Below are positions 1-53,731 of a stretch of DNA of 53,731 nt, piece by piece. A program made the translations under genes and the position numbers. The notes under the pieces are model-generated. The model saw nothing but the letters and a program-made list of their open reading frames with translations, was not told where the DNA came from and did not search any database. Positions within the stretch are counted from its first letter, which is position 1, and each line of letters begins with the position of its first letter. Source of the stretch: Planktothrix serta PCC 8927 (GTDB lineage: Bacteria; Cyanobacteriota; Cyanobacteriia; Cyanobacteriales; Microcoleaceae); assembly GCF_900010725.2 (NCBI RefSeq), contig NZ_LR734826.1, positions 66,792 through 120,522 on the forward strand, in the 5' to 3' direction.

Positions 1-386
1 CAGAAAATTCCGATCCAGATGAACAGAATTATTTGGCTCAACTGAATAAACGTCCGCCCACAATTGCCGCCACTCGTCAACAGGATACCACCCTATTTGA
101 TCAAATTCCGCAGGTGAGTGAAGTCAGAAACTATTTTCAAAATATTTGGTATCCTCCTAAAAATTTAAAACGCACCTTACAATATAGTTTAAAACTCAAT
201 TCTGATGGTTCTTTACAAACTATTACACCTGTGGGTCAACCTGCGGTTAATCGTCAAAAACAACTAGATTTTCCAGAAATTGGGAAACCTTTTGTTTCTC
301 CCTTAGAGTCAGGAAAAACCCCGAAAATTCGGTTAGTTTTACAGCCGGATGGTAGTGTTCAAGCATTTTTAGAATCCTTGAATTAG
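1..386 (+). CDS. C-terminal part of an unidentified protein, cut by the window edge
   Basis: The reading frame is open from base 3 of the window through the TAG at 384-386, so only the last 127 or so residues are seen; a TTG at 33 is internal and need not be the start. The visible part has a hydrophilic stretch followed by a segment with alternating beta-like pattern (YFQNIWYPPKNLKRTLQYSL, then SDGSLQTITPVG and QPDGSVQAFLESLN). The W-x-PP and 'DGS' turns loosely recall TonB C-terminal-like folds, but I cannot name a family. It is convergent with the DUF29 gene, with only 4 bases between the two stops. Confidence 0.6.
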   Translation, partial: ENSDPDEQNYLAQLNKRPPTIAATRQQDTTLFDQIPQVSEVRNYFQNIWYPPKNLKRTLQYSLKLNSDGSLQTITPVGQPAVNRQKQLDFPEIGKPFVSPLESGKTPKIRLVLQPDGSVQAFLESLN

Positions 387-390
387 GGTT

Positions 391-843
391 TTATAGTGGT
401 GTTTCCCAAAATTTCCCCGTTAATAAACTGTCTACATCCTGGGGAAACGGACAAACATCAGGAAATTTTGCATCATATTCAATTTGCATATTTCCCAAAG
501 CTTCCTGATAACAATTAAGATAATTTTCTTGTAGATAATTCCTCAAACTTGGAGAATCCTTTAACTGTTTTTTAATATCCTGTTGCGTTCGAGAAATGGT
601 TACTTCCCAGCCTCGATAACAATTGAGTAACGGAACATAACACCGTTTTAAAGCGTGTTCAAATAACATCGTTAACCAACTTTCTAATTCCCGTTTATCC
701 CGCTTCCCCAAAGATTCAATCTCCTCAATTAAATTTTCCCAATCTAAGTTTTCAATATTTCGAGATTTTAACTGATTAACGGTATCTTCAATCCACAGTG
801 CAAAATCGACATCATAAAGTGTTTTTAAGGAAGTTTTGGTCAT
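391..843 (-). CDS. DUF29 family protein
   Basis: A 150-residue protein with the layout of the DUF29 family, which is very abundant in cyanobacteria: an N-terminal LYDVDFALWIEDTVNQLKSR segment, then the acidic LIEEIESLGKRDKRELESWL helix, then a LFEHALKRCYV...GWEVTISRTQ helix pair that ends in a short proline-rich tail. Function is not known; DUF29 proteins are small, helical and cytoplasmic and are often linked with mobile or accessory DNA. The ATG is preceded by an AT-rich leader. It lies on the same strand as the defence-type operon upstream, but 273 bases containing a repeat separate them, so it is probably not part of that operon. Confidence 0.85.
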   Translation of the reverse strand: MTKTSLKTLYDVDFALWIEDTVNQLKSRNIENLDWENLIEEIESLGKRDKRELESWLTMLFEHALKRCYVPLLNCYRGWEVTISRTQQDIKKQLKDSPSLRNYLQENYLNCYQEALGNMQIEYDAKFPDVCPFPQDVDSLLTGKFWETPL

Positions 844-907
844 AATTATAACCTACATTTTGATTAGGATTTTATTTTAACGCAGTTGAAAAGCGATCGC
901 CCATTGA

Positions 908-1005
908 TTCATCATGTCATACTAAGTGAAACGAAGTATCTTAGAGATATTTCTATTAGTATCTGATAGATTCTTCACTTCGCTGACGCTCCATTCAGAA
1001 TGACA
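908..1005. repeat. Imperfect inverted repeat, MITE-like, between DUF29 gene and defence operon
   Basis: The left arm begins around TGTCATACTAAGTGAAACG at 914 and the right arm ends with CCATTCAGAATGACAG near 1004; the reverse complement of the right arm matches the left arm with several mismatches and an extra segment. Related CTGTCATTC...GAATGACAG hairpins are scattered through many bacterial genomes. There is no open reading frame here. In RNA it would fold into a long hairpin just after the stop of the last operon gene, so it may also end that transcript. Confidence 0.5.
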
Positions 1006-1116
1006 GAAACAAGTCTTAGAATCTTTCCTATCATGATTCCTCTAGTTTTGTCCGCCCAATTTCGTTAATGATTACCTCCCCATCATTTTAGGTGTAGTTT
1101 CCCTATTAATTAAAAC

Positions 1117-3477
1117 TTAACTTGCTTGAATCATTCCGTCAATATCGGATTGAGATGCTTTTCCTTCTATTAGTTCGGCGAATAGTTGATTTAAAGATTT
1201 TTCTTGACTCACTTGGTTTAACATTACTTTTTCATCTTCAAAGTGTTTAATTACTTGTATTGCTTGTTGTTTTTCTTGAGAATATTCTTTGAAAAAATCT
1301 GGATCAATTTCTCGAAATGTTAGCAAATAAGATAAAGCTAAAAAGGCATTTTGTTTATATTGTTCAGTAAATTGGTTAGCGGGTTTACTCAGGAGATACT
1401 TGGTTATTAACAAAAAATGATTTTTATAGTTGAAATTTTCCGCCTTTGATTGAAAGTTATAATACCACAATAAAATTCTTGCATATCCCCATAGGTATTG
1501 ATTCTTTGTCAACTTATACTCCTCCTCAAATAAATCAAAGTAGAGTTTTTGCTGAGAGGTACTGAAAGCAGTTCTAGCCAGACTTTCAAAATATGCGCTG
1601 CTACCTTGTCTGATAACTTGTTTTTTTCGTTTGGTAGTCAGCTTATCTTTGAAATAATCAAAAGCTGGTTCTAGGTTAAAAGGTTCAGAAAATCTATAAA
1701 TTTTACCGACAAATCGAAGCATTTTTTTTACTAAATTAATAGAATTTGGATAGGATTTTATCATTAAATCAGGTAGCTTAATAAAATCAGAATTTTCAAA
1801 TATTTGCTTTAATTCAATAACTTCTGGTTCTGAGCTATCTGTTTGAATATTTTGAAAAATATCAATATTATTAGGTTTAGGAAGTTTTTTATTAATGGAG
1901 TTCAAGAGATTATCTAATATTTTTTCCTGGCTAGATTTTGATTCTATAGGAATAGATATTTTGCCAAGTTCTGCTTTAACTTCTTCCAAGTATTCTTTGT
2001 ACTTTTTTTGATGTCCTGGGTTTTTTAAGTATTGTATATGCTTGTCTGATTGATCCCCCCGATTGTTAACAATCTGTTGATAAGGAATATAACCAAAGGA
2101 TTCCTCAACTCTATCTACAAGTTTTGATGTAATTCTATAAGTTTCGTTAACATCGCTAACTTTTAATTCTGGAGGTGCATTGAGTTTGAGAATAAATTCT
2201 ATTTTTATTTTGATTTCCACATCTTCTCGATCTGGTGTTGTTTCTGGGAAGTTCTCAATCAAGATTTCATAATTTTGTGGAATTCCTTTTTTTAAGAATT
2301 TTTCCCCATTGACTTTAATTGGAAGTTTAACAAGATTTTTACGAATTAAGAATTCATTTTGATTAGTTTCGGGGATAGTTCCTCTTAATGTTCGTGGTGA
2401 ACCTTCGTAGGAAATGGTTTGATCGGATAATTGAATCCATTGAGTGATCAGATTTCCCTGTTCATCTTTTGTTCCAATTTCAAATTCAATGGTATCTAAA
2501 TAAATCCCAAATAAGGGAAAATTAGAGTTTTGTTTCATTTCCCACACTCTAGGAAAAATTTGATGATCAGAACTTACGCATAAAAATTGCGGAAGTCGCT
2601 GTTTAATAATCGGAAACCGATTATATTGAGAAATTAAAATCCAGTGATAATTAGGATATGCTAGTTGTAGTTGTTCTAAAGCATAAAAATTAACTCTATT
2701 ATTAATAATAATATTAATATCTGCAAGATTTAACTGGACTTGTTTATAATAAATTTGCTCAGAATACATAATTTCAACGATAATAGACATTGATTCTGTA
2801 TTTGATTCTGAAGGTATTTGTTCAAATATTGCAATTTTTTGTAAATATTTTTGTAGATGAGCGATCGCACTTTCTTCTAAATTACTATTCGAGAAAAAGT
2901 TATTTAAAATTTTGATAGAAATATCTCTACAAATTTGATTGTATGTTTCAACACTATTAAAAGGCGTTTGAATCAATAACGGTTCTCTTGTATTAAGAAT
3001 AGGAATTCCCTTCTGATCTCGTTGAATGGGAATTAAGCGATCGCATTCAAAACAATCTAAATCTATAAATATTAATGGTTTATCAGGATTTAGATGTTTC
3101 AGTTGTTGATAATAATTCCAATAATAATAAGCACTTTGATATAAATAAGTTTCTTGATAATTTAAAAATTGACTGGTACTTAAAGTTAATAAATCAATTG
3201 TATCTCTAATAATAAATAACCGTTGTATTCCGGTTTGGGTTAACTCCTCACCCAGAAAATTATTTTCATTAGTTTTAATTTCTAACTGTTGACTACGATG
3301 ATTTGAAATCACGGGATCAACTCGATAGGAAGTCATTCCATATTCTGTGATTAATTCTTGTTTATATCTTCTGGGTAAGTTTCCCTGAGAATGAATTAAA
3401 TCATCAGGATTTAATTCAAACTGATAAGCATATTGACATAATTTAATATAGGATTCTAAATTAAATAGTTGAGTCAT
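1117..3477 (-). CDS. Large protein of unknown function, last gene of the McrBC-like operon
   Basis: A 786-residue protein that I do not recognise. The N-terminal third is rich in Tyr/Gln/Asn and has an alpha/beta look (PLIFIDLDCFECDRLIPI near residues 130-150). The middle third (about 325-450) is beta-rich and ends in a run like EVKIKIEFILKLNAPPELKVSD, vaguely like the substrate-binding beta part of Hsp70-like proteins, but no Hsp70 phosphate motif is visible in front of it. The last 200 residues are helical with many aromatic residues (FDLFEEEYKLTKNQYLWGYARILLWYY). There is no signal peptide or clear membrane segment. Its ATG overlaps the stop of the PLD gene in an ATGA, so it is translationally coupled and probably an accessory or sensor part of the same system. 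Confidence 0.75.
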   Translation of the reverse strand: MTQLFNLESYIKLCQYAYQFELNPDDLIHSQGNLPRRYKQELITEYGMTSYRVDPVISNHRSQQLEIKTNENNFLGEELTQTGIQRLFIIRDTIDLLTLSTSQFLNYQETYLYQSAYYYWNYYQQLKHLNPDKPLIFIDLDCFECDRLIPIQRDQKGIPILNTREPLLIQTPFNSVETYNQICRDISIKILNNFFSNSNLEESAIAHLQKYLQKIAIFEQIPSESNTESMSIIVEIMYSEQIYYKQVQLNLADINIIINNRVNFYALEQLQLAYPNYHWILISQYNRFPIIKQRLPQFLCVSSDHQIFPRVWEMKQNSNFPLFGIYLDTIEFEIGTKDEQGNLITQWIQLSDQTISYEGSPRTLRGTIPETNQNEFLIRKNLVKLPIKVNGEKFLKKGIPQNYEILIENFPETTPDREDVEIKIKIEFILKLNAPPELKVSDVNETYRITSKLVDRVEESFGYIPYQQIVNNRGDQSDKHIQYLKNPGHQKKYKEYLEEVKAELGKISIPIESKSSQEKILDNLLNSINKKLPKPNNIDIFQNIQTDSSEPEVIELKQIFENSDFIKLPDLMIKSYPNSINLVKKMLRFVGKIYRFSEPFNLEPAFDYFKDKLTTKRKKQVIRQGSSAYFESLARTAFSTSQQKLYFDLFEEEYKLTKNQYLWGYARILLWYYNFQSKAENFNYKNHFLLITKYLLSKPANQFTEQYKQNAFLALSYLLTFREIDPDFFKEYSQEKQQAIQVIKHFEDEKVMLNQVSQEKSLNQLFAELIEGKASQSDIDGMIQAS

Positions 3478-5180
3478 GATTTTGAACCTTTTAATGTGTT
3501 AATAATTTGACTAATTTCTTGAGAATCTGTAGTTTTATACATTAAATCATAACTTCCTTGATGTTTCAGAGAAAAATTAAAGTTAATTCCGCCGATATAA
3601 GCGATTTTATTTCCTAATATTGTGATTTTTGCGTGTAGATTTTTCACTCTTTTAATATTGATAGTCGAATCTAAAAATCTCATTTCTTGGTCAATATAAA
3701 TTATAGTATTTAAACGCTGTAATTGGGATCTTAATTCAGCAGTTGCTTGAAAACTCCTACTAACAATTATGACTTTTCCTGCAAAATTACTTAACTCTTT
3801 TAAAAGATCATTATAATATTGATCAGCAGTTAGTAAAGTGGAAGAAACCGGATAAGATTCTTGACGATAACGTTTGACAGTTCGCAATTCAAACCCATCA
3901 AAACCCAATACAGGAATTACATGATCTCGACTAGAACATTGCCAAAAATAACGAAATACATTAATTAGTTGTTGATGAGTTTCATTATTTTTACAGATAA
4001 TTCCTGACTCTAAATTAACATCTAAGCTGCCCCTTGTCAAATTCACTGATCCTAAGTAACAATTATTTTCAGAAATGCAAGTTTTTAAATGAAATGCACC
4101 GCTTCTGATCTTAACTTTAGCATCTAATAATTGACGTAGACAATCTTTTTTGCGTTCATCAGCACGTTTAAAATGTTCAGGTAAATACTTAGAAATCGTC
4201 ACTTGTTGATCAATTCTATCCACAACTTCATCCCGCAAATCTGTTAATATCCAGACTCCTTGCGGTAGAGTGGCTGATTTTTCACAAATTTGATTAATTA
4301 ATGCTTCATCTTCGAGGATATAGCTAGAAATTAGTAAAAACTTCTCCGCTTGAGCAATTATTTTTTGAAATAGAGTACGATTTTTTCGACTTACCCAAAT
4401 TTTATTGACAGGAGAAAGATTAGGTTTCAGAGCAGGATTTTCAGGAAAATGACTAACAATAATCCTATAATGCTCTTGATATTCTTGAATCAATTGTTGA
4501 GTTAATTCTGACTGATCGAAAATGTCCGTATTTCCTTCTCGTAAACTAATCATTGCTTCTCTTAAACTCAAGGGTAATTCTTGCCAATTTATCCCTAATC
4601 TTAATTGGTCATTAATTCTAAAAACTGCCTCCTGAGTATCAACGTTTCTCAAGAAACGATCAATTTTTTGATAATTGGGTAAATTCTGCCAAAAAGTTTC
4701 TGCCTCTTGCCATATTTTTTTGGCTATTTCTAATGATAACCCTGGATAATAAGGTTGATCTAAAATAACAGTATAACTCCCATCTTGTTGAGTTTCATTA
4801 CCATTAAACAGAGGAAATTGAGGATCATCTGCTAACAAATTTAAGGTAATTTCTGAACTAATAAATTGATAAATATAACGGTTAACAATGCTTTCTTTTA
4901 AGTTAGACTCCCTAGGAAATAATAGCTTTAAACTAGAAACTTGATAAAGTTGATCATCCTGAGTGACTCCATTAGCAATTTTTAATAAATCCGTTAAGAC
5001 TGAATTAGGGATAAATTGTAACCCAAAAGATTGACGTAAAAGCTGCGGTGTTCGTCGGTGAGTTTGGGTAGCAACTGCTTGAATTTCTTGTAATAATTGC
5101 CATAAAGATACATCGGATAAAAGGTTTCCTTCTTCCAACTGACGGTAAAATGTTCCCTGAATTTGATAATGGATTTTCAT
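3474..5180 (-). CDS. Phospholipase-D-like nuclease with two HKD motifs
   Basis: 568 residues. The C-terminal half carries two HKD-type half-sites: H364-L-K366 followed by GSVN (HLKTCISENNCYLGSVN), and H516-A-K518 followed by GGIN (HAKITILGNKIAYIGGIN). In PLD superfamily nucleases two such half-sites form one active site, with one His forming a covalent phospho-enzyme. The acidic residue of the classical HxK(x)4D is not Asp in either copy, as in several PLD nucleases. The N-terminal 270 residues are helical and unassigned. The gene overlaps both neighbours by 4 bases (ATGA). In this operon it is the most obvious catalytic nuclease and is likely the effector. Confidence 0.8.
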   Translation of the reverse strand: MKIHYQIQGTFYRQLEEGNLLSDVSLWQLLQEIQAVATQTHRRTPQLLRQSFGLQFIPNSVLTDLLKIANGVTQDDQLYQVSSLKLLFPRESNLKESIVNRYIYQFISSEITLNLLADDPQFPLFNGNETQQDGSYTVILDQPYYPGLSLEIAKKIWQEAETFWQNLPNYQKIDRFLRNVDTQEAVFRINDQLRLGINWQELPLSLREAMISLREGNTDIFDQSELTQQLIQEYQEHYRIIVSHFPENPALKPNLSPVNKIWVSRKNRTLFQKIIAQAEKFLLISSYILEDEALINQICEKSATLPQGVWILTDLRDEVVDRIDQQVTISKYLPEHFKRADERKKDCLRQLLDAKVKIRSGAFHLKTCISENNCYLGSVNLTRGSLDVNLESGIICKNNETHQQLINVFRYFWQCSSRDHVIPVLGFDGFELRTVKRYRQESYPVSSTLLTADQYYNDLLKELSNFAGKVIIVSRSFQATAELRSQLQRLNTIIYIDQEMRFLDSTINIKRVKNLHAKITILGNKIAYIGGINFNFSLKHQGSYDLMYKTTDSQEISQIINTLKGSKS

Positions 5181-6745
5181 GATAATACTCCTTGACGAAT
5201 TCTAGGTAATTTCATTCGTTTTAATAGGGAAACTGCATGAGTCCATTTTTCATAGTCTCCCCATAAAATTAAGTAACTTTGTCCTCTGGTTAAGGCAATT
5301 TTCCAATGTTCTATAGGAATAAGTTTAGGATTTCCACTACAACAAATTAAGACAATAGATGCTTCTTTTCCTTGCCATTCTGTAACTGTTTTAATCATAA
5401 CAGAAATATAGTCAATCGGACAATTAGCAATTAACTGATCTCGCTGAATTTCCGAAAAGGTTAATATTCCTATTTTTGGCATTAATTCTAAATCAAAACT
5501 TTTTAAAAATTCTAATATTTTTTCTCCTTCCTGTTGATTAGGAATATCTTCCCACCATAACCGATATTCCCACTGTGGAAAATAATCACTCATTTGTTGA
5601 AAATTTGTTGAGATCCATTCATGGGAAAACCTATCATAAATTGTAGTTGCTAGTTCGGGATGTAAACGAAATTGTTCTGAAAGTTGTATGGTATAAGCAG
5701 GAAGTAAATATTGCAATAACCAAGGAAAACCATAGAGAACACGCTGGAAAAAGTTCTGATTCCGAGAAGCAGGAATAAACCCGATATTTTCATCCCCTAA
5801 TAATACTAATTTATTGGTTAATCCTGAAATTAAGATTAATTCCAACCAGGTTAACTGTTGAGCATCTTCAATAATAATTAAATCATAGAAATTTTCCCAG
5901 AGGGTTTGACCATCAACACCCAGAAATTCTTTAACAGTTGCTAAAAAAGGATTAAGGGGATTTTGACTTAAATATTGCTCCAGAGTTACTATTGCATTTT
6001 TTGATAGATTTTGGTAAGATTGAACTAGAGTAATTTGCTGTCTTAATAAGGGTTCTAATCTCTTGAGTTGATAAGCAAACCAGTTTAACCTTGCTGTACT
6101 TAAATCGGGAAATTCTAAACTCAAAGTTTGGGTGAGTTGCGGGATAGATTGGGTGGTAATTAAGGGTAAATATCTTTCTAGTTTAACTGGCGATCGCAAC
6201 TTTTCTAATTCAGTATCGGGTAAACAGTAAAGCGGTAAATAATTGAGTTGTGGTTGTGCTAAATGATCGCGCTGAAGACGTTCAATTATTGCTGATTGAT
6301 TTCCTGATATTTCCGACAGTAAATAAGGATATCCGGGTAATTGTTGATAGACGGTTAATGTACTCGGATAATGACTTAAAATTAAAATGCGTTTTTCATC
6401 TTTAATCCCAGCATCCGCAAGATTCAACGCTATGCGAGTTTTTCCCGTTGCGGGTAAACCAGAAATCACCGTAATCGGACTATTAGATAATCCCATTTCT
6501 AAAGATTGGATTTGTTGAGGAGAAAGTTGTAAAACGGGATAAACTGCGGTAAAATTAAGTTGCGATCGCTCTTGTAAATAAACCGCACAGTTACAGATTG
6601 TTTCAACAATTAATTCCGTCGGTAATGTTAACTCTGTTTGGGTTTTAACTAACTGCTCTAACAAACTTAAACGCCATTCTGGGGTGATTTCAGAATCGTT
6701 AATTTGTGCTTTTAATCCTTGCCAAAATTGCTGTTTATTGATCAT
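5177..6745 (-). CDS. SF1 (Upf1-like) helicase-type ATPase
   Basis: 522 residues with a recognisable series of SF1 motifs: Walker A GLPATGKT at 96-103 (K102), motif II IIIEDAQQ (E293-D294), motif III LVLLGDENIGF about 25 residues later, motif V TVTEWQGKEASIVLICC, and motif VI IALTRGQSYLILWGD near the C terminus. The ED-A-Q box is typical of Upf1/Dna2-type DNA or RNA helicases. The protein is short for the family, with no large extra domains, so it may act as a motor for the neighbouring PLD nuclease. It overlaps the McrC-like gene by 11 bases and the PLD gene by 4, so the products are probably made together. Confidence 0.8.
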   Translation of the reverse strand: MINKQQFWQGLKAQINDSEITPEWRLSLLEQLVKTQTELTLPTELIVETICNCAVYLQERSQLNFTAVYPVLQLSPQQIQSLEMGLSNSPITVISGLPATGKTRIALNLADAGIKDEKRILILSHYPSTLTVYQQLPGYPYLLSEISGNQSAIIERLQRDHLAQPQLNYLPLYCLPDTELEKLRSPVKLERYLPLITTQSIPQLTQTLSLEFPDLSTARLNWFAYQLKRLEPLLRQQITLVQSYQNLSKNAIVTLEQYLSQNPLNPFLATVKEFLGVDGQTLWENFYDLIIIEDAQQLTWLELILISGLTNKLVLLGDENIGFIPASRNQNFFQRVLYGFPWLLQYLLPAYTIQLSEQFRLHPELATTIYDRFSHEWISTNFQQMSDYFPQWEYRLWWEDIPNQQEGEKILEFLKSFDLELMPKIGILTFSEIQRDQLIANCPIDYISVMIKTVTEWQGKEASIVLICCSGNPKLIPIEHWKIALTRGQSYLILWGDYEKWTHAVSLLKRMKLPRIRQGVLS

Positions 6746-8312
6746 AGTTTAATAATTTATCTTTGATTAAAATACTTATTAATTGTAACGTTTGCTCAAA
6801 CCCATTAGCTAAGATTGGGTCAGGAATTTGAAAAACCCAAATTTTTTCATTAGTAATTCGTTGAATTTTACCTTTTTCTGATCCAGAATTAGGCGGTTTA
6901 TGTAAATACAAGATAATCGCTGATTCAATATCTGGTAATTCTTTAATATATTCAACAGCTTGTTTCAAAGTTTCTTTTGAGGGAAGATACCAAAATATCC
7001 AGATGGGAAATCGCAGTTTTTTAACTTTTAGTTCCGATGTATTTAAATCATGAACTTCCACCGTCATTAAGCAATCTCCTAATTCGATATTTCTGAATTT
7101 TTGAATCTGAAATACATAGACTTTATCTCGTAAAAATACACGAATTTTAGGGAAAACTTGATCATCATGGTTTAAATATTGTCCCTGTTTAGGACTCAGA
7201 AAACCTGTTAAATAGCTTAAAGGTTCAACATAAGAATCTTTAAATCGCAAAAATGTTGCGGTAAATGCTAAATAAATCACATCCTTTAACAGTTGATTTC
7301 TGAATGTCCATAACTTCTCTTTTTCTGACCGTTTGGCAATATAATCTAAATAGGCTTGATAAAAACTATGATAGATGGGATTTTGTAATAACACATAATT
7401 GGGTTTCCCTGGTTTAAAACGGTGTAAAGTTTTTAAAATCGGTTGAACAGTTGGTTGTTGTCTAAACTGTTTAATTGTTTGATAAAATTTTTCACATTCT
7501 GGATATTCTGGATAAATTTTATAAATATTTGATTCTCGGTAAAGAACTTGTCCGGCAAAATAAATCAGAAACTGATTTTCAGGTGTATTATAATCTTGGT
7601 GACGTTTTATCCCCATTAATTCCTGTCGAGATCCGGCTTTTTCTGCGGCGGTTAAACCTGGACGACGGGTATAATCTCGTAAACAATAAGCATCCATTTC
7701 TTGAATCTTTCCAACAGGCATTAATTCGGCTTTTCGTCTGAGTTGTTGTCTCAGTTTAGGGCTAATAATTTGTAAATTCTTGTCTAAATTATACTTATTT
7801 AATAAAGCAATAATTAAAGGTTTAACAGCATCAGCAGTCTGGAATTGTTGAAACTTTTCGGGTAACTCCAGCACTCGAACTTTTTGATTTTTTCCTACTT
7901 TTTTAGTGAAAATCTTTTCACATAATCCCGTAAAAATTTGTAATAGTTGAGCAACTTTGTCATCTAAGCGATCGCCTAATTTATCTTTACATTCTTCTAA
8001 TTGCTTGTCCTCTTCAATAGGAGCACTATCTAACACTTCACCTCGAATTTTTAAAACAGATAAGTGCAGGTTAATTTCCAAGCTTAACTGAGTCTCAAGT
8101 TGACAATTATTATGTTTTAAATCCGTTGGATTTAACCAAGGAAAACCTATTTCATAGACCTGATTGGTTTGGTCAATCAACATAGGACATCGGGATAAAA
8201 TATCATCTGTTTCCAATACCAAATAGGGGCGATTTTTGGCTTCAAAAAGATGATCAATACTAACTTCACGTGGTTGATTCAAATAAGCAAAAATACTAGA
8301 ATATAACTTCAT
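6735..8312 (-). CDS. DUF2357/McrC-like protein, partner of the coiled-coil McrB
   Basis: 525 residues. The middle carries the DUF2357 signature NTPENQF at 242-248, preceded by R-x-LMGIKRHQDYNTPEN, as found in McrC-like subunits that pair with McrB AAA+ proteins. The N-terminal 110 residues are beta-rich; a helical region lies between. In the C-terminal 170 residues, where McrC has a PD-(D/E)xK nuclease, I see beta strands (KIRVFLRDKVYVFQIQKF, CLMTVEVHDL, PIWIFWYLPS) but no clear D...(D/E)xK set, so the nuclease may be divergent or inactive. The start lies 6 bases after the stop of the McrB-like gene. Confidence 0.78.
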   Translation of the reverse strand: MKLYSSIFAYLNQPREVSIDHLFEAKNRPYLVLETDDILSRCPMLIDQTNQVYEIGFPWLNPTDLKHNNCQLETQLSLEINLHLSVLKIRGEVLDSAPIEEDKQLEECKDKLGDRLDDKVAQLLQIFTGLCEKIFTKKVGKNQKVRVLELPEKFQQFQTADAVKPLIIALLNKYNLDKNLQIISPKLRQQLRRKAELMPVGKIQEMDAYCLRDYTRRPGLTAAEKAGSRQELMGIKRHQDYNTPENQFLIYFAGQVLYRESNIYKIYPEYPECEKFYQTIKQFRQQPTVQPILKTLHRFKPGKPNYVLLQNPIYHSFYQAYLDYIAKRSEKEKLWTFRNQLLKDVIYLAFTATFLRFKDSYVEPLSYLTGFLSPKQGQYLNHDDQVFPKIRVFLRDKVYVFQIQKFRNIELGDCLMTVEVHDLNTSELKVKKLRFPIWIFWYLPSKETLKQAVEYIKELPDIESAIILYLHKPPNSGSEKGKIQRITNEKIWVFQIPDPILANGFEQTLQLISILIKDKLLNYDQ

Positions 8313-8318
8313 TTGCGT

Positions 8319-10589
8319 TTACTCCTCCTCTGGATAAATTAATCCTTTCCATTCAAACTGACCAGAACGCGAACCTCGTGCTTTTATAAATGCTTCTGTT
8401 AAGGAAGTATCGCCCAATTGTTCAATTAAACTGGCAAATTTATTTAATTCTTCTTGGTAATCATCAATCATTAATCCTCTAAGTTTTGGTAACAATTTTT
8501 GAGCAAATTGATCGACTAAAGCAAAGCGAAATTCCTCAGAATTTGAGTCAGAAACCCCAGGATAATTAATCACATATTGAGTAATTGCTTGATAGACTCG
8601 ATGGGCGAAAGGATGTCCGATGCTTTCCATAATGTTATTCGCCTGATCTAAATAATATTTAACTTTTTGAACCCCCTCAGAATTTTGATCGGGCGTTTTG
8701 AACCATTGTTCAAAGCTTGAATAGCTGACATACACAGGACGTTGACCTTCAGTAGTCCTCGTCTTGCTTAATTGTAAAGTTTTTGGTTTTCCAAAGGTGA
8801 GAACATTAGCCCTATCTAACACTTTATCCGATAAAGTTTGAGTAGTTTCGTCTTCATTCATAGTTCCCACAAATAAAAATTGTGTGGGAATTTGTAACTT
8901 TCTTTGTGCTTCAGGAATTGGTAAACTACCTACATCTAATTCTAAAAAGGTAGGACTAGAACGACGGCTTTCTAATTTCGAGAGGAAATCACTAAAATAA
9001 TATTCTACACGGGCTAAGTTCATTTCATCTAATAATACCAAAACAATCCGATTTTTCATAACTGGATCATGGTTATATTGATAAATTCCTCGAATCAAAT
9101 CAGTCGGTTTAAATTTCTTCTCCACATAGTTATAAAACCCTTGCAAATCTTGAGGAGAATCCCATCGAGGTTGAACCGCTAAAGTTAACCGTTGGGCGCC
9201 GATAAAGTCTGCATATCGTTGGGGAAGTTCACTTTTTCCAGTTCCACTAATTCCAGCTAAAATCACTAAAGCAGAAATATCTTGCACTTTTAAAGAGGTA
9301 TGAAACGCATAAACAACCCGCCGAGGAAATGCTAATCCTTTGGCTTCTAAATGCTGCATAAACGCATCTAAAAAAACGTTTTCTGGTGGATTCCACTCTG
9401 GATTTGAATTCGGTGTCCATAGATAATCTCGTAGCGACCGCAAGGCAAAATCCGCCGTATTTTCCGTGCTTTCCCTCAAATTTCTCATCTGATTAATTTC
9501 TTCTTGAAGTCCCTCTTTCTCTGCTCTGAGACCTTCAATTTTTCCTAATACTACTGATTGCTGTCCTTCTAACTCCTGTACAATTTGTTCAAGTTCTCGT
9601 TTTTGAGATTCTTTTTCTCGAAGTTCAAAACTCAAATTTCTAATTCTTTGTTTATCTCTTTCTATTTGTTGATAATCTAATGTATGATTTTGAATCGCTT
9701 GCAGAATTCTTTGTTTCTCTGCTTCTAAACGATCAATTTCAGGACGGAGTTGATTAATTCGGGTTTGAGACTGTTGTGTTTCCAGAGATAAACTATCATA
9801 GGTCGCTCTGATTAATTCTAATTCTACGGTTCTTTGCTCCAGGGTTTTTGTTTCCTCTTGTTTCTTGGCAATATCAGCAATTAATTGTTGCAATTCGACA
9901 TTTTTTACGATATAATTAGATTGGGTTTCACGGAGCGATCGCTCAAGTTCTTGTAAGTTTTGATTTCGAGATTGTAAGGCAGTAATCTCACCCTCTAATT
10001 GACTTTTTTCTAGCCTTAACTGACCTAATTGAGTATTTAATTGTTCTAATTCCGATAAATTTGGAGGATTTTTATGCAAGCTATTAACACGATTTTCTAA
10101 ATCTTGTTTTTCTTGATTTAATCGGGTTAATCTCTCCTGAACTTCCTGTAATTCCGATTGTTTTTGCGTTAACTTCCCTTCAACTTCCCCTAAGTTTGTT
10201 TGTTTTTGCTCCAGACTTTCTACCTGATCTTTTAGTCTAATCAATTTAGTCTGATATTCTTGCCAGTTTCGTTGTGTGTCGAGTTGTTTTTCTAGCGCTT
10301 GTAAACGAAATTGATACTCTTGGTCTTTCCGTTTGCTTAGGTCTTGTAGACTGAGTTGATAATCTTTATCTTTTTGGGTTTGGGAATCTTGTAGACTCCG
10401 TTTATGTTCTTGTTCTTTCTGTTTACTAGAAACCGCCGTCCCAATTAACGCCCCGGCGGTACTTCCCATTAATGGAGTTCCGAGACCACCCCCAGGAAAA
10501 ACCACTGATGCGACTGTCCCCATCCCCACACTCAGAACACCGACCAGCAAGATGTCCTTTGGTAGATTCGCCCAAATATTCTTTCGCAT
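8319..10589 (-). CDS. McrB-like AAA+ protein with N-terminal membrane segment and long coiled coil
   Basis: 756 residues, first gene of the operon. Residues 12-50 are hydrophobic and Gly-rich (ILLVGVLSVGMGTVASVVF, then AGALIGTAV), fitting one or two membrane segments. Residues 55-375 are an almost unbroken coiled coil rich in Gln, Glu, Leu and Lys. The AAA+ domain follows: Walker A GISGTGKS at 446-453, Walker B LVLLDEMN with D521-E522, then the MNEDET motif at 577-582 in the place of the McrB MN-x-x-D signature, and a DKVLDRA segment. McrB proteins form NTP-driven rings that activate McrC. A ring tethered to the membrane by a long stalk is unlike classic McrB but fits the coiled-coil McrBC derivatives (CoCoNuT type). 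No clear promoter was identified. Confidence 0.85.
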   Translation of the reverse strand: MRKNIWANLPKDILLVGVLSVGMGTVASVVFPGGGLGTPLMGSTAGALIGTAVSSKQKEQEHKRSLQDSQTQKDKDYQLSLQDLSKRKDQEYQFRLQALEKQLDTQRNWQEYQTKLIRLKDQVESLEQKQTNLGEVEGKLTQKQSELQEVQERLTRLNQEKQDLENRVNSLHKNPPNLSELEQLNTQLGQLRLEKSQLEGEITALQSRNQNLQELERSLRETQSNYIVKNVELQQLIADIAKKQEETKTLEQRTVELELIRATYDSLSLETQQSQTRINQLRPEIDRLEAEKQRILQAIQNHTLDYQQIERDKQRIRNLSFELREKESQKRELEQIVQELEGQQSVVLGKIEGLRAEKEGLQEEINQMRNLRESTENTADFALRSLRDYLWTPNSNPEWNPPENVFLDAFMQHLEAKGLAFPRRVVYAFHTSLKVQDISALVILAGISGTGKSELPQRYADFIGAQRLTLAVQPRWDSPQDLQGFYNYVEKKFKPTDLIRGIYQYNHDPVMKNRIVLVLLDEMNLARVEYYFSDFLSKLESRRSSPTFLELDVGSLPIPEAQRKLQIPTQFLFVGTMNEDETTQTLSDKVLDRANVLTFGKPKTLQLSKTRTTEGQRPVYVSYSSFEQWFKTPDQNSEGVQKVKYYLDQANNIMESIGHPFAHRVYQAITQYVINYPGVSDSNSEEFRFALVDQFAQKLLPKLRGLMIDDYQEELNKFASLIEQLGDTSLTEAFIKARGSRSGQFEWKGLIYPEEE

Positions 10590-10723
10590 ATTGACTTAAC
10601 TCGCAGTTTAATTATTATATCGCTGGTAATGGCAACAATTACGCAACTCTCTAGGATTTTGGCGTAGGTATTGTTTAAGAAGCCGGGTTTTTGCGTTGTA
10701 CCTCACGGGACAACACACCGCTA

Positions 10724-10729
10724 TATAAT
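10724..10729 (+). promoter_or_regulatory. Possible -10 box for the mtn cluster
   Basis: TATAAT lies 41 bases before the mtnD start codon, in the 181-base divergent region between the McrB-like gene and mtnD. No good TTGACA-type -35 is seen at 16-18 bases upstream. A TTGACT at 10735 has no usable partner. The leader before the ATG contains GAGGTG as a ribosome binding site. Confidence 0.3.
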
Positions 10730-10770
10730 AGTATTTGACTTAAAAACGGTTCATACTACCGAGGTGAAGC

Positions 10771-11343
10771 ATGGCAGTTTTACAGTTAGAAGACGGAACA
10801 ACCTACACCCAACTCGATGAAATTCAGCGAGAATTAGCTTGTCTGAATATTCATTTAAACCATTGGTCTGTGGGAACCGATGCTCAAGTGATAGAATTAG
10901 TCAATCAACCTGCATTGAACAATGAAGAGAAAGAAACTGTTCTGCAAGGTTTAGATCAATATTTTGAAGAATTAAAACAAAAAGCGGGTTATCAATCTCG
11001 TGATTTAATTGTTCTTAACCCGGATACCCCTAACCTGGAAACCTTATTAGCAAAATTTGAACAGTGTCATATTCATGCTGATAATGAAATCCGCTATATT
11101 GTTGATGGGGAAGGAGTTTTTGGTTTTGTCCGTCCCGATGGAAGTCAAGTTGAATTAACCGTTGAAGCCGAAGAATATATTAACGTTCCTGCAAATACAG
11201 AACATTGGTTTTACTTAACAGAAACTCGGCGGATTAAAGCTGTTCGTTATTTCACCACAACAGAAGGTTGGACTCCCGAATATACGGATACTGAAATTAG
11301 AATTTTTTCCAGAAGACCGAAAAAAACCTTAGCTTTGAATTAA
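10771..11343 (+). CDS. mtnD: Acireductone dioxygenase (methionine salvage)
   Basis: 190 residues, normal for the family. ARD is a cupin enzyme that splits 1,2-dihydroxy-3-keto-5-methylthiopentene with O2 to give the 2-keto acid precursor of methionine plus formate (iron form). The metal ligands are visible as HxHxxxE (H100, H102, E106) and H145 in NTEHWFY, and the two cupin motifs are in the right order. It starts at an ATG with a GAGGTG ribosome binding site. The last two codons and the stop lie inside the first unit of a 21-base tandem repeat. It heads the mtnD-mtnW-mtnB cluster. Confidence 0.93.
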   Translation: MAVLQLEDGTTYTQLDEIQRELACLNIHLNHWSVGTDAQVIELVNQPALNNEEKETVLQGLDQYFEELKQKAGYQSRDLIVLNPDTPNLETLLAKFEQCHIHADNEIRYIVDGEGVFGFVRPDGSQVELTVEAEEYINVPANTEHWFYLTETRRIKAVRYFTTTEGWTPEYTDTEIRIFSRRPKKTLALN

Positions 11344-11416
11344 TTTGTAGAGACGTTGAATTAATTTGTAGAGATGTTGTATTAATTTGTACAGACGTTG
11401 TATACAACGTCTCTAC
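11335..11416. repeat. Three 21-base tandem units ending in an inverted arm (GTAGAGACG family)
   Basis: Units start at 11335, 11356 and 11377 with an exact 21-base period; each contains TTAATTTGTAGAGACG or a close variant. The last unit runs into TTGTATACAACGTCTCTAC, whose CAACGTCTCTAC is the reverse complement of the GTAGAGACGTTG core. The same core occurs inside the methyltransferase gene at 42473 and in degenerate form at 44706. It is a cyanobacterial-type dispersed palindrome. It fills the mtnD-mtnW gap and could form a hairpin in the transcript. Confidence 0.8.
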
Positions 11417-11448
11417 TGCAATGATAACAATTGCTAGAATAGAAAACA

Positions 11449-12609
11449 ATGACCATTGAAGTAGATTATCGTTTTCCTCCTAATATTGATGCGTTGCGTC
11501 AGGCGAAAGTCATTGCTATTGGACAAACCGCAGGAACTTGGGATGAACGATTTAGCCATCGTGAGGATAATTTGCGATCGCATTTAGCCCAAGTTATTAA
11601 CGTTAAAACCGATGAACAAGGTTATAATATTGCAACCGTTCAATTCCCAGAAATTAACGTTGAAAATGATATTGCCAGTTTGCTAACGATGATTTTTGGT
11701 AAATATTCAATGGCTGGAGTCGGGAAAATAGTTGCGGTTAGACTTGATAATAATTATGGTCAGTTGCCAAAATTTGGGATATCAGGAATTCGTCAACAAT
11801 TAAACGTTTTTGATCGTCCTTTAATTATGGCAATCTTTAAACCCGCTTTAGGACTATCAGCCCAGGATCATGCTGCTATTTTAGAAGAAGTGGCAACGGC
11901 GGGATTAGATATTATTAAAGATGATGAAATTATGGGGGATTTAAACACAGCCCCCACACTAGAACGGTTAAGAGCTTGTCGGCCGATTTTAGACCAAATT
12001 AAACAAGAAACCGGGCGCACGGTTTTGTATGCAGTTAATGTTACTGGAAACGCCCAAACTTTATTAGAAAAAGCTCGACTTCTGGTTAAAGAAGGGGCAA
12101 ATGCCCTATTATTAAATGTGCTCACCTACGGTTTTTCGGTCTTAGAAGCCCTAGCCGCCGATCCAGAAATAAATGTTCCTATTTTCGCCCATCCTGCCTT
12201 GGCGGGGGCGTTATGTGCCTCTGGTGATACGGGTTTTTCCTATTCCGTCGTGCTCGGAACCTTAATGGCCCATGCCGGGGCTGATGCGGTATTATATCCG
12301 GCCCATTATGGCAGTTTACCCTTTGATCCGGCTGAAGAAGGGAAAATTAGGGATATTTTGCGATCGCGCAACGTTTTCCCGGTTCCCTCGGCGGGAATTC
12401 ACCCCGGAATTGTCCCCAAAGCTTTATCGGACTACGGAAATGATGTCATTTTGAATGCGGGAACGGGAATTATGGATCACCCTAATGGCCCTGGTTCGGG
12501 GGTTGAAGCCTTTTTTCAAGCGCTGGATCGATATCAACAACATCAACCTTTTGATATTAATAAAATACCCCCTAGTTCTTTGCGTCAGGCTATGGAAAAA
12601 TGGGGATAA
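11449..12609 (+). CDS. mtnW: RuBisCO-like protein, 2,3-diketo-5-methylthiopentyl-1-phosphate enolase
   Basis: 386 residues, the size of form IV RuBisCO (RuBisCO-like) proteins. The metal-binding region reads IIKDDEIMGD with K157 as the lysine to be carbamylated and D159/E160 as metal ligands. The phosphate-binding end has SAGIHPG and GTGIMDHPNG. Other RuBisCO positions differ (AIFKPALGLS at about 128-136), as expected for a protein that enolises a diketone phosphate instead of fixing CO2. RuBisCO-like proteins with this role are established in Bacillus (MtnW) and in Microcystis. Flanking mtnD and mtnB support the methionine-salvage role rather than carbon fixation. Confidence 0.9.
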   Translation: MTIEVDYRFPPNIDALRQAKVIAIGQTAGTWDERFSHREDNLRSHLAQVINVKTDEQGYNIATVQFPEINVENDIASLLTMIFGKYSMAGVGKIVAVRLDNNYGQLPKFGISGIRQQLNVFDRPLIMAIFKPALGLSAQDHAAILEEVATAGLDIIKDDEIMGDLNTAPTLERLRACRPILDQIKQETGRTVLYAVNVTGNAQTLLEKARLLVKEGANALLLNVLTYGFSVLEALAADPEINVPIFAHPALAGALCASGDTGFSYSVVLGTLMAHAGADAVLYPAHYGSLPFDPAEEGKIRDILRSRNVFPVPSAGIHPGIVPKALSDYGNDVILNAGTGIMDHPNGPGSGVEAFFQALDRYQQHQPFDINKIPPSSLRQAMEKWG

Positions 12610-12651
12610 ACGATCAATTTCCAATTCGTAATTCATAATTCCCAATTCATC
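12608..12651. repeat. AATTCGTAATTCATAATTCC-type dispersed repeat
   Basis: The mtnW-mtnB gap is made of the AT-rich 'aattcgtaattcataattcc' filler that is common between cyanobacterial genes. It contains no gene. The mtnB ATG follows directly and has no strong ribosome binding site, so mtnB translation may depend on coupling with mtnW. Confidence 0.5.
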
Positions 12652-13281
12652 ATGAACACTGATCCCCGTCAATCTTTAATTCATGCGTCTCGTCAATTTC
12701 ATCAACTGGGTTGGATGGCAGGAACGGCCGGAAATCTTTCGGCTAAAATAGCTGATAATAGTTTTTGGATTACGGCGAGTGGTAAACAAAAAGGTAAATT
12801 AGTGGCTGAGGATTTTGTCAGAATTTCTCTAACGGGAGAAGTTTTAGAAAATCCGTCTCCTCAGAATAAACCTTCGGCAGAAACCAGTATTCATCAAGCG
12901 ATTTATTCTTTATTTCCTGAAGCAAACGCTTGTTATCATGTTCATTCGGTAGAAGCAAAATTAGTATCAAATTTTATTGATCATGAACAATTGCCTTTAC
13001 CTCCCATTGAGATGTTAAAAGGATTAGGAATTTGGGAAGAAAACCCGAAAGTTTATATGCCCGTTTTTGAGAATTATTTAGAAGTGCCTCGCATTGCGGA
13101 AGCAATTGTTCAACGGTTTAAAACTACAATTCCTGATGTGCCAGCACTGCTGATTAGAAATCATGGAGTAACGGTTTGGGCTTCTTCTCCAGAAGCGGCA
13201 GAAAATCATGTTGAACTGGCTGAATATATTTTCCGTTATATTGTAGCAGCCCGTCAAGCAGGCTTAAAATTTCACCATTGA
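12652..13281 (+). CDS. mtnB: Methylthioribulose-1-phosphate dehydratase
   Basis: 209 residues of the class II aldolase/adducin fold. MtnB removes water from 5-methylthioribulose-1-phosphate to give the diketone phosphate that MtnW enolises. Zinc ligands are seen as H96-V-H98 (CYHVHS) and H171 (IRNHGVTVW); the substrate-side AGTAGNLSAK and ITASGKQKG motifs are present near the N terminus. It is third in the mtnD-mtnW-mtnB cluster. The MtnA isomerase and the MtnX/MtnC phosphatase step are not in this window. Confidence 0.92.
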   Translation: MNTDPRQSLIHASRQFHQLGWMAGTAGNLSAKIADNSFWITASGKQKGKLVAEDFVRISLTGEVLENPSPQNKPSAETSIHQAIYSLFPEANACYHVHSVEAKLVSNFIDHEQLPLPPIEMLKGLGIWEENPKVYMPVFENYLEVPRIAEAIVQRFKTTIPDVPALLIRNHGVTVWASSPEAAENHVELAEYIFRYIVAARQAGLKFHH

Positions 13282-13362
13282 TTAATCTGAAGGGTTTGGT
13301 TTGTAAACAGTATATACCAGTAGCCAAAACTGTCTTTTACAAAGATAAATGCTCAAACCTAT

Positions 13363-13890
13363 CTATAGGGCGAACTTTGTTTCTTTCTGTTCCCTGTTCC
13401 CTGTTCCCTGTTCCCTTCTATACATAAAAATTACCGGAATTTTTAATAGAATTTTTGCCCAATTGGAAATGCCAAACTTGGGTTTTAAAGAAGCGGGTAA
13501 ATCTGAAAATTCAACGGGAACAAACCCAAAACGAGCATAAAAATTAGCCAAGCGTTTTCCGACAGATTCCAAATAGAGAGGTTTTGTAGATTCTTGAATT
13601 AAATGCTGCACTAAAATTGCTCCTAAACCTTGTCCTCGCCAAGCTCGACTAACCACCAAACTCCCCAGTTCTTCAACATCGTTAAACTGTCGCAGTTGTC
13701 CACAAGCTATAATTTGTTTATGGGATTCAATTACCCAAAATTGTTGCCAGCGTAATTGAGTCGGATCAAGCAGATCCTTTAACACTAACCACAGAATTCT
13801 CATGCTATCCTGGGGGGTTGCTGGACGTAAAATACAGCCAGTCGGTAAGCCAATTTGGGGGGAATGGAGGTAAAGTTTTTCAGATGTCAT
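13363..13890 (-). CDS. GNAT family N-acetyltransferase
   Basis: 175 residues. The acetyl-CoA loop is seen as VSRAWRGQGLGAILVQHLI (R/Q-x-x-G-x-G/A), followed by the usual LANFYARFGFVPV C-terminal beta strand and helix. The substrate is unknown. The natural protein probably ends near residue 155; the last 20 residues (REQGTGNREQKET...) are encoded by an intergenic heptamer repeat, so the stop has been lost or moved into repeat DNA. It is divergent from the SRAP gene, with 13 bases between the two starts. Confidence 0.85.
   Translation of the reverse strand: MTSEKLYLHSPQIGLPTGCILRPATPQDSMRILWLVLKDLLDPTQLRWQQFWVIESHKQIIACGQLRQFNDVEELGSLVVSRAWRGQGLGAILVQHLIQESTKPLYLESVGKRLANFYARFGFVPVEFSDLPASLKPKFGISNWAKILLKIPVIFMYRREQGTGNREQKETKFAL
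13385..13417. repeat. CCCTGTT heptamer tandem repeat inside the 3' end of the GNAT gene
   Basis: About four consecutive TTCCCTG/GTTCCCT heptamers. This simple repeat is common between cyanobacterial genes; here it is read on the minus strand as the GNAT C-terminal tail (EQGTGNREQ). Confidence 0.8.
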
Positions 13891-13903
13891 AGAGGATTTT
13901 ATT

Positions 13904-14584
13904 ATGTGTGGACGTTTTAGTTTAACTTGTTCAGGAACAGCGATCGCTCAAACCTTTAATTTATCATCAATTCCTGAGTTTATCCCTCAATATAACATTG
14001 CTCCTGCCCAAAAAATTTCTACAATTAGATATAATTTAGAACAGCAAGAACAACAATTTCAACCGATGCGCTGGGGGTTAATTCCCCATTGGTCAAAGGA
14101 TGAAAAGATCGGATACAAACTGATCAATGCTAGGGTAGAAACCGTTACGGAAAAACCTGCATTTCGGCAGGCTATTCGTTCCCAACGATGTTTAATTTTA
14201 GCCGATGGGTTTTATGAATGGCAACATCAGGGTAAAATCAAACAACCCTATTATTTTCAGTTAAAGGATCATCAACTTTTTGGGTTTGCGGGATTATGGG
14301 AACGTTGGAAACATCCGAATGGGGAAGATATTTTTTCTTGTACGATTTTAACCCAAGCTGCTAGTGAGATTGTTCGTCCGGTTCATGAACGAATGCCGAT
14401 TATTTTATCTACTTCGGTCTATTCCCAATGGCTAGATCCAACTCTTAAAGATTCTGAAACGATTTTATCATTAGTTGAACAAAATCCTGACTTAATTGTT
14501 TATCCCGTCAGTGCTAATGTTAATCGGACAAACTATAATCAACCGGACTGTATTCAACCTATATTAGAAGTTGAGTTGAGGTAA
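13904..14584 (+). CDS. SRAP domain protein (HMCES/YedK family)
   Basis: 226 residues, full length for the family. SRAP proteins bind abasic sites in single-stranded DNA and form a covalent thiazolidine link through Cys2, shielding the lesion. Here Met1 is followed directly by Cys2 (MCGRFSL), so the catalytic Cys is in place after Met removal. Other family marks are MRWGLIPHWSKD, LINARVETVTEKPAF, RCLILADGFYEWQ (catalytic Glu) and VHERMPIIL (active-site His). The context is a stand-alone gene divergent from a GNAT gene. Confidence 0.92.
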   Translation: MCGRFSLTCSGTAIAQTFNLSSIPEFIPQYNIAPAQKISTIRYNLEQQEQQFQPMRWGLIPHWSKDEKIGYKLINARVETVTEKPAFRQAIRSQRCLILADGFYEWQHQGKIKQPYYFQLKDHQLFGFAGLWERWKHPNGEDIFSCTILTQAASEIVRPVHERMPIILSTSVYSQWLDPTLKDSETILSLVEQNPDLIVYPVSANVNRTNYNQPDCIQPILEVELR

Positions 14585-14595
14585 TTTTAAATATC

Positions 14596-15072
14596 ATGAA
14601 ACGATTAATTGATGGGATTAATCCACTACTAACTGGGAAGTATAGCTATAGTTTATTCGGGTCTTTTTTGCTAATTAGCCCGATCCTACTATCACAATTT
14701 AGCAGCATTCCCCTTGCACCTAAACTCACTTTCCCCCAACCCTCAGATATTTTAGATAATGGCTGTGTACCCCCTTTAGAAAATGACATTGTGTGGGTAT
14801 TTTCCTGGTCTGAAATTCCCAATGCAACAGCCTATCATTTGTATGTAATGGGAACGAATGCCTTAAATCCAGTTATTAATAATTCTAACTTAACATCTAC
14901 AGATTATATTAGCAAAAGTAGGGCCTATATAGCCGATCAAAACCGGATGGGATGGAAATGGAAAGTCAGAGCGATGGTAAACGGTGAATGGGGGAATTGG
15001 AGTCAAGAACAAGTGTTTGATGTAGAGCCATTAAACACCGATTGCTTAGAAAACTTTACTCCCCCAAAATGA
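14596..15072 (+). CDS. Exported protein with a fibronectin-III-like domain, unknown function
   Basis: 158 residues. Residues 20-40 are hydrophobic (YSLFGSFLLISPILLSQF), a signal peptide or N-terminal anchor. The rest has a beta-sandwich look: WVFSWSEIPNATAYHLYVMG followed by WKWKVRAMVNGEWGNWSQEQVFDV, the W-x-x-V-A-x-A-Y-x-L-x-V and R-A-x-x-x-G-x-W-S pattern of fibronectin-III and related domains. The gene starts 11 bases after the SRAP stop, but a functional link is not evident. Partner or ligand unknown. Confidence 0.7.
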   Translation: MKRLIDGINPLLTGKYSYSLFGSFLLISPILLSQFSSIPLAPKLTFPQPSDILDNGCVPPLENDIVWVFSWSEIPNATAYHLYVMGTNALNPVINNSNLTSTDYISKSRAYIADQNRMGWKWKVRAMVNGEWGNWSQEQVFDVEPLNTDCLENFTPPK

Positions 15073-15083
15073 CAAAAAAACAA

Positions 15084-16055
15084 TCAATCAATATTAATCG
15101 TTTGTAACCCTTCATTAACCGTAATGGCAATTTTACCAACGGTTCTTCCCATTTCGCTATAAGTATGAGCTTCAGCAATATCACTTAAGGAATAAGTTCG
15201 ATCAATCACTGTTTTAACCTTACCCGCTTCGATCAAATCTCGCAGCGCATCTAAATCTCGACGGCTAGGTTGAGCTAATACTAATTTACATTTTTGACTC
15301 GAAAACAATAAGGTTTGTAGGGTCGCTCCCATATTATCAACCGTTGGTACAGTCGAGATATAAATTCCATCCGATTGTAGAACTTTTTGACAATTAAAAA
15401 AGGACTGTTTACCCACCGCATCAAAAATAATATCATATTGAATTTCTTGCAGGGTAAAATCCTCTTGGGTATAGTCAATAACCGTATGCGCTCCTAAACG
15501 TTTAACAAAATCAACGTTAGCCGTCCCGCAAACCCCCGTGACATCGGCATTCATCGCCACAGCAATTTGCACCGCAAAGGTTCCGACACCGCCAGACGCC
15601 CCATTAATTAATACCCGTTGTCCCGGTCGCAATTGACCTAAATCTAATAACCCCTGTAAAGCCGTCAGACCCGCTACAGGAACCGTTGCTGCTTCGGTAT
15701 AGGATATATTTTGGGGCTTATAGCTGACGTTGGCTGCGGGGACAGCCACATACTCCCCATAGGCGCCTCCAAATAACGGGTTAACGAAGGTATAAACTTG
15801 ATCGCCAACCCGCCAGCGCGTTGCTTGTTCTCCCACTTCTACAATTTCTCCTGATAAATCAGAGCCTAAAACTTTAGGGAAATTGTAGCCGGATAGCGGT
15901 TGTAATAATCCCTGTCTAATTTTCCAATCCACAGGATTAACACTACTGGCATGAATTTTGACTAAAACTTGATCCGGCTTAATACTTGGGGTAGAAATAT
16001 CTTCATACCGAAGAACATCAGGTGATCCATATTGATAAATAACAATTGCTTTCAT
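15084..16055 (-). CDS. NADPH-dependent quinone reductase-like MDR protein
   Basis: 323 residues of the medium-chain dehydrogenase/reductase superfamily. It starts MKAIVIYQYGSPDVLRYED, has the HASSVNPVDWKIRQG and LGSDLSGEIVEVG motifs of the quinone oxidoreductase branch, and a Rossmann glycine motif in VLINGASGGVGTFAVQIA. The zinc-binding Cys/His set of alcohol dehydrogenases is absent, which points to a zinc-independent NADPH:quinone reductase or enone reductase. Convergent with the exported protein at 14596. Confidence 0.88.
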   Translation of the reverse strand: MKAIVIYQYGSPDVLRYEDISTPSIKPDQVLVKIHASSVNPVDWKIRQGLLQPLSGYNFPKVLGSDLSGEIVEVGEQATRWRVGDQVYTFVNPLFGGAYGEYVAVPAANVSYKPQNISYTEAATVPVAGLTALQGLLDLGQLRPGQRVLINGASGGVGTFAVQIAVAMNADVTGVCGTANVDFVKRLGAHTVIDYTQEDFTLQEIQYDIIFDAVGKQSFFNCQKVLQSDGIYISTVPTVDNMGATLQTLLFSSQKCKLVLAQPSRRDLDALRDLIEAGKVKTVIDRTYSLSDIAEAHTYSEMGRTVGKIAITVNEGLQTINID

Positions 16056-16372
16056 AAACTGTTAACAGAAATAGAACACCTGTCAGCTTAACACAAACTT
16101 CTTAAACTGGGGATTAAGGTTTCATTTTTTGCTTTGATTATTTCAAACAGCGTGATAATTTTGTTGAGATCTACTTTTTTTTGACCTATTTTCTGGTTTC
16201 CATTTTTGATTCAGAATCCGCTACTTTTCGAGCTTTAACTCAACAGGAAAAGGCAAACTCAAGAGGATAAAAAATAGAGTTTTCCCTCGATTAACAGTTG
16301 TAACTCCGTGAAATTGTCACTATGATGGAATTATGGCACAAAAACCTCAGCAAACCCTATAATTGAGTTTTT
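16056..16372. other. 317-base intergenic region upstream of the remA-like gene
   Basis: Divergent promoter region of the quinone reductase gene (minus) and the remA-like gene (plus). It is AT-rich with T-runs and holds no credible reading frame, RNA gene or strong palindrome. A TATAAT at 16358 is only 9 bases from the remA start codon, too close to serve an ordinary leader. Confidence 0.4.
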
Positions 16373-16639
16373 ATGGATATTCAGTTAATCAATATTGGTT
16401 TTGGTAATATTATCTCTGCTAATCGGGTGATTGCTATTGTCAGTCCTGAATCGGCTCCGATTAAGCGCATTATAACCGATGCCCGTGAGCGTGGACAATT
16501 AGTTGATGCTACTTATGGACGTAGAACCAGAGCCGTGATTATCACTGATTCTAGCCATGTTATTCTCTCTGCAATTCAGCCGGAAACCGTTGCTCATCGG
16601 TTTGTACTGGCGAAAGATGGGAATTCCCGTGATGATTAA
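16373..16639 (+). CDS. remA: RemA-like DNA-binding regulator (DUF370)
   Basis: 88 residues, standard for the family. It starts [32 protein letters not shown] and carries the R-x-x-x-D-A-R-x-x-G-x-x-V-D-x-T-x-G-R-R-T-R-A-V core of RemA proteins. In Bacillus RemA is a ring-forming DNA-binding activator of matrix genes; its role in cyanobacteria is less clear. The remA-gmk arrangement, with 67 bases between them here, is conserved in many bacteria including cyanobacteria. Confidence 0.9.
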
Positions 16640-16706
16640 GGGATTTATACCCCTTGGTTTCTATCGGCATACCATGAGAAAATAGAAAAACTCCTGTTCA
16701 GCGTGA

Positions 16707-17279
16707 ATGAGTAAAACTGCTATGAAAAAAGGCCGATTAATTGTGATGACAGGCCCTAGTGGGGTCGGAAAAGGAACCTTAGTTCGTTCCCTACTCAACT
16801 GTCATCCTGACCTGCATTTATCCGTTTCAGTAACAACTCGTTCTCCCCGTCCCGGCGAAATCAATGGACGAGACTACTATTTTGTAAATCAACAACGTTT
16901 TCAGGAAATGGTAGAACAGGGAGAGTTATTAGAATGGGCTGAATTTGCAGGAAATTGTTATGGAACTCCTTTAATTCCGGTTAAAGAACAAATTGAAGCG
17001 GGAACATCGGTTTTATTAGAAATTGAATTAGAAGGCGCTCGCCAAATTCGGCGCACGTTTCCCTCCGCTTTACGCATTTTTATTATGCCCCCTTCTATTA
17101 ATGAATTAGAACGTCGTTTACGAGAGCGAGGTCAGGATTCTGAAGATGCGATTCGACGGCGTTTAATGCGAGCAAAAGCAGAAATGGATGCGGCGAGTGA
17201 ATTTGATTTTGAAGTAATTAATGATGATTTTGATTTTGCCTTACAGCGATTAGAATCTGTGTTATATACTCCTGTTTAA
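16707..17279 (+). CDS. gmk: Guanylate kinase
   Basis: 190 residues. It converts GMP and ATP to GDP and ADP. The P-loop [10 protein letters not shown] is at about 16-25, followed by the GMP-binding [19 protein letters not shown], and the LID region [17 protein letters not shown] is complete. The start at the ATG giving [19 protein letters not shown] fits the family; the internal ATG (MKKGRLIV) is a possible alternative. Downstream of the remA-like gene on the same strand. Confidence 0.95.
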
Positions 17280-17289
17280 ATCAGGAAAT

Positions 17290-18627
17290 ATGCCCCAGAA
17301 AGACCCTTTAAAACAAGACTCTTTAAATGCGATGGCAACGGATATCAAATCGGCTGAAGCTTATGCAAATTTAGGGCGTTTGTCTGATCAGCAAGAACAA
17401 TGGGAAGCTGCGATCGCACATTATCGTCAGGCTATCGAATTAAATCCCCATTGTTCTTGGTTTTATCACCATTTAGCGGATGTTTTATTAAAACAAGAAC
17501 AATGGCAAGACGCAATTATTAATTATCGTCGTGCCATTGAACTTAATCCTGATTTTTCTTGGTCATATCATAATTTAGGAAATGCCTTATTAAAATTACA
17601 ATCCTGGGAAGAAGCGATTCCCGTTTACCGCAAGGCGATTCAGTTAAACCCTGAATTTCATTGGTCTTATGGAAATTTAGGAGATGCGTTTGTTAAACAG
17701 AAAAAGTGGGATTTAGCCATTACCAGTTATTGGAATAGTTTAGTAATTTTGTTCCGAACAAATCAAGAACAGGATTTTGGAATTATTGCCACTAAATTAG
17801 GGGAAACCCTGGAATATTGTTTACCTGAAACCATTAATCTGGCGATCGCTTATTATCAAAAAGTTATTCAGAATAGTCAAAAGTATCCTGAGTATCAAAA
17901 TGTGATTCAATTTTTACACCAAAATCAAGAAGCCTGGATTAAAATTGCCGATTTTTTCATTCATAAACATTTTAATAATGCCGCTTTAATTGTGTATTCA
18001 ATGGCGCGAGAAGTTTATCCTGATCATCTCTCTATTGGAGAAAAAATTAATACTATTTTTCTTAAAAAAAATCATTTAGAACAAACGATTAACTTACAAC
18101 ATCAAAATATTCAGCAAAACTTAAATAAATGGTCTAAATATGACGAAGGTATCACTTCTGATCCCAACATCAATAGTTTTTCAGATCCTTTAGCTGTAAA
18201 TCAAGACTTCGGACAATTTATATTTAGTACCAATATTAATTTTGATTTAAACCAATTAGATCAACTCTTTGAAGCAGTCGGTTGGATGACTCGTTCCCAT
18301 CAACAAATGAAAATCGCCCTGGAACATAGTTTTTTAGCCGTTACTCTGTGGTCGGAAAAAGACTCGCAAAAACAATTAATTGGCTTTACTCGCGCCGTTT
18401 CCGATCATGTTTATAATGCAACCCTTTGGGATGTGGTGATTCATCCTAATTTTCAAAGTCAAGGATTAGGAAAAGCCTTAATTCAATATACTTTAGAACA
18501 ACTTCGACAGCAAAATATTGAAAATATTACTTTATTTGCAGGTTCCAAAGCCGTTGATTTCTATCAGCATTTAGGGTTTATTACCGATCCTAACGGGATT
18601 AAAGGAATGTTTTGGGTTTCGCCTTGA
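17290..18627 (+). CDS. TPR repeats fused to a GNAT acetyltransferase
   Basis: 445 residues. The N-terminal 140 residues contain about four TPR units (AYANLGRLSDQQEQWEAAIAHY, HLADVLLKQEQWQDAIINY, NLGNALLKLQSWEEAIPVY, NLGDAFVKQKKWDLAITSY), each ending in RAIELNP-type helices. A linker of roughly 170 residues follows, then a GNAT domain (about 315-445) with the acetyl-CoA motif IHPNFQSQGLGKALIQYTL and a DFYQHLGF C-terminal helix. TPR units could hold the protein substrate for acetylation; the target is unknown. It starts 10 bases after gmk. Its 3' end has been duplicated downstream. Confidence 0.85.
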   Translation: MPQKDPLKQDSLNAMATDIKSAEAYANLGRLSDQQEQWEAAIAHYRQAIELNPHCSWFYHHLADVLLKQEQWQDAIINYRRAIELNPDFSWSYHNLGNALLKLQSWEEAIPVYRKAIQLNPEFHWSYGNLGDAFVKQKKWDLAITSYWNSLVILFRTNQEQDFGIIATKLGETLEYCLPETINLAIAYYQKVIQNSQKYPEYQNVIQFLHQNQEAWIKIADFFIHKHFNNAALIVYSMAREVYPDHLSIGEKINTIFLKKNHLEQTINLQHQNIQQNLNKWSKYDEGITSDPNINSFSDPLAVNQDFGQFIFSTNINFDLNQLDQLFEAVGWMTRSHQQMKIALEHSFLAVTLWSEKDSQKQLIGFTRAVSDHVYNATLWDVVIHPNFQSQGLGKALIQYTLEQLRQQNIENITLFAGSKAVDFYQHLGFITDPNGIKGMFWVSP

Positions 18628-18763
18628 TTAACTTCAATCGTAGGGTGCGTAAGCTCCGCGCACGCACCATCTAACCTGAGATTTAAAAATATTGGCTCCT
18701 GATAATTACTCAGGTTGCCGCAGAGAAATGGTGCGTGCGGCTTTGCCTTACGCACCCTACGCT
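18537..18763. repeat. Copy 1 of a 227-base duplicated segment (gene tail plus inverted repeat)
   Basis: This segment covers the last 30 codons of the TPR-GNAT gene and the following intergenic inverted repeat. It matches 18811-19037 without any gap (constant offset of 274 bases) and with few substitutions. The inverted repeat (18640-18760) has arms beginning TAGGGTGCGTAAG and ending CTTACGCACCCTA, a repeat type seen dispersed in cyanobacterial genomes. Confidence 0.9.
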
Positions 18764-18810
18764 CCTACGCTCCTAATTCTTAATTCTCCTTTTATTCTGC
18801 AATTAAAACT

Positions 18811-19037
18811 TGCAGGTTCTAAAGCCGTTAATTTCTATCATTATTTAGGGTTTATGACCGACCCTAACGGAATTAAAGGAATGTTTTAGGTTTCACCTTG
18901 ATTAATTTCAATCGTAGGGTGCGTAAGCTCCGCGCACGCACCATCTAACCTGAAATTCCAAAATATTGGCTCCTAATAATTACTCAGGTTGCCGCAGAGA
19001 AATGGTGCGTGCGGCTTTGCCTTACGCACCCTACGTT
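18811..19037. repeat. Copy 2 of the 227-base duplicated segment
   Basis: Ungapped second copy, offset 274 bases from the first. Its inverted repeat spans 18914-19034 with both 31-33-base arms preserved. Between the two copies lie about 47 bases of AT-rich filler. It ends just before the convergent methyltransferase gene and could fold into a strong hairpin that ends transcription from both sides. Confidence 0.9.
18812..18889 (+). pseudogene. Duplicated C-terminal fragment of the GNAT domain
   Basis: Reads AGSKAVNFYHYLGFMTDPNGIKGMF then TAG, against AGSKAVDFYQHLGFITDPNGIKGMFWVSP in the intact gene. The final WVSP is lost because TGG has become TAG. There is no start codon or acetyl-CoA site, so it is a gene fragment, not a working gene. 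Confidence 0.85.
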
Positions 19038-19047
19038 CTAAAGTACA

Positions 19048-19998
19048 TTAGGGTTTAATTGCAATAATTGTCCGATGGCGAGGGTCACTGGGAAGGGTGA
19101 TTTTATAATCAAACCCCACCTCTTTTAAGGTTTCTTCCACATCAAAAGTATAGTATTCATCACTCCAGGGTTCGGTACTTTTCATCAGAATAAATAACGC
19201 TGGAGGTAAATTCTGAATCACTTCTGATTTAGGATTATTATCAACAATGGCTAAACAGCCGCCCGGTCGTAAAATTCTCAGGGCTTCTTGAAAGATATCT
19301 CGACTGGGTTTGTTCGGGAGTTCATGTAATAGAAATTGCAGGGTAACAACATCAAAACTGTTATCGGGAAAACTGGTATTTTCCGCGAGTTCCTGTCTCC
19401 ATTCGGCGATTTCTCCCTGTTGATCTCGAATTTTTGCCACCGCCAACATATAGGGTGATAAATCTAACCCCACTGTTCTAATATTATCACCATATTTCTG
19501 CACTAAATAGCGATGTAATGGGAGAGTTGACATCCCCACAGAACAACCAATATCTAACACATTCTCCACCCGTTCAGGACAATATTTGCCTAAGATTTCA
19601 TGGAAACTAGAACGTAACCGATGTTCTGCGGTTTCCCAGGTAATTTGTTCTTTTGGCCAGACTCGCAACCCCATTGCTTTTGTTGCGGGTTCGGCTTCAT
19701 AAGCGGCTAACCAACAGAGATTTCCTTGATCATAAGCATGAAAGGGAACTTGATAATAATCGGGATATTTAATATTAGGGTTTGTGAAACTTTTTAACAG
19801 TTCTTTTGCGCCTGATGCGTCTAATTCTTGACAAGTTTTTCGCCACTGAACCCCATTTTTTTCGGCGGTTTTAATTAAAACTTGTCGCGCTTGAAGTTTC
19901 ATTAAACTGTAAAGCGGTTTAGTTTTGATGAGAACATTAACAATTTGAGACAGAAAATCTTCTCCTGCCCAGTCTGGTTTGAGTTTAGCGTTAATCAT
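19048..19998 (-). CDS. Class I SAM-dependent methyltransferase
   Basis: 316 residues. The SAM-binding motif I is VLDIGCSVGMSTLPL, followed by motif II GLDLSPYMLAVAK and motif IV FDVVTLQFLLHEL, then ALRILRPGGCLAIVDNNP. This is a Methyltransf_11/25 type enzyme with an N-terminal helical region of about 120 residues that is conserved in cyanobacterial members. The substrate is not evident. Single gene, convergent with the duplicated repeat region. Confidence 0.88.
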   Translation of the reverse strand: MINAKLKPDWAGEDFLSQIVNVLIKTKPLYSLMKLQARQVLIKTAEKNGVQWRKTCQELDASGAKELLKSFTNPNIKYPDYYQVPFHAYDQGNLCWLAAYEAEPATKAMGLRVWPKEQITWETAEHRLRSSFHEILGKYCPERVENVLDIGCSVGMSTLPLHRYLVQKYGDNIRTVGLDLSPYMLAVAKIRDQQGEIAEWRQELAENTSFPDNSFDVVTLQFLLHELPNKPSRDIFQEALRILRPGGCLAIVDNNPKSEVIQNLPPALFILMKSTEPWSDEYYTFDVEETLKEVGFDYKITLPSDPRHRTIIAIKP

Positions 19999-20061
19999 GG
20001 TTTGAAAATGATTGAAAACAAGGTATTAATTTATCATAAAATAGAATGAATTCAGAAAAAA

Positions 20062-20292
20062 TTACAGGCTATCCCATTTTTTTAGGGTGATTTGCTGGCC
20101 CAAAATATCTTCAACCTCTCGAATCATAATTCGCAACTGAGGAACAGAATATTCATCATTAGAGGGGATAGTAAGACGATGATTCTCATAAATCATAAAC
20201 TGATGTTTACTTCCTGAAAAAGGGCCAGAAAAACCAAATTTCTGTAACTTTTGAATAAAGTCTCGTCGTTTACAGGGTTTCCATCGGCTCAA
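20062..20292 (-). CDS. hicA: HicA-type toxin
   Basis: 76 residues. HicA toxins are small double-stranded-RNA-binding-fold RNases. The protein has the family pattern KRRDFIQKLQKFGFSGPFSGSKHQFMIYE with the catalytic His at residue 30, then HRLTIPSNDEYSVPQLRIMIREVEDILG. It overlaps the HicB gene by 23 bases and is translated after it. Confidence 0.85.
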   Translation of the reverse strand: MSRWKPCKRRDFIQKLQKFGFSGPFSGSKHQFMIYENHRLTIPSNDEYSVPQLRIMIREVEDILGQQITLKKWDSL

Positions 20293-20542
20293 GTTGAGGC
20301 TCCTGATTCAAATCAATATTATTAATAATGGGTAATGGATGCCCCAATTTGATCCCCAATAAAATCCAATCTTCTAAAGTTGAACGCAATTCTTGTTCAC
20401 ATTGTTTTAAGGTTGAACCAAAAGCAATAACTCCTTGACAAATAGGGATTTTTCCAACAAAACTCAGATCTTCCAGTTTGTCATAAACGGCTTCAGCCAT
20501 TGCCTGTTCAACATAATCACTGAGGATATACTGTACAGCCAT
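20270..20542 (-). CDS. hicB: HicB-type antitoxin
   Basis: 90 residues. It has a HicB-like core: YDKLEDLSFVGKIPICQGVIAFGSTLKQCEQELRSTLEDWILLGIKLGHPLP, the partially degraded RNase-H-like fold that binds HicA. The usual C-terminal DNA-binding helix is not obvious. Antitoxin gene first, toxin second, as in many cyanobacterial HicBA pairs. Confidence 0.82.
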   Translation of the reverse strand: MAVQYILSDYVEQAMAEAVYDKLEDLSFVGKIPICQGVIAFGSTLKQCEQELRSTLEDWILLGIKLGHPLPIINNIDLNQEPQLEPMETL

Positions 20543-20692
20543 TGCTCATAATAAAAAAATGGGAAGTTTGGAAACCGCGTCTATAAGCGAGCGCGGAGGA
20601 AAAACGACACTTCGGCAAGACTTCGGCGTGAGCTCAGTCGAACGCTCAGTGGGACACATCAGGAGAATTTATTCTCGGTGAATACTAGATTA
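20543..20692. other. Upstream part of the gene-free stretch, with a dispersed repeat
   Basis: No gene is seen. Bases 20605-20655 hold an ACTTCGGC...GAGCTCAGTCGAACGCTCAG segment that is typical of dispersed bacterial repeats. The region lies upstream of hicB and presumably carries its promoter. Confidence 0.4.
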
Positions 20693-20737
20693 GGAATCGA
20701 CAAAAATTTTTGTATTTGCCGATTCCCGGTTTTTTTG
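20693..20737 (+). terminator. Hairpin followed by T-run, terminator-like
   Basis: A 12-base stem (GGAATCGACAAA / TTTGCCGATTCC, one mismatch) with a 10-base loop, followed by CGGTTTTTTT. It points along the plus strand, where no protein gene lies upstream, so it may end an unseen small RNA or be part of a decayed element. Confidence 0.4.
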
Positions 20738-20754
20738 GTATTTCTACCCCACTG

Positions 20755-20990
20755 ATTTCTCAGGTAATGTTAGCTTCGCCAATGTTATCGGTCGGTACTA
20801 TCTTGAAAGCACTGTCTTACCCCTCGTAAAACTGTTTAACTTTCGAGTTTTAGAGCTTGGGACTAGCTACGCATCCCAAGGTAAGAACTTTAACGCTTCC
20901 CGATAACGTAGCCAGTTAAGGCTTAGGCTGGTCAGCTATCCAAATCAGAGGCATGAAGCCCCGTATCTTCAGAGCGGGGTGCTGACCCTA
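20755..20990 (+). mobile_element. Possible solo IS200/IS605-type right end with structured RNA segment, no transposase
   Basis: The stretch ends in GAGGCATGAAGCCCCGTATC...GAGCGGGGTGCTGAC, a GCCCCG/CGGGGT hairpin with flanks like those at the right ends of IS200/IS605 elements, where the tnpB guide RNA (omega RNA) also lies. The 200 bases before it are GC-richer than the surroundings, full of short complementary blocks, and have no long reading frame. No tnpA or tnpB is nearby. The call rests on the look of the terminal hairpin only. Confidence 0.4.
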
Positions 20991-21045
20991 AACTCATTCC
21001 ATTTTTGCCATTATAGAATATCTGAGTCAATGTATTTATGAAGTT

Positions 21046-22614
21046 TTATTCCATGTATCCTGTCTTTTTCAACCATTGGCGAAGTTGAGGAAAAAATTGA
21101 TTTCTGTCAGGGTTTTGATACATTTCCTCAACGGTTTTCCAGGCTGTGTTGGCTTGACCGAGTAAATACTGTTGCGCTAAATAAGCAGCTAAAACTGCTT
21201 TTAAATCTTGTTTGAGGCGACGACGTTTATTAATTTCTTGCAATAAAATAGTGTTATGTTCTTCGAGGAATTCAGAATACTGTTGAGTCACATCTTTAAA
21301 TTCTCCAAACTGATACTGAAAAATCTGTAACGGTAATTGTTCAGGAGTATAAACTTGAAATTGTTGGCTAAATCGTTGATCATAATGAATCAAAATCGGG
21401 GTTTCTGCGTTCTCTGTATTCAGTCGATAGGACGTTAAACCCCATTTTTGTTGTAAATCTCGATATTCTTTTTTAATGGGGCTATATCGGTAAATCACCG
21501 AATAGTAATTTTTACGATTGTTATCCTCATCAATTAATAAATCTACTAAGATTTCCGGTTCTTTATCGTTATCTAAATCTAACACTTTAAAATCAAGGAC
21601 TCTCCCGGTTTTAACCGTTTTAACCCCCGGTGCTGCTAAAGTAGCCATTGAAACCACATCTTCAGATACTAAATCTCCTTTTCGGCTAATTTTAATTTGC
21701 ATTAACTGAATTGTATTATCAGAATCTGCTAATAATTCCGCTTTAACATCCCCTAATTTTGCTGTTTTTTGCACCTTTAAATCTTTGATTTCGGGATAGG
21801 ATTCAGGTCGGGATTCTATGGGAGGTGTTGTTTGGGGTTGCATTGTAACCGCAGGCGTTGATGGTTTGGGTTTGGGTTCGGAAGGGGTTTCTGAGGGTTC
21901 AGAAATGGCAACTCTAGCAATATATTGAGTGGGAACTAACGCTTGTTTTTTATCCTCTAAAATCGCCTGACAAATGAAGGTCGAAACTTCGGCACGGGTC
22001 GCAGGTTTATTAGGGTTTAATCGTCGAATATTGGGATAATTAACTACTAACCAATTATCGGTTGCTGTGGCGATCGCTTTTTTTGCATATTCAGGAATAT
22101 CAGAACCATCCTCAAAGATTTTGGTTAATTGTTGAGGGGAAACTTGAGTCGGTTTATAATCTAAACCATTAACTAAAGCCACCAATGCTTGCACTCTAGG
22201 AATATTTAATAAAGGATTAAAAACACTTCCTAAATATCCTGACATAAACCCTCTTTGATTAACATCTCGAATCGCATTATGAGCCCAAAAATCCGTAGGT
22301 ACATCTACAAAATTAATCGCTTTTTCAGTTTTAGGAAGCTTAGGAAAAGCTTGACTCAGCATCGCCGCAAATTCAGCCCGATTTACAGGATTATCGGGGC
22401 GAAATGTATCATCTTCATAATAACCTTTAACAATATTTTTTTGAGCTAAATTCTCAATACAGTTTTGCGCCCAATGACCTTTAATATCATCAAAAGTTGT
22501 AGACTTTTGGGCTGAAACAGGATAAATTAAAGGTAAAGATTTCTGAGTTAAGATAATTCCTAAAACAACAACAATAAATAATTTAAACTGAGGAAGGAAG
22601 GATTTTCTTTTCAT
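21046..22614 (-). CDS. S-layer-homology (SLH) domain exported protein
   Basis: 522 residues. An N-terminal hydrophobic stretch (LFIVVVLGIILTQKSLPLIYPVSA) is a signal peptide. Three SLH-like units follow (FDDIKGHWAQNCIENLAQKNIVKGY..., FVDVPTDFWAHNAIRDVNQRGFMSGY..., and FEDGSDIPEYAKKAIATATDNWLVVNYP), which anchor proteins to the cell wall. A Pro/Ser/Thr-rich linker (about 238-272) leads to a C-terminal beta-rich domain (KTAKLGDVKAELLADSDN..., VLDFKVLDLDNDKEPEILVDLL, FG-GAP-like). It begins 12 bases after the RTX gene stop and is probably co-transcribed with it. Confidence 0.88.
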   Translation of the reverse strand: MKRKSFLPQFKLFIVVVLGIILTQKSLPLIYPVSAQKSTTFDDIKGHWAQNCIENLAQKNIVKGYYEDDTFRPDNPVNRAEFAAMLSQAFPKLPKTEKAINFVDVPTDFWAHNAIRDVNQRGFMSGYLGSVFNPLLNIPRVQALVALVNGLDYKPTQVSPQQLTKIFEDGSDIPEYAKKAIATATDNWLVVNYPNIRRLNPNKPATRAEVSTFICQAILEDKKQALVPTQYIARVAISEPSETPSEPKPKPSTPAVTMQPQTTPPIESRPESYPEIKDLKVQKTAKLGDVKAELLADSDNTIQLMQIKISRKGDLVSEDVVSMATLAAPGVKTVKTGRVLDFKVLDLDNDKEPEILVDLLIDEDNNRKNYYSVIYRYSPIKKEYRDLQQKWGLTSYRLNTENAETPILIHYDQRFSQQFQVYTPEQLPLQIFQYQFGEFKDVTQQYSEFLEEHNTILLQEINKRRRLKQDLKAVLAAYLAQQYLLGQANTAWKTVEEMYQNPDRNQFFPQLRQWLKKTGYME

Positions 22615-22626
22615 ATTACTCCTAAT

Positions 22627-25080
22627 TTAAACAAATTGATTAACAGCACCCACACTAGGCAAGGTTGTATCTAAACCAGGGACTCCTACCAGTATAAGGT
22701 TAGCAACACTGGCAACGGATGCTCCAAAATTCAAGTCTGTATCGGCATTATCCGTAACCGGACTTAAATAGGTTTGAACTAAATTTCCGGTTCTTAATTC
22801 ATAGCGGAATGTTCCTCCTAAATTCGCTAATCCATAGCCGGGAGAACCGACTAAAACATCATTTCCTATCAAGGCTATGGCTTGACCAAATTGATTATAA
22901 TCCTCCATTTTAGGTGCATTATAGGTTTGCAAAACTGCCCCAGTAATGCCATCCAATAAAAACGCTGTTCCTGTGTCTATTCCTCCTGAATCATCTCCGG
23001 GTGCACCGATTAAAATATCTCGACCAATTCCCGACCAGGCGACGGAATAACCAAAATTATCTAACCCAGGGATCGGATTTTTAAATGTTTGTAAAAGTTG
23101 CCCAGTAACGCTATCAAAAATATAGGCTTCACCGGGTTGTTGTCCTCCTCCTGGGGTTAAACTAGCAGGAGCACCAATTAATATTCTATCTCCGCCAACC
23201 GCAGCGACAGAAGCCCCAAAAAAGTCATTAGCTTGAGGGTTGGGATTCAAAAAGGTTTGTAACAATTGACCCGTATTTCCATCAAATAAATAGGCGGTTC
23301 CTCCTGCGGGTGCTAAGGTGGAATCATTGGGAGCACCGACAATAATATTATTACCTAAAGTGGCAACGGAATAGCCAAATAAATCAAAGACATCTGGGGT
23401 AGGATTATTTACGAGTAAATAGGGCGTTCCTGTGGCGGTACTAAACACATAAACCGCCCCGGAATTAGGTGCTAAACTACTATCTTGAGGCGCACCAATA
23501 ATAACATTATCTCCTACAATTGTCGCAATAGATTGACCAAAGGCTGAATTTCCAGCACTGGGGGAAGGGTTACGAAAGGTTAATGTGGGTTGTTGAGTGG
23601 TGAGATTGAATAAATAAGCAATTCCTTGGTTATTAGTTTGACCGGGTGCACCGACCCCTACAAAATTATTAGCAACGGGTGATAATGCTGAACCAAATTG
23701 AGCAGAAGCTTCAGGAATGGGATTGATTAAAGTTCCGACGGCTGAAGGAGGAATTTCATCATCAATAATATCTAAAGTTGCTTGATTAGGTGTTCCCAGT
23801 TGGGCAAAGTTTGTGGGGTTTTCTAAGGTTAAAAAAACATTAGCAGCATAATTAGGAACATTATCATTAACAATCGGAATATTAATGATTTTAGGGGTAT
23901 TATCCCCATTGCCAAAATTAACAACAATGGGGTTTGTATTAATTTGATTCCCTCCAGGCGTTAAGGGCGTAGGAACCGGAACCACAGTAACGCTAATTTC
24001 CCCATCATTTCCACTATTCCTAACCACCGTAATTGGATTAATTGGAGTCCCATTTTCATTAACAGCAAATTGATCTGAACTAAATTCTACAACCCCAGGA
24101 ATAATAAAGTTAGAACGATTAATTTGATCGGGTTTAATTCCTTGTAATACCGCAACAATACCCCCAGATTGTGCTTCTAAAATGGTGCTATTTTCGGTTC
24201 TAGGATCGGGTTTGCTAGTTAAATTTTCAAACCCTAAATCACCCGTTAAAAAAATAATATCTTCTCCGGGTTTATAATCTACAATTGTCTCCGATGATTC
24301 GGGGTTACTCCCTAATTGACGACTATCTAAAACAAAAATATCTTTGCCATCTCCGCCAATTAAAGTATCAATTCCTTCATCCCCAGACAGGCGATCATCT
24401 CCGTCATCTCCGCTCAGTTGATCATTCCCTTGACCCCCAAATAAAGTATCATTTTCACTCCCCCCGGATACCTGATCATCTCCAACATTTCCCTCCACTA
24501 AATCATTCCCTACATCCCCTCGAACCTGATCATTTCCATTCCCTCCAGAAACCGTATCATCCCCATCTTCTGCACCGATAAAATCATCGCCATCATTGCC
24601 TTCAACAAGATCATTTTCTAACCCCGATCTTAATTCATCATTGCCTTGACCTCCGAATATTAAATCCTTGCCTTGATTCTCTCGAATTTGATCATCTCCT
24701 GACCCGGCATAAATCGTATCATCTCCTTCAATTCCTGATAATTCAGAGGGATTATCAGGATTTACAAATCCAATAAATTGATCATTTCCTGCTTCTCCAA
24801 ATAGCAGATCATTACCTGCATCTCCTGAAATTTGATCGTTTCCTTGACCCCCAAAAAGAGTATCATTTCCTCCTTCTCCAAATAGTTGATCATTCTCTAA
24901 ATTCCCATAAATCAGTTCAGGATCAGATGAACCGCGAACCGTGTCATCTCCTCCTAATAAAAAAGCACCTAATGGAAATACCGCCAATTCTCCGGGAAAG
25001 AATTTCACGTTTTCGGCGGTATTGTCTCCGACTAAGCGAAGTTGACCTGTGGTGGGATCGGTTTCTGGTTTTAGCACCAT
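22627..25080 (-). CDS. RTX calcium-binding protein with Calx-beta and FG-GAP repeats
   Basis: 817 residues. Residues 43-250 contain many GGXGNDXLX-type nonapeptide RTX repeats (GEGGNDTLFGGQGNDQISGD), which form a calcium-loaded beta roll and are the usual mark of type I secretion. Residues about 328-442 form a Calx-beta domain (FAVNENGTPINPITVVRNSGNDGEISVTV). Residues 450-817 hold about seven FG-GAP/integrin-alpha-like repeats (FGASVAAVGGDRILIGAPAS, FGYSVATLGNNIIVGAPN). No N-terminal signal peptide is seen. It looks like a secreted surface adhesin or matrix protein. It is between a polysaccharide deacetylase and an SLH protein on one strand. Confidence 0.88.
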   Translation of the reverse strand: MVLKPETDPTTGQLRLVGDNTAENVKFFPGELAVFPLGAFLLGGDDTVRGSSDPELIYGNLENDQLFGEGGNDTLFGGQGNDQISGDAGNDLLFGEAGNDQFIGFVNPDNPSELSGIEGDDTIYAGSGDDQIRENQGKDLIFGGQGNDELRSGLENDLVEGNDGDDFIGAEDGDDTVSGGNGNDQVRGDVGNDLVEGNVGDDQVSGGSENDTLFGGQGNDQLSGDDGDDRLSGDEGIDTLIGGDGKDIFVLDSRQLGSNPESSETIVDYKPGEDIIFLTGDLGFENLTSKPDPRTENSTILEAQSGGIVAVLQGIKPDQINRSNFIIPGVVEFSSDQFAVNENGTPINPITVVRNSGNDGEISVTVVPVPTPLTPGGNQINTNPIVVNFGNGDNTPKIINIPIVNDNVPNYAANVFLTLENPTNFAQLGTPNQATLDIIDDEIPPSAVGTLINPIPEASAQFGSALSPVANNFVGVGAPGQTNNQGIAYLFNLTTQQPTLTFRNPSPSAGNSAFGQSIATIVGDNVIIGAPQDSSLAPNSGAVYVFSTATGTPYLLVNNPTPDVFDLFGYSVATLGNNIIVGAPNDSTLAPAGGTAYLFDGNTGQLLQTFLNPNPQANDFFGASVAAVGGDRILIGAPASLTPGGGQQPGEAYIFDSVTGQLLQTFKNPIPGLDNFGYSVAWSGIGRDILIGAPGDDSGGIDTGTAFLLDGITGAVLQTYNAPKMEDYNQFGQAIALIGNDVLVGSPGYGLANLGGTFRYELRTGNLVQTYLSPVTDNADTDLNFGASVASVANLILVGVPGLDTTLPSVGAVNQFV

Positions 25081-25122
25081 GATATCATTGGGTAAACTAA
25101 ATTAAAACGCTAACATTGCTAA

Positions 25123-25827
25123 TCATATCATCGGTTTTGCAGACTGCCAAAATTTAGAAATCGTTACAAACCGATAGTTTTGTTCTAACAGTTTAGGAAT
25201 AATTTCTTGTACTGTTTTTGCAACATCTTTTCCTCCAAAATACCCATCATGGAGGACAATAATTGACCCATTTTGGGTTTGTTTAATCACACGTTGGGTA
25301 ACAACATTAACCCCAGGATGTAACCAATCTTCCGGTACAACACTCCACATCACCGGACGATATCCCCAAGCGGTTAATAACTCTAAAGTTTGAGGTAAAA
25401 AAAAGCCATTGGGAGGACGCACATCTAATATTAATTCTGGTTCAAGATGGCAGGCTTTAAAAATAGCAGTTTGGGTTTTTTCTAAACTTTGTTTTAATTC
25501 TATTTCACTTAAAAAAGGAAAAGATTGATGTTGATAACCATGTAATCCAATCCAATGACCGCGTTGATAAACGGCTTGGGCAATTTCAGGATATTGTTCT
25601 ACCCATTGTCCTAACCAAAAGAAACTGGCTGTAATTTGAAACTGATCTAAAACCTTTAATAACTCTAAAGTATACTCTGGGTGCGGCCCATCATCAAAGG
25701 TTAAAGCAATTTCAGGTTGAGATAAGTTTCCTCTCCATAAACAACGGGGAAAACTGGGGGTTAAAATCGAATGTAAATAGGGAAAAAAAGGGGCTAATTG
25801 CAGTTTAAAACGAAATGGAGTATTCAT
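25123..25827 (-). CDS. Polysaccharide deacetylase (NodB/CE4 family)
   Basis: 234 residues. CE4 enzymes remove acetyl groups from N-acetylglucosamine polymers such as peptidoglycan. Motif 1 is ALTFDDGPH with the catalytic and metal Asp pair, motif 2 is GLHGYQHQSF with two metal His, motif 3 is DVRPPNGFF, and the late IIVLHDGY gives the second active-site His. No clear signal peptide is present, although the first 20 residues are aromatic-rich. It is the first gene of a probable three-gene surface operon, 42 bases before the RTX gene. Confidence 0.9.
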   Translation of the reverse strand: MNTPFRFKLQLAPFFPYLHSILTPSFPRCLWRGNLSQPEIALTFDDGPHPEYTLELLKVLDQFQITASFFWLGQWVEQYPEIAQAVYQRGHWIGLHGYQHQSFPFLSEIELKQSLEKTQTAIFKACHLEPELILDVRPPNGFFLPQTLELLTAWGYRPVMWSVVPEDWLHPGVNVVTQRVIKQTQNGSIIVLHDGYFGGKDVAKTVQEIIPKLLEQNYRFVTISKFWQSAKPMI

Positions 25828-25923
25828 TAAAATTTCAGTTCACAAAACTTTGCATAAAACGGTTATAATCTAACTCAAAAAACTGTACCATATTAATCAT
25901 CAATTTATCGGTGAAATCCCACT

Positions 25924-26088
25924 ATGAAAAAATATGTTTGTACCGTTTGTGGCTATACCTACGATCCTGAGTACGGTGATCCCGATGGGGGGATTGATCC
26001 AGGTACACCGTTTGAAGAAATCTCCGAAGATTGGATTTGTCCGCTTTGCCAAGCTGAAAAAAAAGATTTTGAAGTATTAGAAGAATAG
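25924..26088 (+). CDS. Rubredoxin
   Basis: A 54-residue protein. It carries an iron centre bound by four Cys in two CxxC pairs: [20 protein letters not shown] and [16 protein letters not shown], with the conserved PGTPFEEI between. It transfers single electrons in the cytoplasm. The ATG sits after a plausible leader, and the gene is 9 bases upstream of the HI0933-type flavoprotein, with which it is probably co-transcribed. It is short and without the C-terminal membrane anchor of the photosystem II-linked RubA. Confidence 0.93.
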
Positions 26089-26097
26089 AGGGTTAAT

Positions 26098-27333
26098 TTG
26101 TCTAGTATACATCCGTTAAAAGTGATTGTAATTGGGGGTGGGGCGGCGGGTTTTTTTGGGGCAATTACTTGTGCAAGTCATCACCCCCATACTCAAGTAA
26201 TTTTACTCGAAGCCGGACAGCAACCCCTGGCTAAAGTGAGAATTTCTGGCGGGGGACGGTGTAATGTCACCCATGCTTGTTTTGAACCGACTCAATTTGT
26301 GCAGAATTACCCCAGGGGAAGTAAAGCGTTACGCGGCGCTTTTAGTCGATTTCAAGCTAAAAATACCGTTGAATGGTTTACTCGTCAGGGGGTGCAATTA
26401 AAAACAGAATCCGATGGGAGAATGTTCCCGACAACCGATGATTCTGCGACGATTGTTAATTGTTTAATTCGGGTTGCAGAACAAGCCGGAGTTAGAATTA
26501 AAACTCAAGTTCCAGTTGCTTCTATTTCCTATAACAATTCTAACCCTTATCCCTTTAAAATTCAACTGAAAACAGGGGAATTTTTAGAAAGCGATCGCGT
26601 TTTATTGGCGACGGGAAATCACCCCTCTGGTTATCGATTTGTCCAAGCTTTAGGACATACGATTATTCCCCCGGTTCCCTCTTTATTTACCTTTAATTTG
26701 AAAGATCAACGGCTGCAAGATTTAGCGGGAGTTTCTGTTAGTTCAGTTCAGGTTAAACTTCCTGAAGCTAAACTGGAACAAACGGGGCCTTTATTAATTA
26801 CCCATTGGGGATTAAGTGGGCCAGCAATTCTAAAATTATCCGCTTGGGGGGCCAGAGTTTTATATGATTGTGGTTATAAATCTCCTCTACAAATTAATTG
26901 GCTTCCTCAAGAACATCCTGAACAATTAAAAGAAAAATTATTAACCCTTAAATCCGAATTTCCTAAACGGTTAATTTCAGCAAATTGTCCTGTTGATTTA
27001 CCGCGTCGGTTGTGGAAACAATTAGTTAATTATATTGGTATTGATGAAGAAAAACGCTGGTCAGAAATTTCTAATAAATCTCTCAATCAACTGATTCAAG
27101 AGTTAACTCAAGGCAGTTATAATATTACTGGAAAAGGTGTTTTTAAAGAAGAATTTGTCACCTGTGGGGGTGTAAACTTAAAAGAAGTTGATTTTAAAAC
27201 AATGGAAAGTCGTTGTTGTCCAGGGTTATATTTAGCCGGAGAACTCTTAGATATTGATGGGATCACCGGAGGATTTAACTTTCAAAGTGCTTGGACAACC
27301 GGATGGTTAGCCGGACAATCTATAGGTAAATAG
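26098..27333 (+). CDS. HI0933-family flavoprotein (NAD(P)/FAD-dependent oxidoreductase)
   Basis: 411 residues, starting at TTG (nearest start to the rubredoxin stop). It has an N-terminal FAD-binding glycine motif VIVIGGGAAGFFGAITCA, then VRISGGGRCNVTHACF and LLATGNHPSGY. The C-terminal family motif is VTCGGVNLKEVDFKTMESRCCPGLYLAGELLDIDG followed by GGFNFQSAWTTGWLAG. Related enzymes include YhiN/BaiN; the physiological substrate is uncertain. Its position behind a rubredoxin suggests that rubredoxin may be an electron partner. Confidence 0.9.
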   Translation: MSSIHPLKVIVIGGGAAGFFGAITCASHHPHTQVILLEAGQQPLAKVRISGGGRCNVTHACFEPTQFVQNYPRGSKALRGAFSRFQAKNTVEWFTRQGVQLKTESDGRMFPTTDDSATIVNCLIRVAEQAGVRIKTQVPVASISYNNSNPYPFKIQLKTGEFLESDRVLLATGNHPSGYRFVQALGHTIIPPVPSLFTFNLKDQRLQDLAGVSVSSVQVKLPEAKLEQTGPLLITHWGLSGPAILKLSAWGARVLYDCGYKSPLQINWLPQEHPEQLKEKLLTLKSEFPKRLISANCPVDLPRRLWKQLVNYIGIDEEKRWSEISNKSLNQLIQELTQGSYNITGKGVFKEEFVTCGGVNLKEVDFKTMESRCCPGLYLAGELLDIDGITGGFNFQSAWTTGWLAGQSIGK

Positions 27334-27339
27334 GTTGTA

Positions 27340-27415
27340 ATATTTTATCGTAGGGGTGGCGTCCCTCCCAACCCAGGCGCAAAGAGGGTTTGGAAACCAA
27401 ACCCCTACAGAACTT
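27340..27415. repeat. TAGGGGTGGCG...CCCCTAC imperfect inverted repeat
   Basis: Left arm begins TAGGGGTGG at about 27351 and right arm ends AAACCCCTAC near 27411. It is of the GTAGGGG...CCCCTAC dispersed type found in cyanobacteria. It probably also forms a transcription-ending hairpin after the flavoprotein gene. Confidence 0.55.
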
Positions 27416-27493
27416 TTTCATAAATCCTACACGGATTGCTATATCTGTCCATTAAAAATTTAGGTATTAGGACTAGGTTAAGCTCATCCTAGA

Positions 27494-27685
27494 TTAAATT
27501 TGAGGCTTTCCATCCTGCTTTTCTGGAAGATTTGGAGAGGAATTGAAGGTTTTTAACTGATAACCTTGTTTTTCCATTGTCTCTACAAAATGAGTGGGAT
27601 CAAGATCCTCTTTAACAGGTAATACTTCAGGAGGATTGTGTTTTAAATCTTGTCGTTTTTGTTTGAGTTTAGATTGTTTTCCCAT
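27494..27685 (-). CDS. Small basic protein, unknown
   Basis: 63 residues: a Lys/Gln-rich N terminus (MGKQSKLKQKRQDLKHNPPE) followed by a more ordered DPTHFVETMEKQGYQLK segment. There is a good AGGAGATCAACCG leader before the ATG, which argues that it is translated. It begins 21 bases after the MFS transporter stop on the same strand. No family recognised. Confidence 0.6.
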   Translation of the reverse strand: MGKQSKLKQKRQDLKHNPPEVLPVKEDLDPTHFVETMEKQGYQLKTFNSSPNLPEKQDGKPQI

Positions 27686-27706
27686 CGGTTGATCTCCTTA
27701 AAATTT

Positions 27707-28981
27707 TTATTGATTTGACTTTAGATTAGCCTGTTTTTGACGTTTTATTCTGCGGTCAAGAACTTTCAAAATCAACAGGGCAATAATAATACTAAACGCT
27801 AGACTGATCCAAAAATTATAAACAATTTCAGGACTTTGATCCAGTGCCCAACCCCCTAAAGGTGGCCCGATTAAATAGCCAATTGCCCAACATTGAGCAT
27901 TAATTGCTAAGTAAATTCCGCGTAAAGAATCGGGGGCTAAATCAGCCACTAAAGACGAAGAAGCGGGAGTATAACAGATAACCGCCAGGGCTAAAATTCC
28001 TAATCCTAAACTGGCTAAAATTAACGCCTGGTTTTCTACCATTCCTGTCCAAGCAATGATAATAAATCCGACTCCCCATAATAACGCAGAAAAGCTTAAG
28101 GCTTGAGCATGGCTAAACCGATTTAACCATCGAGAAATCGGGAGTAGAAAGATAACAGAAATGGCAGTATAGCCAATAAATAACCAACTAATTATGCCCG
28201 CAGAAAATCCTCCATTAACAAAATTATTAAAATACAGGGGAAGGGTACTATTAATTTGGGAGACATAAACGGTAAACATAATATTAACAATAACATAAAT
28301 TAATAGGGTGCGATCGCGCAATGCAATCCACCAGTTTGTCCCCCATCCTCTTTGATCAGGTTGAGATTGTTTAAAAGCGGTATTTGTTTCTTGAATTGCA
28401 ACAAAAATTACACCAAAAAATACAATAAATGAAATACCATCAATCATAAATAAAGCCCGATAATTCCCAGATGTACTAATAATTAATCCTCCTAAAATTA
28501 TTCCCAATTGTAAGCCAATATTATCCCCTAATCGCGTCAACGCATAGGCTTCATTGCGCTGTTTTCCTGTGGTTAAATCGGCAACAACCGCCTCCGTTGC
28601 AGGCCAATATAACCCAATCCCTAAACCCAATAATAAATTCCCTAAAACCACCCTTGTAAAGTCATTAGCTGTGGCTAAAATAAAAGAAGCGATCGCTGAA
28701 ATAACGGCTGAAATTAACAGAGTAAAACGGCGACCCCAACGGGGAGAATCACACAACGAGCCCGCTAAAACCCGACCCAAAATTCCTGAAATTTGAGCTA
28801 ATCCTAAACTCAATCCCACTGAGGTAGAAGATAATCCCACTTGATTGACAAAGAAAATCGGAGCATAAAATAGTGTAAATCCTGTCCCTATTTGTGATAG
28901 TAATCGACCGAAGGCTAAAATAAAAATTTGGGGATTAAGTTGGGGAAGCCAAGCTAAAAAACGATTCCGTCGGAATCCCAT
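27707..28981 (-). CDS. Major facilitator superfamily transporter
   Basis: 424 residues with about 12 membrane segments. The loop 2-3 motif reads GRVLAGSLCDSPRWGRRFTLL, the classic MFS motif A. Other features are NEAYALTRLGDNIGLQLGIILGG and the matching loop 8-9 region SRWLNRFSHAQAL. It looks like a drug/metabolite efflux type (DHA1-like) permease; the substrate is unknown. The tail is positively charged and cytoplasmic. Followed by the small basic protein gene. Confidence 0.9.
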   Translation of the reverse strand: MGFRRNRFLAWLPQLNPQIFILAFGRLLSQIGTGFTLFYAPIFFVNQVGLSSTSVGLSLGLAQISGILGRVLAGSLCDSPRWGRRFTLLISAVISAIASFILATANDFTRVVLGNLLLGLGIGLYWPATEAVVADLTTGKQRNEAYALTRLGDNIGLQLGIILGGLIISTSGNYRALFMIDGISFIVFFGVIFVAIQETNTAFKQSQPDQRGWGTNWWIALRDRTLLIYVIVNIMFTVYVSQINSTLPLYFNNFVNGGFSAGIISWLFIGYTAISVIFLLPISRWLNRFSHAQALSFSALLWGVGFIIIAWTGMVENQALILASLGLGILALAVICYTPASSSLVADLAPDSLRGIYLAINAQCWAIGYLIGPPLGGWALDQSPEIVYNFWISLAFSIIIALLILKVLDRRIKRQKQANLKSNQ

Positions 28982-29082
28982 TCTTTTAATTTCCTAATAT
29001 AATACTTAGATAATCATAGCGGATTAGGGTGCTCTTGGATTCTATTGAGAGGAATAGAAAACTCATCTCTAGTTTGACAAAA

Positions 29083-31701
29083 TTAATGATGACTCTGGGA
29101 GAGTGGAATTGTAATGATAAATTCTGTTCCTACTCCCACTTCCGATAAACATTGTAATTGACCCCGATGTTTTTCCGTAATAATTTGATAACTAATCGAT
29201 AATCCTAATCCCGTCCCTTTTCCTAACGGTTTAGTCGTAAAAAAGGGATCAAAAAGCCGTTTTTGAGTGGCTTCAGGAATTCCGGGGCCATTATCCTGAA
29301 TTCTAATCATAATACTATCCTGATTCACGATTTTAAGCCGATTTAATCGGGAACATAATATCGAAGTTTTTAAAGGTTGAGCTTGAATAAATTCGGTTTT
29401 AATTTTAATCCATGAGGGGTGTTCCTGAAGCTCTAATTCTGAACGCTGACTATTATATTCTTCCGTTGCATCAATTGCATTTGCTAAAATATTCATAAAA
29501 ACTTGATTCAATAACCCCGCATAACATTCTACTTTCGGGAGTGTTCCATAGTCTTTAATAATTTCAATAGTCGCTTTTTCTGCACAATTTTTGAGGCGAC
29601 TCTGTAGAATTAATAATGTGTTTTCGATTCCTTCATGAATATCAATATCTTTCATCGGGGATTCATCTAAACGCGAAAAATTTCTTAAGGATTTAACAAT
29701 ACACTGAATCCGATCTGCACCCATTTTAATCGAATCAATCAATTTGGGGAAGTCTTGTAATAAATAGTCTAACTCTATGGCTTCAATTTTTTCTATCACT
29801 TCGGCGTTAGGTTGATAATTTTTTTGATAAATTTCAATGAGTTCTATTAAATGCTCGGCATATTCTTTCGCAAAAATAATATTTCCATAAATAAAACTCA
29901 CGGGATTATTAATTTCATGAGCAATTCCGGCTACTAACTGACCCAAAGATGACATTTTTTCACTTTGAATCAGATGCGCTTGGGTTTTTTGAAGTTCTTC
30001 TAAAGTTTGTTCAAGTTGTTGGGTTTTTTGTTTTAATTCAGTTTCAGAAGTTTTCAGGGCTTTTTCTGCTAGTTTTCGTTCACTAATATCCATCAATGTT
30101 CCTAACAGTCGAATTGTTTTTCCTTCGGAATTAACTGTGGGTTGACCTTTTCCATAAACATATCGAATCAAACCATCTGCTCTAATCATCCGATAATCTA
30201 ATTCAAAACTATATCCGGTTTCAATGGCTTGATGAATGACCTGTTGATAGATTTGTTGATCATCGGGGTGAATTAGATGAAAATAGTGATCATAAGTTAA
30301 CTGATTTTTTTCTTGTCCTAAAATCATGAATAACTCATCAGAACAAGTAAAATTTTGAGTGTTTAAATCCCATTCCCAACTGCCAATATGAGCGACTTTT
30401 TGAGCTTCAGTAAGGTTTGCTTCTCGTTGTTGAAGTGCGGCAAAAGAAAGCTGTAATTGCTTTGCCATATTGTTAAAAATTTCAGCCAAATCAAATAATT
30501 CTTTAGTTCTTCCTACCACCGTTTTATTCCAATCTCCTTGAGAAATAGCCGCAGCAGCTTGACTCATCGATTGAATCGATTGGGTCATCCAACGAGAGGT
30601 GATAAATCCTAATAAAATAGCAACTAATAAAGCCACAATACAAAGTAAAATAGTAATTCGAGTATTTTCATAAATTTTATCCATAAAATCCGATTCGGGA
30701 ATCACGACAACAATTAACCATTGCAGTCCAGACGAATTATTAAACTGAACAACTTGAACAAATTGTTGTTCTCCATTAACTTTAAAACTGAGATTCTCCC
30801 CGTCTTTGATTTGCTTAAAATTATCAAATTTATGCTTTAAAAATTGCAGGGTTGGCGGAATTAAATTTTGTTGATCAATCAAGGAGGTTTCTGTTGTCGG
30901 TAGAGAATTTTGTTCGGGAAGAGAACTAGCGATTAATATTCCACTTTGATCCAGAATAAAAGTTTGTCCTGATTGACCAATTTTTAACTCCTGTAAAAAC
31001 TGACTAATATGATCCAAAGAAAGTTTAACGGCGGTGATTCCCAGCAAATTTTGCTGATCATCATAAAGGGCAATTCCTTGGATAATTGATAATTCATTTT
31101 CAAACTCTAAATTTTCAGAAGTTTCACTCCAAACAGGCTTACCTTTTCCCTGAATAATATTTTTGTACCATAATTCTTGACGAGGATCAAAGTTATCAAT
31201 TATTTTGTAGCTCCGAGCTTTACGACCTTCTGAATCCAGATTATGGTAAAATAAAGAAAAATTGGTATCCCAAGTTGAACTTAAAAGAACTACCTCGTCA
31301 TCGGATAATTTATTAGCTTCTATAAATGTTTTTTCTGGAGAAACAAATAAAATTGACTTCACAGAAGGAAAAACCCGGATATAATTTAATAAATGTTCTT
31401 CAAGAGGTTCGGAATCATTAATATCAAAGTGATAGTGAGCTACAGCTTCAGCATTAATTTGATTGATAAAATTAGGAACCTTCAGATAATCAGACAGATG
31501 TTGCCTAATTTTATCACTAATTTCCGAGCGCAGTTGTGTTGCTACTTCATTAACAGCTTCTTGTCCATGACGGAGGGATAACCATCCCGTTAAACCCACA
31601 GCAATAAAGGTTTGGAGGACAAAAGGAACCACAATAATAGATCGGAGTGGAAGGGTTCTAGCAATTTTATAGACCCATCTTTTCAGTAATCTTTTAGACA
31701 T
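29083..31701 (-). CDS. Membrane sensor histidine kinase with dCache, HAMP and PAS domains
   Basis: 872 residues. A first membrane segment lies at about 21-43 (IIVVPFVLQTFIAVGLTGWLSL), an extracellular dCache-type sensor at about 45-340 with a SGQTFILDQSGILIASS core, and a second membrane segment at about 347-368. HAMP (about 370-420, SQAAAAISQGDWNKTVVGRTKELFDLAEIFN) and PAS/PAC (about 433-550) follow, then a coiled coil, the H box GIAHEINNPVSF with H595, and a HATPase domain (NILANAIDA, DNGPGIP, GTGLGLSI). It senses an unknown external ligand. No response regulator gene is adjacent. Confidence 0.92.
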   Translation of the reverse strand: MSKRLLKRWVYKIARTLPLRSIIVVPFVLQTFIAVGLTGWLSLRHGQEAVNEVATQLRSEISDKIRQHLSDYLKVPNFINQINAEAVAHYHFDINDSEPLEEHLLNYIRVFPSVKSILFVSPEKTFIEANKLSDDEVVLLSSTWDTNFSLFYHNLDSEGRKARSYKIIDNFDPRQELWYKNIIQGKGKPVWSETSENLEFENELSIIQGIALYDDQQNLLGITAVKLSLDHISQFLQELKIGQSGQTFILDQSGILIASSLPEQNSLPTTETSLIDQQNLIPPTLQFLKHKFDNFKQIKDGENLSFKVNGEQQFVQVVQFNNSSGLQWLIVVVIPESDFMDKIYENTRITILLCIVALLVAILLGFITSRWMTQSIQSMSQAAAAISQGDWNKTVVGRTKELFDLAEIFNNMAKQLQLSFAALQQREANLTEAQKVAHIGSWEWDLNTQNFTCSDELFMILGQEKNQLTYDHYFHLIHPDDQQIYQQVIHQAIETGYSFELDYRMIRADGLIRYVYGKGQPTVNSEGKTIRLLGTLMDISERKLAEKALKTSETELKQKTQQLEQTLEELQKTQAHLIQSEKMSSLGQLVAGIAHEINNPVSFIYGNIIFAKEYAEHLIELIEIYQKNYQPNAEVIEKIEAIELDYLLQDFPKLIDSIKMGADRIQCIVKSLRNFSRLDESPMKDIDIHEGIENTLLILQSRLKNCAEKATIEIIKDYGTLPKVECYAGLLNQVFMNILANAIDATEEYNSQRSELELQEHPSWIKIKTEFIQAQPLKTSILCSRLNRLKIVNQDSIMIRIQDNGPGIPEATQKRLFDPFFTTKPLGKGTGLGLSISYQIITEKHRGQLQCLSEVGVGTEFIITIPLSQSHH

Positions 31702-31772
31702 CTGAAAACAATATAATAAGGGAGAAAAATGATATAATGCACCCTTACACTTTGACTTAGTTTTAACTTTAT

Positions 31773-32405
31773 ATGATTGGCTATCTGAAAGGTATCATTG
31801 CTGATATTCAAAAAGGAAATGGAAATCGAGTCACCTTATTACTCGATGTCAATAACATGGGCTACGAACTGCAAATTTTACCTCGGATGAGAATGGAATT
31901 ACCTGCGGTTGGGGAGTCAATCCAAATTTTTACCCACTTACAAGTCCGAGAAGATCAGATGGTTTTGTATGGCTTTTCTAGTATGGCTGAACGAGATTTA
32001 TTTCGCCAATTGATTAGTGTCAGTGGAATTGGAACTCAATTAGCGATCGCCCTTTTAGATACCCTCGGACTTCAAGATCTGATTCAAGCCATCGTCGGCG
32101 GCAATACTCGCGTTTTGGCAAAAACCCCAGGGGTGGGAAGCAAAACCGCAGAGCGCATCGCCCTCGAACTCAAAACCAAACTCTCGGAATGGCGACACCA
32201 AGCCGGACTCCTTTCCTCTATTCCCTCCAATATTGCCCCCCACATTCAGGAAGAAGTCGAAATGACCCTACTCGCCCTGGGTTACACGGGGGCTGAAGTC
32301 ATGCAAGCGTTACAAGCTATTAGTCAAGATTCTAGTTTAGCTAAACAAACGAATTCTGACGAATGGATCAGGAGTGCGATCGCTTGGTTAAGTCAAGGAA
32401 CTTGA
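31773..32405 (+). CDS. ruvA: Holliday junction branch migration protein RuvA
   Basis: 210 residues. RuvA binds four-way DNA junctions and loads the RuvB motor. The family start MIGYLKGIIADIQ is clear, with the helix-hairpin-helix region ISVSGIGTQLAIALLDTLG and TPGVGSKTAERIALELK and a small C-terminal domain EEVEMTLLALGYTGAEVMQAL. It is divergent from the histidine kinase with 71 bases between; a TATAAT sits about 35 bases before its ATG. ruvB is not adjacent, which is usual in cyanobacteria. Confidence 0.96.
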   Translation: MIGYLKGIIADIQKGNGNRVTLLLDVNNMGYELQILPRMRMELPAVGESIQIFTHLQVREDQMVLYGFSSMAERDLFRQLISVSGIGTQLAIALLDTLGLQDLIQAIVGGNTRVLAKTPGVGSKTAERIALELKTKLSEWRHQAGLLSSIPSNIAPHIQEEVEMTLLALGYTGAEVMQALQAISQDSSLAKQTNSDEWIRSAIAWLSQGT

Positions 32406-32555
32406 AAACTTTTGTGTCTTCGGGTTTTTGAGGGGAGAATTATTACCACGAAGACACAAAGAATAGTATTGCATTAACGGGCTTTAACTTATATATTGAT
32501 ACTAATTTGCTCCATCCTCCTGAATTTTAGATTTAACTCCCATTCACTGCCTATT

Positions 32556-33014
32556 ATGTCACGCAAAAGAACCTTTTTTGAATCCCTAACCCATTGGTTT
32601 AGCGACGAAAGTTTTTTACACCTATTAGAAGAAATTCAAGTCGCGGTCGCTAAAACCTTATCAATTGCGATGGTAATTATTATCATAGTTTGCTGTGGTC
32701 AACTTATTTTATATTTAAGCCAAAAATTATTGACAGATTCTACTTTCATATTTAAAGTTTCTTTGTTTGAAATTTTTGGGTTATTTTTAAATATTTTAAT
32801 TGCGTTTGAGATTTTAGAAAACATCTCAGGTTACTTAAAAAAGCACGTGATCCAAGTTGAGTTAGTGATTGTTACTTCCTTAATTGCGGTGGGACGAAAA
32901 ATTATTATTTTTGATTTGGATAAAAAAACAGGAGGGGATTTAATTGGACTCGCTGTTGCCGTATTAGCTTTATCAATCAGCTATTTAATTGTGCGACTGA
33001 ATAAAAACAAGTAA
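32556..33014 (+). CDS. PsiE-like membrane protein
   Basis: 152 residues from the ATG at 32556 (MSRKRTFFESLTHWFSDESFL); the longer frame from 32496 adds 20 residues with no family look. There are about four membrane segments: ALSIAMVIIIIVCCGQLILYL, FEIFGLFLNILIAFEILENI, VELVIVTSLIAVGRKIII and GLAVAVLALSISYLIV. This is the layout of PsiE/phosphate-starvation-inducible E proteins, whose function is unknown. A hydrophilic DLDKKTGGD loop precedes the last helix. Single gene downstream of ruvA. Confidence 0.8.
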   Translation: MSRKRTFFESLTHWFSDESFLHLLEEIQVAVAKTLSIAMVIIIIVCCGQLILYLSQKLLTDSTFIFKVSLFEIFGLFLNILIAFEILENISGYLKKHVIQVELVIVTSLIAVGRKIIIFDLDKKTGGDLIGLAVAVLALSISYLIVRLNKNK

Positions 33015-33286
33015 GGGTTTCAATTGTTCCTCAACTTTGTTTTAGGGTGCGGTGCTTTTAGAGTCATGTACCCTATATATTACTTTCTAAGGACAAATAG
33101 GAATTCAACTCAGCGACAATGTAGTAAATTATACAAAACCAGAGGGTTAACAAGATGTTACCCATAGCAAAACCCAGGACGAGAATCAGCTTAGGTACAA
33201 AAATTGTATGATGAAAGATTGTTAATCTAGGCTACACTAACAACTAACCAAAAACTATTGATTAGACCTTTCTAAATCTTGATTTT

Positions 33287-36200
33287 ATGGAAACCGCATT
33301 TAACCAATTTTGGGATCTCGTTTCAGGGGCATTCGCCCTCAACCCAGAAGTTTTTGAGAAAATTAATAATCTCCCCGATGGCCTGATCGTGGCATTAATC
33401 ATTGTTTTAATGGCAGGTTTATCGCAAGCAATTGGCCAATGTATTGTTTTATTCGTCAATAAAGTTAAACCCTTTCGCTTTATTCTCAGCTTAGGAATTT
33501 CTGCAATTGTTTTTACTTTAAGTTACGGCTTATGGGCATTTAGTATTTGGATTACCAGTTTGGTATTATTTCAAATTCCTGTAGGTTTTAACTTTATTTT
33601 TACAACATTGGGACTGAGTTATGCGCCCCAAATGTTAGGGTTTTTAATTGCCTTACCTTACCTGGGAACTCCAGTCGGAGTAATACTTTCCATTTGGAGT
33701 TTACTGGCTCAATTTATCGGACTAGAAACCATTGCCACCTATGAAGATTGGTCAGCATTTACCTGTGCTTTAATTGGGTGGGTTGTCTTACAAATTCTAC
33801 AACGAACTATTGGTCGTCCGATTTTAGCCTTTAGTCGTTGGTTATCCAATTGGGCTGCGGGAACTTCATTAATTACCGACCCCAAACAATTAGAACAACT
33901 GGTCATGTATGGAAATGATCCTCAAATCATTACCGTTGGCAAAGAACTCTGGTTAGAAGCCGAAAAGAACGAAGAAAACCCTAAGCCCAAAACTTCCTAT
34001 TTGCTAAAATTTATCGCCCTAGCAGTCTTAGGATTATTATTAGTTTTAATCTTAGCTCCGATTGATAAAAATCCGCTTTTAATTGGGTTAGGATTACTCG
34101 ATAAAACTTTTGAATTAGCTTTTAAATTACTGAGATATAGTTTCATTGCGCTGTTGATTGCTATTATTTTGACCCCACTAGAATCCTTAAGTTGGTGGGC
34201 GGGATGGTATGGGGCTCAACCTTTAGAAAATCCGGGAACATTAGTACAAGATGCTTGCCCGAATACTCCGGTCAATCACTATGTTATGTACTTGGATGGC
34301 ATCAATCAAGGCTCTTATGAATATTTACCCGAAGTTGAACGTTTTTTAGATAGTTTAGCAGAGGCTACTCCCGATAATATTGCAATTGTTAAAGGGATTA
34401 TGCCCTATTCTGTTACTAATAAACCCCTAACTCAAAATCGGCCGTTGTCCTTTTTGTGGAGCATTGTGGACTCATTGGTGGTTAAAAATCCCGCCAATCC
34501 GATTGGGTTTGTGATTAATGCCCGAAATGTCGTTTCTGTGGCGGTTTCGGCTGATCCTCGTTACGGCCCGCTTCAAAATCAAGGCTTGGCGCAAGTTCTC
34601 TACAACAGTCTAATCAGCTACGGCTATCCCTTGGGAAGTCAAGTTCCGGTGACATTAATTGGCTATAGTGGCGGTGGTCAAATGTCGATGGGGGCGGTAA
34701 CGTTTCTCAAACGCACCATCAAAGCGCCCATTAACGTGATTTCAATTGCAGGTGTGATCAGTGGAAATACGGGGGCGATGGTCACTGAACATTTGTATCA
34801 TCTCGTAGGTGAAAAAGATGGCGTCGAAAAAGTCGGGGCGATTATGTTTCCTGGACGCTGGCCGATATCGTTATTATCGAATTGGAATTATGCCAAACGC
34901 CGGGGCAAAATTAGCTTTATTTCTTTAGGGCCAGTGGGACACAATACCATGAGCGGCCCGATGGGAGATCATAAACTTCCGAATGGTAAAACCTATCTCG
35001 ACCAAACTGTTAATATTGTCACGGGAATTTTATTAGAAAATTGGGAAATTACCGGGTTAGCTCCTGAGATATTTAAAAAACCCAGTAACTATGAAATCTA
35101 TAAACAAGCCGCTTTTAATCAAGTGGATTATTATCCCGTTCAACAAACCCTTGATCCTCAACTTTATCAACCCGTTGGAACCTGGATTGGGCGATTAATT
35201 TTACCCCAAAAATCAGAACGTCAACAGGTGAAAGGAGTCTTATTTGAAATCTATCATGCAGATAAGAATCATCAACATCGCATCGGACAAATTGTAAATT
35301 TAAGATGGGATTTACAAGTTCCAACTGTGAATACCAGAGTGCAATTAGTCACCCAGGATTTGAACTTTATTGATCAGGTAAGAGTGAGTGAATCCCAAGG
35401 AAATATTCACCCGGAACGCATTAAGGGATGGTCACAAGTTGACCCCCTAGAATCCATCGCCGCAGCCAGACCCCAGGATGATCTGATTGTCTTATTAAAA
35501 GAACCTGTGGTTTTTGAAGATACGGGGGCAGAACGTCCTAGTCTTTATATTCAGGATGATCCGGTTGAAATTACAGGTCGATTTTATGGGGTAGTTACGT
35601 TTATTCAAAATTTAGGCAATGATGTCTTTTTAGTTTGTCATTATAATACTCAATCCCAACAATTTGATGGCATAGAAGAAAAGGTGTATTTGCCCTCGAT
35701 TATCCCTAACCGAGATGGGGTTTTATCTTCAGTCAATCAAGATTTAGAGCACTCTCCAGTTAATCCTTCAGGATGGTATATTTTTGGGCAAAAAAATATA
35801 GATGGTCAGTTTGTTGTTCAGGCGATCGCACCCTATCGTTTATTTTCTCTAACGCCAGATTTGGTGATTTCAGGAAAACAAACCACCTTAGATTATATTA
35901 ATAAAGAATACTGGAAAAATCAAGTCACTCCCAAAGGAGAAATTAAGACGATTTTACTCAATCCAAATCAGGAGGATGCAGCTAATTCTATATCAGCAGA
36001 ATCCCTTTGGAAAGAAGGCGATCGCGCTTTATTAATGCACGTTTATGGAGGCATTGGCGGGCCGAATGGTGATCATACACCCTTTGGAATTTACTTCGGA
36101 CATTTTGCTTATGGACTGGCTACAGTTGTGCGCGATCGCATTACCCAAGACCTGCGATTAAACATCGAATATCGTCAAATTTATACTCATAATTGTGATG

Positions 36201-36895
36201 GAATTATCTCAGGAAGTTTAGACTGGACTCGCTACAGTGGTGATCGTCAATTTGGATGGTTAGGATGTCGTCCCTTTACCGATATTCTAATTAAATTTGA
36301 TCCCCTAACCCAAGATTATGATTTTGATGGGTTTAAATTTTCTCCCTTGGATTTTGTGATTAATGAACTCGATGTAATGACGGCGCGATATCGCATTGGA
36401 GATGGAACCGGAACTACCTTTGTGAGTGCAATTAATTCCTGTTCTCAAGATTCCAGTCAAGCCTTGTATTTATCCCTCAGACGGATGTTAGCTCAATTTC
36501 AATTAAATCCTCTATTAATGAAATGGTTGCGAGAACATCCAGACCACGAACAAACCCAACGATTTATTCAACTCAATACCTTAGTAGCTAGTTTAGAAAA
36601 TATCTTAACCCCCACCGGAAAAGTCAGAAAAGATTGGCGATATGGTTCCCCAACATTAGGCCGTTTTCCTGAAGAAACCCCCTTAAAAACCTTGTCTCGA
36701 TTAGCGGAAAGTTGGCGATCTTTATTACCCCGATTAATTAACGATCAAATGGCGATGATCTTTCTACAATTAGGAGCTTATTTATGGATTCTTCGTACCA
36801 ATCAAGTCGGCGGGAACGATCCCCTGATTCAACCGATGATTCCCACAGATTTTTGGTTTGGGGTTCCCAAAATAAAACCCTTTAAATATGATTAA
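33287..36895 (+). CDS. Very large membrane protein with alpha/beta-hydrolase-like core
   Basis: 1202 residues. The first 320 residues hold about 8 membrane helices in two blocks (up to about 180 and 240-305). A soluble part follows, with an alpha/beta-hydrolase-like region: YVMYLDGINQGSYEYLPEVERFLDSL near 340-365 and a nucleophile elbow VTLIGYSGGGQMSMGAV with S461 in G-Y-S-G-G. GPVGHNTMSG at about 550 may give the late His. The C-terminal 600 residues are beta-rich with repeats of unknown fold. It resembles a conserved cyanobacterial protein of unknown role; lipase/esterase activity is only a guess. The ATG is preceded by a 272-base gap with no gene. Confidence 0.75.
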   Translation: METAFNQFWDLVSGAFALNPEVFEKINNLPDGLIVALIIVLMAGLSQAIGQCIVLFVNKVKPFRFILSLGISAIVFTLSYGLWAFSIWITSLVLFQIPVGFNFIFTTLGLSYAPQMLGFLIALPYLGTPVGVILSIWSLLAQFIGLETIATYEDWSAFTCALIGWVVLQILQRTIGRPILAFSRWLSNWAAGTSLITDPKQLEQLVMYGNDPQIITVGKELWLEAEKNEENPKPKTSYLLKFIALAVLGLLLVLILAPIDKNPLLIGLGLLDKTFELAFKLLRYSFIALLIAIILTPLESLSWWAGWYGAQPLENPGTLVQDACPNTPVNHYVMYLDGINQGSYEYLPEVERFLDSLAEATPDNIAIVKGIMPYSVTNKPLTQNRPLSFLWSIVDSLVVKNPANPIGFVINARNVVSVAVSADPRYGPLQNQGLAQVLYNSLISYGYPLGSQVPVTLIGYSGGGQMSMGAVTFLKRTIKAPINVISIAGVISGNTGAMVTEHLYHLVGEKDGVEKVGAIMFPGRWPISLLSNWNYAKRRGKISFISLGPVGHNTMSGPMGDHKLPNGKTYLDQTVNIVTGILLENWEITGLAPEIFKKPSNYEIYKQAAFNQVDYYPVQQTLDPQLYQPVGTWIGRLILPQKSERQQVKGVLFEIYHADKNHQHRIGQIVNLRWDLQVPTVNTRVQLVTQDLNFIDQVRVSESQGNIHPERIKGWSQVDPLESIAAARPQDDLIVLLKEPVVFEDTGAERPSLYIQDDPVEITGRFYGVVTFIQNLGNDVFLVCHYNTQSQQFDGIEEKVYLPSIIPNRDGVLSSVNQDLEHSPVNPSGWYIFGQKNIDGQFVVQAIAPYRLFSLTPDLVISGKQTTLDYINKEYWKNQVTPKGEIKTILLNPNQEDAANSISAESLWKEGDRALLMHVYGGIGGPNGDHTPFGIYFGHFAYGLATVVRDRITQDLRLNIEYRQIYTHNCDGIISGSLDWTRYSGDRQFGWLGCRPFTDILIKFDPLTQDYDFDGFKFSPLDFVINELDVMTARYRIGDGTGTTFVSAINSCSQDSSQALYLSLRRMLAQFQLNPLLMKWLREHPDHEQTQRFIQLNTLVASLENILTPTGKVRKDWRYGSPTLGRFPEETPLKTLSRLAESWRSLLPRLINDQMAMIFLQLGAYLWILRTNQVGGNDPLIQPMIPTDFWFGVPKIKPFKYD

Positions 36896-36982
36896 TTTCA
36901 TTCCCTAGCACCAGAACGCACGTTAATCGGGGATACCACAACTCAAACCCCCGAACAAATCGCGCAGAATATTATTTTTTAA
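36896..36982 (+). pseudogene. In-frame coding-like tail after the stop of the large protein gene
   Basis: After the TAA at 36893-36895 the same frame reads FHSLAPERTLIGDTTTQTPEQIAQNIIF and stops at TAA 36980-36982. It looks like the end of a protein (P-E-Q-I-A-Q-N-I-I-F, as in small kinases). It may be a leftover of a neighbouring gene or a former extension of the large protein. The evidence is only its protein-like composition. Confidence 0.3.
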
Positions 36983-36992
36983 CTCAAACCCT

Positions 36993-37023
36993 AGAAGCGA
37001 ACCCAGTTTCTGGGTTCGCTTCT
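36993..37023. terminator. Strong 13-base-stem hairpin between the large protein gene and tRNA-Ala
   Basis: AGAAGCGAACCCA and TGGGTTCGCTTCT form a perfect 13-base stem with a 5-base loop. It lies between convergent units, 10 bases past the end of the tRNA on the minus strand and about 100 past the large gene on the plus strand. Short A/T runs flank it on both sides, so it may stop transcription both ways. Confidence 0.6.
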
Positions 37024-37032
37024 AATTTTAAA

Positions 37033-37105
37033 TGGAGCTAAGCGGGCTCGAACCGCTGACCCCCGCAATGCCATTGCGGTGCTCTACCAACTGAGCTATA
37101 ACCCC
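37033..37105 (-). tRNA. tRNA-Ala (anticodon GGC)
   Basis: Read on the minus strand, the 73-base sequence folds as a cloverleaf: acceptor GGGGTTA/TAGCTCC with two G-U pairs, D arm TAGCTCAGTTGGTAGAGCA, anticodon stem CCGCA/TGCGG with loop ATGGCAT (anticodon GGC), T arm CAGCGGTTCGAGCCCGCT, discriminator A. The CCA end is not encoded. GGC reads GCC and GCU alanine codons. Confidence 0.95.
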
Positions 37106-37207
37106 TTGCAGTATTCCAATATACTCGTTTAACTTGTGCTTTGTCAAGAGTTTAGGGAAAAAAACTTTTGGAGTGTCGGAGAACGGTGTCCATCACTCCG
37201 ATGGCCA

Positions 37208-37420
37208 TTAAAAGTAAATATAAGCGTGTTGAGACATTTGGGCGATGTGGCCAATGCAAGATCCCATCAGGAAATACACTACCCCCATAGCCGCAGCCGA
37301 CAACGCCACCAAAATTCCGGCCAGCATGAAGGAAAATTCTTTGCACTCAACAGCTTGTTTCATCAGGCGTAATGACCAAGCAACGAGGGCGACATCAATT
37401 ATTAGAATAGGAATCAGCAT
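37208..37420 (-). CDS. Small membrane protein, unknown
   Basis: 70 residues with two hydrophobic segments: LIPILIIDVALVAWSLRLM at the N terminus and FMLAGILVALSAAAMGVVYFLMGSC in the middle, with a short basic/acidic QAVECKEF loop. The tail is HIAQMSQHAYIYF. Three other frames are open here, but only this one gives a coherent membrane protein. It is on the same strand as and upstream of tRNA-Ala. No family recognised. Confidence 0.6.
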   Translation of the reverse strand: MLIPILIIDVALVAWSLRLMKQAVECKEFSFMLAGILVALSAAAMGVVYFLMGSCIGHIAQMSQHAYIYF

Positions 37421-37708
37421 AAGTTACGTTTCGTAACATTTCCTCTATTCTAACAGGTGTTCTGAGCAGAATGCGAGTTTAACTTAGACGGGACTTAAGC
37501 AGTTACGCTATATGTAGCGGACTAAGGAGTTAGCGATCGCGCTTCCCAAAAGAAATCGGGAAACGGAGAATACTGAGTCTCTGCTACATCACTCATAGAG
37601 CTTGGTTATTTCCGCCATCTGAGCGGATTAATTTGGCTACTTTTGAAAAGATTCTGATTCCCGCTATCAATTATCTTGGGTTGAGTTAAAAAAAAATCCC
37701 AAATCCAG
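37421..37708. other. Gene-free region upstream of the helicase-methylase-ATPase locus
   Basis: No protein or RNA gene is seen. A HIP1 site lies at 37533. The region has short AT-rich stretches with an A-run at 37688, and presumably holds the promoters of the minus-strand membrane protein gene and the plus-strand helicase gene. Confidence 0.4.
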
Positions 37709-37747
37709 AATTAATAAAGTGTAGCTAAAAGCCAAACTTTATTAATT
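37709..37747. promoter_or_regulatory. 12-base perfect inverted repeat upstream of the helicase gene
   Basis: AATTAATAAAGT (37709-37720) and ACTTTATTAATT (37736-37747) are exact reverse complements with a 15-base spacer, ending 26 bases before the helicase ATG. The position and symmetry suggest an operator for a dimeric repressor or a leader hairpin. The HigA-type protein encoded inside this locus is one candidate binder. Confidence 0.5.
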
Positions 37748-37773
37748 AGGGTTGTAAACCTACCAATAAATAG

Positions 37774-40700
37774 ATGATTGATACAATTGTCGGTAAACGT
37801 ATTTTAATCCCCACACAATTTACTGGGGCTGTCACCATTGAAACGGCTGACCAAATAGAAGATACTGTCCTGTTACAAGTCCGTACCACCAACGGAGAAT
37901 TGCGAGAAGCCATCCTCAGCGTTGCAGAGGTAGAAAACCTCCTCAGCCAACAGCAAAACTTCTCTGCTCAAACCGTTGATGCCAAGGCTTTTTCGCTGTT
38001 CATTGAATCAACTCGCATTAAAACCGCTTTTGCTTATGACCCCCACTTTGCTGTTAGTTTAAGTGGAGTCCGGCCCCTTCCGCACCAGCTTGAAGCCGTT
38101 TATGAACGCATTCTCCCCCAAGTTAGATTACGGTTTCTGTTAGCAGATGACCCAGGAGCAGGTAAAACCATTATGACGGGGTTACTGATTAAAGAATTAA
38201 AATTGCGGGGTGTAATTGAACGAGTTTTAATTCTGACTCCAGCGCCTTTAACGACTCAATGGCAGGATGAACTTAAAAACAAATTTGCTGAAACCTATGA
38301 AGTAATCACCTCAACTTTAGCAAAAAATCAACTGGCTGGCAACCCTTGGGAACGGTTTCGTCAATGTATTACTTCCATTGATTTTGCCAAACGAGAAGAT
38401 GTGATTCCGGGGCTTTTACAAGTCGATTGGGATTTAGTAATTATTGATGAAGCCCATAAATGTTCTGCCCGAACCCAAGGGGAGGAACTGCGCCGCACTG
38501 GACGCTATAAATTAGCAGAAGAACTCTCTAAAATCACAGAACGAATTATCCTGCTAACTGCTACGCCCCACCAAGGAGATGTGAATCAATTTCATAACTT
38601 TTTACGCTTATTAGACCCTGAACAATTTATTTCTAATACAATTAATCCCGATTTGCTCCGATTAGAAAATAGTCCTTGGTTTTTACGACGAATTAAAGAA
38701 GAACTGCGAGATTTTAACGGAAAAAAATTGTTTAAACAACGCCATGCGATTACCGTTTCCTTTTCCCTGTCTCCGGCTGAAGAATCTCTTTATCACCAAG
38801 TCACCCAATATATTAACCGCTATTTAGGGAAAACCCCAGGACGGAAACAAGCCGCCGTTGCTTTAGCGCGAACGGTATTACAACGACGGTTAGCGAGTAG
38901 TTTAAACGCCATTCTCAATTCCTTAAAAAAACGACAACAACGGTTTTCGGATTTATTAGAAGAATTAGAACAACTTCCTCCCCAAGAACAACGCCAACGG
39001 TTAATTAATTTAGGGAAACCTGTTGATAGTGAAGTAGAATCTGATGATTGTTCAGAAGAAGATTTAGAGGATTTTGCCATTGAATTAACCTTAGCTGAAC
39101 AATTGGAACAATTACGAGAAGAATTACGGGAACTCAAACGGTTAGTTAAATTAGCTCAAGAAACAATAGCACAAGGAACAGAACGTAAACTGAATGAATT
39201 AGAAAACTGTTTAAAACGGAGTGAATTCAGCGAGTTAAAAGACGCACGGGGAAAACTGTTAATTTTTACCGAACATCGGGATACTTTAGAATATCTGAAA
39301 AAAAATCTTAACCTTTGGGGTTATAGTACCTGTGAAATTCATGGCGGGATGAATGTTTTACAACGGAAAGTCGCACAACAAGATTTTCGGTCTAATAAAC
39401 AAATTTGTCTCGCTACCGAAGCCGCCGGAGAAGGAATTAATTTACAATTTTGTCGGTTAATGATTAATTATGATATTCCCTGGAACCCCAACCGTTTAGA
39501 ACAACGGATGGGACGCATTCACCGCATTGGACAGGAACATGAAGTTTATATTTTTAACTTTGTTTCTATTACAACAGTAGAAGGACGGGTTTTAAATAAA
39601 TTATTAACCAAATTAGAGGAAATTAAAAATGCGATGGGCGATAGGGTTTTTGATGTCATTGGGCAACTTTTACAAGTCAATGAAATCCGCTTTGAGGATT
39701 TAGTTCGAGAAGCGACTTACTCCCAAGCTAACGAAAATAAAGCCATAGAAACCATTGACCATATTGCCACTGAACGCTTACAAGCTTTAGAACAAGCAAC
39801 GGGATTAGCATTAGCAACATCCCATGTTGATTTGAGTCAAATCTGCACAACCCAAACTCAAGATTATCATTCAGAAGAACAGCGTTTAATGCCCTATTAT
39901 GTGGAAGATTTTTTTCACAAAGCTTGTGAATATCTGCGGGTGAATTTAGAAGTCAGAGCGGATGGTTTATGGCGCATTCCTTATGTTAAAGAAGAATTTC
40001 GCTCTGAACAGTTAGAAGCGGTGAGACGGTTAGGAACGCCGGACAAAAATTATGCAAAATTGACGTTTTACAAACAACATTTAGAACTTGCTAGTCACCC
40101 AGATATAGAATTTCTTTCCCCTGGACATTGCCTATTTGCTGCTTTAGCCGAGCGCTTAGATGGACAACTGGAAGAAAAGGTAGGACAACAAACGGCTATT
40201 TTTACCGATGCTGATACAGATACTCCTTATCGAATTCACTTTTTCAAGGTACAAATTGAGGGCCAAACCAGTCGCGGAGAACCCCAAATTCTCAACGCCC
40301 GACTCTGTGCGTTAGCTGAAAACCTTGCTGGGGAACTGAGTTTAATGGCTGCGGATAGTTTGCATGATTTATCTCCAACTCCGGCTGGGTTTGTCCCAGA
40401 GTCCGGGGACATTTTAAACCCCCTAACTCCCCGGTTACAGCAAACACTAGAAAGTTGGTTAAAAGTGAAAATTCAACTAGGTTTAATGACTGAAGCCCGC
40501 ACCAAACGCCAACGAGAGTTACAAATTCGGCAAGATTATCTCCAAACCGCTATGGATACGGCAATTCGGGAAGCTCAAAGCACTCAAATGAAGTTGGCGG
40601 CTAAAGTTGCCCAGGGGGATGAAACCTATCGGGTGGCACGGGATAGCGCCCAAAACAAAGTCCGCACCCTGCAAGAACGGTATAAAACGAAACAAACCGA

Positions 40701-41211
40701 ACTGGGTTATCTGCAAATTGTTCGCCCCGGACGGGTGATGTATTTGGGGACGGCTCTCGTTTATCCCACACCCCAGGAAACCTTAACCCCGATGATGCGA
40801 AATGACCCAGAGGTGGAAGCCTTTGCCATGCAGTTCGTGATGGACTATGAACGACAGCAGGGATGGCAACCGGAGGATGTCAGTGGCTATCAGGATGGCA
40901 GTGGTTTTGATATTCGCAGTATTGGGCCGAGTCCTGATAATCTGCAACCGCCCCCGGTGCGACGCATTGAGGTCAAGGGACGGGCGCAACGGGGGCAAGG
41001 GGTGTCTTTAACGGCCAATGAATGGCGCAAAGCTTTACAATTGGGGGATTCTTATTGGTTATATGTGGTCTGGGGATGTCATACGTCTAACCCGGAGTTA
41101 CTGAGAATTCCGAACCCCACTCAGGTTTTAGCCAGGGATGCTAAGGAAATTCAGCAGGTGACTCGTTATTTAGTGGAGGGGGAAGCTTTACAAAAAAATG
41201 CCCTGATATAG
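37774..41211 (+). CDS. SNF2-like helicase with C-terminal DUF3883 (defence locus)
   Basis: 1145 residues. Helicase motifs: Walker A DDPGAGKTIM with K131, DEAH box IIDEAHKCS at 225-228, motif III LLTATPHQGD, then a charged coiled coil (about 390-480) and the C-terminal helicase lobe LLIFTEHRDTLEYLKKNL to RLEQRMGRIHRIGQEHEV. The last 130 residues match DUF3883: SGFDIRS...RRIEVKGRA (E1066-V-K1068) and SLTANEWRKALQLGDSYWLYVV, a PD-(D/E)xK-like fold. Similar helicases occur in DISARM (DrmD) and Hma defence loci. It is the first gene of the plus-strand cluster. Confidence 0.9.
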   Translation: MIDTIVGKRILIPTQFTGAVTIETADQIEDTVLLQVRTTNGELREAILSVAEVENLLSQQQNFSAQTVDAKAFSLFIESTRIKTAFAYDPHFAVSLSGVRPLPHQLEAVYERILPQVRLRFLLADDPGAGKTIMTGLLIKELKLRGVIERVLILTPAPLTTQWQDELKNKFAETYEVITSTLAKNQLAGNPWERFRQCITSIDFAKREDVIPGLLQVDWDLVIIDEAHKCSARTQGEELRRTGRYKLAEELSKITERIILLTATPHQGDVNQFHNFLRLLDPEQFISNTINPDLLRLENSPWFLRRIKEELRDFNGKKLFKQRHAITVSFSLSPAEESLYHQVTQYINRYLGKTPGRKQAAVALARTVLQRRLASSLNAILNSLKKRQQRFSDLLEELEQLPPQEQRQRLINLGKPVDSEVESDDCSEEDLEDFAIELTLAEQLEQLREELRELKRLVKLAQETIAQGTERKLNELENCLKRSEFSELKDARGKLLIFTEHRDTLEYLKKNLNLWGYSTCEIHGGMNVLQRKVAQQDFRSNKQICLATEAAGEGINLQFCRLMINYDIPWNPNRLEQRMGRIHRIGQEHEVYIFNFVSITTVEGRVLNKLLTKLEEIKNAMGDRVFDVIGQLLQVNEIRFEDLVREATYSQANENKAIETIDHIATERLQALEQATGLALATSHVDLSQICTTQTQDYHSEEQRLMPYYVEDFFHKACEYLRVNLEVRADGLWRIPYVKEEFRSEQLEAVRRLGTPDKNYAKLTFYKQHLELASHPDIEFLSPGHCLFAALAERLDGQLEEKVGQQTAIFTDADTDTPYRIHFFKVQIEGQTSRGEPQILNARLCALAENLAGELSLMAADSLHDLSPTPAGFVPESGDILNPLTPRLQQTLESWLKVKIQLGLMTEARTKRQRELQIRQDYLQTAMDTAIREAQSTQMKLAAKVAQGDETYRVARDSAQNKVRTLQERYKTKQTELGYLQIVRPGRVMYLGTALVYPTPQETLTPMMRNDPEVEAFAMQFVMDYERQQGWQPEDVSGYQDGSGFDIRSIGPSPDNLQPPPVRRIEVKGRAQRGQGVSLTANEWRKALQLGDSYWLYVVWGCHTSNPELLRIPNPTQVLARDAKEIQQVTRYLVEGEALQKNALI

Positions 41212-41222
41212 CACTCTCTTAA

Positions 41223-41312
41223 AGTCCCCCAATTTTGGGGGATTTAGGGGGCAAATATTGCTGCCTGAGTCCCCCAATTTTGGGGGATTTAGGGGGCAAA
41301 TATTGCTGCCTT
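41223..41312. repeat. 45-base unit repeated twice in tandem (AGTCCCCCAATTTTGGGGGA type)
   Basis: Two near-identical 45-base units begin at 41223 and 41268. Each contains a CCCCCAATTTTGGGGG palindrome and GGGCAAATATTGCTGCCT. A degenerate inverted copy (CCCCCAACATTGGGGGG) follows at about 41359. This is a dispersed palindromic repeat of cyanobacterial type, and it splits the helicase from the next gene. Confidence 0.85.
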
Positions 41313-41479
41313 AGAAATCATTCTAAACCCTATACATTTCAAGCCATCTAGCCCCCTAGCCCCCAACATTGGGGGGAAAATAAATAATTAGGACTTTTTA
41401 GGGCGATTGCTATTATCATTGGTATGCGAGCGCCTACTTTTGACACGCTATATATAACCTGCTTGCGTAAGTCCTGTAT

Positions 41480-41770
41480 ATGTCACCTCGAAACCGAATT
41501 CCAACTCATCCTGGGGAAATTTTATCGGAGGAATTTTTAATTCCTTTAAGTTTAACTCAAGTGGCTTTAGCAGAACATTTGGGGGTTCCGGTACAACGAA
41601 TTAATGAAATTGTTAAAGGAAAACGAGGGATAACACCGGAAACGGCTTGGTTATTCGCTCAAGCGTTCCAAACTTCTCCTGAGTTTTGGATGAATTTACA
41701 AATCCAATATGATTTAACTTTAAATCAACCTAAAATTAAAACACCACCCATTATTTTAGCCCCAGGTTAA
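41480..41770 (+). CDS. higA: HigA-type antitoxin/regulator without a toxin
   Basis: 96 residues. It has the HigA/VapI pattern HPGEILSEEFLIPLSLTQVALAEHLGVPVQRINEIVKGKRGITPETAWLFAQAFQTSPEFWMNLQ with a Cro/C1-type helix-turn-helix at about 26-48. HigA normally binds HigB toxin and represses its own operon. No HigB-like gene precedes it; the upstream 268 bases are repeats. It lies within the defence cluster and may have been kept as a repressor of it. Confidence 0.88.
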   Translation: MSPRNRIPTHPGEILSEEFLIPLSLTQVALAEHLGVPVQRINEIVKGKRGITPETAWLFAQAFQTSPEFWMNLQIQYDLTLNQPKIKTPPIILAPG

Positions 41771-41832
41771 AAGTTTTTCCTAGATTTCTTGATTACCCGA
41801 TTTCACCCTAACTTTTTTAATTCCTAATTCCC

Positions 41833-44694
41833 ATGAACCCAGAACGCCGTTTAATTGAAGATTTTATTCCCATTCGAGAAATATCTGTTGAAGCCGCGAG
41901 AGAAAAATCGATTAGAAAGGGTCATATTTCAACCCTGCATTTATGGTGGGCTAGACGGCCCTTAGTGGCGGCGAGGGCTGCGGTTTTTGCTTCCTTAGTG
42001 GCGGCGCCAGAAAGCCACCAGAAACGCACGGCTTTGAAACAATTTATGATTGATTTATGTAAATGGGAAACGGGAACTCCGACGTTAGAAAAAGCTAGAA
42101 AACAAATTTTAGAAGCCCAAAAAGTTAGATTAAATTTACCAGAAAATACTCCCTTAGATGAAGTCCCACCGCCCAAGGTTTTAGATATGTTTGCCGGGGG
42201 TGGAGCAATTCCTTTAGAGGCGTTACGGTTAGGCTGTGAAACTTATGCGGTTGATTTAAACCCCGTTGCCCATATTATTGAATTATGTACGTTAGTTTAT
42301 CCGCAAAAATATGGGAAAAATTTGGCGGATGAGGTGGAAAAATGGGGTAACTGGGTAATTGAAAAAGTGAGGGAGGAAATCGGGGATTTATATCCAGCAA
42401 TTCGGGTGGGAGAAATATTAATTCCAGAAGGTGAACAGTTAGAATTATTTACTCAATCTCAACCGAAACAATGTAGAGACGTTGCATGCAACGTCTCTAC
42501 AGGACAATCTTTAACTCCGGTTGCTTATTTATGGACAAGAACGGTTAAATGTCCTAACCCTAGTTGTGGGGCGACAGTTCCTTTAGTGCGACAAACTTGG
42601 TTATGTAAAAAAAGTAAAAAGTATGTAGCTTTGCAGGTTATTCCTAATTATGATACCAAGAAAGTAGAGTTTAAAGTTTTTGAATCTACTACAGAAAAAG
42701 GGTTAGGGTTTGACCCGTCTTCTGGAAGTACAAGAGGTAATTCTATTTGTCGTCATTGTGGAACAACGGTTCCCAGTAAACCCTATATTCAAGAACAGGG
42801 GAAAGCAGGGAAAATCGGTCAGCAATTAATGGCTATTGTTTGTACAACACAGGGAGAACAAGGCAAAACTTATTTAAGCGGTACAACATATCAACATTAT
42901 ATTCCTGATGATTTTGCTATTGCAAAACGGTTAGAAAAAATTGTTGAAGAAACAGGAATCAGCACGCCAGATGAACCTGTAAAAGTATGGTCTGGTGTTT
43001 TTAATGCCCCTCTTTATGGTTTAGATAAATTTGAAAAGTTATTTACTTCGCGTCAATTATTATCGTTAATGACGTTTGTTAAATGGGTAAAATTAGCACA
43101 CCAGGAAATGTTACAGCAGGGATATGAGGAGGAATTAGCAAAGGCAATTGTTACTTATTTATGCTTAGGAATAGGTAAAGTTTTGGATAGACTTTCCGCT
43201 CTTGGAGTGTGGTATACAGGAGGAGAAAAGCTTCAAAGTCCAGTAGCTAGTGGTCGTTTACCGATGTGTTGGGATTTTCCAGAAGCTAATCCTTTAGAAA
43301 AAGGTTCGGGTGGTTGGGAAAAAGGACAAGAGTATTTAATTTCAACCCTGCGAAAATTGGGAGAAATTAGTAATCTAGCAAGTGCTAAAAGGCAGCCTTG
43401 CCAAAAATTAGATTTACCCGATTTTAGCTTAGATGCGATTATTACAGACCCACCTTATTTCGATGCAATTCCGTATGCTGACCTTTCTGATTACTTCTAT
43501 GTATGGTTTAAACGTTCAATAGGCTATTTGTATCCTGAACATTTTTCAGGACAATTAACGCCTAAAAAAAATGAAGCTACTATGGAACCTTCTCGGCATG
43601 GCGGAGATAAAAAGAAAGCTGCTAAAGCTTATGAAGACATAATGCACCAAGCCTTTTGTGAAGCCAACCGAGTCCTAAAAGATGGGGGAATGATGGTTGT
43701 CGTTTATGCTCATAAAACAACCGCCGGATGGTCAACTTTAATTGATTCTTTAAGACGGGCAAAATTTACAATTACAGAAGCATGGCCGTTAGATACTGAA
43801 CAGCAAGGCGGGTTAAGAAGTCTTCGGGCTTCTCTGGCTTCTAGTATTTTTTTAGTGGCTAGAAAACGCACCAATACAGAAATTGGTGATTATGCAATGG
43901 ACGTACAACCGCAACTCAAAAGCATAATTCAAGACCGAGTAAAAAGCTTAATGTCAGAAGGAGTAGCCGGGGCAGATTTAATTATTGCTTGTGTCGGTGC
44001 GGGGTTACGCGCTTATACTCAATATGATAAAGTTGAACTACCAAACGGGGATGAATTAGATGCCAATTCCTTCTTAGATGAAGTCCAGAAAGAAGTCTTA
44101 GAAACCGTGTTAACAGAAGTCTTACTTTGCGATAAAAAAGGCGTGAGTTTTGTTGATAAACCCACCCAATATTATATTTTAGCGCGTTATGAATATGGGG
44201 AAGCCGTTGTTGAATTTGATGAAGCCAATACTTTAGCCAGAGGCGTTGGCGTTGAACTCGATAGTTTAGGAGGTTTAACCGAGGGTAAATTATCCTTAGT
44301 TAAGAAAACTAAAAATCAAGTACAATTACAGGATTATAGTCAACGGGGCGAATTTGAAGATTTAGGAATTCAGAAAACTGAAAAACAACAAAAATTTAAC
44401 GAAACCCCCCAGACTATCGGTTCACCTCCAACGTTAATAGATATTCTGCATCGGTTACTCTGGTTAGCGGAACATCAACCCCAAAACGTTAATAATTTCT
44501 TAGCCCAAAGTATGCCCGATGCAACTCAATTAAAATTAGTCGCCCAAGCGTTAGGAGGACGAGCGTTAACCCCAGAAGCGGGAACCACAGAAACCCTTTC
44601 TAACCGTACCAAAGAACAGCAAGCTATTGATACTTTATTAGCCTCTTGGAAACGGTTAGTTGAGGATAATTTATTTACCCAACGAAGGTCTTGA
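41833..44694 (+). CDS. DUF1156 DNA adenine methyltransferase (defence locus)
   Basis: 953 residues. The N-terminal DUF1156 motif is RRLIEDFIPIREISVEAAREKS...LHLWWARRPLVAARA. The SAM-binding motif is LDMFAGGGAIPLEALRLG (D118). A zinc-ribbon-like insert has CPNPSCGA and CRHCGTTVPS. The catalytic box is ITDPPYFDAIPYADLSDYF (D539-P-P-Y542), of the N6-adenine type. Such proteins co-occur with SNF2 helicases and DUF499 ATPases in defence islands. Residues 214-223 (CRDVACNVST) are encoded by an inserted palindromic repeat, yet the frame is kept. Confidence 0.9.
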   Translation: MNPERRLIEDFIPIREISVEAAREKSIRKGHISTLHLWWARRPLVAARAAVFASLVAAPESHQKRTALKQFMIDLCKWETGTPTLEKARKQILEAQKVRLNLPENTPLDEVPPPKVLDMFAGGGAIPLEALRLGCETYAVDLNPVAHIIELCTLVYPQKYGKNLADEVEKWGNWVIEKVREEIGDLYPAIRVGEILIPEGEQLELFTQSQPKQCRDVACNVSTGQSLTPVAYLWTRTVKCPNPSCGATVPLVRQTWLCKKSKKYVALQVIPNYDTKKVEFKVFESTTEKGLGFDPSSGSTRGNSICRHCGTTVPSKPYIQEQGKAGKIGQQLMAIVCTTQGEQGKTYLSGTTYQHYIPDDFAIAKRLEKIVEETGISTPDEPVKVWSGVFNAPLYGLDKFEKLFTSRQLLSLMTFVKWVKLAHQEMLQQGYEEELAKAIVTYLCLGIGKVLDRLSALGVWYTGGEKLQSPVASGRLPMCWDFPEANPLEKGSGGWEKGQEYLISTLRKLGEISNLASAKRQPCQKLDLPDFSLDAIITDPPYFDAIPYADLSDYFYVWFKRSIGYLYPEHFSGQLTPKKNEATMEPSRHGGDKKKAAKAYEDIMHQAFCEANRVLKDGGMMVVVYAHKTTAGWSTLIDSLRRAKFTITEAWPLDTEQQGGLRSLRASLASSIFLVARKRTNTEIGDYAMDVQPQLKSIIQDRVKSLMSEGVAGADLIIACVGAGLRAYTQYDKVELPNGDELDANSFLDEVQKEVLETVLTEVLLCDKKGVSFVDKPTQYYILARYEYGEAVVEFDEANTLARGVGVELDSLGGLTEGKLSLVKKTKNQVQLQDYSQRGEFEDLGIQKTEKQQKFNETPQTIGSPPTLIDILHRLLWLAEHQPQNVNNFLAQSMPDATQLKLVAQALGGRALTPEAGTTETLSNRTKEQQAIDTLLASWKRLVEDNLFTQRRS
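42473..42500. repeat. 28-base perfect palindrome inserted in frame in the methyltransferase gene
   Basis: The left half GTAGAGACGTTGCA is followed by its exact reverse complement. It belongs to the same GTAGAGACG...CGTCTCTAC family as the repeats at 11335-11416 and 44706. It codes for residues about 214-223 of the DUF1156 protein, just before the zinc-ribbon region, and the frame is open on both sides. Confidence 0.9.
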
Positions 44695-45016
44695 ATTAGT
44701 TATCAGTAGAGACGTGCCATGGCGCGTCTGTTATTAGTTAACTCAAGTCAATGATCCCCCCTAACCCCCCTTAAAAAGGGGGGGACAGGAGATCCAAATC
44801 TGCATTAACAAGGGGGGACAGGAGATCTAAGTCTGCATTAACAAAGAGAAAAAAAAGGAGATCAAAGTCCCCCTTTTTAAGGGGGATTTAGGGGGATCTA
44901 ATCTAGGCTACAATCAGAGGTTTTCGGCTTAAGCTGACACCAATTAGTCTTCCCGCCCATGATCAGTTATCAGTAATTAATTGCTTCCAAATTGTTGTTT
45001 ATTTCCCTAAAAAATT
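44695..45016. repeat. Repeat-filled gap between methyltransferase and ATPase genes
   Basis: The 322 bases hold no gene. At 44706 is a degenerate GTAGAGACG...CGCGTCT palindrome. From 44753 to 44898 runs a larger inverted repeat with outer arms GATCCCCC...TAAAAAGGGGG and CCCCCTTTTTAAGGGGGATTT. Inside are two direct copies of a roughly 34-base unit with GGGGGGACAGGAGATC and TCTGCATTAACAA. These are MITE-like cyanobacterial repeats. Confidence 0.8.
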
Positions 45017-47884
45017 ATGACCGCTTATCAATTAAAACCCTGGACACAAGTTGTTACTCCCCATCCTGATATTCTCGATGGTAAATTAGATAATGCCACT
45101 TATGCCGCTAACTTAGGCAGTGTAATTCGTCAAGAACCAAAATGCCCTCGGTTGTATCGAGATGCCCGTGATTTCTTTAACTCCACCTATCTAACCGGAG
45201 AACTCCGAGGTATTTTAGCTGATGTTCTCAAAGGGTTACAGGGAGATGCCGGAAACCGAGTGATACAACTGCGAACCCCCTTTGGCGGAGGGAAAACCCA
45301 CACATTGTTAAGTCTCTACCATCTCACTAAAAACCGCGAACAATTGCGAGGAATTTCTCAGTTAGATGCCTTGCCTGACCCTGGGGAGGTGACGGTGGCT
45401 GCGTTTACGGGGTTAGATATTAGTGTTTCAACCGGAGAGCAAATCGAAAACGGCCCCCACATTCTCACCCCTTGGGGATATTTAGCTTGGCAAATTGGGG
45501 GAATTGAAGCCTATCAATTAATAGAAGCAGACGATAAAAACCGCACCGCACCAGGTAATAACGATTTAAGAAAAATAATCGGAGATAAACCCACTCTTAT
45601 CCTCATGGATGAATTTTTAGTTTATATTGAAAACGCCATGGGAATCACCCTTGGAGACTCTACCTTTGGGCGACAAATTCTAACTTTTATACAGAAACTT
45701 ACAGAAGTCGTGCGAGAATTGCCTAAAACAGTTTTAGTTTATTCTCTACAAGCTAGTGTGCAAGAAGCGATAGGAAATGAAGGGTTATTAAGTGTTTTAG
45801 ATAAACTCGTTAGTCGTATTGATGCGAAAAAAGAACCCGTCTCTGGGGATGAAGTGATGGAGGTGGTGCGAAAACGGTTATTTACTGATATTGGGAATAC
45901 AGAAATTATTGCCGAAGTCGCCCGTCAGCAAGCGGCATTATTTCGGAAATTTCGGGAAAGTTACACCACCACAAACCGAGAAAAACAGGAAGTTGAACAG
46001 CAAGCCAAACTATTAGAAGAACGAATTAAGTTAAGTTATCCGTTTCACCCGGATTTGTTGGATTTAATGTATCATCGTTGGGGCAGTTTACCCAGTTATC
46101 AACGCACGAGGGGAGCGTTACAATTTTTGGCTTCGATGGTTTATGCGTTGCGAGAAAAAAATGACCTGTCTTGGTTAATTTCACCGGGAAATGTTCTGTT
46201 TGACCATGAAGCGGTGAGGAGTGCTTTTTTTAGTCAAGTCGGTGAACGCGATAATTATAGTGCAGTCATGGCGGCTGATTTAATTGGCAGAAAAGCTAAG
46301 GTGAATTTTGTAGACCAACGAATTGCTCAAGATGTTCCAACTAAGTCTAATTTGAAGGTTGGGAGTCGTTTGGCTTCTGCGATTTTAATGTATTCGTTTG
46401 GGGCGAGAGGTGGGGAAGAAAGGGGGGTTTTTGAACAGGAAATTGTGGGCGCTTGTTTAGCTCCGGGTTTAGATAGAAATACAATTGTTACAGTGTTAAA
46501 TGATTTACGAGAAGAATTGCTTTATCTGCATTATGTTGGACAGCGTTATCGGTTTGAAACCAAAGCGAATTTGAATAAATTAGTCACGGATGAGGAAAAT
46601 AAAATTGCGGGTGATGATGTTTTAGAACGCATTCAGGGGGATTTGAAAAATAGTTTAAAAACTGCTCAGGGTAAGGTGGTTTTATGGCCGAAGGATTCGA
46701 GTGCAATTCCTGACCATATTAATCAGTTTTGTACAGTTTATTTAGATGCAAGTTGGGCGGAAAAAAGCACAGAGGCTTTACAAGAAGATGGTATGAGATG
46801 GTTAGAAAATCGGGGTAATGATAAACGGGATTATAAAAATGCCATTGCTTTTGTTATTCCTAATGCTATCCAATTTGATAAAGCCAGAAAAGCGGCTCGA
46901 ACGTTATTGGCGGTGAATTCTTTAGTCAAGGATAAAGATAAACATAAGTTTTCTATTGAGGATTTGGATGAGTTAAAAGCAAAAGCCAAGGATGCTACAT
47001 CAAGTTTAGATGCGGGTTTACGTCGTCTCTATGAACAAATTTTATTGCCTTTACGTCCCCAGGAACAAGCCCAAATTCGCTTAGAGATGGTGGATTTACA
47101 ATCTCAAATTAATACCAGTCAAAATTTACAAGATAGGGTGTTAGATGCGTTAAAAAGTTATGTGTTTAATTCAATTACGGTTGCTAAAATTATTAGTTAT
47201 TCTCAGATTAATGAATCTGAAATCGGGGTAATTCAGGGAGATGAGTTAATTAGTTATTTTTTCCGGTTTCCGGGTTATCCTAAGTTATTAAGTGATGAAC
47301 CGATTAAGAAAGCTATCTTAGGAGCGATCGCAGATGGTAATATGGGTTATGTTCCTAAACTGAAGATTGTGGGGGATAGTGTCGCAATTGATAAGCCAGA
47401 ATTAATTAGTTTTAATCGCCATATTCCAGCAGATGAATTAGATTTATCGGGTTATTTATTAGCACCCCGTATTGTTGAACAGTTTCAACAACCTTGTCCT
47501 GAGCCTGAGAATGATGAAACTCAATCGGATTCTACTAACTATTCTGATTCGTTAACGGGAAATACAGGTTCAAAGGTTGCAGAACAAAAACCTACAGTTG
47601 AATACAAGTCAGCTAATAGCAGTTTAACTCGTACAGTAATAGCTGATATTGTGGATGGTAAACAAGCTGCTAAACGCTATACTCTGAGTTCAATTCTGAA
47701 TAAAGCCCAAGTTTTTGAATTTTTTGAAATGTTGCAAAGGTTATCTGATAAAGCGGATGATATGAGTATTAAGATTGAAATTAAAGCGTCTACTAAGGGA
47801 GAGTTTGACCAAAATTGGATTCGGAATGCAATTGAAGAACCTTTAGATGAGATGGATATTCAGGCAAATACTAAACTGGAGTAA
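45017..47884 (+). CDS. DUF499 P-loop ATPase (defence locus)
   Basis: 955 residues. The family start is QLKPWTQVVTPHPDI, followed by Walker A TPFGGGKTHTLLSLYH with K93, and Walker B LILMDEFLVYIENAMG with D198-E199. The long middle region is helical and lacks known enzymatic motifs; the C terminus (about 855-955) holds a small alpha/beta domain. DUF499 proteins are large AAA-like ATPases found with DUF1156 methyltransferases and helicases in anti-phage loci; they likely couple ATP use to recognition or assembly. It is 322 bases downstream of the methyltransferase, with repeats in between. Confidence 0.88.
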   Translation: MTAYQLKPWTQVVTPHPDILDGKLDNATYAANLGSVIRQEPKCPRLYRDARDFFNSTYLTGELRGILADVLKGLQGDAGNRVIQLRTPFGGGKTHTLLSLYHLTKNREQLRGISQLDALPDPGEVTVAAFTGLDISVSTGEQIENGPHILTPWGYLAWQIGGIEAYQLIEADDKNRTAPGNNDLRKIIGDKPTLILMDEFLVYIENAMGITLGDSTFGRQILTFIQKLTEVVRELPKTVLVYSLQASVQEAIGNEGLLSVLDKLVSRIDAKKEPVSGDEVMEVVRKRLFTDIGNTEIIAEVARQQAALFRKFRESYTTTNREKQEVEQQAKLLEERIKLSYPFHPDLLDLMYHRWGSLPSYQRTRGALQFLASMVYALREKNDLSWLISPGNVLFDHEAVRSAFFSQVGERDNYSAVMAADLIGRKAKVNFVDQRIAQDVPTKSNLKVGSRLASAILMYSFGARGGEERGVFEQEIVGACLAPGLDRNTIVTVLNDLREELLYLHYVGQRYRFETKANLNKLVTDEENKIAGDDVLERIQGDLKNSLKTAQGKVVLWPKDSSAIPDHINQFCTVYLDASWAEKSTEALQEDGMRWLENRGNDKRDYKNAIAFVIPNAIQFDKARKAARTLLAVNSLVKDKDKHKFSIEDLDELKAKAKDATSSLDAGLRRLYEQILLPLRPQEQAQIRLEMVDLQSQINTSQNLQDRVLDALKSYVFNSITVAKIISYSQINESEIGVIQGDELISYFFRFPGYPKLLSDEPIKKAILGAIADGNMGYVPKLKIVGDSVAIDKPELISFNRHIPADELDLSGYLLAPRIVEQFQQPCPEPENDETQSDSTNYSDSLTGNTGSKVAEQKPTVEYKSANSSLTRTVIADIVDGKQAAKRYTLSSILNKAQVFEFFEMLQRLSDKADDMSIKIEIKASTKGEFDQNWIRNAIEEPLDEMDIQANTKLE

Positions 47885-47922
47885 AAAACAACGTTATTTA
47901 ATCAAAATACGCCAGATCAAGA

Positions 47923-48498
47923 ATGCCGAATTTATACATAATTTGTGGTGCAAATGGGTCAGGAAAAACCACCGCAGCTTTACAAATTCTCCCCAACTTC
48001 CTAGAAGTGTTTGAATATGTAAATGCCGATGAAATTGCTGCGGGGCTTTCACCCTTTAATCCTGAATCCGTAGCGATTCAAGCCGGACGATTAATGTTAG
48101 AAAGACTCGAAACTTTAGTTAATGCTGAAGCTGATTTTGCGTTTGAAACTACTTTAGCAACTCGCAGTTATGCCCGTTTTTTGAGAAACTGTAAAAATAA
48201 AGGGTATGAGATAAACTTAATTTATTTTTGGTTACAAAGCCCGGAATTAGCGATCGCCAGGGTACGCAGACGGGTAGAAAGCGGTGGTCATAATATCCCA
48301 GAAGATGTTATTCGCCGTCGTTATGAGCGGGGACGGAAAAACCTAACAAATTTGTATTTATCCCTCTGTAATCGCTGGATAGTTTATGATAACTCTAATC
48401 TCTATTTGCAGATTATAGCTGAATGCCCTTTTAGCCAAGACCCGATTATTTATCAACCTCAATTGTGGACACAAATTACAACTTCTAACGATGAATAA
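47923..48498 (+). CDS. Zeta-toxin-like P-loop kinase
   Basis: 191 residues. P-loop is IICGANGSGKTTAALQIL with K15. Then FEYVNADEIAAGLSPFNPESVAIQAGRLMLERLETL and the FAFETTLATRSYARFL motif, followed by RVRRRVESGGHNIPEDVIRRRYERG. This is the zeta toxin/UDP-GlcNAc-kinase-like family. In true zeta toxins the enzyme phosphorylates cell-wall precursors; for these chromosomal stand-alone forms the substrate is not known. It starts 38 bases after the DUF499 gene and overlaps the next small gene by 8 bases. Confidence 0.85.
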   Translation: MPNLYIICGANGSGKTTAALQILPNFLEVFEYVNADEIAAGLSPFNPESVAIQAGRLMLERLETLVNAEADFAFETTLATRSYARFLRNCKNKGYEINLIYFWLQSPELAIARVRRRVESGGHNIPEDVIRRRYERGRKNLTNLYLSLCNRWIVYDNSNLYLQIIAECPFSQDPIIYQPQLWTQITTSNDE

Positions 48499-48673
48499 AC
48501 CGATTCCTGATAAATTATCAAGCCTAATTGACACAGGTGTAAAACTGGCTATTGCTAAAGCCGTAGATAGACATCGGAAATTAGGAGAATCAATTAGTAT
48601 TTGGCAGGATGGAAAAGTTGTCACCTTAAGCGCAGATGAAATTCCTCAGTCTCCATCCCATCATCAAAGTTAG
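48491..48673 (+). CDS. Small partner protein of the zeta-like kinase, possible antitoxin
   Basis: 60 residues: MNKPIPDKLSSLIDTGVKLAIAKAVDRHRKLGESISIW then QDGKVVTLSADEIPQ. The ATG lies 8 bases before the end of the kinase gene, so translation is coupled. Small proteins with this D-R-H-R-K-L-G-x-S-I-x-x-W-x-D-G-K-V pattern are commonly seen after zeta-like kinases. Antitoxin role is inferred from the arrangement only; it is not an epsilon antitoxin by sequence. Confidence 0.7.
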   Translation: MNKPIPDKLSSLIDTGVKLAIAKAVDRHRKLGESISIWQDGKVVTLSADEIPQSPSHHQS

Positions 48674-48699
48674 TTGTTATTTTAAATCTAATTGATGTT

Positions 48700-48780
48700 A
48701 TGGCAAAATCAACGATTCGTTATTGGAATCCGTTAAACCTAAAACATCAGGGACAATGGAAACCGATTCCAGGGTTTCAG
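48700..48780 (+). pseudogene. Truncated gene start interrupted by a repeat
   Basis: An ATG frame begins MAKSTIRYWNPLNLKHQGQW and reads KPIPGFQ before it meets CAGGACTTACGCAAG at 48778. The frame continues to 48927, but from this point the codons are repeat DNA (GGACGCTATATATAGG, a HIP1 site, then a stretch with no protein-like pattern). I read it as a gene whose remainder was replaced. The family cannot be told from 25 residues. Confidence 0.45.
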
Positions 48781-48895
48781 GACTTACGCAAGGACGCTAT
48801 ATATAGGGAATTAAGGATCAGGCGATCGCCTGATTCAGACAGAAGCGCGAAAGGTTTAGTATTGTCAAACACCTTAATTAGTAGCGCTATATGCC
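48778..48895. repeat. Repeat segment with CAGGACTTACGCAAG end, also present inverted at 41462
   Basis: CAGGACTTACGCAAG at 48778-48792 is the exact reverse complement of 41462-41476, and GCTATATATA occurs next to both (48796 and 41447). The segment ends near AGCGCTATATGCCGG. It carries no gene and fits a short non-autonomous element or the remains of one. Confidence 0.5.
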
Positions 48896-48898
48896 GGA

Positions 48899-49321
48899 TT
48901 AATCACAGCGATCGCAACGGCCCTTAACGGTGATTTCATAAGCATTGATCCGAAACCCTGACGGTAAGGGGTTAAGCTGTAAATTTTTGAACACATCCCA
49001 CTCTAAATCCCGAATTTGACCGCAACCTTCACAGACAAAATGGTGATGGGGTTCTACCTTGGCATCATAACGAGTTACTCCTTCATCCAAAAGCACCTCC
49101 CGCACTAATCCCACTTCCCGCAAAACGCTCAAAGCACTATAAACACTGGCTTTAGAGGCAATAGGTAATTCTCGATTAATCTCGGTGAGAATCTCATCCA
49201 CTGTGGGATGGTCGCAACGGGACAAGAGATTAGCATAAACCGCAAACCGTTGCGGGGTAATGCGTAGCCCCTTCTGTTTCATCTGTTGACTGATCTCAGC
49301 CGTTCTATTCTGACCTTCCAT
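48899..49321 (-). CDS. perR: Fur-family peroxide regulator (PerR-like)
   Basis: 140 residues from the ATG at 49321; an upstream ATG at 49363 would add 14 residues that lack the family look. The winged-helix part is KQKGLRITPQRFAVYANLLSRCDHPTVDEI with SKASVYSALSVLREVGLVRE. The metal site has EPHHHFVCEGCG and a terminal CDRC, giving the two CxxC pairs of the structural zinc site. It is divergent from rubrerythrin, whose promoter has a Per-box-like palindrome, so peroxide-sensing repression is the likely role. Confidence 0.88.
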   Translation of the reverse strand: MEGQNRTAEISQQMKQKGLRITPQRFAVYANLLSRCDHPTVDEILTEINRELPIASKASVYSALSVLREVGLVREVLLDEGVTRYDAKVEPHHHFVCEGCGQIRDLEWDVFKNLQLNPLPSGFRINAYEITVKGRCDRCD

Positions 49322-49411
49322 AACTCCGTGTGACGTTGTATTGAATCTTCTTGTAAATATCATAACGTTTATCTTTAGTTACTCAACTTTACATAAATTT
49401 AATTCTTGCCC

Positions 49412-49443
49412 TTGACAAAATCAAAACTAAGAATTATTCTTAG
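49412..49443 (+). promoter_or_regulatory. Rubrerythrin promoter with overlapping PerR/Fur-type operator
   Basis: TTGACA (49412-49417) and TATTCT (49435-49440) are spaced by 17 bases, a good sigma-70-type promoter. A perfect palindrome CTAAGAAT-T-ATTCTTAG (49427-49443) covers the -10 box, of the 7-1-7 form seen in PerR and Fur boxes. Binding would block RNA polymerase. The rubrerythrin start codon is 30 bases further on. Confidence 0.8.
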
Positions 49444-49473
49444 ATATGACAAGCTCAAGACGAGGAGACACTA

Positions 49474-50187
49474 ATGGACTTATCGAACGCACAAACCGCC
49501 AAAAACCTTGAAGCTGCTTTTGGTGGGGAATCAATGGCGAACCGCAAATATCTGTTTTTCGCAGAAGTCACCAAAAAACTAGGGATGGGGGATTTGTCCA
49601 AACTGTTTCGAGAAACCGCAAACCAAGAAACAGAACACGCTTTTGCCCATTTCCGCCTGCTGCATCCTGAATTAGTCGTCACTGACCCCGAAGCCTTATC
49701 CGATGAAGAAAAGAAAAAAATCGCGGCCCGGTGTTTGGAGTTAGCGATTGAAGGGGAAACCTACGAATACACCACAATGTACCCCGAATTTACCGCCCAA
49801 GCCGTTATTGATCGAGATGAAAATGCGGTAGCAGAATTCAAAGAACAAGAAGCCGAATCTCGTGAACACGCCGGAATTTTCCGCAAAGCAGTCTCTAACT
49901 TTGGTTTTTTAACTCCCATTGAACATCATCACGCTAACCAATATACCGAAGCCCTGAACGCTTTAGATGGAGTCGCAGCAACACCAAAATCAGCGAGTTC
50001 CGATCCTCAAACTCAAAAATGGATTTGTCGTCAATGTTCGATGATTTATGATCCTGTTATGGGTGATCCTGATTCTGGAGTCGCCCCCGGAACACCTTTT
50101 GAAGCTATTCCTGATGATTGGTCTTGTCCGATTTGTGGCGCGACTAAAAAGACTTTTATGGTTTACGAAGAAGCGATCGCAGCTTAA
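49474..50187 (+). CDS. Rubrerythrin
   Basis: 237 residues. The N-terminal ferritin-like domain (about 1-140) carries the di-iron ligands in the usual E...E-x-x-H pattern, e.g. [14 protein letters not shown] and [11 protein letters not shown]. The C-terminal rubredoxin domain has two CxxC sites: [20 protein letters not shown] and [14 protein letters not shown]. It reduces hydrogen peroxide to water using electrons passed through the rubredoxin part. GAGGAGACACTA precedes the ATG as a strong ribosome binding site. The last codons are part of a duplicated repeat. Confidence 0.93.
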
Positions 50188-50312
50188 TCCCAGAAACCGG
50201 GTTTCTGAAACTATCTGGATTTGATGCAATTAATTGAATTAGAAACCCGGTTTCTTGAGTTTTTGCGATCGCAGCCTAATCTTAGAAACCGGGTTTCTGA
50301 AAATATCTGAAC
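50173..50312. repeat. Palindromic repeat cassette (AGAAACCCGGTTTCT family), left copy
   Basis: Contains three AGAAACC(C/G)GGTTTCT palindromes and the spacer TCTGGATTTGATGCAATTAATTG. The segment GCGATCGCAGC...AGAAACCGGGTTTCTGAAA at 50173 recurs at 50265 (92-base offset), so the end of the rubrerythrin gene is part of the repeat. The family is widespread in cyanobacteria. Confidence 0.9.
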
Positions 50313-50319
50313 TTTTTTA

Positions 50320-50628
50320 TTAAGGATTTTCTAACAATAAAGCTCTAAAACCAGCTTGTATAAAATGAAAGTCAGCCGTTACCGCATTGATTAAACCTTG
50401 ATCTGCCATAACAATAAATGAAATACAGTCTGTTAAACCCCAAGTTTTATCAGGGCGTGCTTCATAAACTTGAAGTGCACGAATTAGTAACTTTGTATCT
50501 ACAGTAACAACATAAATATTGTCTGTCTCATAACATTGTTGAATAAATCTAACAGCATGATACTGATCACGAGGATTTAATAAAGCTTGAATAAAAACCG
50601 TATCTAGTAGTAAACGGGAATTGCTCAT
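50320..50628 (-). CDS. PIN-domain toxin, internally shortened
   Basis: 102 residues. PIN toxins are metal-dependent RNases with three or four acidic residues. The first is in LLLDTVFIQALLNPRDQYH (D9), the late ones in TWGLTDCISFIVM and INAVTADFHF. The usual length is about 135 residues; here HAVRFIQQCYETDNIYVVTVDTKLL joins the first helix almost directly to the late strand, so the segment with the second acidic residue (the L-x-E-x-x-N-A-L helix) seems missing. It may be inactive. It overlaps the antitoxin gene by 4 bases. Confidence 0.78.
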   Translation of the reverse strand: MSNSRLLLDTVFIQALLNPRDQYHAVRFIQQCYETDNIYVVTVDTKLLIRALQVYEARPDKTWGLTDCISFIVMADQGLINAVTADFHFIQAGFRALLLENP

Positions 50629-50906
50629 TGAGAATTATCTGGGTAACGTTTTGCTGTTCCATATAGATAATGATCATGATTGATTGACCAATCTTGAGAA
50701 GCCTCAACAGTTCCCATTATTGATTCTAAGACATCCCAAGCATTTTGTTGATTTTGAACAAAAGTTACCTTTTGCTCAGTTTCTTCTTCTTCGTGTTCTG
50801 TATTCCCTTCAGTATGCAGATAAGTTTGTAACCATTCTGCCAGTTGACGGACTTCAATAGCGGATAATTTTTGAATAGCCGCTTCAACTTCTGTTAGTGA
50901 ATTCAT
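50625..50906 (-). CDS. Antitoxin partner of the PIN protein
   Basis: 93 residues. The N-terminal helix EVEAAIQKLSAIEVRQLAEWLQTYL is the AbrB/DUF2281-like helix seen in many small PIN antitoxins, followed by an acidic stretch (EHEEEETEQ) and a WDVLESIMGTVEASQDWSINHDHYLYG toxin-binding tail. It is the upstream gene of the pair, as is normal. Confidence 0.75.
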   Translation of the reverse strand: MNSLTEVEAAIQKLSAIEVRQLAEWLQTYLHTEGNTEHEEEETEQKVTFVQNQQNAWDVLESIMGTVEASQDWSINHDHYLYGTAKRYPDNSQ

Positions 50907-50984
50907 CCTATTTTAGCGGTTAAGTAACAATTTGATTTTAACATTATTTTTAAATCCCTCGTTCCCTCGTTTCTAGGCTCTACT

Positions 50985-51090
50985 CTTAGAAACCGGGTTT
51001 CTCACAATATCTGGATTTGATGCAATTATTGAATTAGAAACCCGGTTTCTTGAGTTTTTGCGATCGCCCTACAGAAACCCGGTTTCTTGA
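50985..51090. repeat. Palindromic repeat cassette (AGAAACCCGGTTTCT family), right copy
   Basis: The same order of elements as the left copy: AGAAACCGGGTTTCT, TATCTGGATTTGATGCAATT, AGAAACCCGGTTTCTTGAG, then TTTTTGCGATCGC and a third palindrome. It ends just before the stop of hisF. Confidence 0.9.
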
Positions 51091-51094
51091 GGAT

Positions 51095-51874
51095 CTAGGA
51101 AATTTGAATATTTCTAACAGGAACGTGATGCTCTGCTAAATAACTCTTAATTTCTCCCACGCTTAATTGACCATAATGCAATAACGACGCTAACAGCGCG
51201 GCTTCGGCTTTCCCCTGGGTTAACGCTTCATAAATATGCTCACAAGTACCAGCGCCCCCGGATGCAATTACCGGAATTTCCACAGATTCAGCAATTTTTC
51301 GCGTTAATTCCAAGTCATATCCCGCCTGGGTGCCATCGGCGTCCATACTCGTAACTAGGAGTTCCCCGGCGCCCCGTTGGGTGACTTCTTCAGCCCATTT
51401 GAGAGCATCAATTCCCGTATTTTCCCGACCTCCACGCACATAAACATCCCAACCGGGATTATCAAGATCAGTCCGACGCCGAGCATCAATTGCTACCACA
51501 ATACACTGTACTCCAAAGCGATCGCTGGCCCGATTAATCAAGTTAGGATCACGAACTGCCGCCGAATTAATACTGACTTTATCGGCTCCGGCTCTTAACA
51601 AATTTTTAATCATTTCTAAGTTTTGAATTCCACCCCCGACGGTTAAGGGAATAAACACCTGTTCGGCGGTGCGATAGACCACATCAAAAATAATATCTCG
51701 GTCTTCATGGGTAGCGGTAATATCCAGAAAGACTAATTCATCGGCTCCTGCATCGTTATAAGCCGCCGCCAACTCCACCGGATCTCCAGCATCTTTCAAA
51801 TCAACAAAATTAACTCCCTTCACCACTCGACCCGCTTTAACATCTAAACAAGGCAAAATTCGTTTCGCAAGCAT
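51095..51874 (-). CDS. hisF: Imidazole glycerol phosphate synthase subunit HisF
   Basis: 259 residues from the ATG at 51874 ([12 protein letters not shown], the normal family start); a GTG two codons upstream is possible but less likely. HisF is the cyclase subunit, a TIM barrel that uses ammonia from HisH to make IGP and AICAR in histidine synthesis. D11 ([12 protein letters not shown]) and the Asp in VVAIDARRR are the catalytic pair, and [10 protein letters not shown] and [10 protein letters not shown] bind phosphate. A single gene here. Confidence 0.95.
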
Positions 51875-52058
51875 AATCACGCTTTGTGCATTGGGACAGC
51901 AAAATTTAGGGCAAAAATCCCTGGTTTCAGTTTATAGCAATTGTAGCCCGTCAACTCGGCTTAAGTTTATGAGGGAATCAGCAACCGGAACCGGATCAAT
52001 ATTGTGTTGCTGGAAGTAAGAAGCAGTTAGAAGTCATAAAAAATGAGGGGAATAAAAA

Positions 52059-53657
52059 ATGGGCTTTCAGTTCATCCGTTATGGGGTTTTTAAAATCAGT
52101 TTTTCAGTCATAGTTAGCCTAATATTTAATTTAATTTTTAACGCTAAAATTATGGCGTTGACGGCTCAGGAAATTAACCGCATCAGTCAACCGATTACGG
52201 TATTAATTGAGGGTTTAAATCCAGGTTCAGGGGTAATTATTGCCAAAAATGAGAATATTTATTATGTATTAACGGCGAATCATGTTGTTAAAACTCCCGA
52301 TGAATATTCGGTAATTACTGTTGATGGTGAACAATATCCAATTGATTACAATCAAGTAATTAAATTCCCTGGAATTGATTTAGCAATTTTGTCCTTTAGG
52401 AGTGAAAAAAACTATTCTATTGCCCAGTTAGGAGATTATAATTATGATAGAACATCTCAATATATTTTTATTTCAGGATGGCCTGATTCTAAATTACCTA
52501 TTGCTGACCGCAGACGAGTCTTTACAGCCGGATTATTAATCAATGAAGCGGAAAAAGCCCCGTTAATTAAAGAACCATTTACCAGAGGATATGATCTATT
52601 TTATACGAATCGAACCCAAGTGGGAATGAGTGGATCTCCGATTTTAGATACGGAGGGAAGGGTAATTGGAATTCATGGGAAATCAGAAGGACAAATCTTT
52701 GAAAATCCAGAGTTAGGATCGGTTTCCCGTGTTACATTAGGATACAGTGCCGGAATTCCGATTCAGAAGTTTTTACAATCAGGAATTGTATTAAATTTAA
52801 ACGTAACTCGTCAATCTCCTTCCCCCCTAAAAGCAACGGAATTAGACTCAATTCATCAGGTTTTAACTATTCCTCAATTGGGGGGAGAATCAACGGCTTT
52901 AGATTGGTCAAATCGGGGGAATCAATTCTATCGTTTAGAACAATGGCAAGAGGCGTTAAAAGCCTTTGATCAAGCGATTACAATTCAATCTAATTTTTAT
53001 CCGGCTTGGTACGGACGGGGGAATACTTTAGCACAATTAAAACAGTATTCAGAAGCGATTCAATCCTATTCTAAAACAACACAAATTCAGCCAAATTTTT
53101 ATTTGGCTTGGCGAGAGAAAGGTAAGGTTTTGATTAAATTACAAGAATATGAAGATGCGTTATTAGCTTGGAATATAGCCATTAAAATTAAACCCGATGA
53201 TTATCAAATTTGGTATCTGCGGGGAAATCTATTAATGAATCATTTAAAACAGGATCAAGAGGCGATTCAATCCTATAATCAAGTTATTAATTTAAAGCCG
53301 GATTTTGTTAATGCTTGGACAAATCGAGGCATGGCTTATTATCGATTACAAAATTATGAGGAAGCAATTTTATCATTTGAGCAGTCTTTAAAGTTAGATA
53401 ATAAACAGGAAAAAATTTGGCAGTTACGGGGAGAAATATTACTAAAATTACAACTTTATTCTCAAGCGTTAACTTCGGCTGAAAATGCTTTAGCTTTAAA
53501 CTCCCAAAATCCGCAACTTTGGATGTTAAAAGCTGAAATTTTAGCTAAAATGAAGGAATACCAACAAGCTCGAACTTCTGCATTAAGGGCGTTAAGATTT
53601 CAACCGCGCGATCGAGAAATTATTAATTTTATTCGTTCTTTAAGTTCACCCCATTAA
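52059..53657 (+). CDS. Exported trypsin-like serine protease with TPR repeats
   Basis: 532 residues. The N terminus is basic and then hydrophobic (VFKISFSVIVSLIFNLIFNAKIMALT), a signal peptide or anchor. The trypsin-like domain has the triad LTANHVV (His), PGIDLAILSF (Asp) and QVGMSGSPILDTEGRVIGIHG (Ser), up to about residue 240. From about 285 to 530 run about seven TPR units, for example WSNRGNQFYRLEQWQEALKAFDQAITIQSNFYPAW. The TPR part could bind a partner or substrate in the periplasm. The combination is common in cyanobacteria. Confidence 0.9.
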   Translation: MGFQFIRYGVFKISFSVIVSLIFNLIFNAKIMALTAQEINRISQPITVLIEGLNPGSGVIIAKNENIYYVLTANHVVKTPDEYSVITVDGEQYPIDYNQVIKFPGIDLAILSFRSEKNYSIAQLGDYNYDRTSQYIFISGWPDSKLPIADRRRVFTAGLLINEAEKAPLIKEPFTRGYDLFYTNRTQVGMSGSPILDTEGRVIGIHGKSEGQIFENPELGSVSRVTLGYSAGIPIQKFLQSGIVLNLNVTRQSPSPLKATELDSIHQVLTIPQLGGESTALDWSNRGNQFYRLEQWQEALKAFDQAITIQSNFYPAWYGRGNTLAQLKQYSEAIQSYSKTTQIQPNFYLAWREKGKVLIKLQEYEDALLAWNIAIKIKPDDYQIWYLRGNLLMNHLKQDQEAIQSYNQVINLKPDFVNAWTNRGMAYYRLQNYEEAILSFEQSLKLDNKQEKIWQLRGEILLKLQLYSQALTSAENALALNSQNPQLWMLKAEILAKMKEYQQARTSALRALRFQPRDREIINFIRSLSSPH

Positions 53658-53669
53658 TGTTAACTTAAC

Positions 53670-53731
53670 CCACGTTAGCCCTGAACTAAAGTTCGGGCTA
53701 AGAGCTAAAGTCATCTAAAGATGACTAAGAT
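53670..53731. repeat. Dispersed palindromes at the right window edge
   Basis: Two short imperfect palindromes: AGCCCTGAACTAAAGTTCGGGCT and GTCATCTAAAGATGAC. These are of the family found between cyanobacterial genes, here right after the protease gene, where they could end its transcript. The repeat runs off the window. Confidence 0.6.

Follow-up and report, generated by a model that had tools for sequence, protein, structure and literature searches.

The window, i.e. the whole stretch of 53,731 nucleotides from Planktothrix serta PCC 8927 that was analysed, contains five minus-strand open reading frames (ORFs) between positions 10589 and 1117, which encode proteins of 756, 525, 522, 568 and 786 aa according to the ORF list and are numbered genes 1 to 5 in this order (Table 1). 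The junction spacings recomputed from the ORFs are +6, -11, -4 and -4, in agreement with an earlier interpretation of the same DNA (the sequence-only reading), which had described five coupled same-strand genes with gaps or overlaps of 6, 11, 4 and 4 bases. None of the operon proteins matched an NCBIfam model at its cut-off, and the P. serta genome contains one match to DUF2357. The gene products are referred to by the names of CoCoNuT components to which they were provisionally assigned.

Table 1. Positions of the predicted operon components and adjoining features in the window.
Feature	Position	Strand	Evidence
DUF29 gene, one slot edge	391..843	-	Pfam 4.5e-42; at the slot in 7/8 congeners
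Gene 5, putative CnuD, Hsp70-like NBD/SBD (~residues 1-455) and HEAT/ARM-like helices (484-778)	1117..3477	-	AlphaFold model
Gene 5 residues 481-660, hypervariable segment	1498..2037	-	Identity among four congeneric copies
Gene 4, CnuE, two PLD nuclease halves	3474..5180	-	PLDc_2 1.5e-21
Gene 4 HxK motifs	4083-4091 and 3627-3635	-	Alignment
Gene 3, CnuH, SF1 UPF1-like helicase	5177..6745	-	PDB profile search
Gene 2, CnuC	6735..8312	-	Pfam DUF2357, alignment of 18, hhalign
Gene 2 residues 161-270, DUF2357	7503-7832	-	Pfam E 2.6e-7, 30.6 bits vs cut-off 23.3
Gene 1, CnuB, hydrophobic hairpin, coiled coil and McrB-like AAA+ (NxD)	8319..10589	-	AAA_5, PDC-M26A, motifs
Gene 1 NxD motif	8850-8858	-	Sequence motif
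Gene 1 residues 442-593, AAA_5 domain	8811..9266	-	Pfam, alignment, motifs
Gene 1 Walker A	9231-9254	-	GISGTGKS
Gene 1 residues 55-385, coiled coil, borders approximate	9435..10427	-	SMC/Rad50/JetC matches
Gene 1 residues 12-54, predicted hydrophobic hairpin of two segments, GxxxGxxxG motif	10428..10556	-	Kyte-Doolittle
Intergenic region, presumed promoter region	10590..10770	.	Separates operon from divergent ARD gene
ARD-family gene, other slot edge	10771..11343	+	Pfam 7.1e-25

Gene 1 was matched by Pfam AAA_5 (E 7e-7) and the PADLOC model PDC-M26A (E 8.6e-44), and its residues 36-389 span profile matches to SMC, Rad50 and JetC coiled coils. The McrB-type motifs claimed previously were present as the Walker A sequence GISGTGKS and the sequence GTMNEDE. 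Walker A, Walker B (LLDEMN) and N578-E-D580-E were invariant in 18/18 aligned CnuB proteins, and GTMNEDE was found in 20/20 (19 full-length proteins and one fragment, including those of the window and of plasmid pSYSX; L041, L043, L045, L052 and L056, which lack a usable CnuB, were not counted). All 20 proteins carried NED instead of the canonical McrBC-type NxxD motif. The replacement of NxxD by NxD defines the branch, and a fused coiled coil the CoCoNuTs (Bell et al. 2024, PMC11090510). Over 505-656 residues, gene 1 was 30.9% and 36.7% identical to the proteins in the CnuB position of one Enterobacter and one Rhizobium locus, respectively. A PDB search with its AAA part alone found no McrB structure, and the matches of the whole gene 1 profile to the PDB were coiled coils. 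A tree of CnuB gave no type placement, with reference branches of 4-10 changes per column and open forks.

The N-terminus of the window CnuB showed Kyte-Doolittle 19-residue peaks of 2.32 and 1.10 and glycines spaced as G42xxxG46xxxG50. On this scale, a 19-residue peak of 1.6 is the usual membrane threshold. A hydrophobic, glycine-rich N-terminus was present in 18/19 full-length CnuB proteins, that of pSYSX included, with best 19-residue peaks of 1.28-2.39; the peak was at least 1.6 in 14 of the 19 and below the membrane threshold in the other five. The sequence-only reading had called this protein membrane-anchored: its hydrophobic N-terminus is real, and the anchoring itself is a prediction from it. 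The Type III-B CnuB proteins of Rhizobium tropici, Sinorhizobium meliloti and Rhizobium leguminosarum had a single, stronger hydrophobic N-terminal segment (2.44-2.79, 3/3, the last two N-termini being nearly identical), and a membrane-like segment was detected by Kyte-Doolittle analysis in 0/3 Type II/III-A reference proteins, the reference loci being typed here from their gene content. The CnuB of L048 (299-3610) comprises 1103 aa, with a far longer coiled-coil-like N-terminal part and no hydrophobic N-terminus. The N-termini of Type II and III CnuB are described as coiled coils only, and the term 'transmembrane' is used six times in the main text, always for other proteins and once for the FtsB-like domain of CoCoPALM; a hydrophobic N-terminus of CnuB was not found described in the available part of that paper (Bell et al. 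2024, PMC11090510).

The DUF2357 protein, SF1 Upf1-like helicase and two-HKD nuclease named in the sequence-only reading were all recovered. In gene 2, the DUF2357 region exceeded its Pfam cut-off and was conserved among 18 aligned CnuC proteins, in whose C-terminal region no conserved (D/E)xK was seen by eye. Comparison by hhalign gave a match to the Type III-B DUF2357 protein of R. tropici (99.5%, E 1.3e-22) and a weak one to a Type II-like CnuC (L090). Type III-C CnuC is described as having an Ig-like N-terminus and an inactivated PD-(D/E)xK domain (Bell et al. 2024, PMC11090510). For gene 3, the closest solved structures in a PDB profile search were UPF1-type SF1 helicases, led by NFX1-type zinc finger-containing protein 1 (2.4e-23) and followed by SMUBP-2, SEN1 and UPF1, with an RNA helicase-like protein also among the matches; Pfam AAA_12 scored 25.9 bits, just below its cut-off of 27. 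Residues K102, R360 and R487 were invariant in 19 aligned CnuH proteins and the Walker B acids varied. As judged from the alignment, about 185-190 residues separate Walker A (K102) from the Walker B region; in Type III-C CnuH, a large helical insertion follows Walker A and, in the available part of the source, no OB-fold is described (Bell et al. 2024, PMC11090510).

The PLDc_2 match of gene 4 fell into two stretches, and PADLOC returned DrmC-type PLD models (E 1.5e-9). H364, K366, N380, E391, H516 and K518 were invariant in 19/19 aligned CnuE proteins (split copies L042 and L047 left out), and both PLD half-sites look usable because both HxK sets are invariant. A profile comparison with a Type II-like CnuE gave nothing. 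The N-terminus of Type III-C CnuE is reported to carry a distorted, elongated wHTH (Bell et al. 2024, PMC11090510).

Gene 5, unrecognised in the sequence-only reading, gave nothing over the Pfam cut-off either, and is best read as CnuD, in the form of what looks like a disabled Hsp70 chaperone. When its AlphaFold model (pTM 0.56, a modest value) was compared with the PDB by Foldseek, 48/48 matches at E<=1e-3 were Hsp70s (best 1.2e-8), with low TM-scores (0.19-0.28 by query) and an rmsd of ~33 A for most full-length DnaK rows. The 50 matches listed for the whole model by VIA comprised HEAT/ARM-like chains and no Hsp70 NBD. Searches of PDB and Pfam with the gene 5 profile or its members yielded nothing credible, and rows for influenza HA2 (E 1-1.7) were rejected as chance helical matches. 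The profile showed no sequence-level match to the host's own Hsp70s and none to Type III-B CnuD or Type III-A partners. Because these comparisons gave nothing, the Hsp70 identity is that of the structure model, not of any sequence profile. An Hsp70-like NBD/SBD with HEAT-like helices characterises CnuD, which in Type III-C has a degenerate Walker-A-like loop (Bell et al. 2024, PMC11090510). Two conserved sequences of gene 5, NLESY (residues 6-10) and DLDxF (139-143, with D at position 139 in 18/23), would stand where the glycine-rich Hsp70 loops are expected if these loops are equivalent.

Among four congeneric copies, residues 1-330 and 661-786 of gene 5 were conserved. Mean pairwise identity per 30-residue block, with gaps counted as differences, was 33-69% over residues 481-660 and 82-98% over residues 661-780. 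The variable segment, which was not found described in the available part of Bell et al. 2024 (PMC11090510), points to a possible sensing part. A scan of viral contigs with gene 5 gave eight pattern matches and no relative among them.

A gene 5 match was present in 16 of the 388 genomes of the class, including that of P. serta itself, and some of these matches were fragments. Using a profile of 11 gene 5 copies in a pattern-seeded scan, 23 related loci, all cyanobacterial, were retrieved from a species-genome collection; several lie on the same contigs as in the 388-genome search. A lack of co-occurrence elsewhere would have spoken against the sequence-only reading; instead, all five genes were detectable in the same order and on the same strand in 19/23 loci, which argues against a chance linkage, and each was a single open frame in 13/23. 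The other four are the decayed L056 and three loci that begin at the edge of a contig (L041, L045 and L052). Across 15 loci (the 13 intact ones, pSYSX and L021), 54/60 junctions were overlaps or gaps of <=20 nt, with frames taken from the first possible start, a choice that favours overlaps.

The pSYSX plasmid of the standard genetic strain Synechocystis PCC 6803 carries a complete five-gene, Type III-C-like operon (L070 3349-12501, SGL_RS01425 to SGL_RS01445), which provides a tractable model for Type III-C CoCoNuTs. It shares 43.2% (gene 1) and 29.2% (gene 5) identity with the window operon; the products of its genes 3 and 5 are annotated as hypothetical, and those of genes 1, 2 and 4 as AAA family ATPase, DUF2357 domain and phospholipase D family proteins, respectively; the literature name slr6012 was not matched to any operon gene. 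Broken copies were found in which gene 4 (L042, L047) or gene 2 (L048) was split, gene 1 was broken (L043, L044) or gene 3 was short (L055), and L027, L032 and L056 were decayed. These frequent breaks hit different genes, a pattern that would suit a costly or repeatedly lost system, with assembly errors as a possible alternative. The broken relatives raise the question whether the window copy is itself a non-functional relic, which is very improbable given its five intact frames, its dN/dS of 0.17-0.46 against three congeners and its retained catalytic residues.

The flanks of 20 loci (without L035, L036, L052 and L056) were searched for partners, with ORFs of <100 or >1500 aa dropped. Among the resulting 147 ORFs, there was no recurrent defence partner: the commonest Pfam family was Uma2 (5/147) and the commonest PADLOC match mad2 (4/147). 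The idea of a defence island was rejected, since none of the 25 commonest families per library was a recurrent partner. VWA and PP2C were absent from the 25 commonest of the 199 Pfam families in these ORFs, and Pkinase occurred in two. No TerY-P triad lies beside the window operon, whose neighbours are DUF29 and ARD genes. Elsewhere in the window, a HEARO RNA (RF02033, 159 bits) is located at 20764-20986 on the minus strand. HEARO RNAs accompany IscB/IsrB nucleases; the three ORFs of >=120 aa within 19300-23500 appeared by eye to be methyltransferase-like, S-layer-like and calcium-repeat-like, none a nuclease, and this RNA is apparently a solitary copy.

An ARD match was found in 9/9 same-genus relatives, and the slot between the DUF29 and ARD genes was compared in eight (G392, an assembly in pieces, was left out). 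It holds the operon in 3/8 congeners (two of them L035 and L036) and is empty or otherwise filled in 5/8. Of these five, one has its edge genes separated by just 332 nt, a 181-aa PDC-M06B-like protein is encoded in two, in one case together with an epimerase-like gene, and another combines such a 181-aa protein with NB-ARC, TPR and glucose-6-phosphate dehydrogenase genes; in L074, the slot is filled by a 1134-aa AAA_35 and WD40-repeat protein (4692-8096) and the DUF29 gene is absent. All three matches to PDC-M06B, a PADLOC candidate, reached E 4.3e-66 or better (L072 12182-12727, L073 10577-11122, L079 3744-4289). By these gene contents, the alternative cargo is part defence-like and part metabolic.

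Compared with the three congeners, dS was 0.10-0.18 for genes 1, 3 and 4, 0.16-0.33 for gene 2 and 0.35-0.47 for gene 5; it was 0.43-0.58 for the ARD gene, 0.41-0.47 for the gene next to it, which we take to be RuBisCO-like, and 0.23-0.75 for the DUF29 gene. Because dS of genes 1, 3 and 4 lies below that of ARD and the next gene, the pattern may be read as species having exchanged the operon at a single slot, with few genes compared. The view that gene 5 is simply fast-evolving under selection is weakened by its likewise raised dS, which makes exchange of alleles as likely an explanation as selection.

A constant chromosomal slot in one genus and the lack of a recurrent defence neighbour would also suit a host module for stress or RNA/protein quality control, acting on stalled ribosomes or misfolded membrane proteins and having no primary antiviral role, and so would the Hsp70-like and UPF1-like parts and the stress role proposed for one Type I relative (PMC11090510). 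Patchy presence in the class, decayed copies, carriage on a plasmid, and presence/absence and likely exchange at the slot speak against such a function, and we consider it unlikely. The defence reading is favoured because of the patchy distribution, the variable slot, the occurrence of PDC-M06B in 3/5 operon-less slots and the conserved HxK motifs. It also gains indirect support from Druantia, a known anti-phage system, since Druantia I and II are counted as a fourth CoCoNuT group (2025 preprint, PMC12458937).

The operon is probably a CoCoNuT of Type III-C; such systems are predicted to restrict nucleic acid as a defence against phages. This assignment, which narrows the CoCoNuT or close variant proposed by the sequence-only reading, follows from the domain matches, the NED motif, the CnuD-type features of gene 5, the five-gene linkage and the membrane-like CnuB N-terminus, which Type III-B also has, and from the fit to the published type definition and its cyanobacterial bias; it is held less firmly because of the low TM-scores of the gene 5 model. 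For CoCoNuTs in general, RNA targeting and defence are predictions (Bell et al. 2024, PMC11090510); in the available parts of the literature, Type III-C systems were found described as predicted domains, and a functional test was found for none of the CoCoNuT Types I-III.

In the mechanism proposed for the Type III-C CoCoNuT, CnuB would form an NTPase ring tethered to the membrane via its N-terminal glycine-rich hairpin, and CnuC would dock on this ring and trigger hydrolysis. The presumed nucleotide loops of CnuD lack the Hsp70 glycines, and instead of cycling as a chaperone, this protein may clamp what it recognises, be it RNA, a nascent chain or a viral protein. CnuH would then move along or unwind the captured nucleic acid, and CnuE would cut nucleic acid. 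The same machine might instead be directed at DNA, as a membrane-tethered, Type IV-like system restricting incoming phage or plasmid DNA via CnuE. Either DNA or RNA can be the substrate of a PLD nuclease, and E. coli McrBC restricts DNA; both points are compatible with such a target, and a membrane tether would suit DNA entry. UPF1-like helicases, too, act on RNA or ssDNA; however, Bell et al. see in the Hsp70-like CnuD an indication of RNA (Bell et al. 2024, PMC11090510), and inspection of CnuC by eye showed no conserved nuclease motif. A DNA target is accordingly a real possibility but not what we expect.

It may tentatively be proposed that CoCoNuTs fall into two branches, one cytosolic (Types II and III-A, usually accompanied by TerY-P) and the other membrane-tethered (Types III-B and III-C, which have a separate CnuD and lack TerY-P). 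In the latter, a coiled-coil stalk would carry the ring motor at the membrane, the site of phage nucleic acid entry or ribosome docking, and the pseudo-Hsp70 CnuD with its hypervariable helical segment would be a changeable, phage-facing sensor. This division is held less firmly because just 14/19 CnuB N-termini reach 1.6 and because CoCoPALM is already membrane-linked. A genuine membrane anchor would alter the view of where Type III-C CoCoNuTs act. Alongside the membrane-like start of CnuB, the variable segment of CnuD and the operon copy in PCC 6803 are useful additions.

E. coli McrBC consists of an AAA+ motor with NxxD and a DUF2357 partner. The window operon has both components in common with it but carries NxD rather than NxxD, has a CnuC in which no conserved nuclease motif was seen, and includes three extra genes. 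Type III-A and Type II CoCoNuTs (L089, L093, L090) share the NxD CnuB, a DUF2357 CnuC and a large AAA/helicase gene; unlike the window operon, they have a CnuB without membrane-like segment (0/3), PP2C and kinase genes (L089 and L090), a VWA gene (L090) and a cold-shock domain with DUF2357 (L089). The Type III-B CoCoNuTs of Rhizobiaceae (L088, L091, L092) share an NED-type CnuB with hydrophobic N-terminal segment and, in L088 and L092, a DUF2357 protein and a large separate fifth protein. They differ in lacking a PLD gene; in L092, the helicase is joined to a Vsr-like nuclease domain, and the locus has a separate coiled-coil gene. In the window operon, the matches of gene 3 are all to helicases or ATPases, and a sixth gene encoding a coiled coil alone (CnuA) is absent. 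At L092 1956-3113, the Type III-B-like CoCoNuT of R. leguminosarum directly adjoins an annotated Shedu immune nuclease gene. CoCoPALM combines an NxD GTPase, a coiled coil and a membrane segment, as the window CnuB appears to do, but is tied to signal-peptidase-family proteins (PMC11090510); no Pfam match to this family was found in the five operon genes or the two flanking genes per side. Since the CoCoPALM GTPase is fused to an FtsB-like domain, membrane-linked NxD GTPases were already known. The closest counterpart is the Type III-C CoCoNuT, published as occurring mainly in Cyanobacteriota, with which the window operon has in common a CnuB with NxD, CnuC, CnuH, a two-PLD CnuE, a separate CnuD, a cyanobacterial host and no TerY-P seen; this kind of system is already described, and the operon can be named accordingly (Bell et al. 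2024, PMC11090510).
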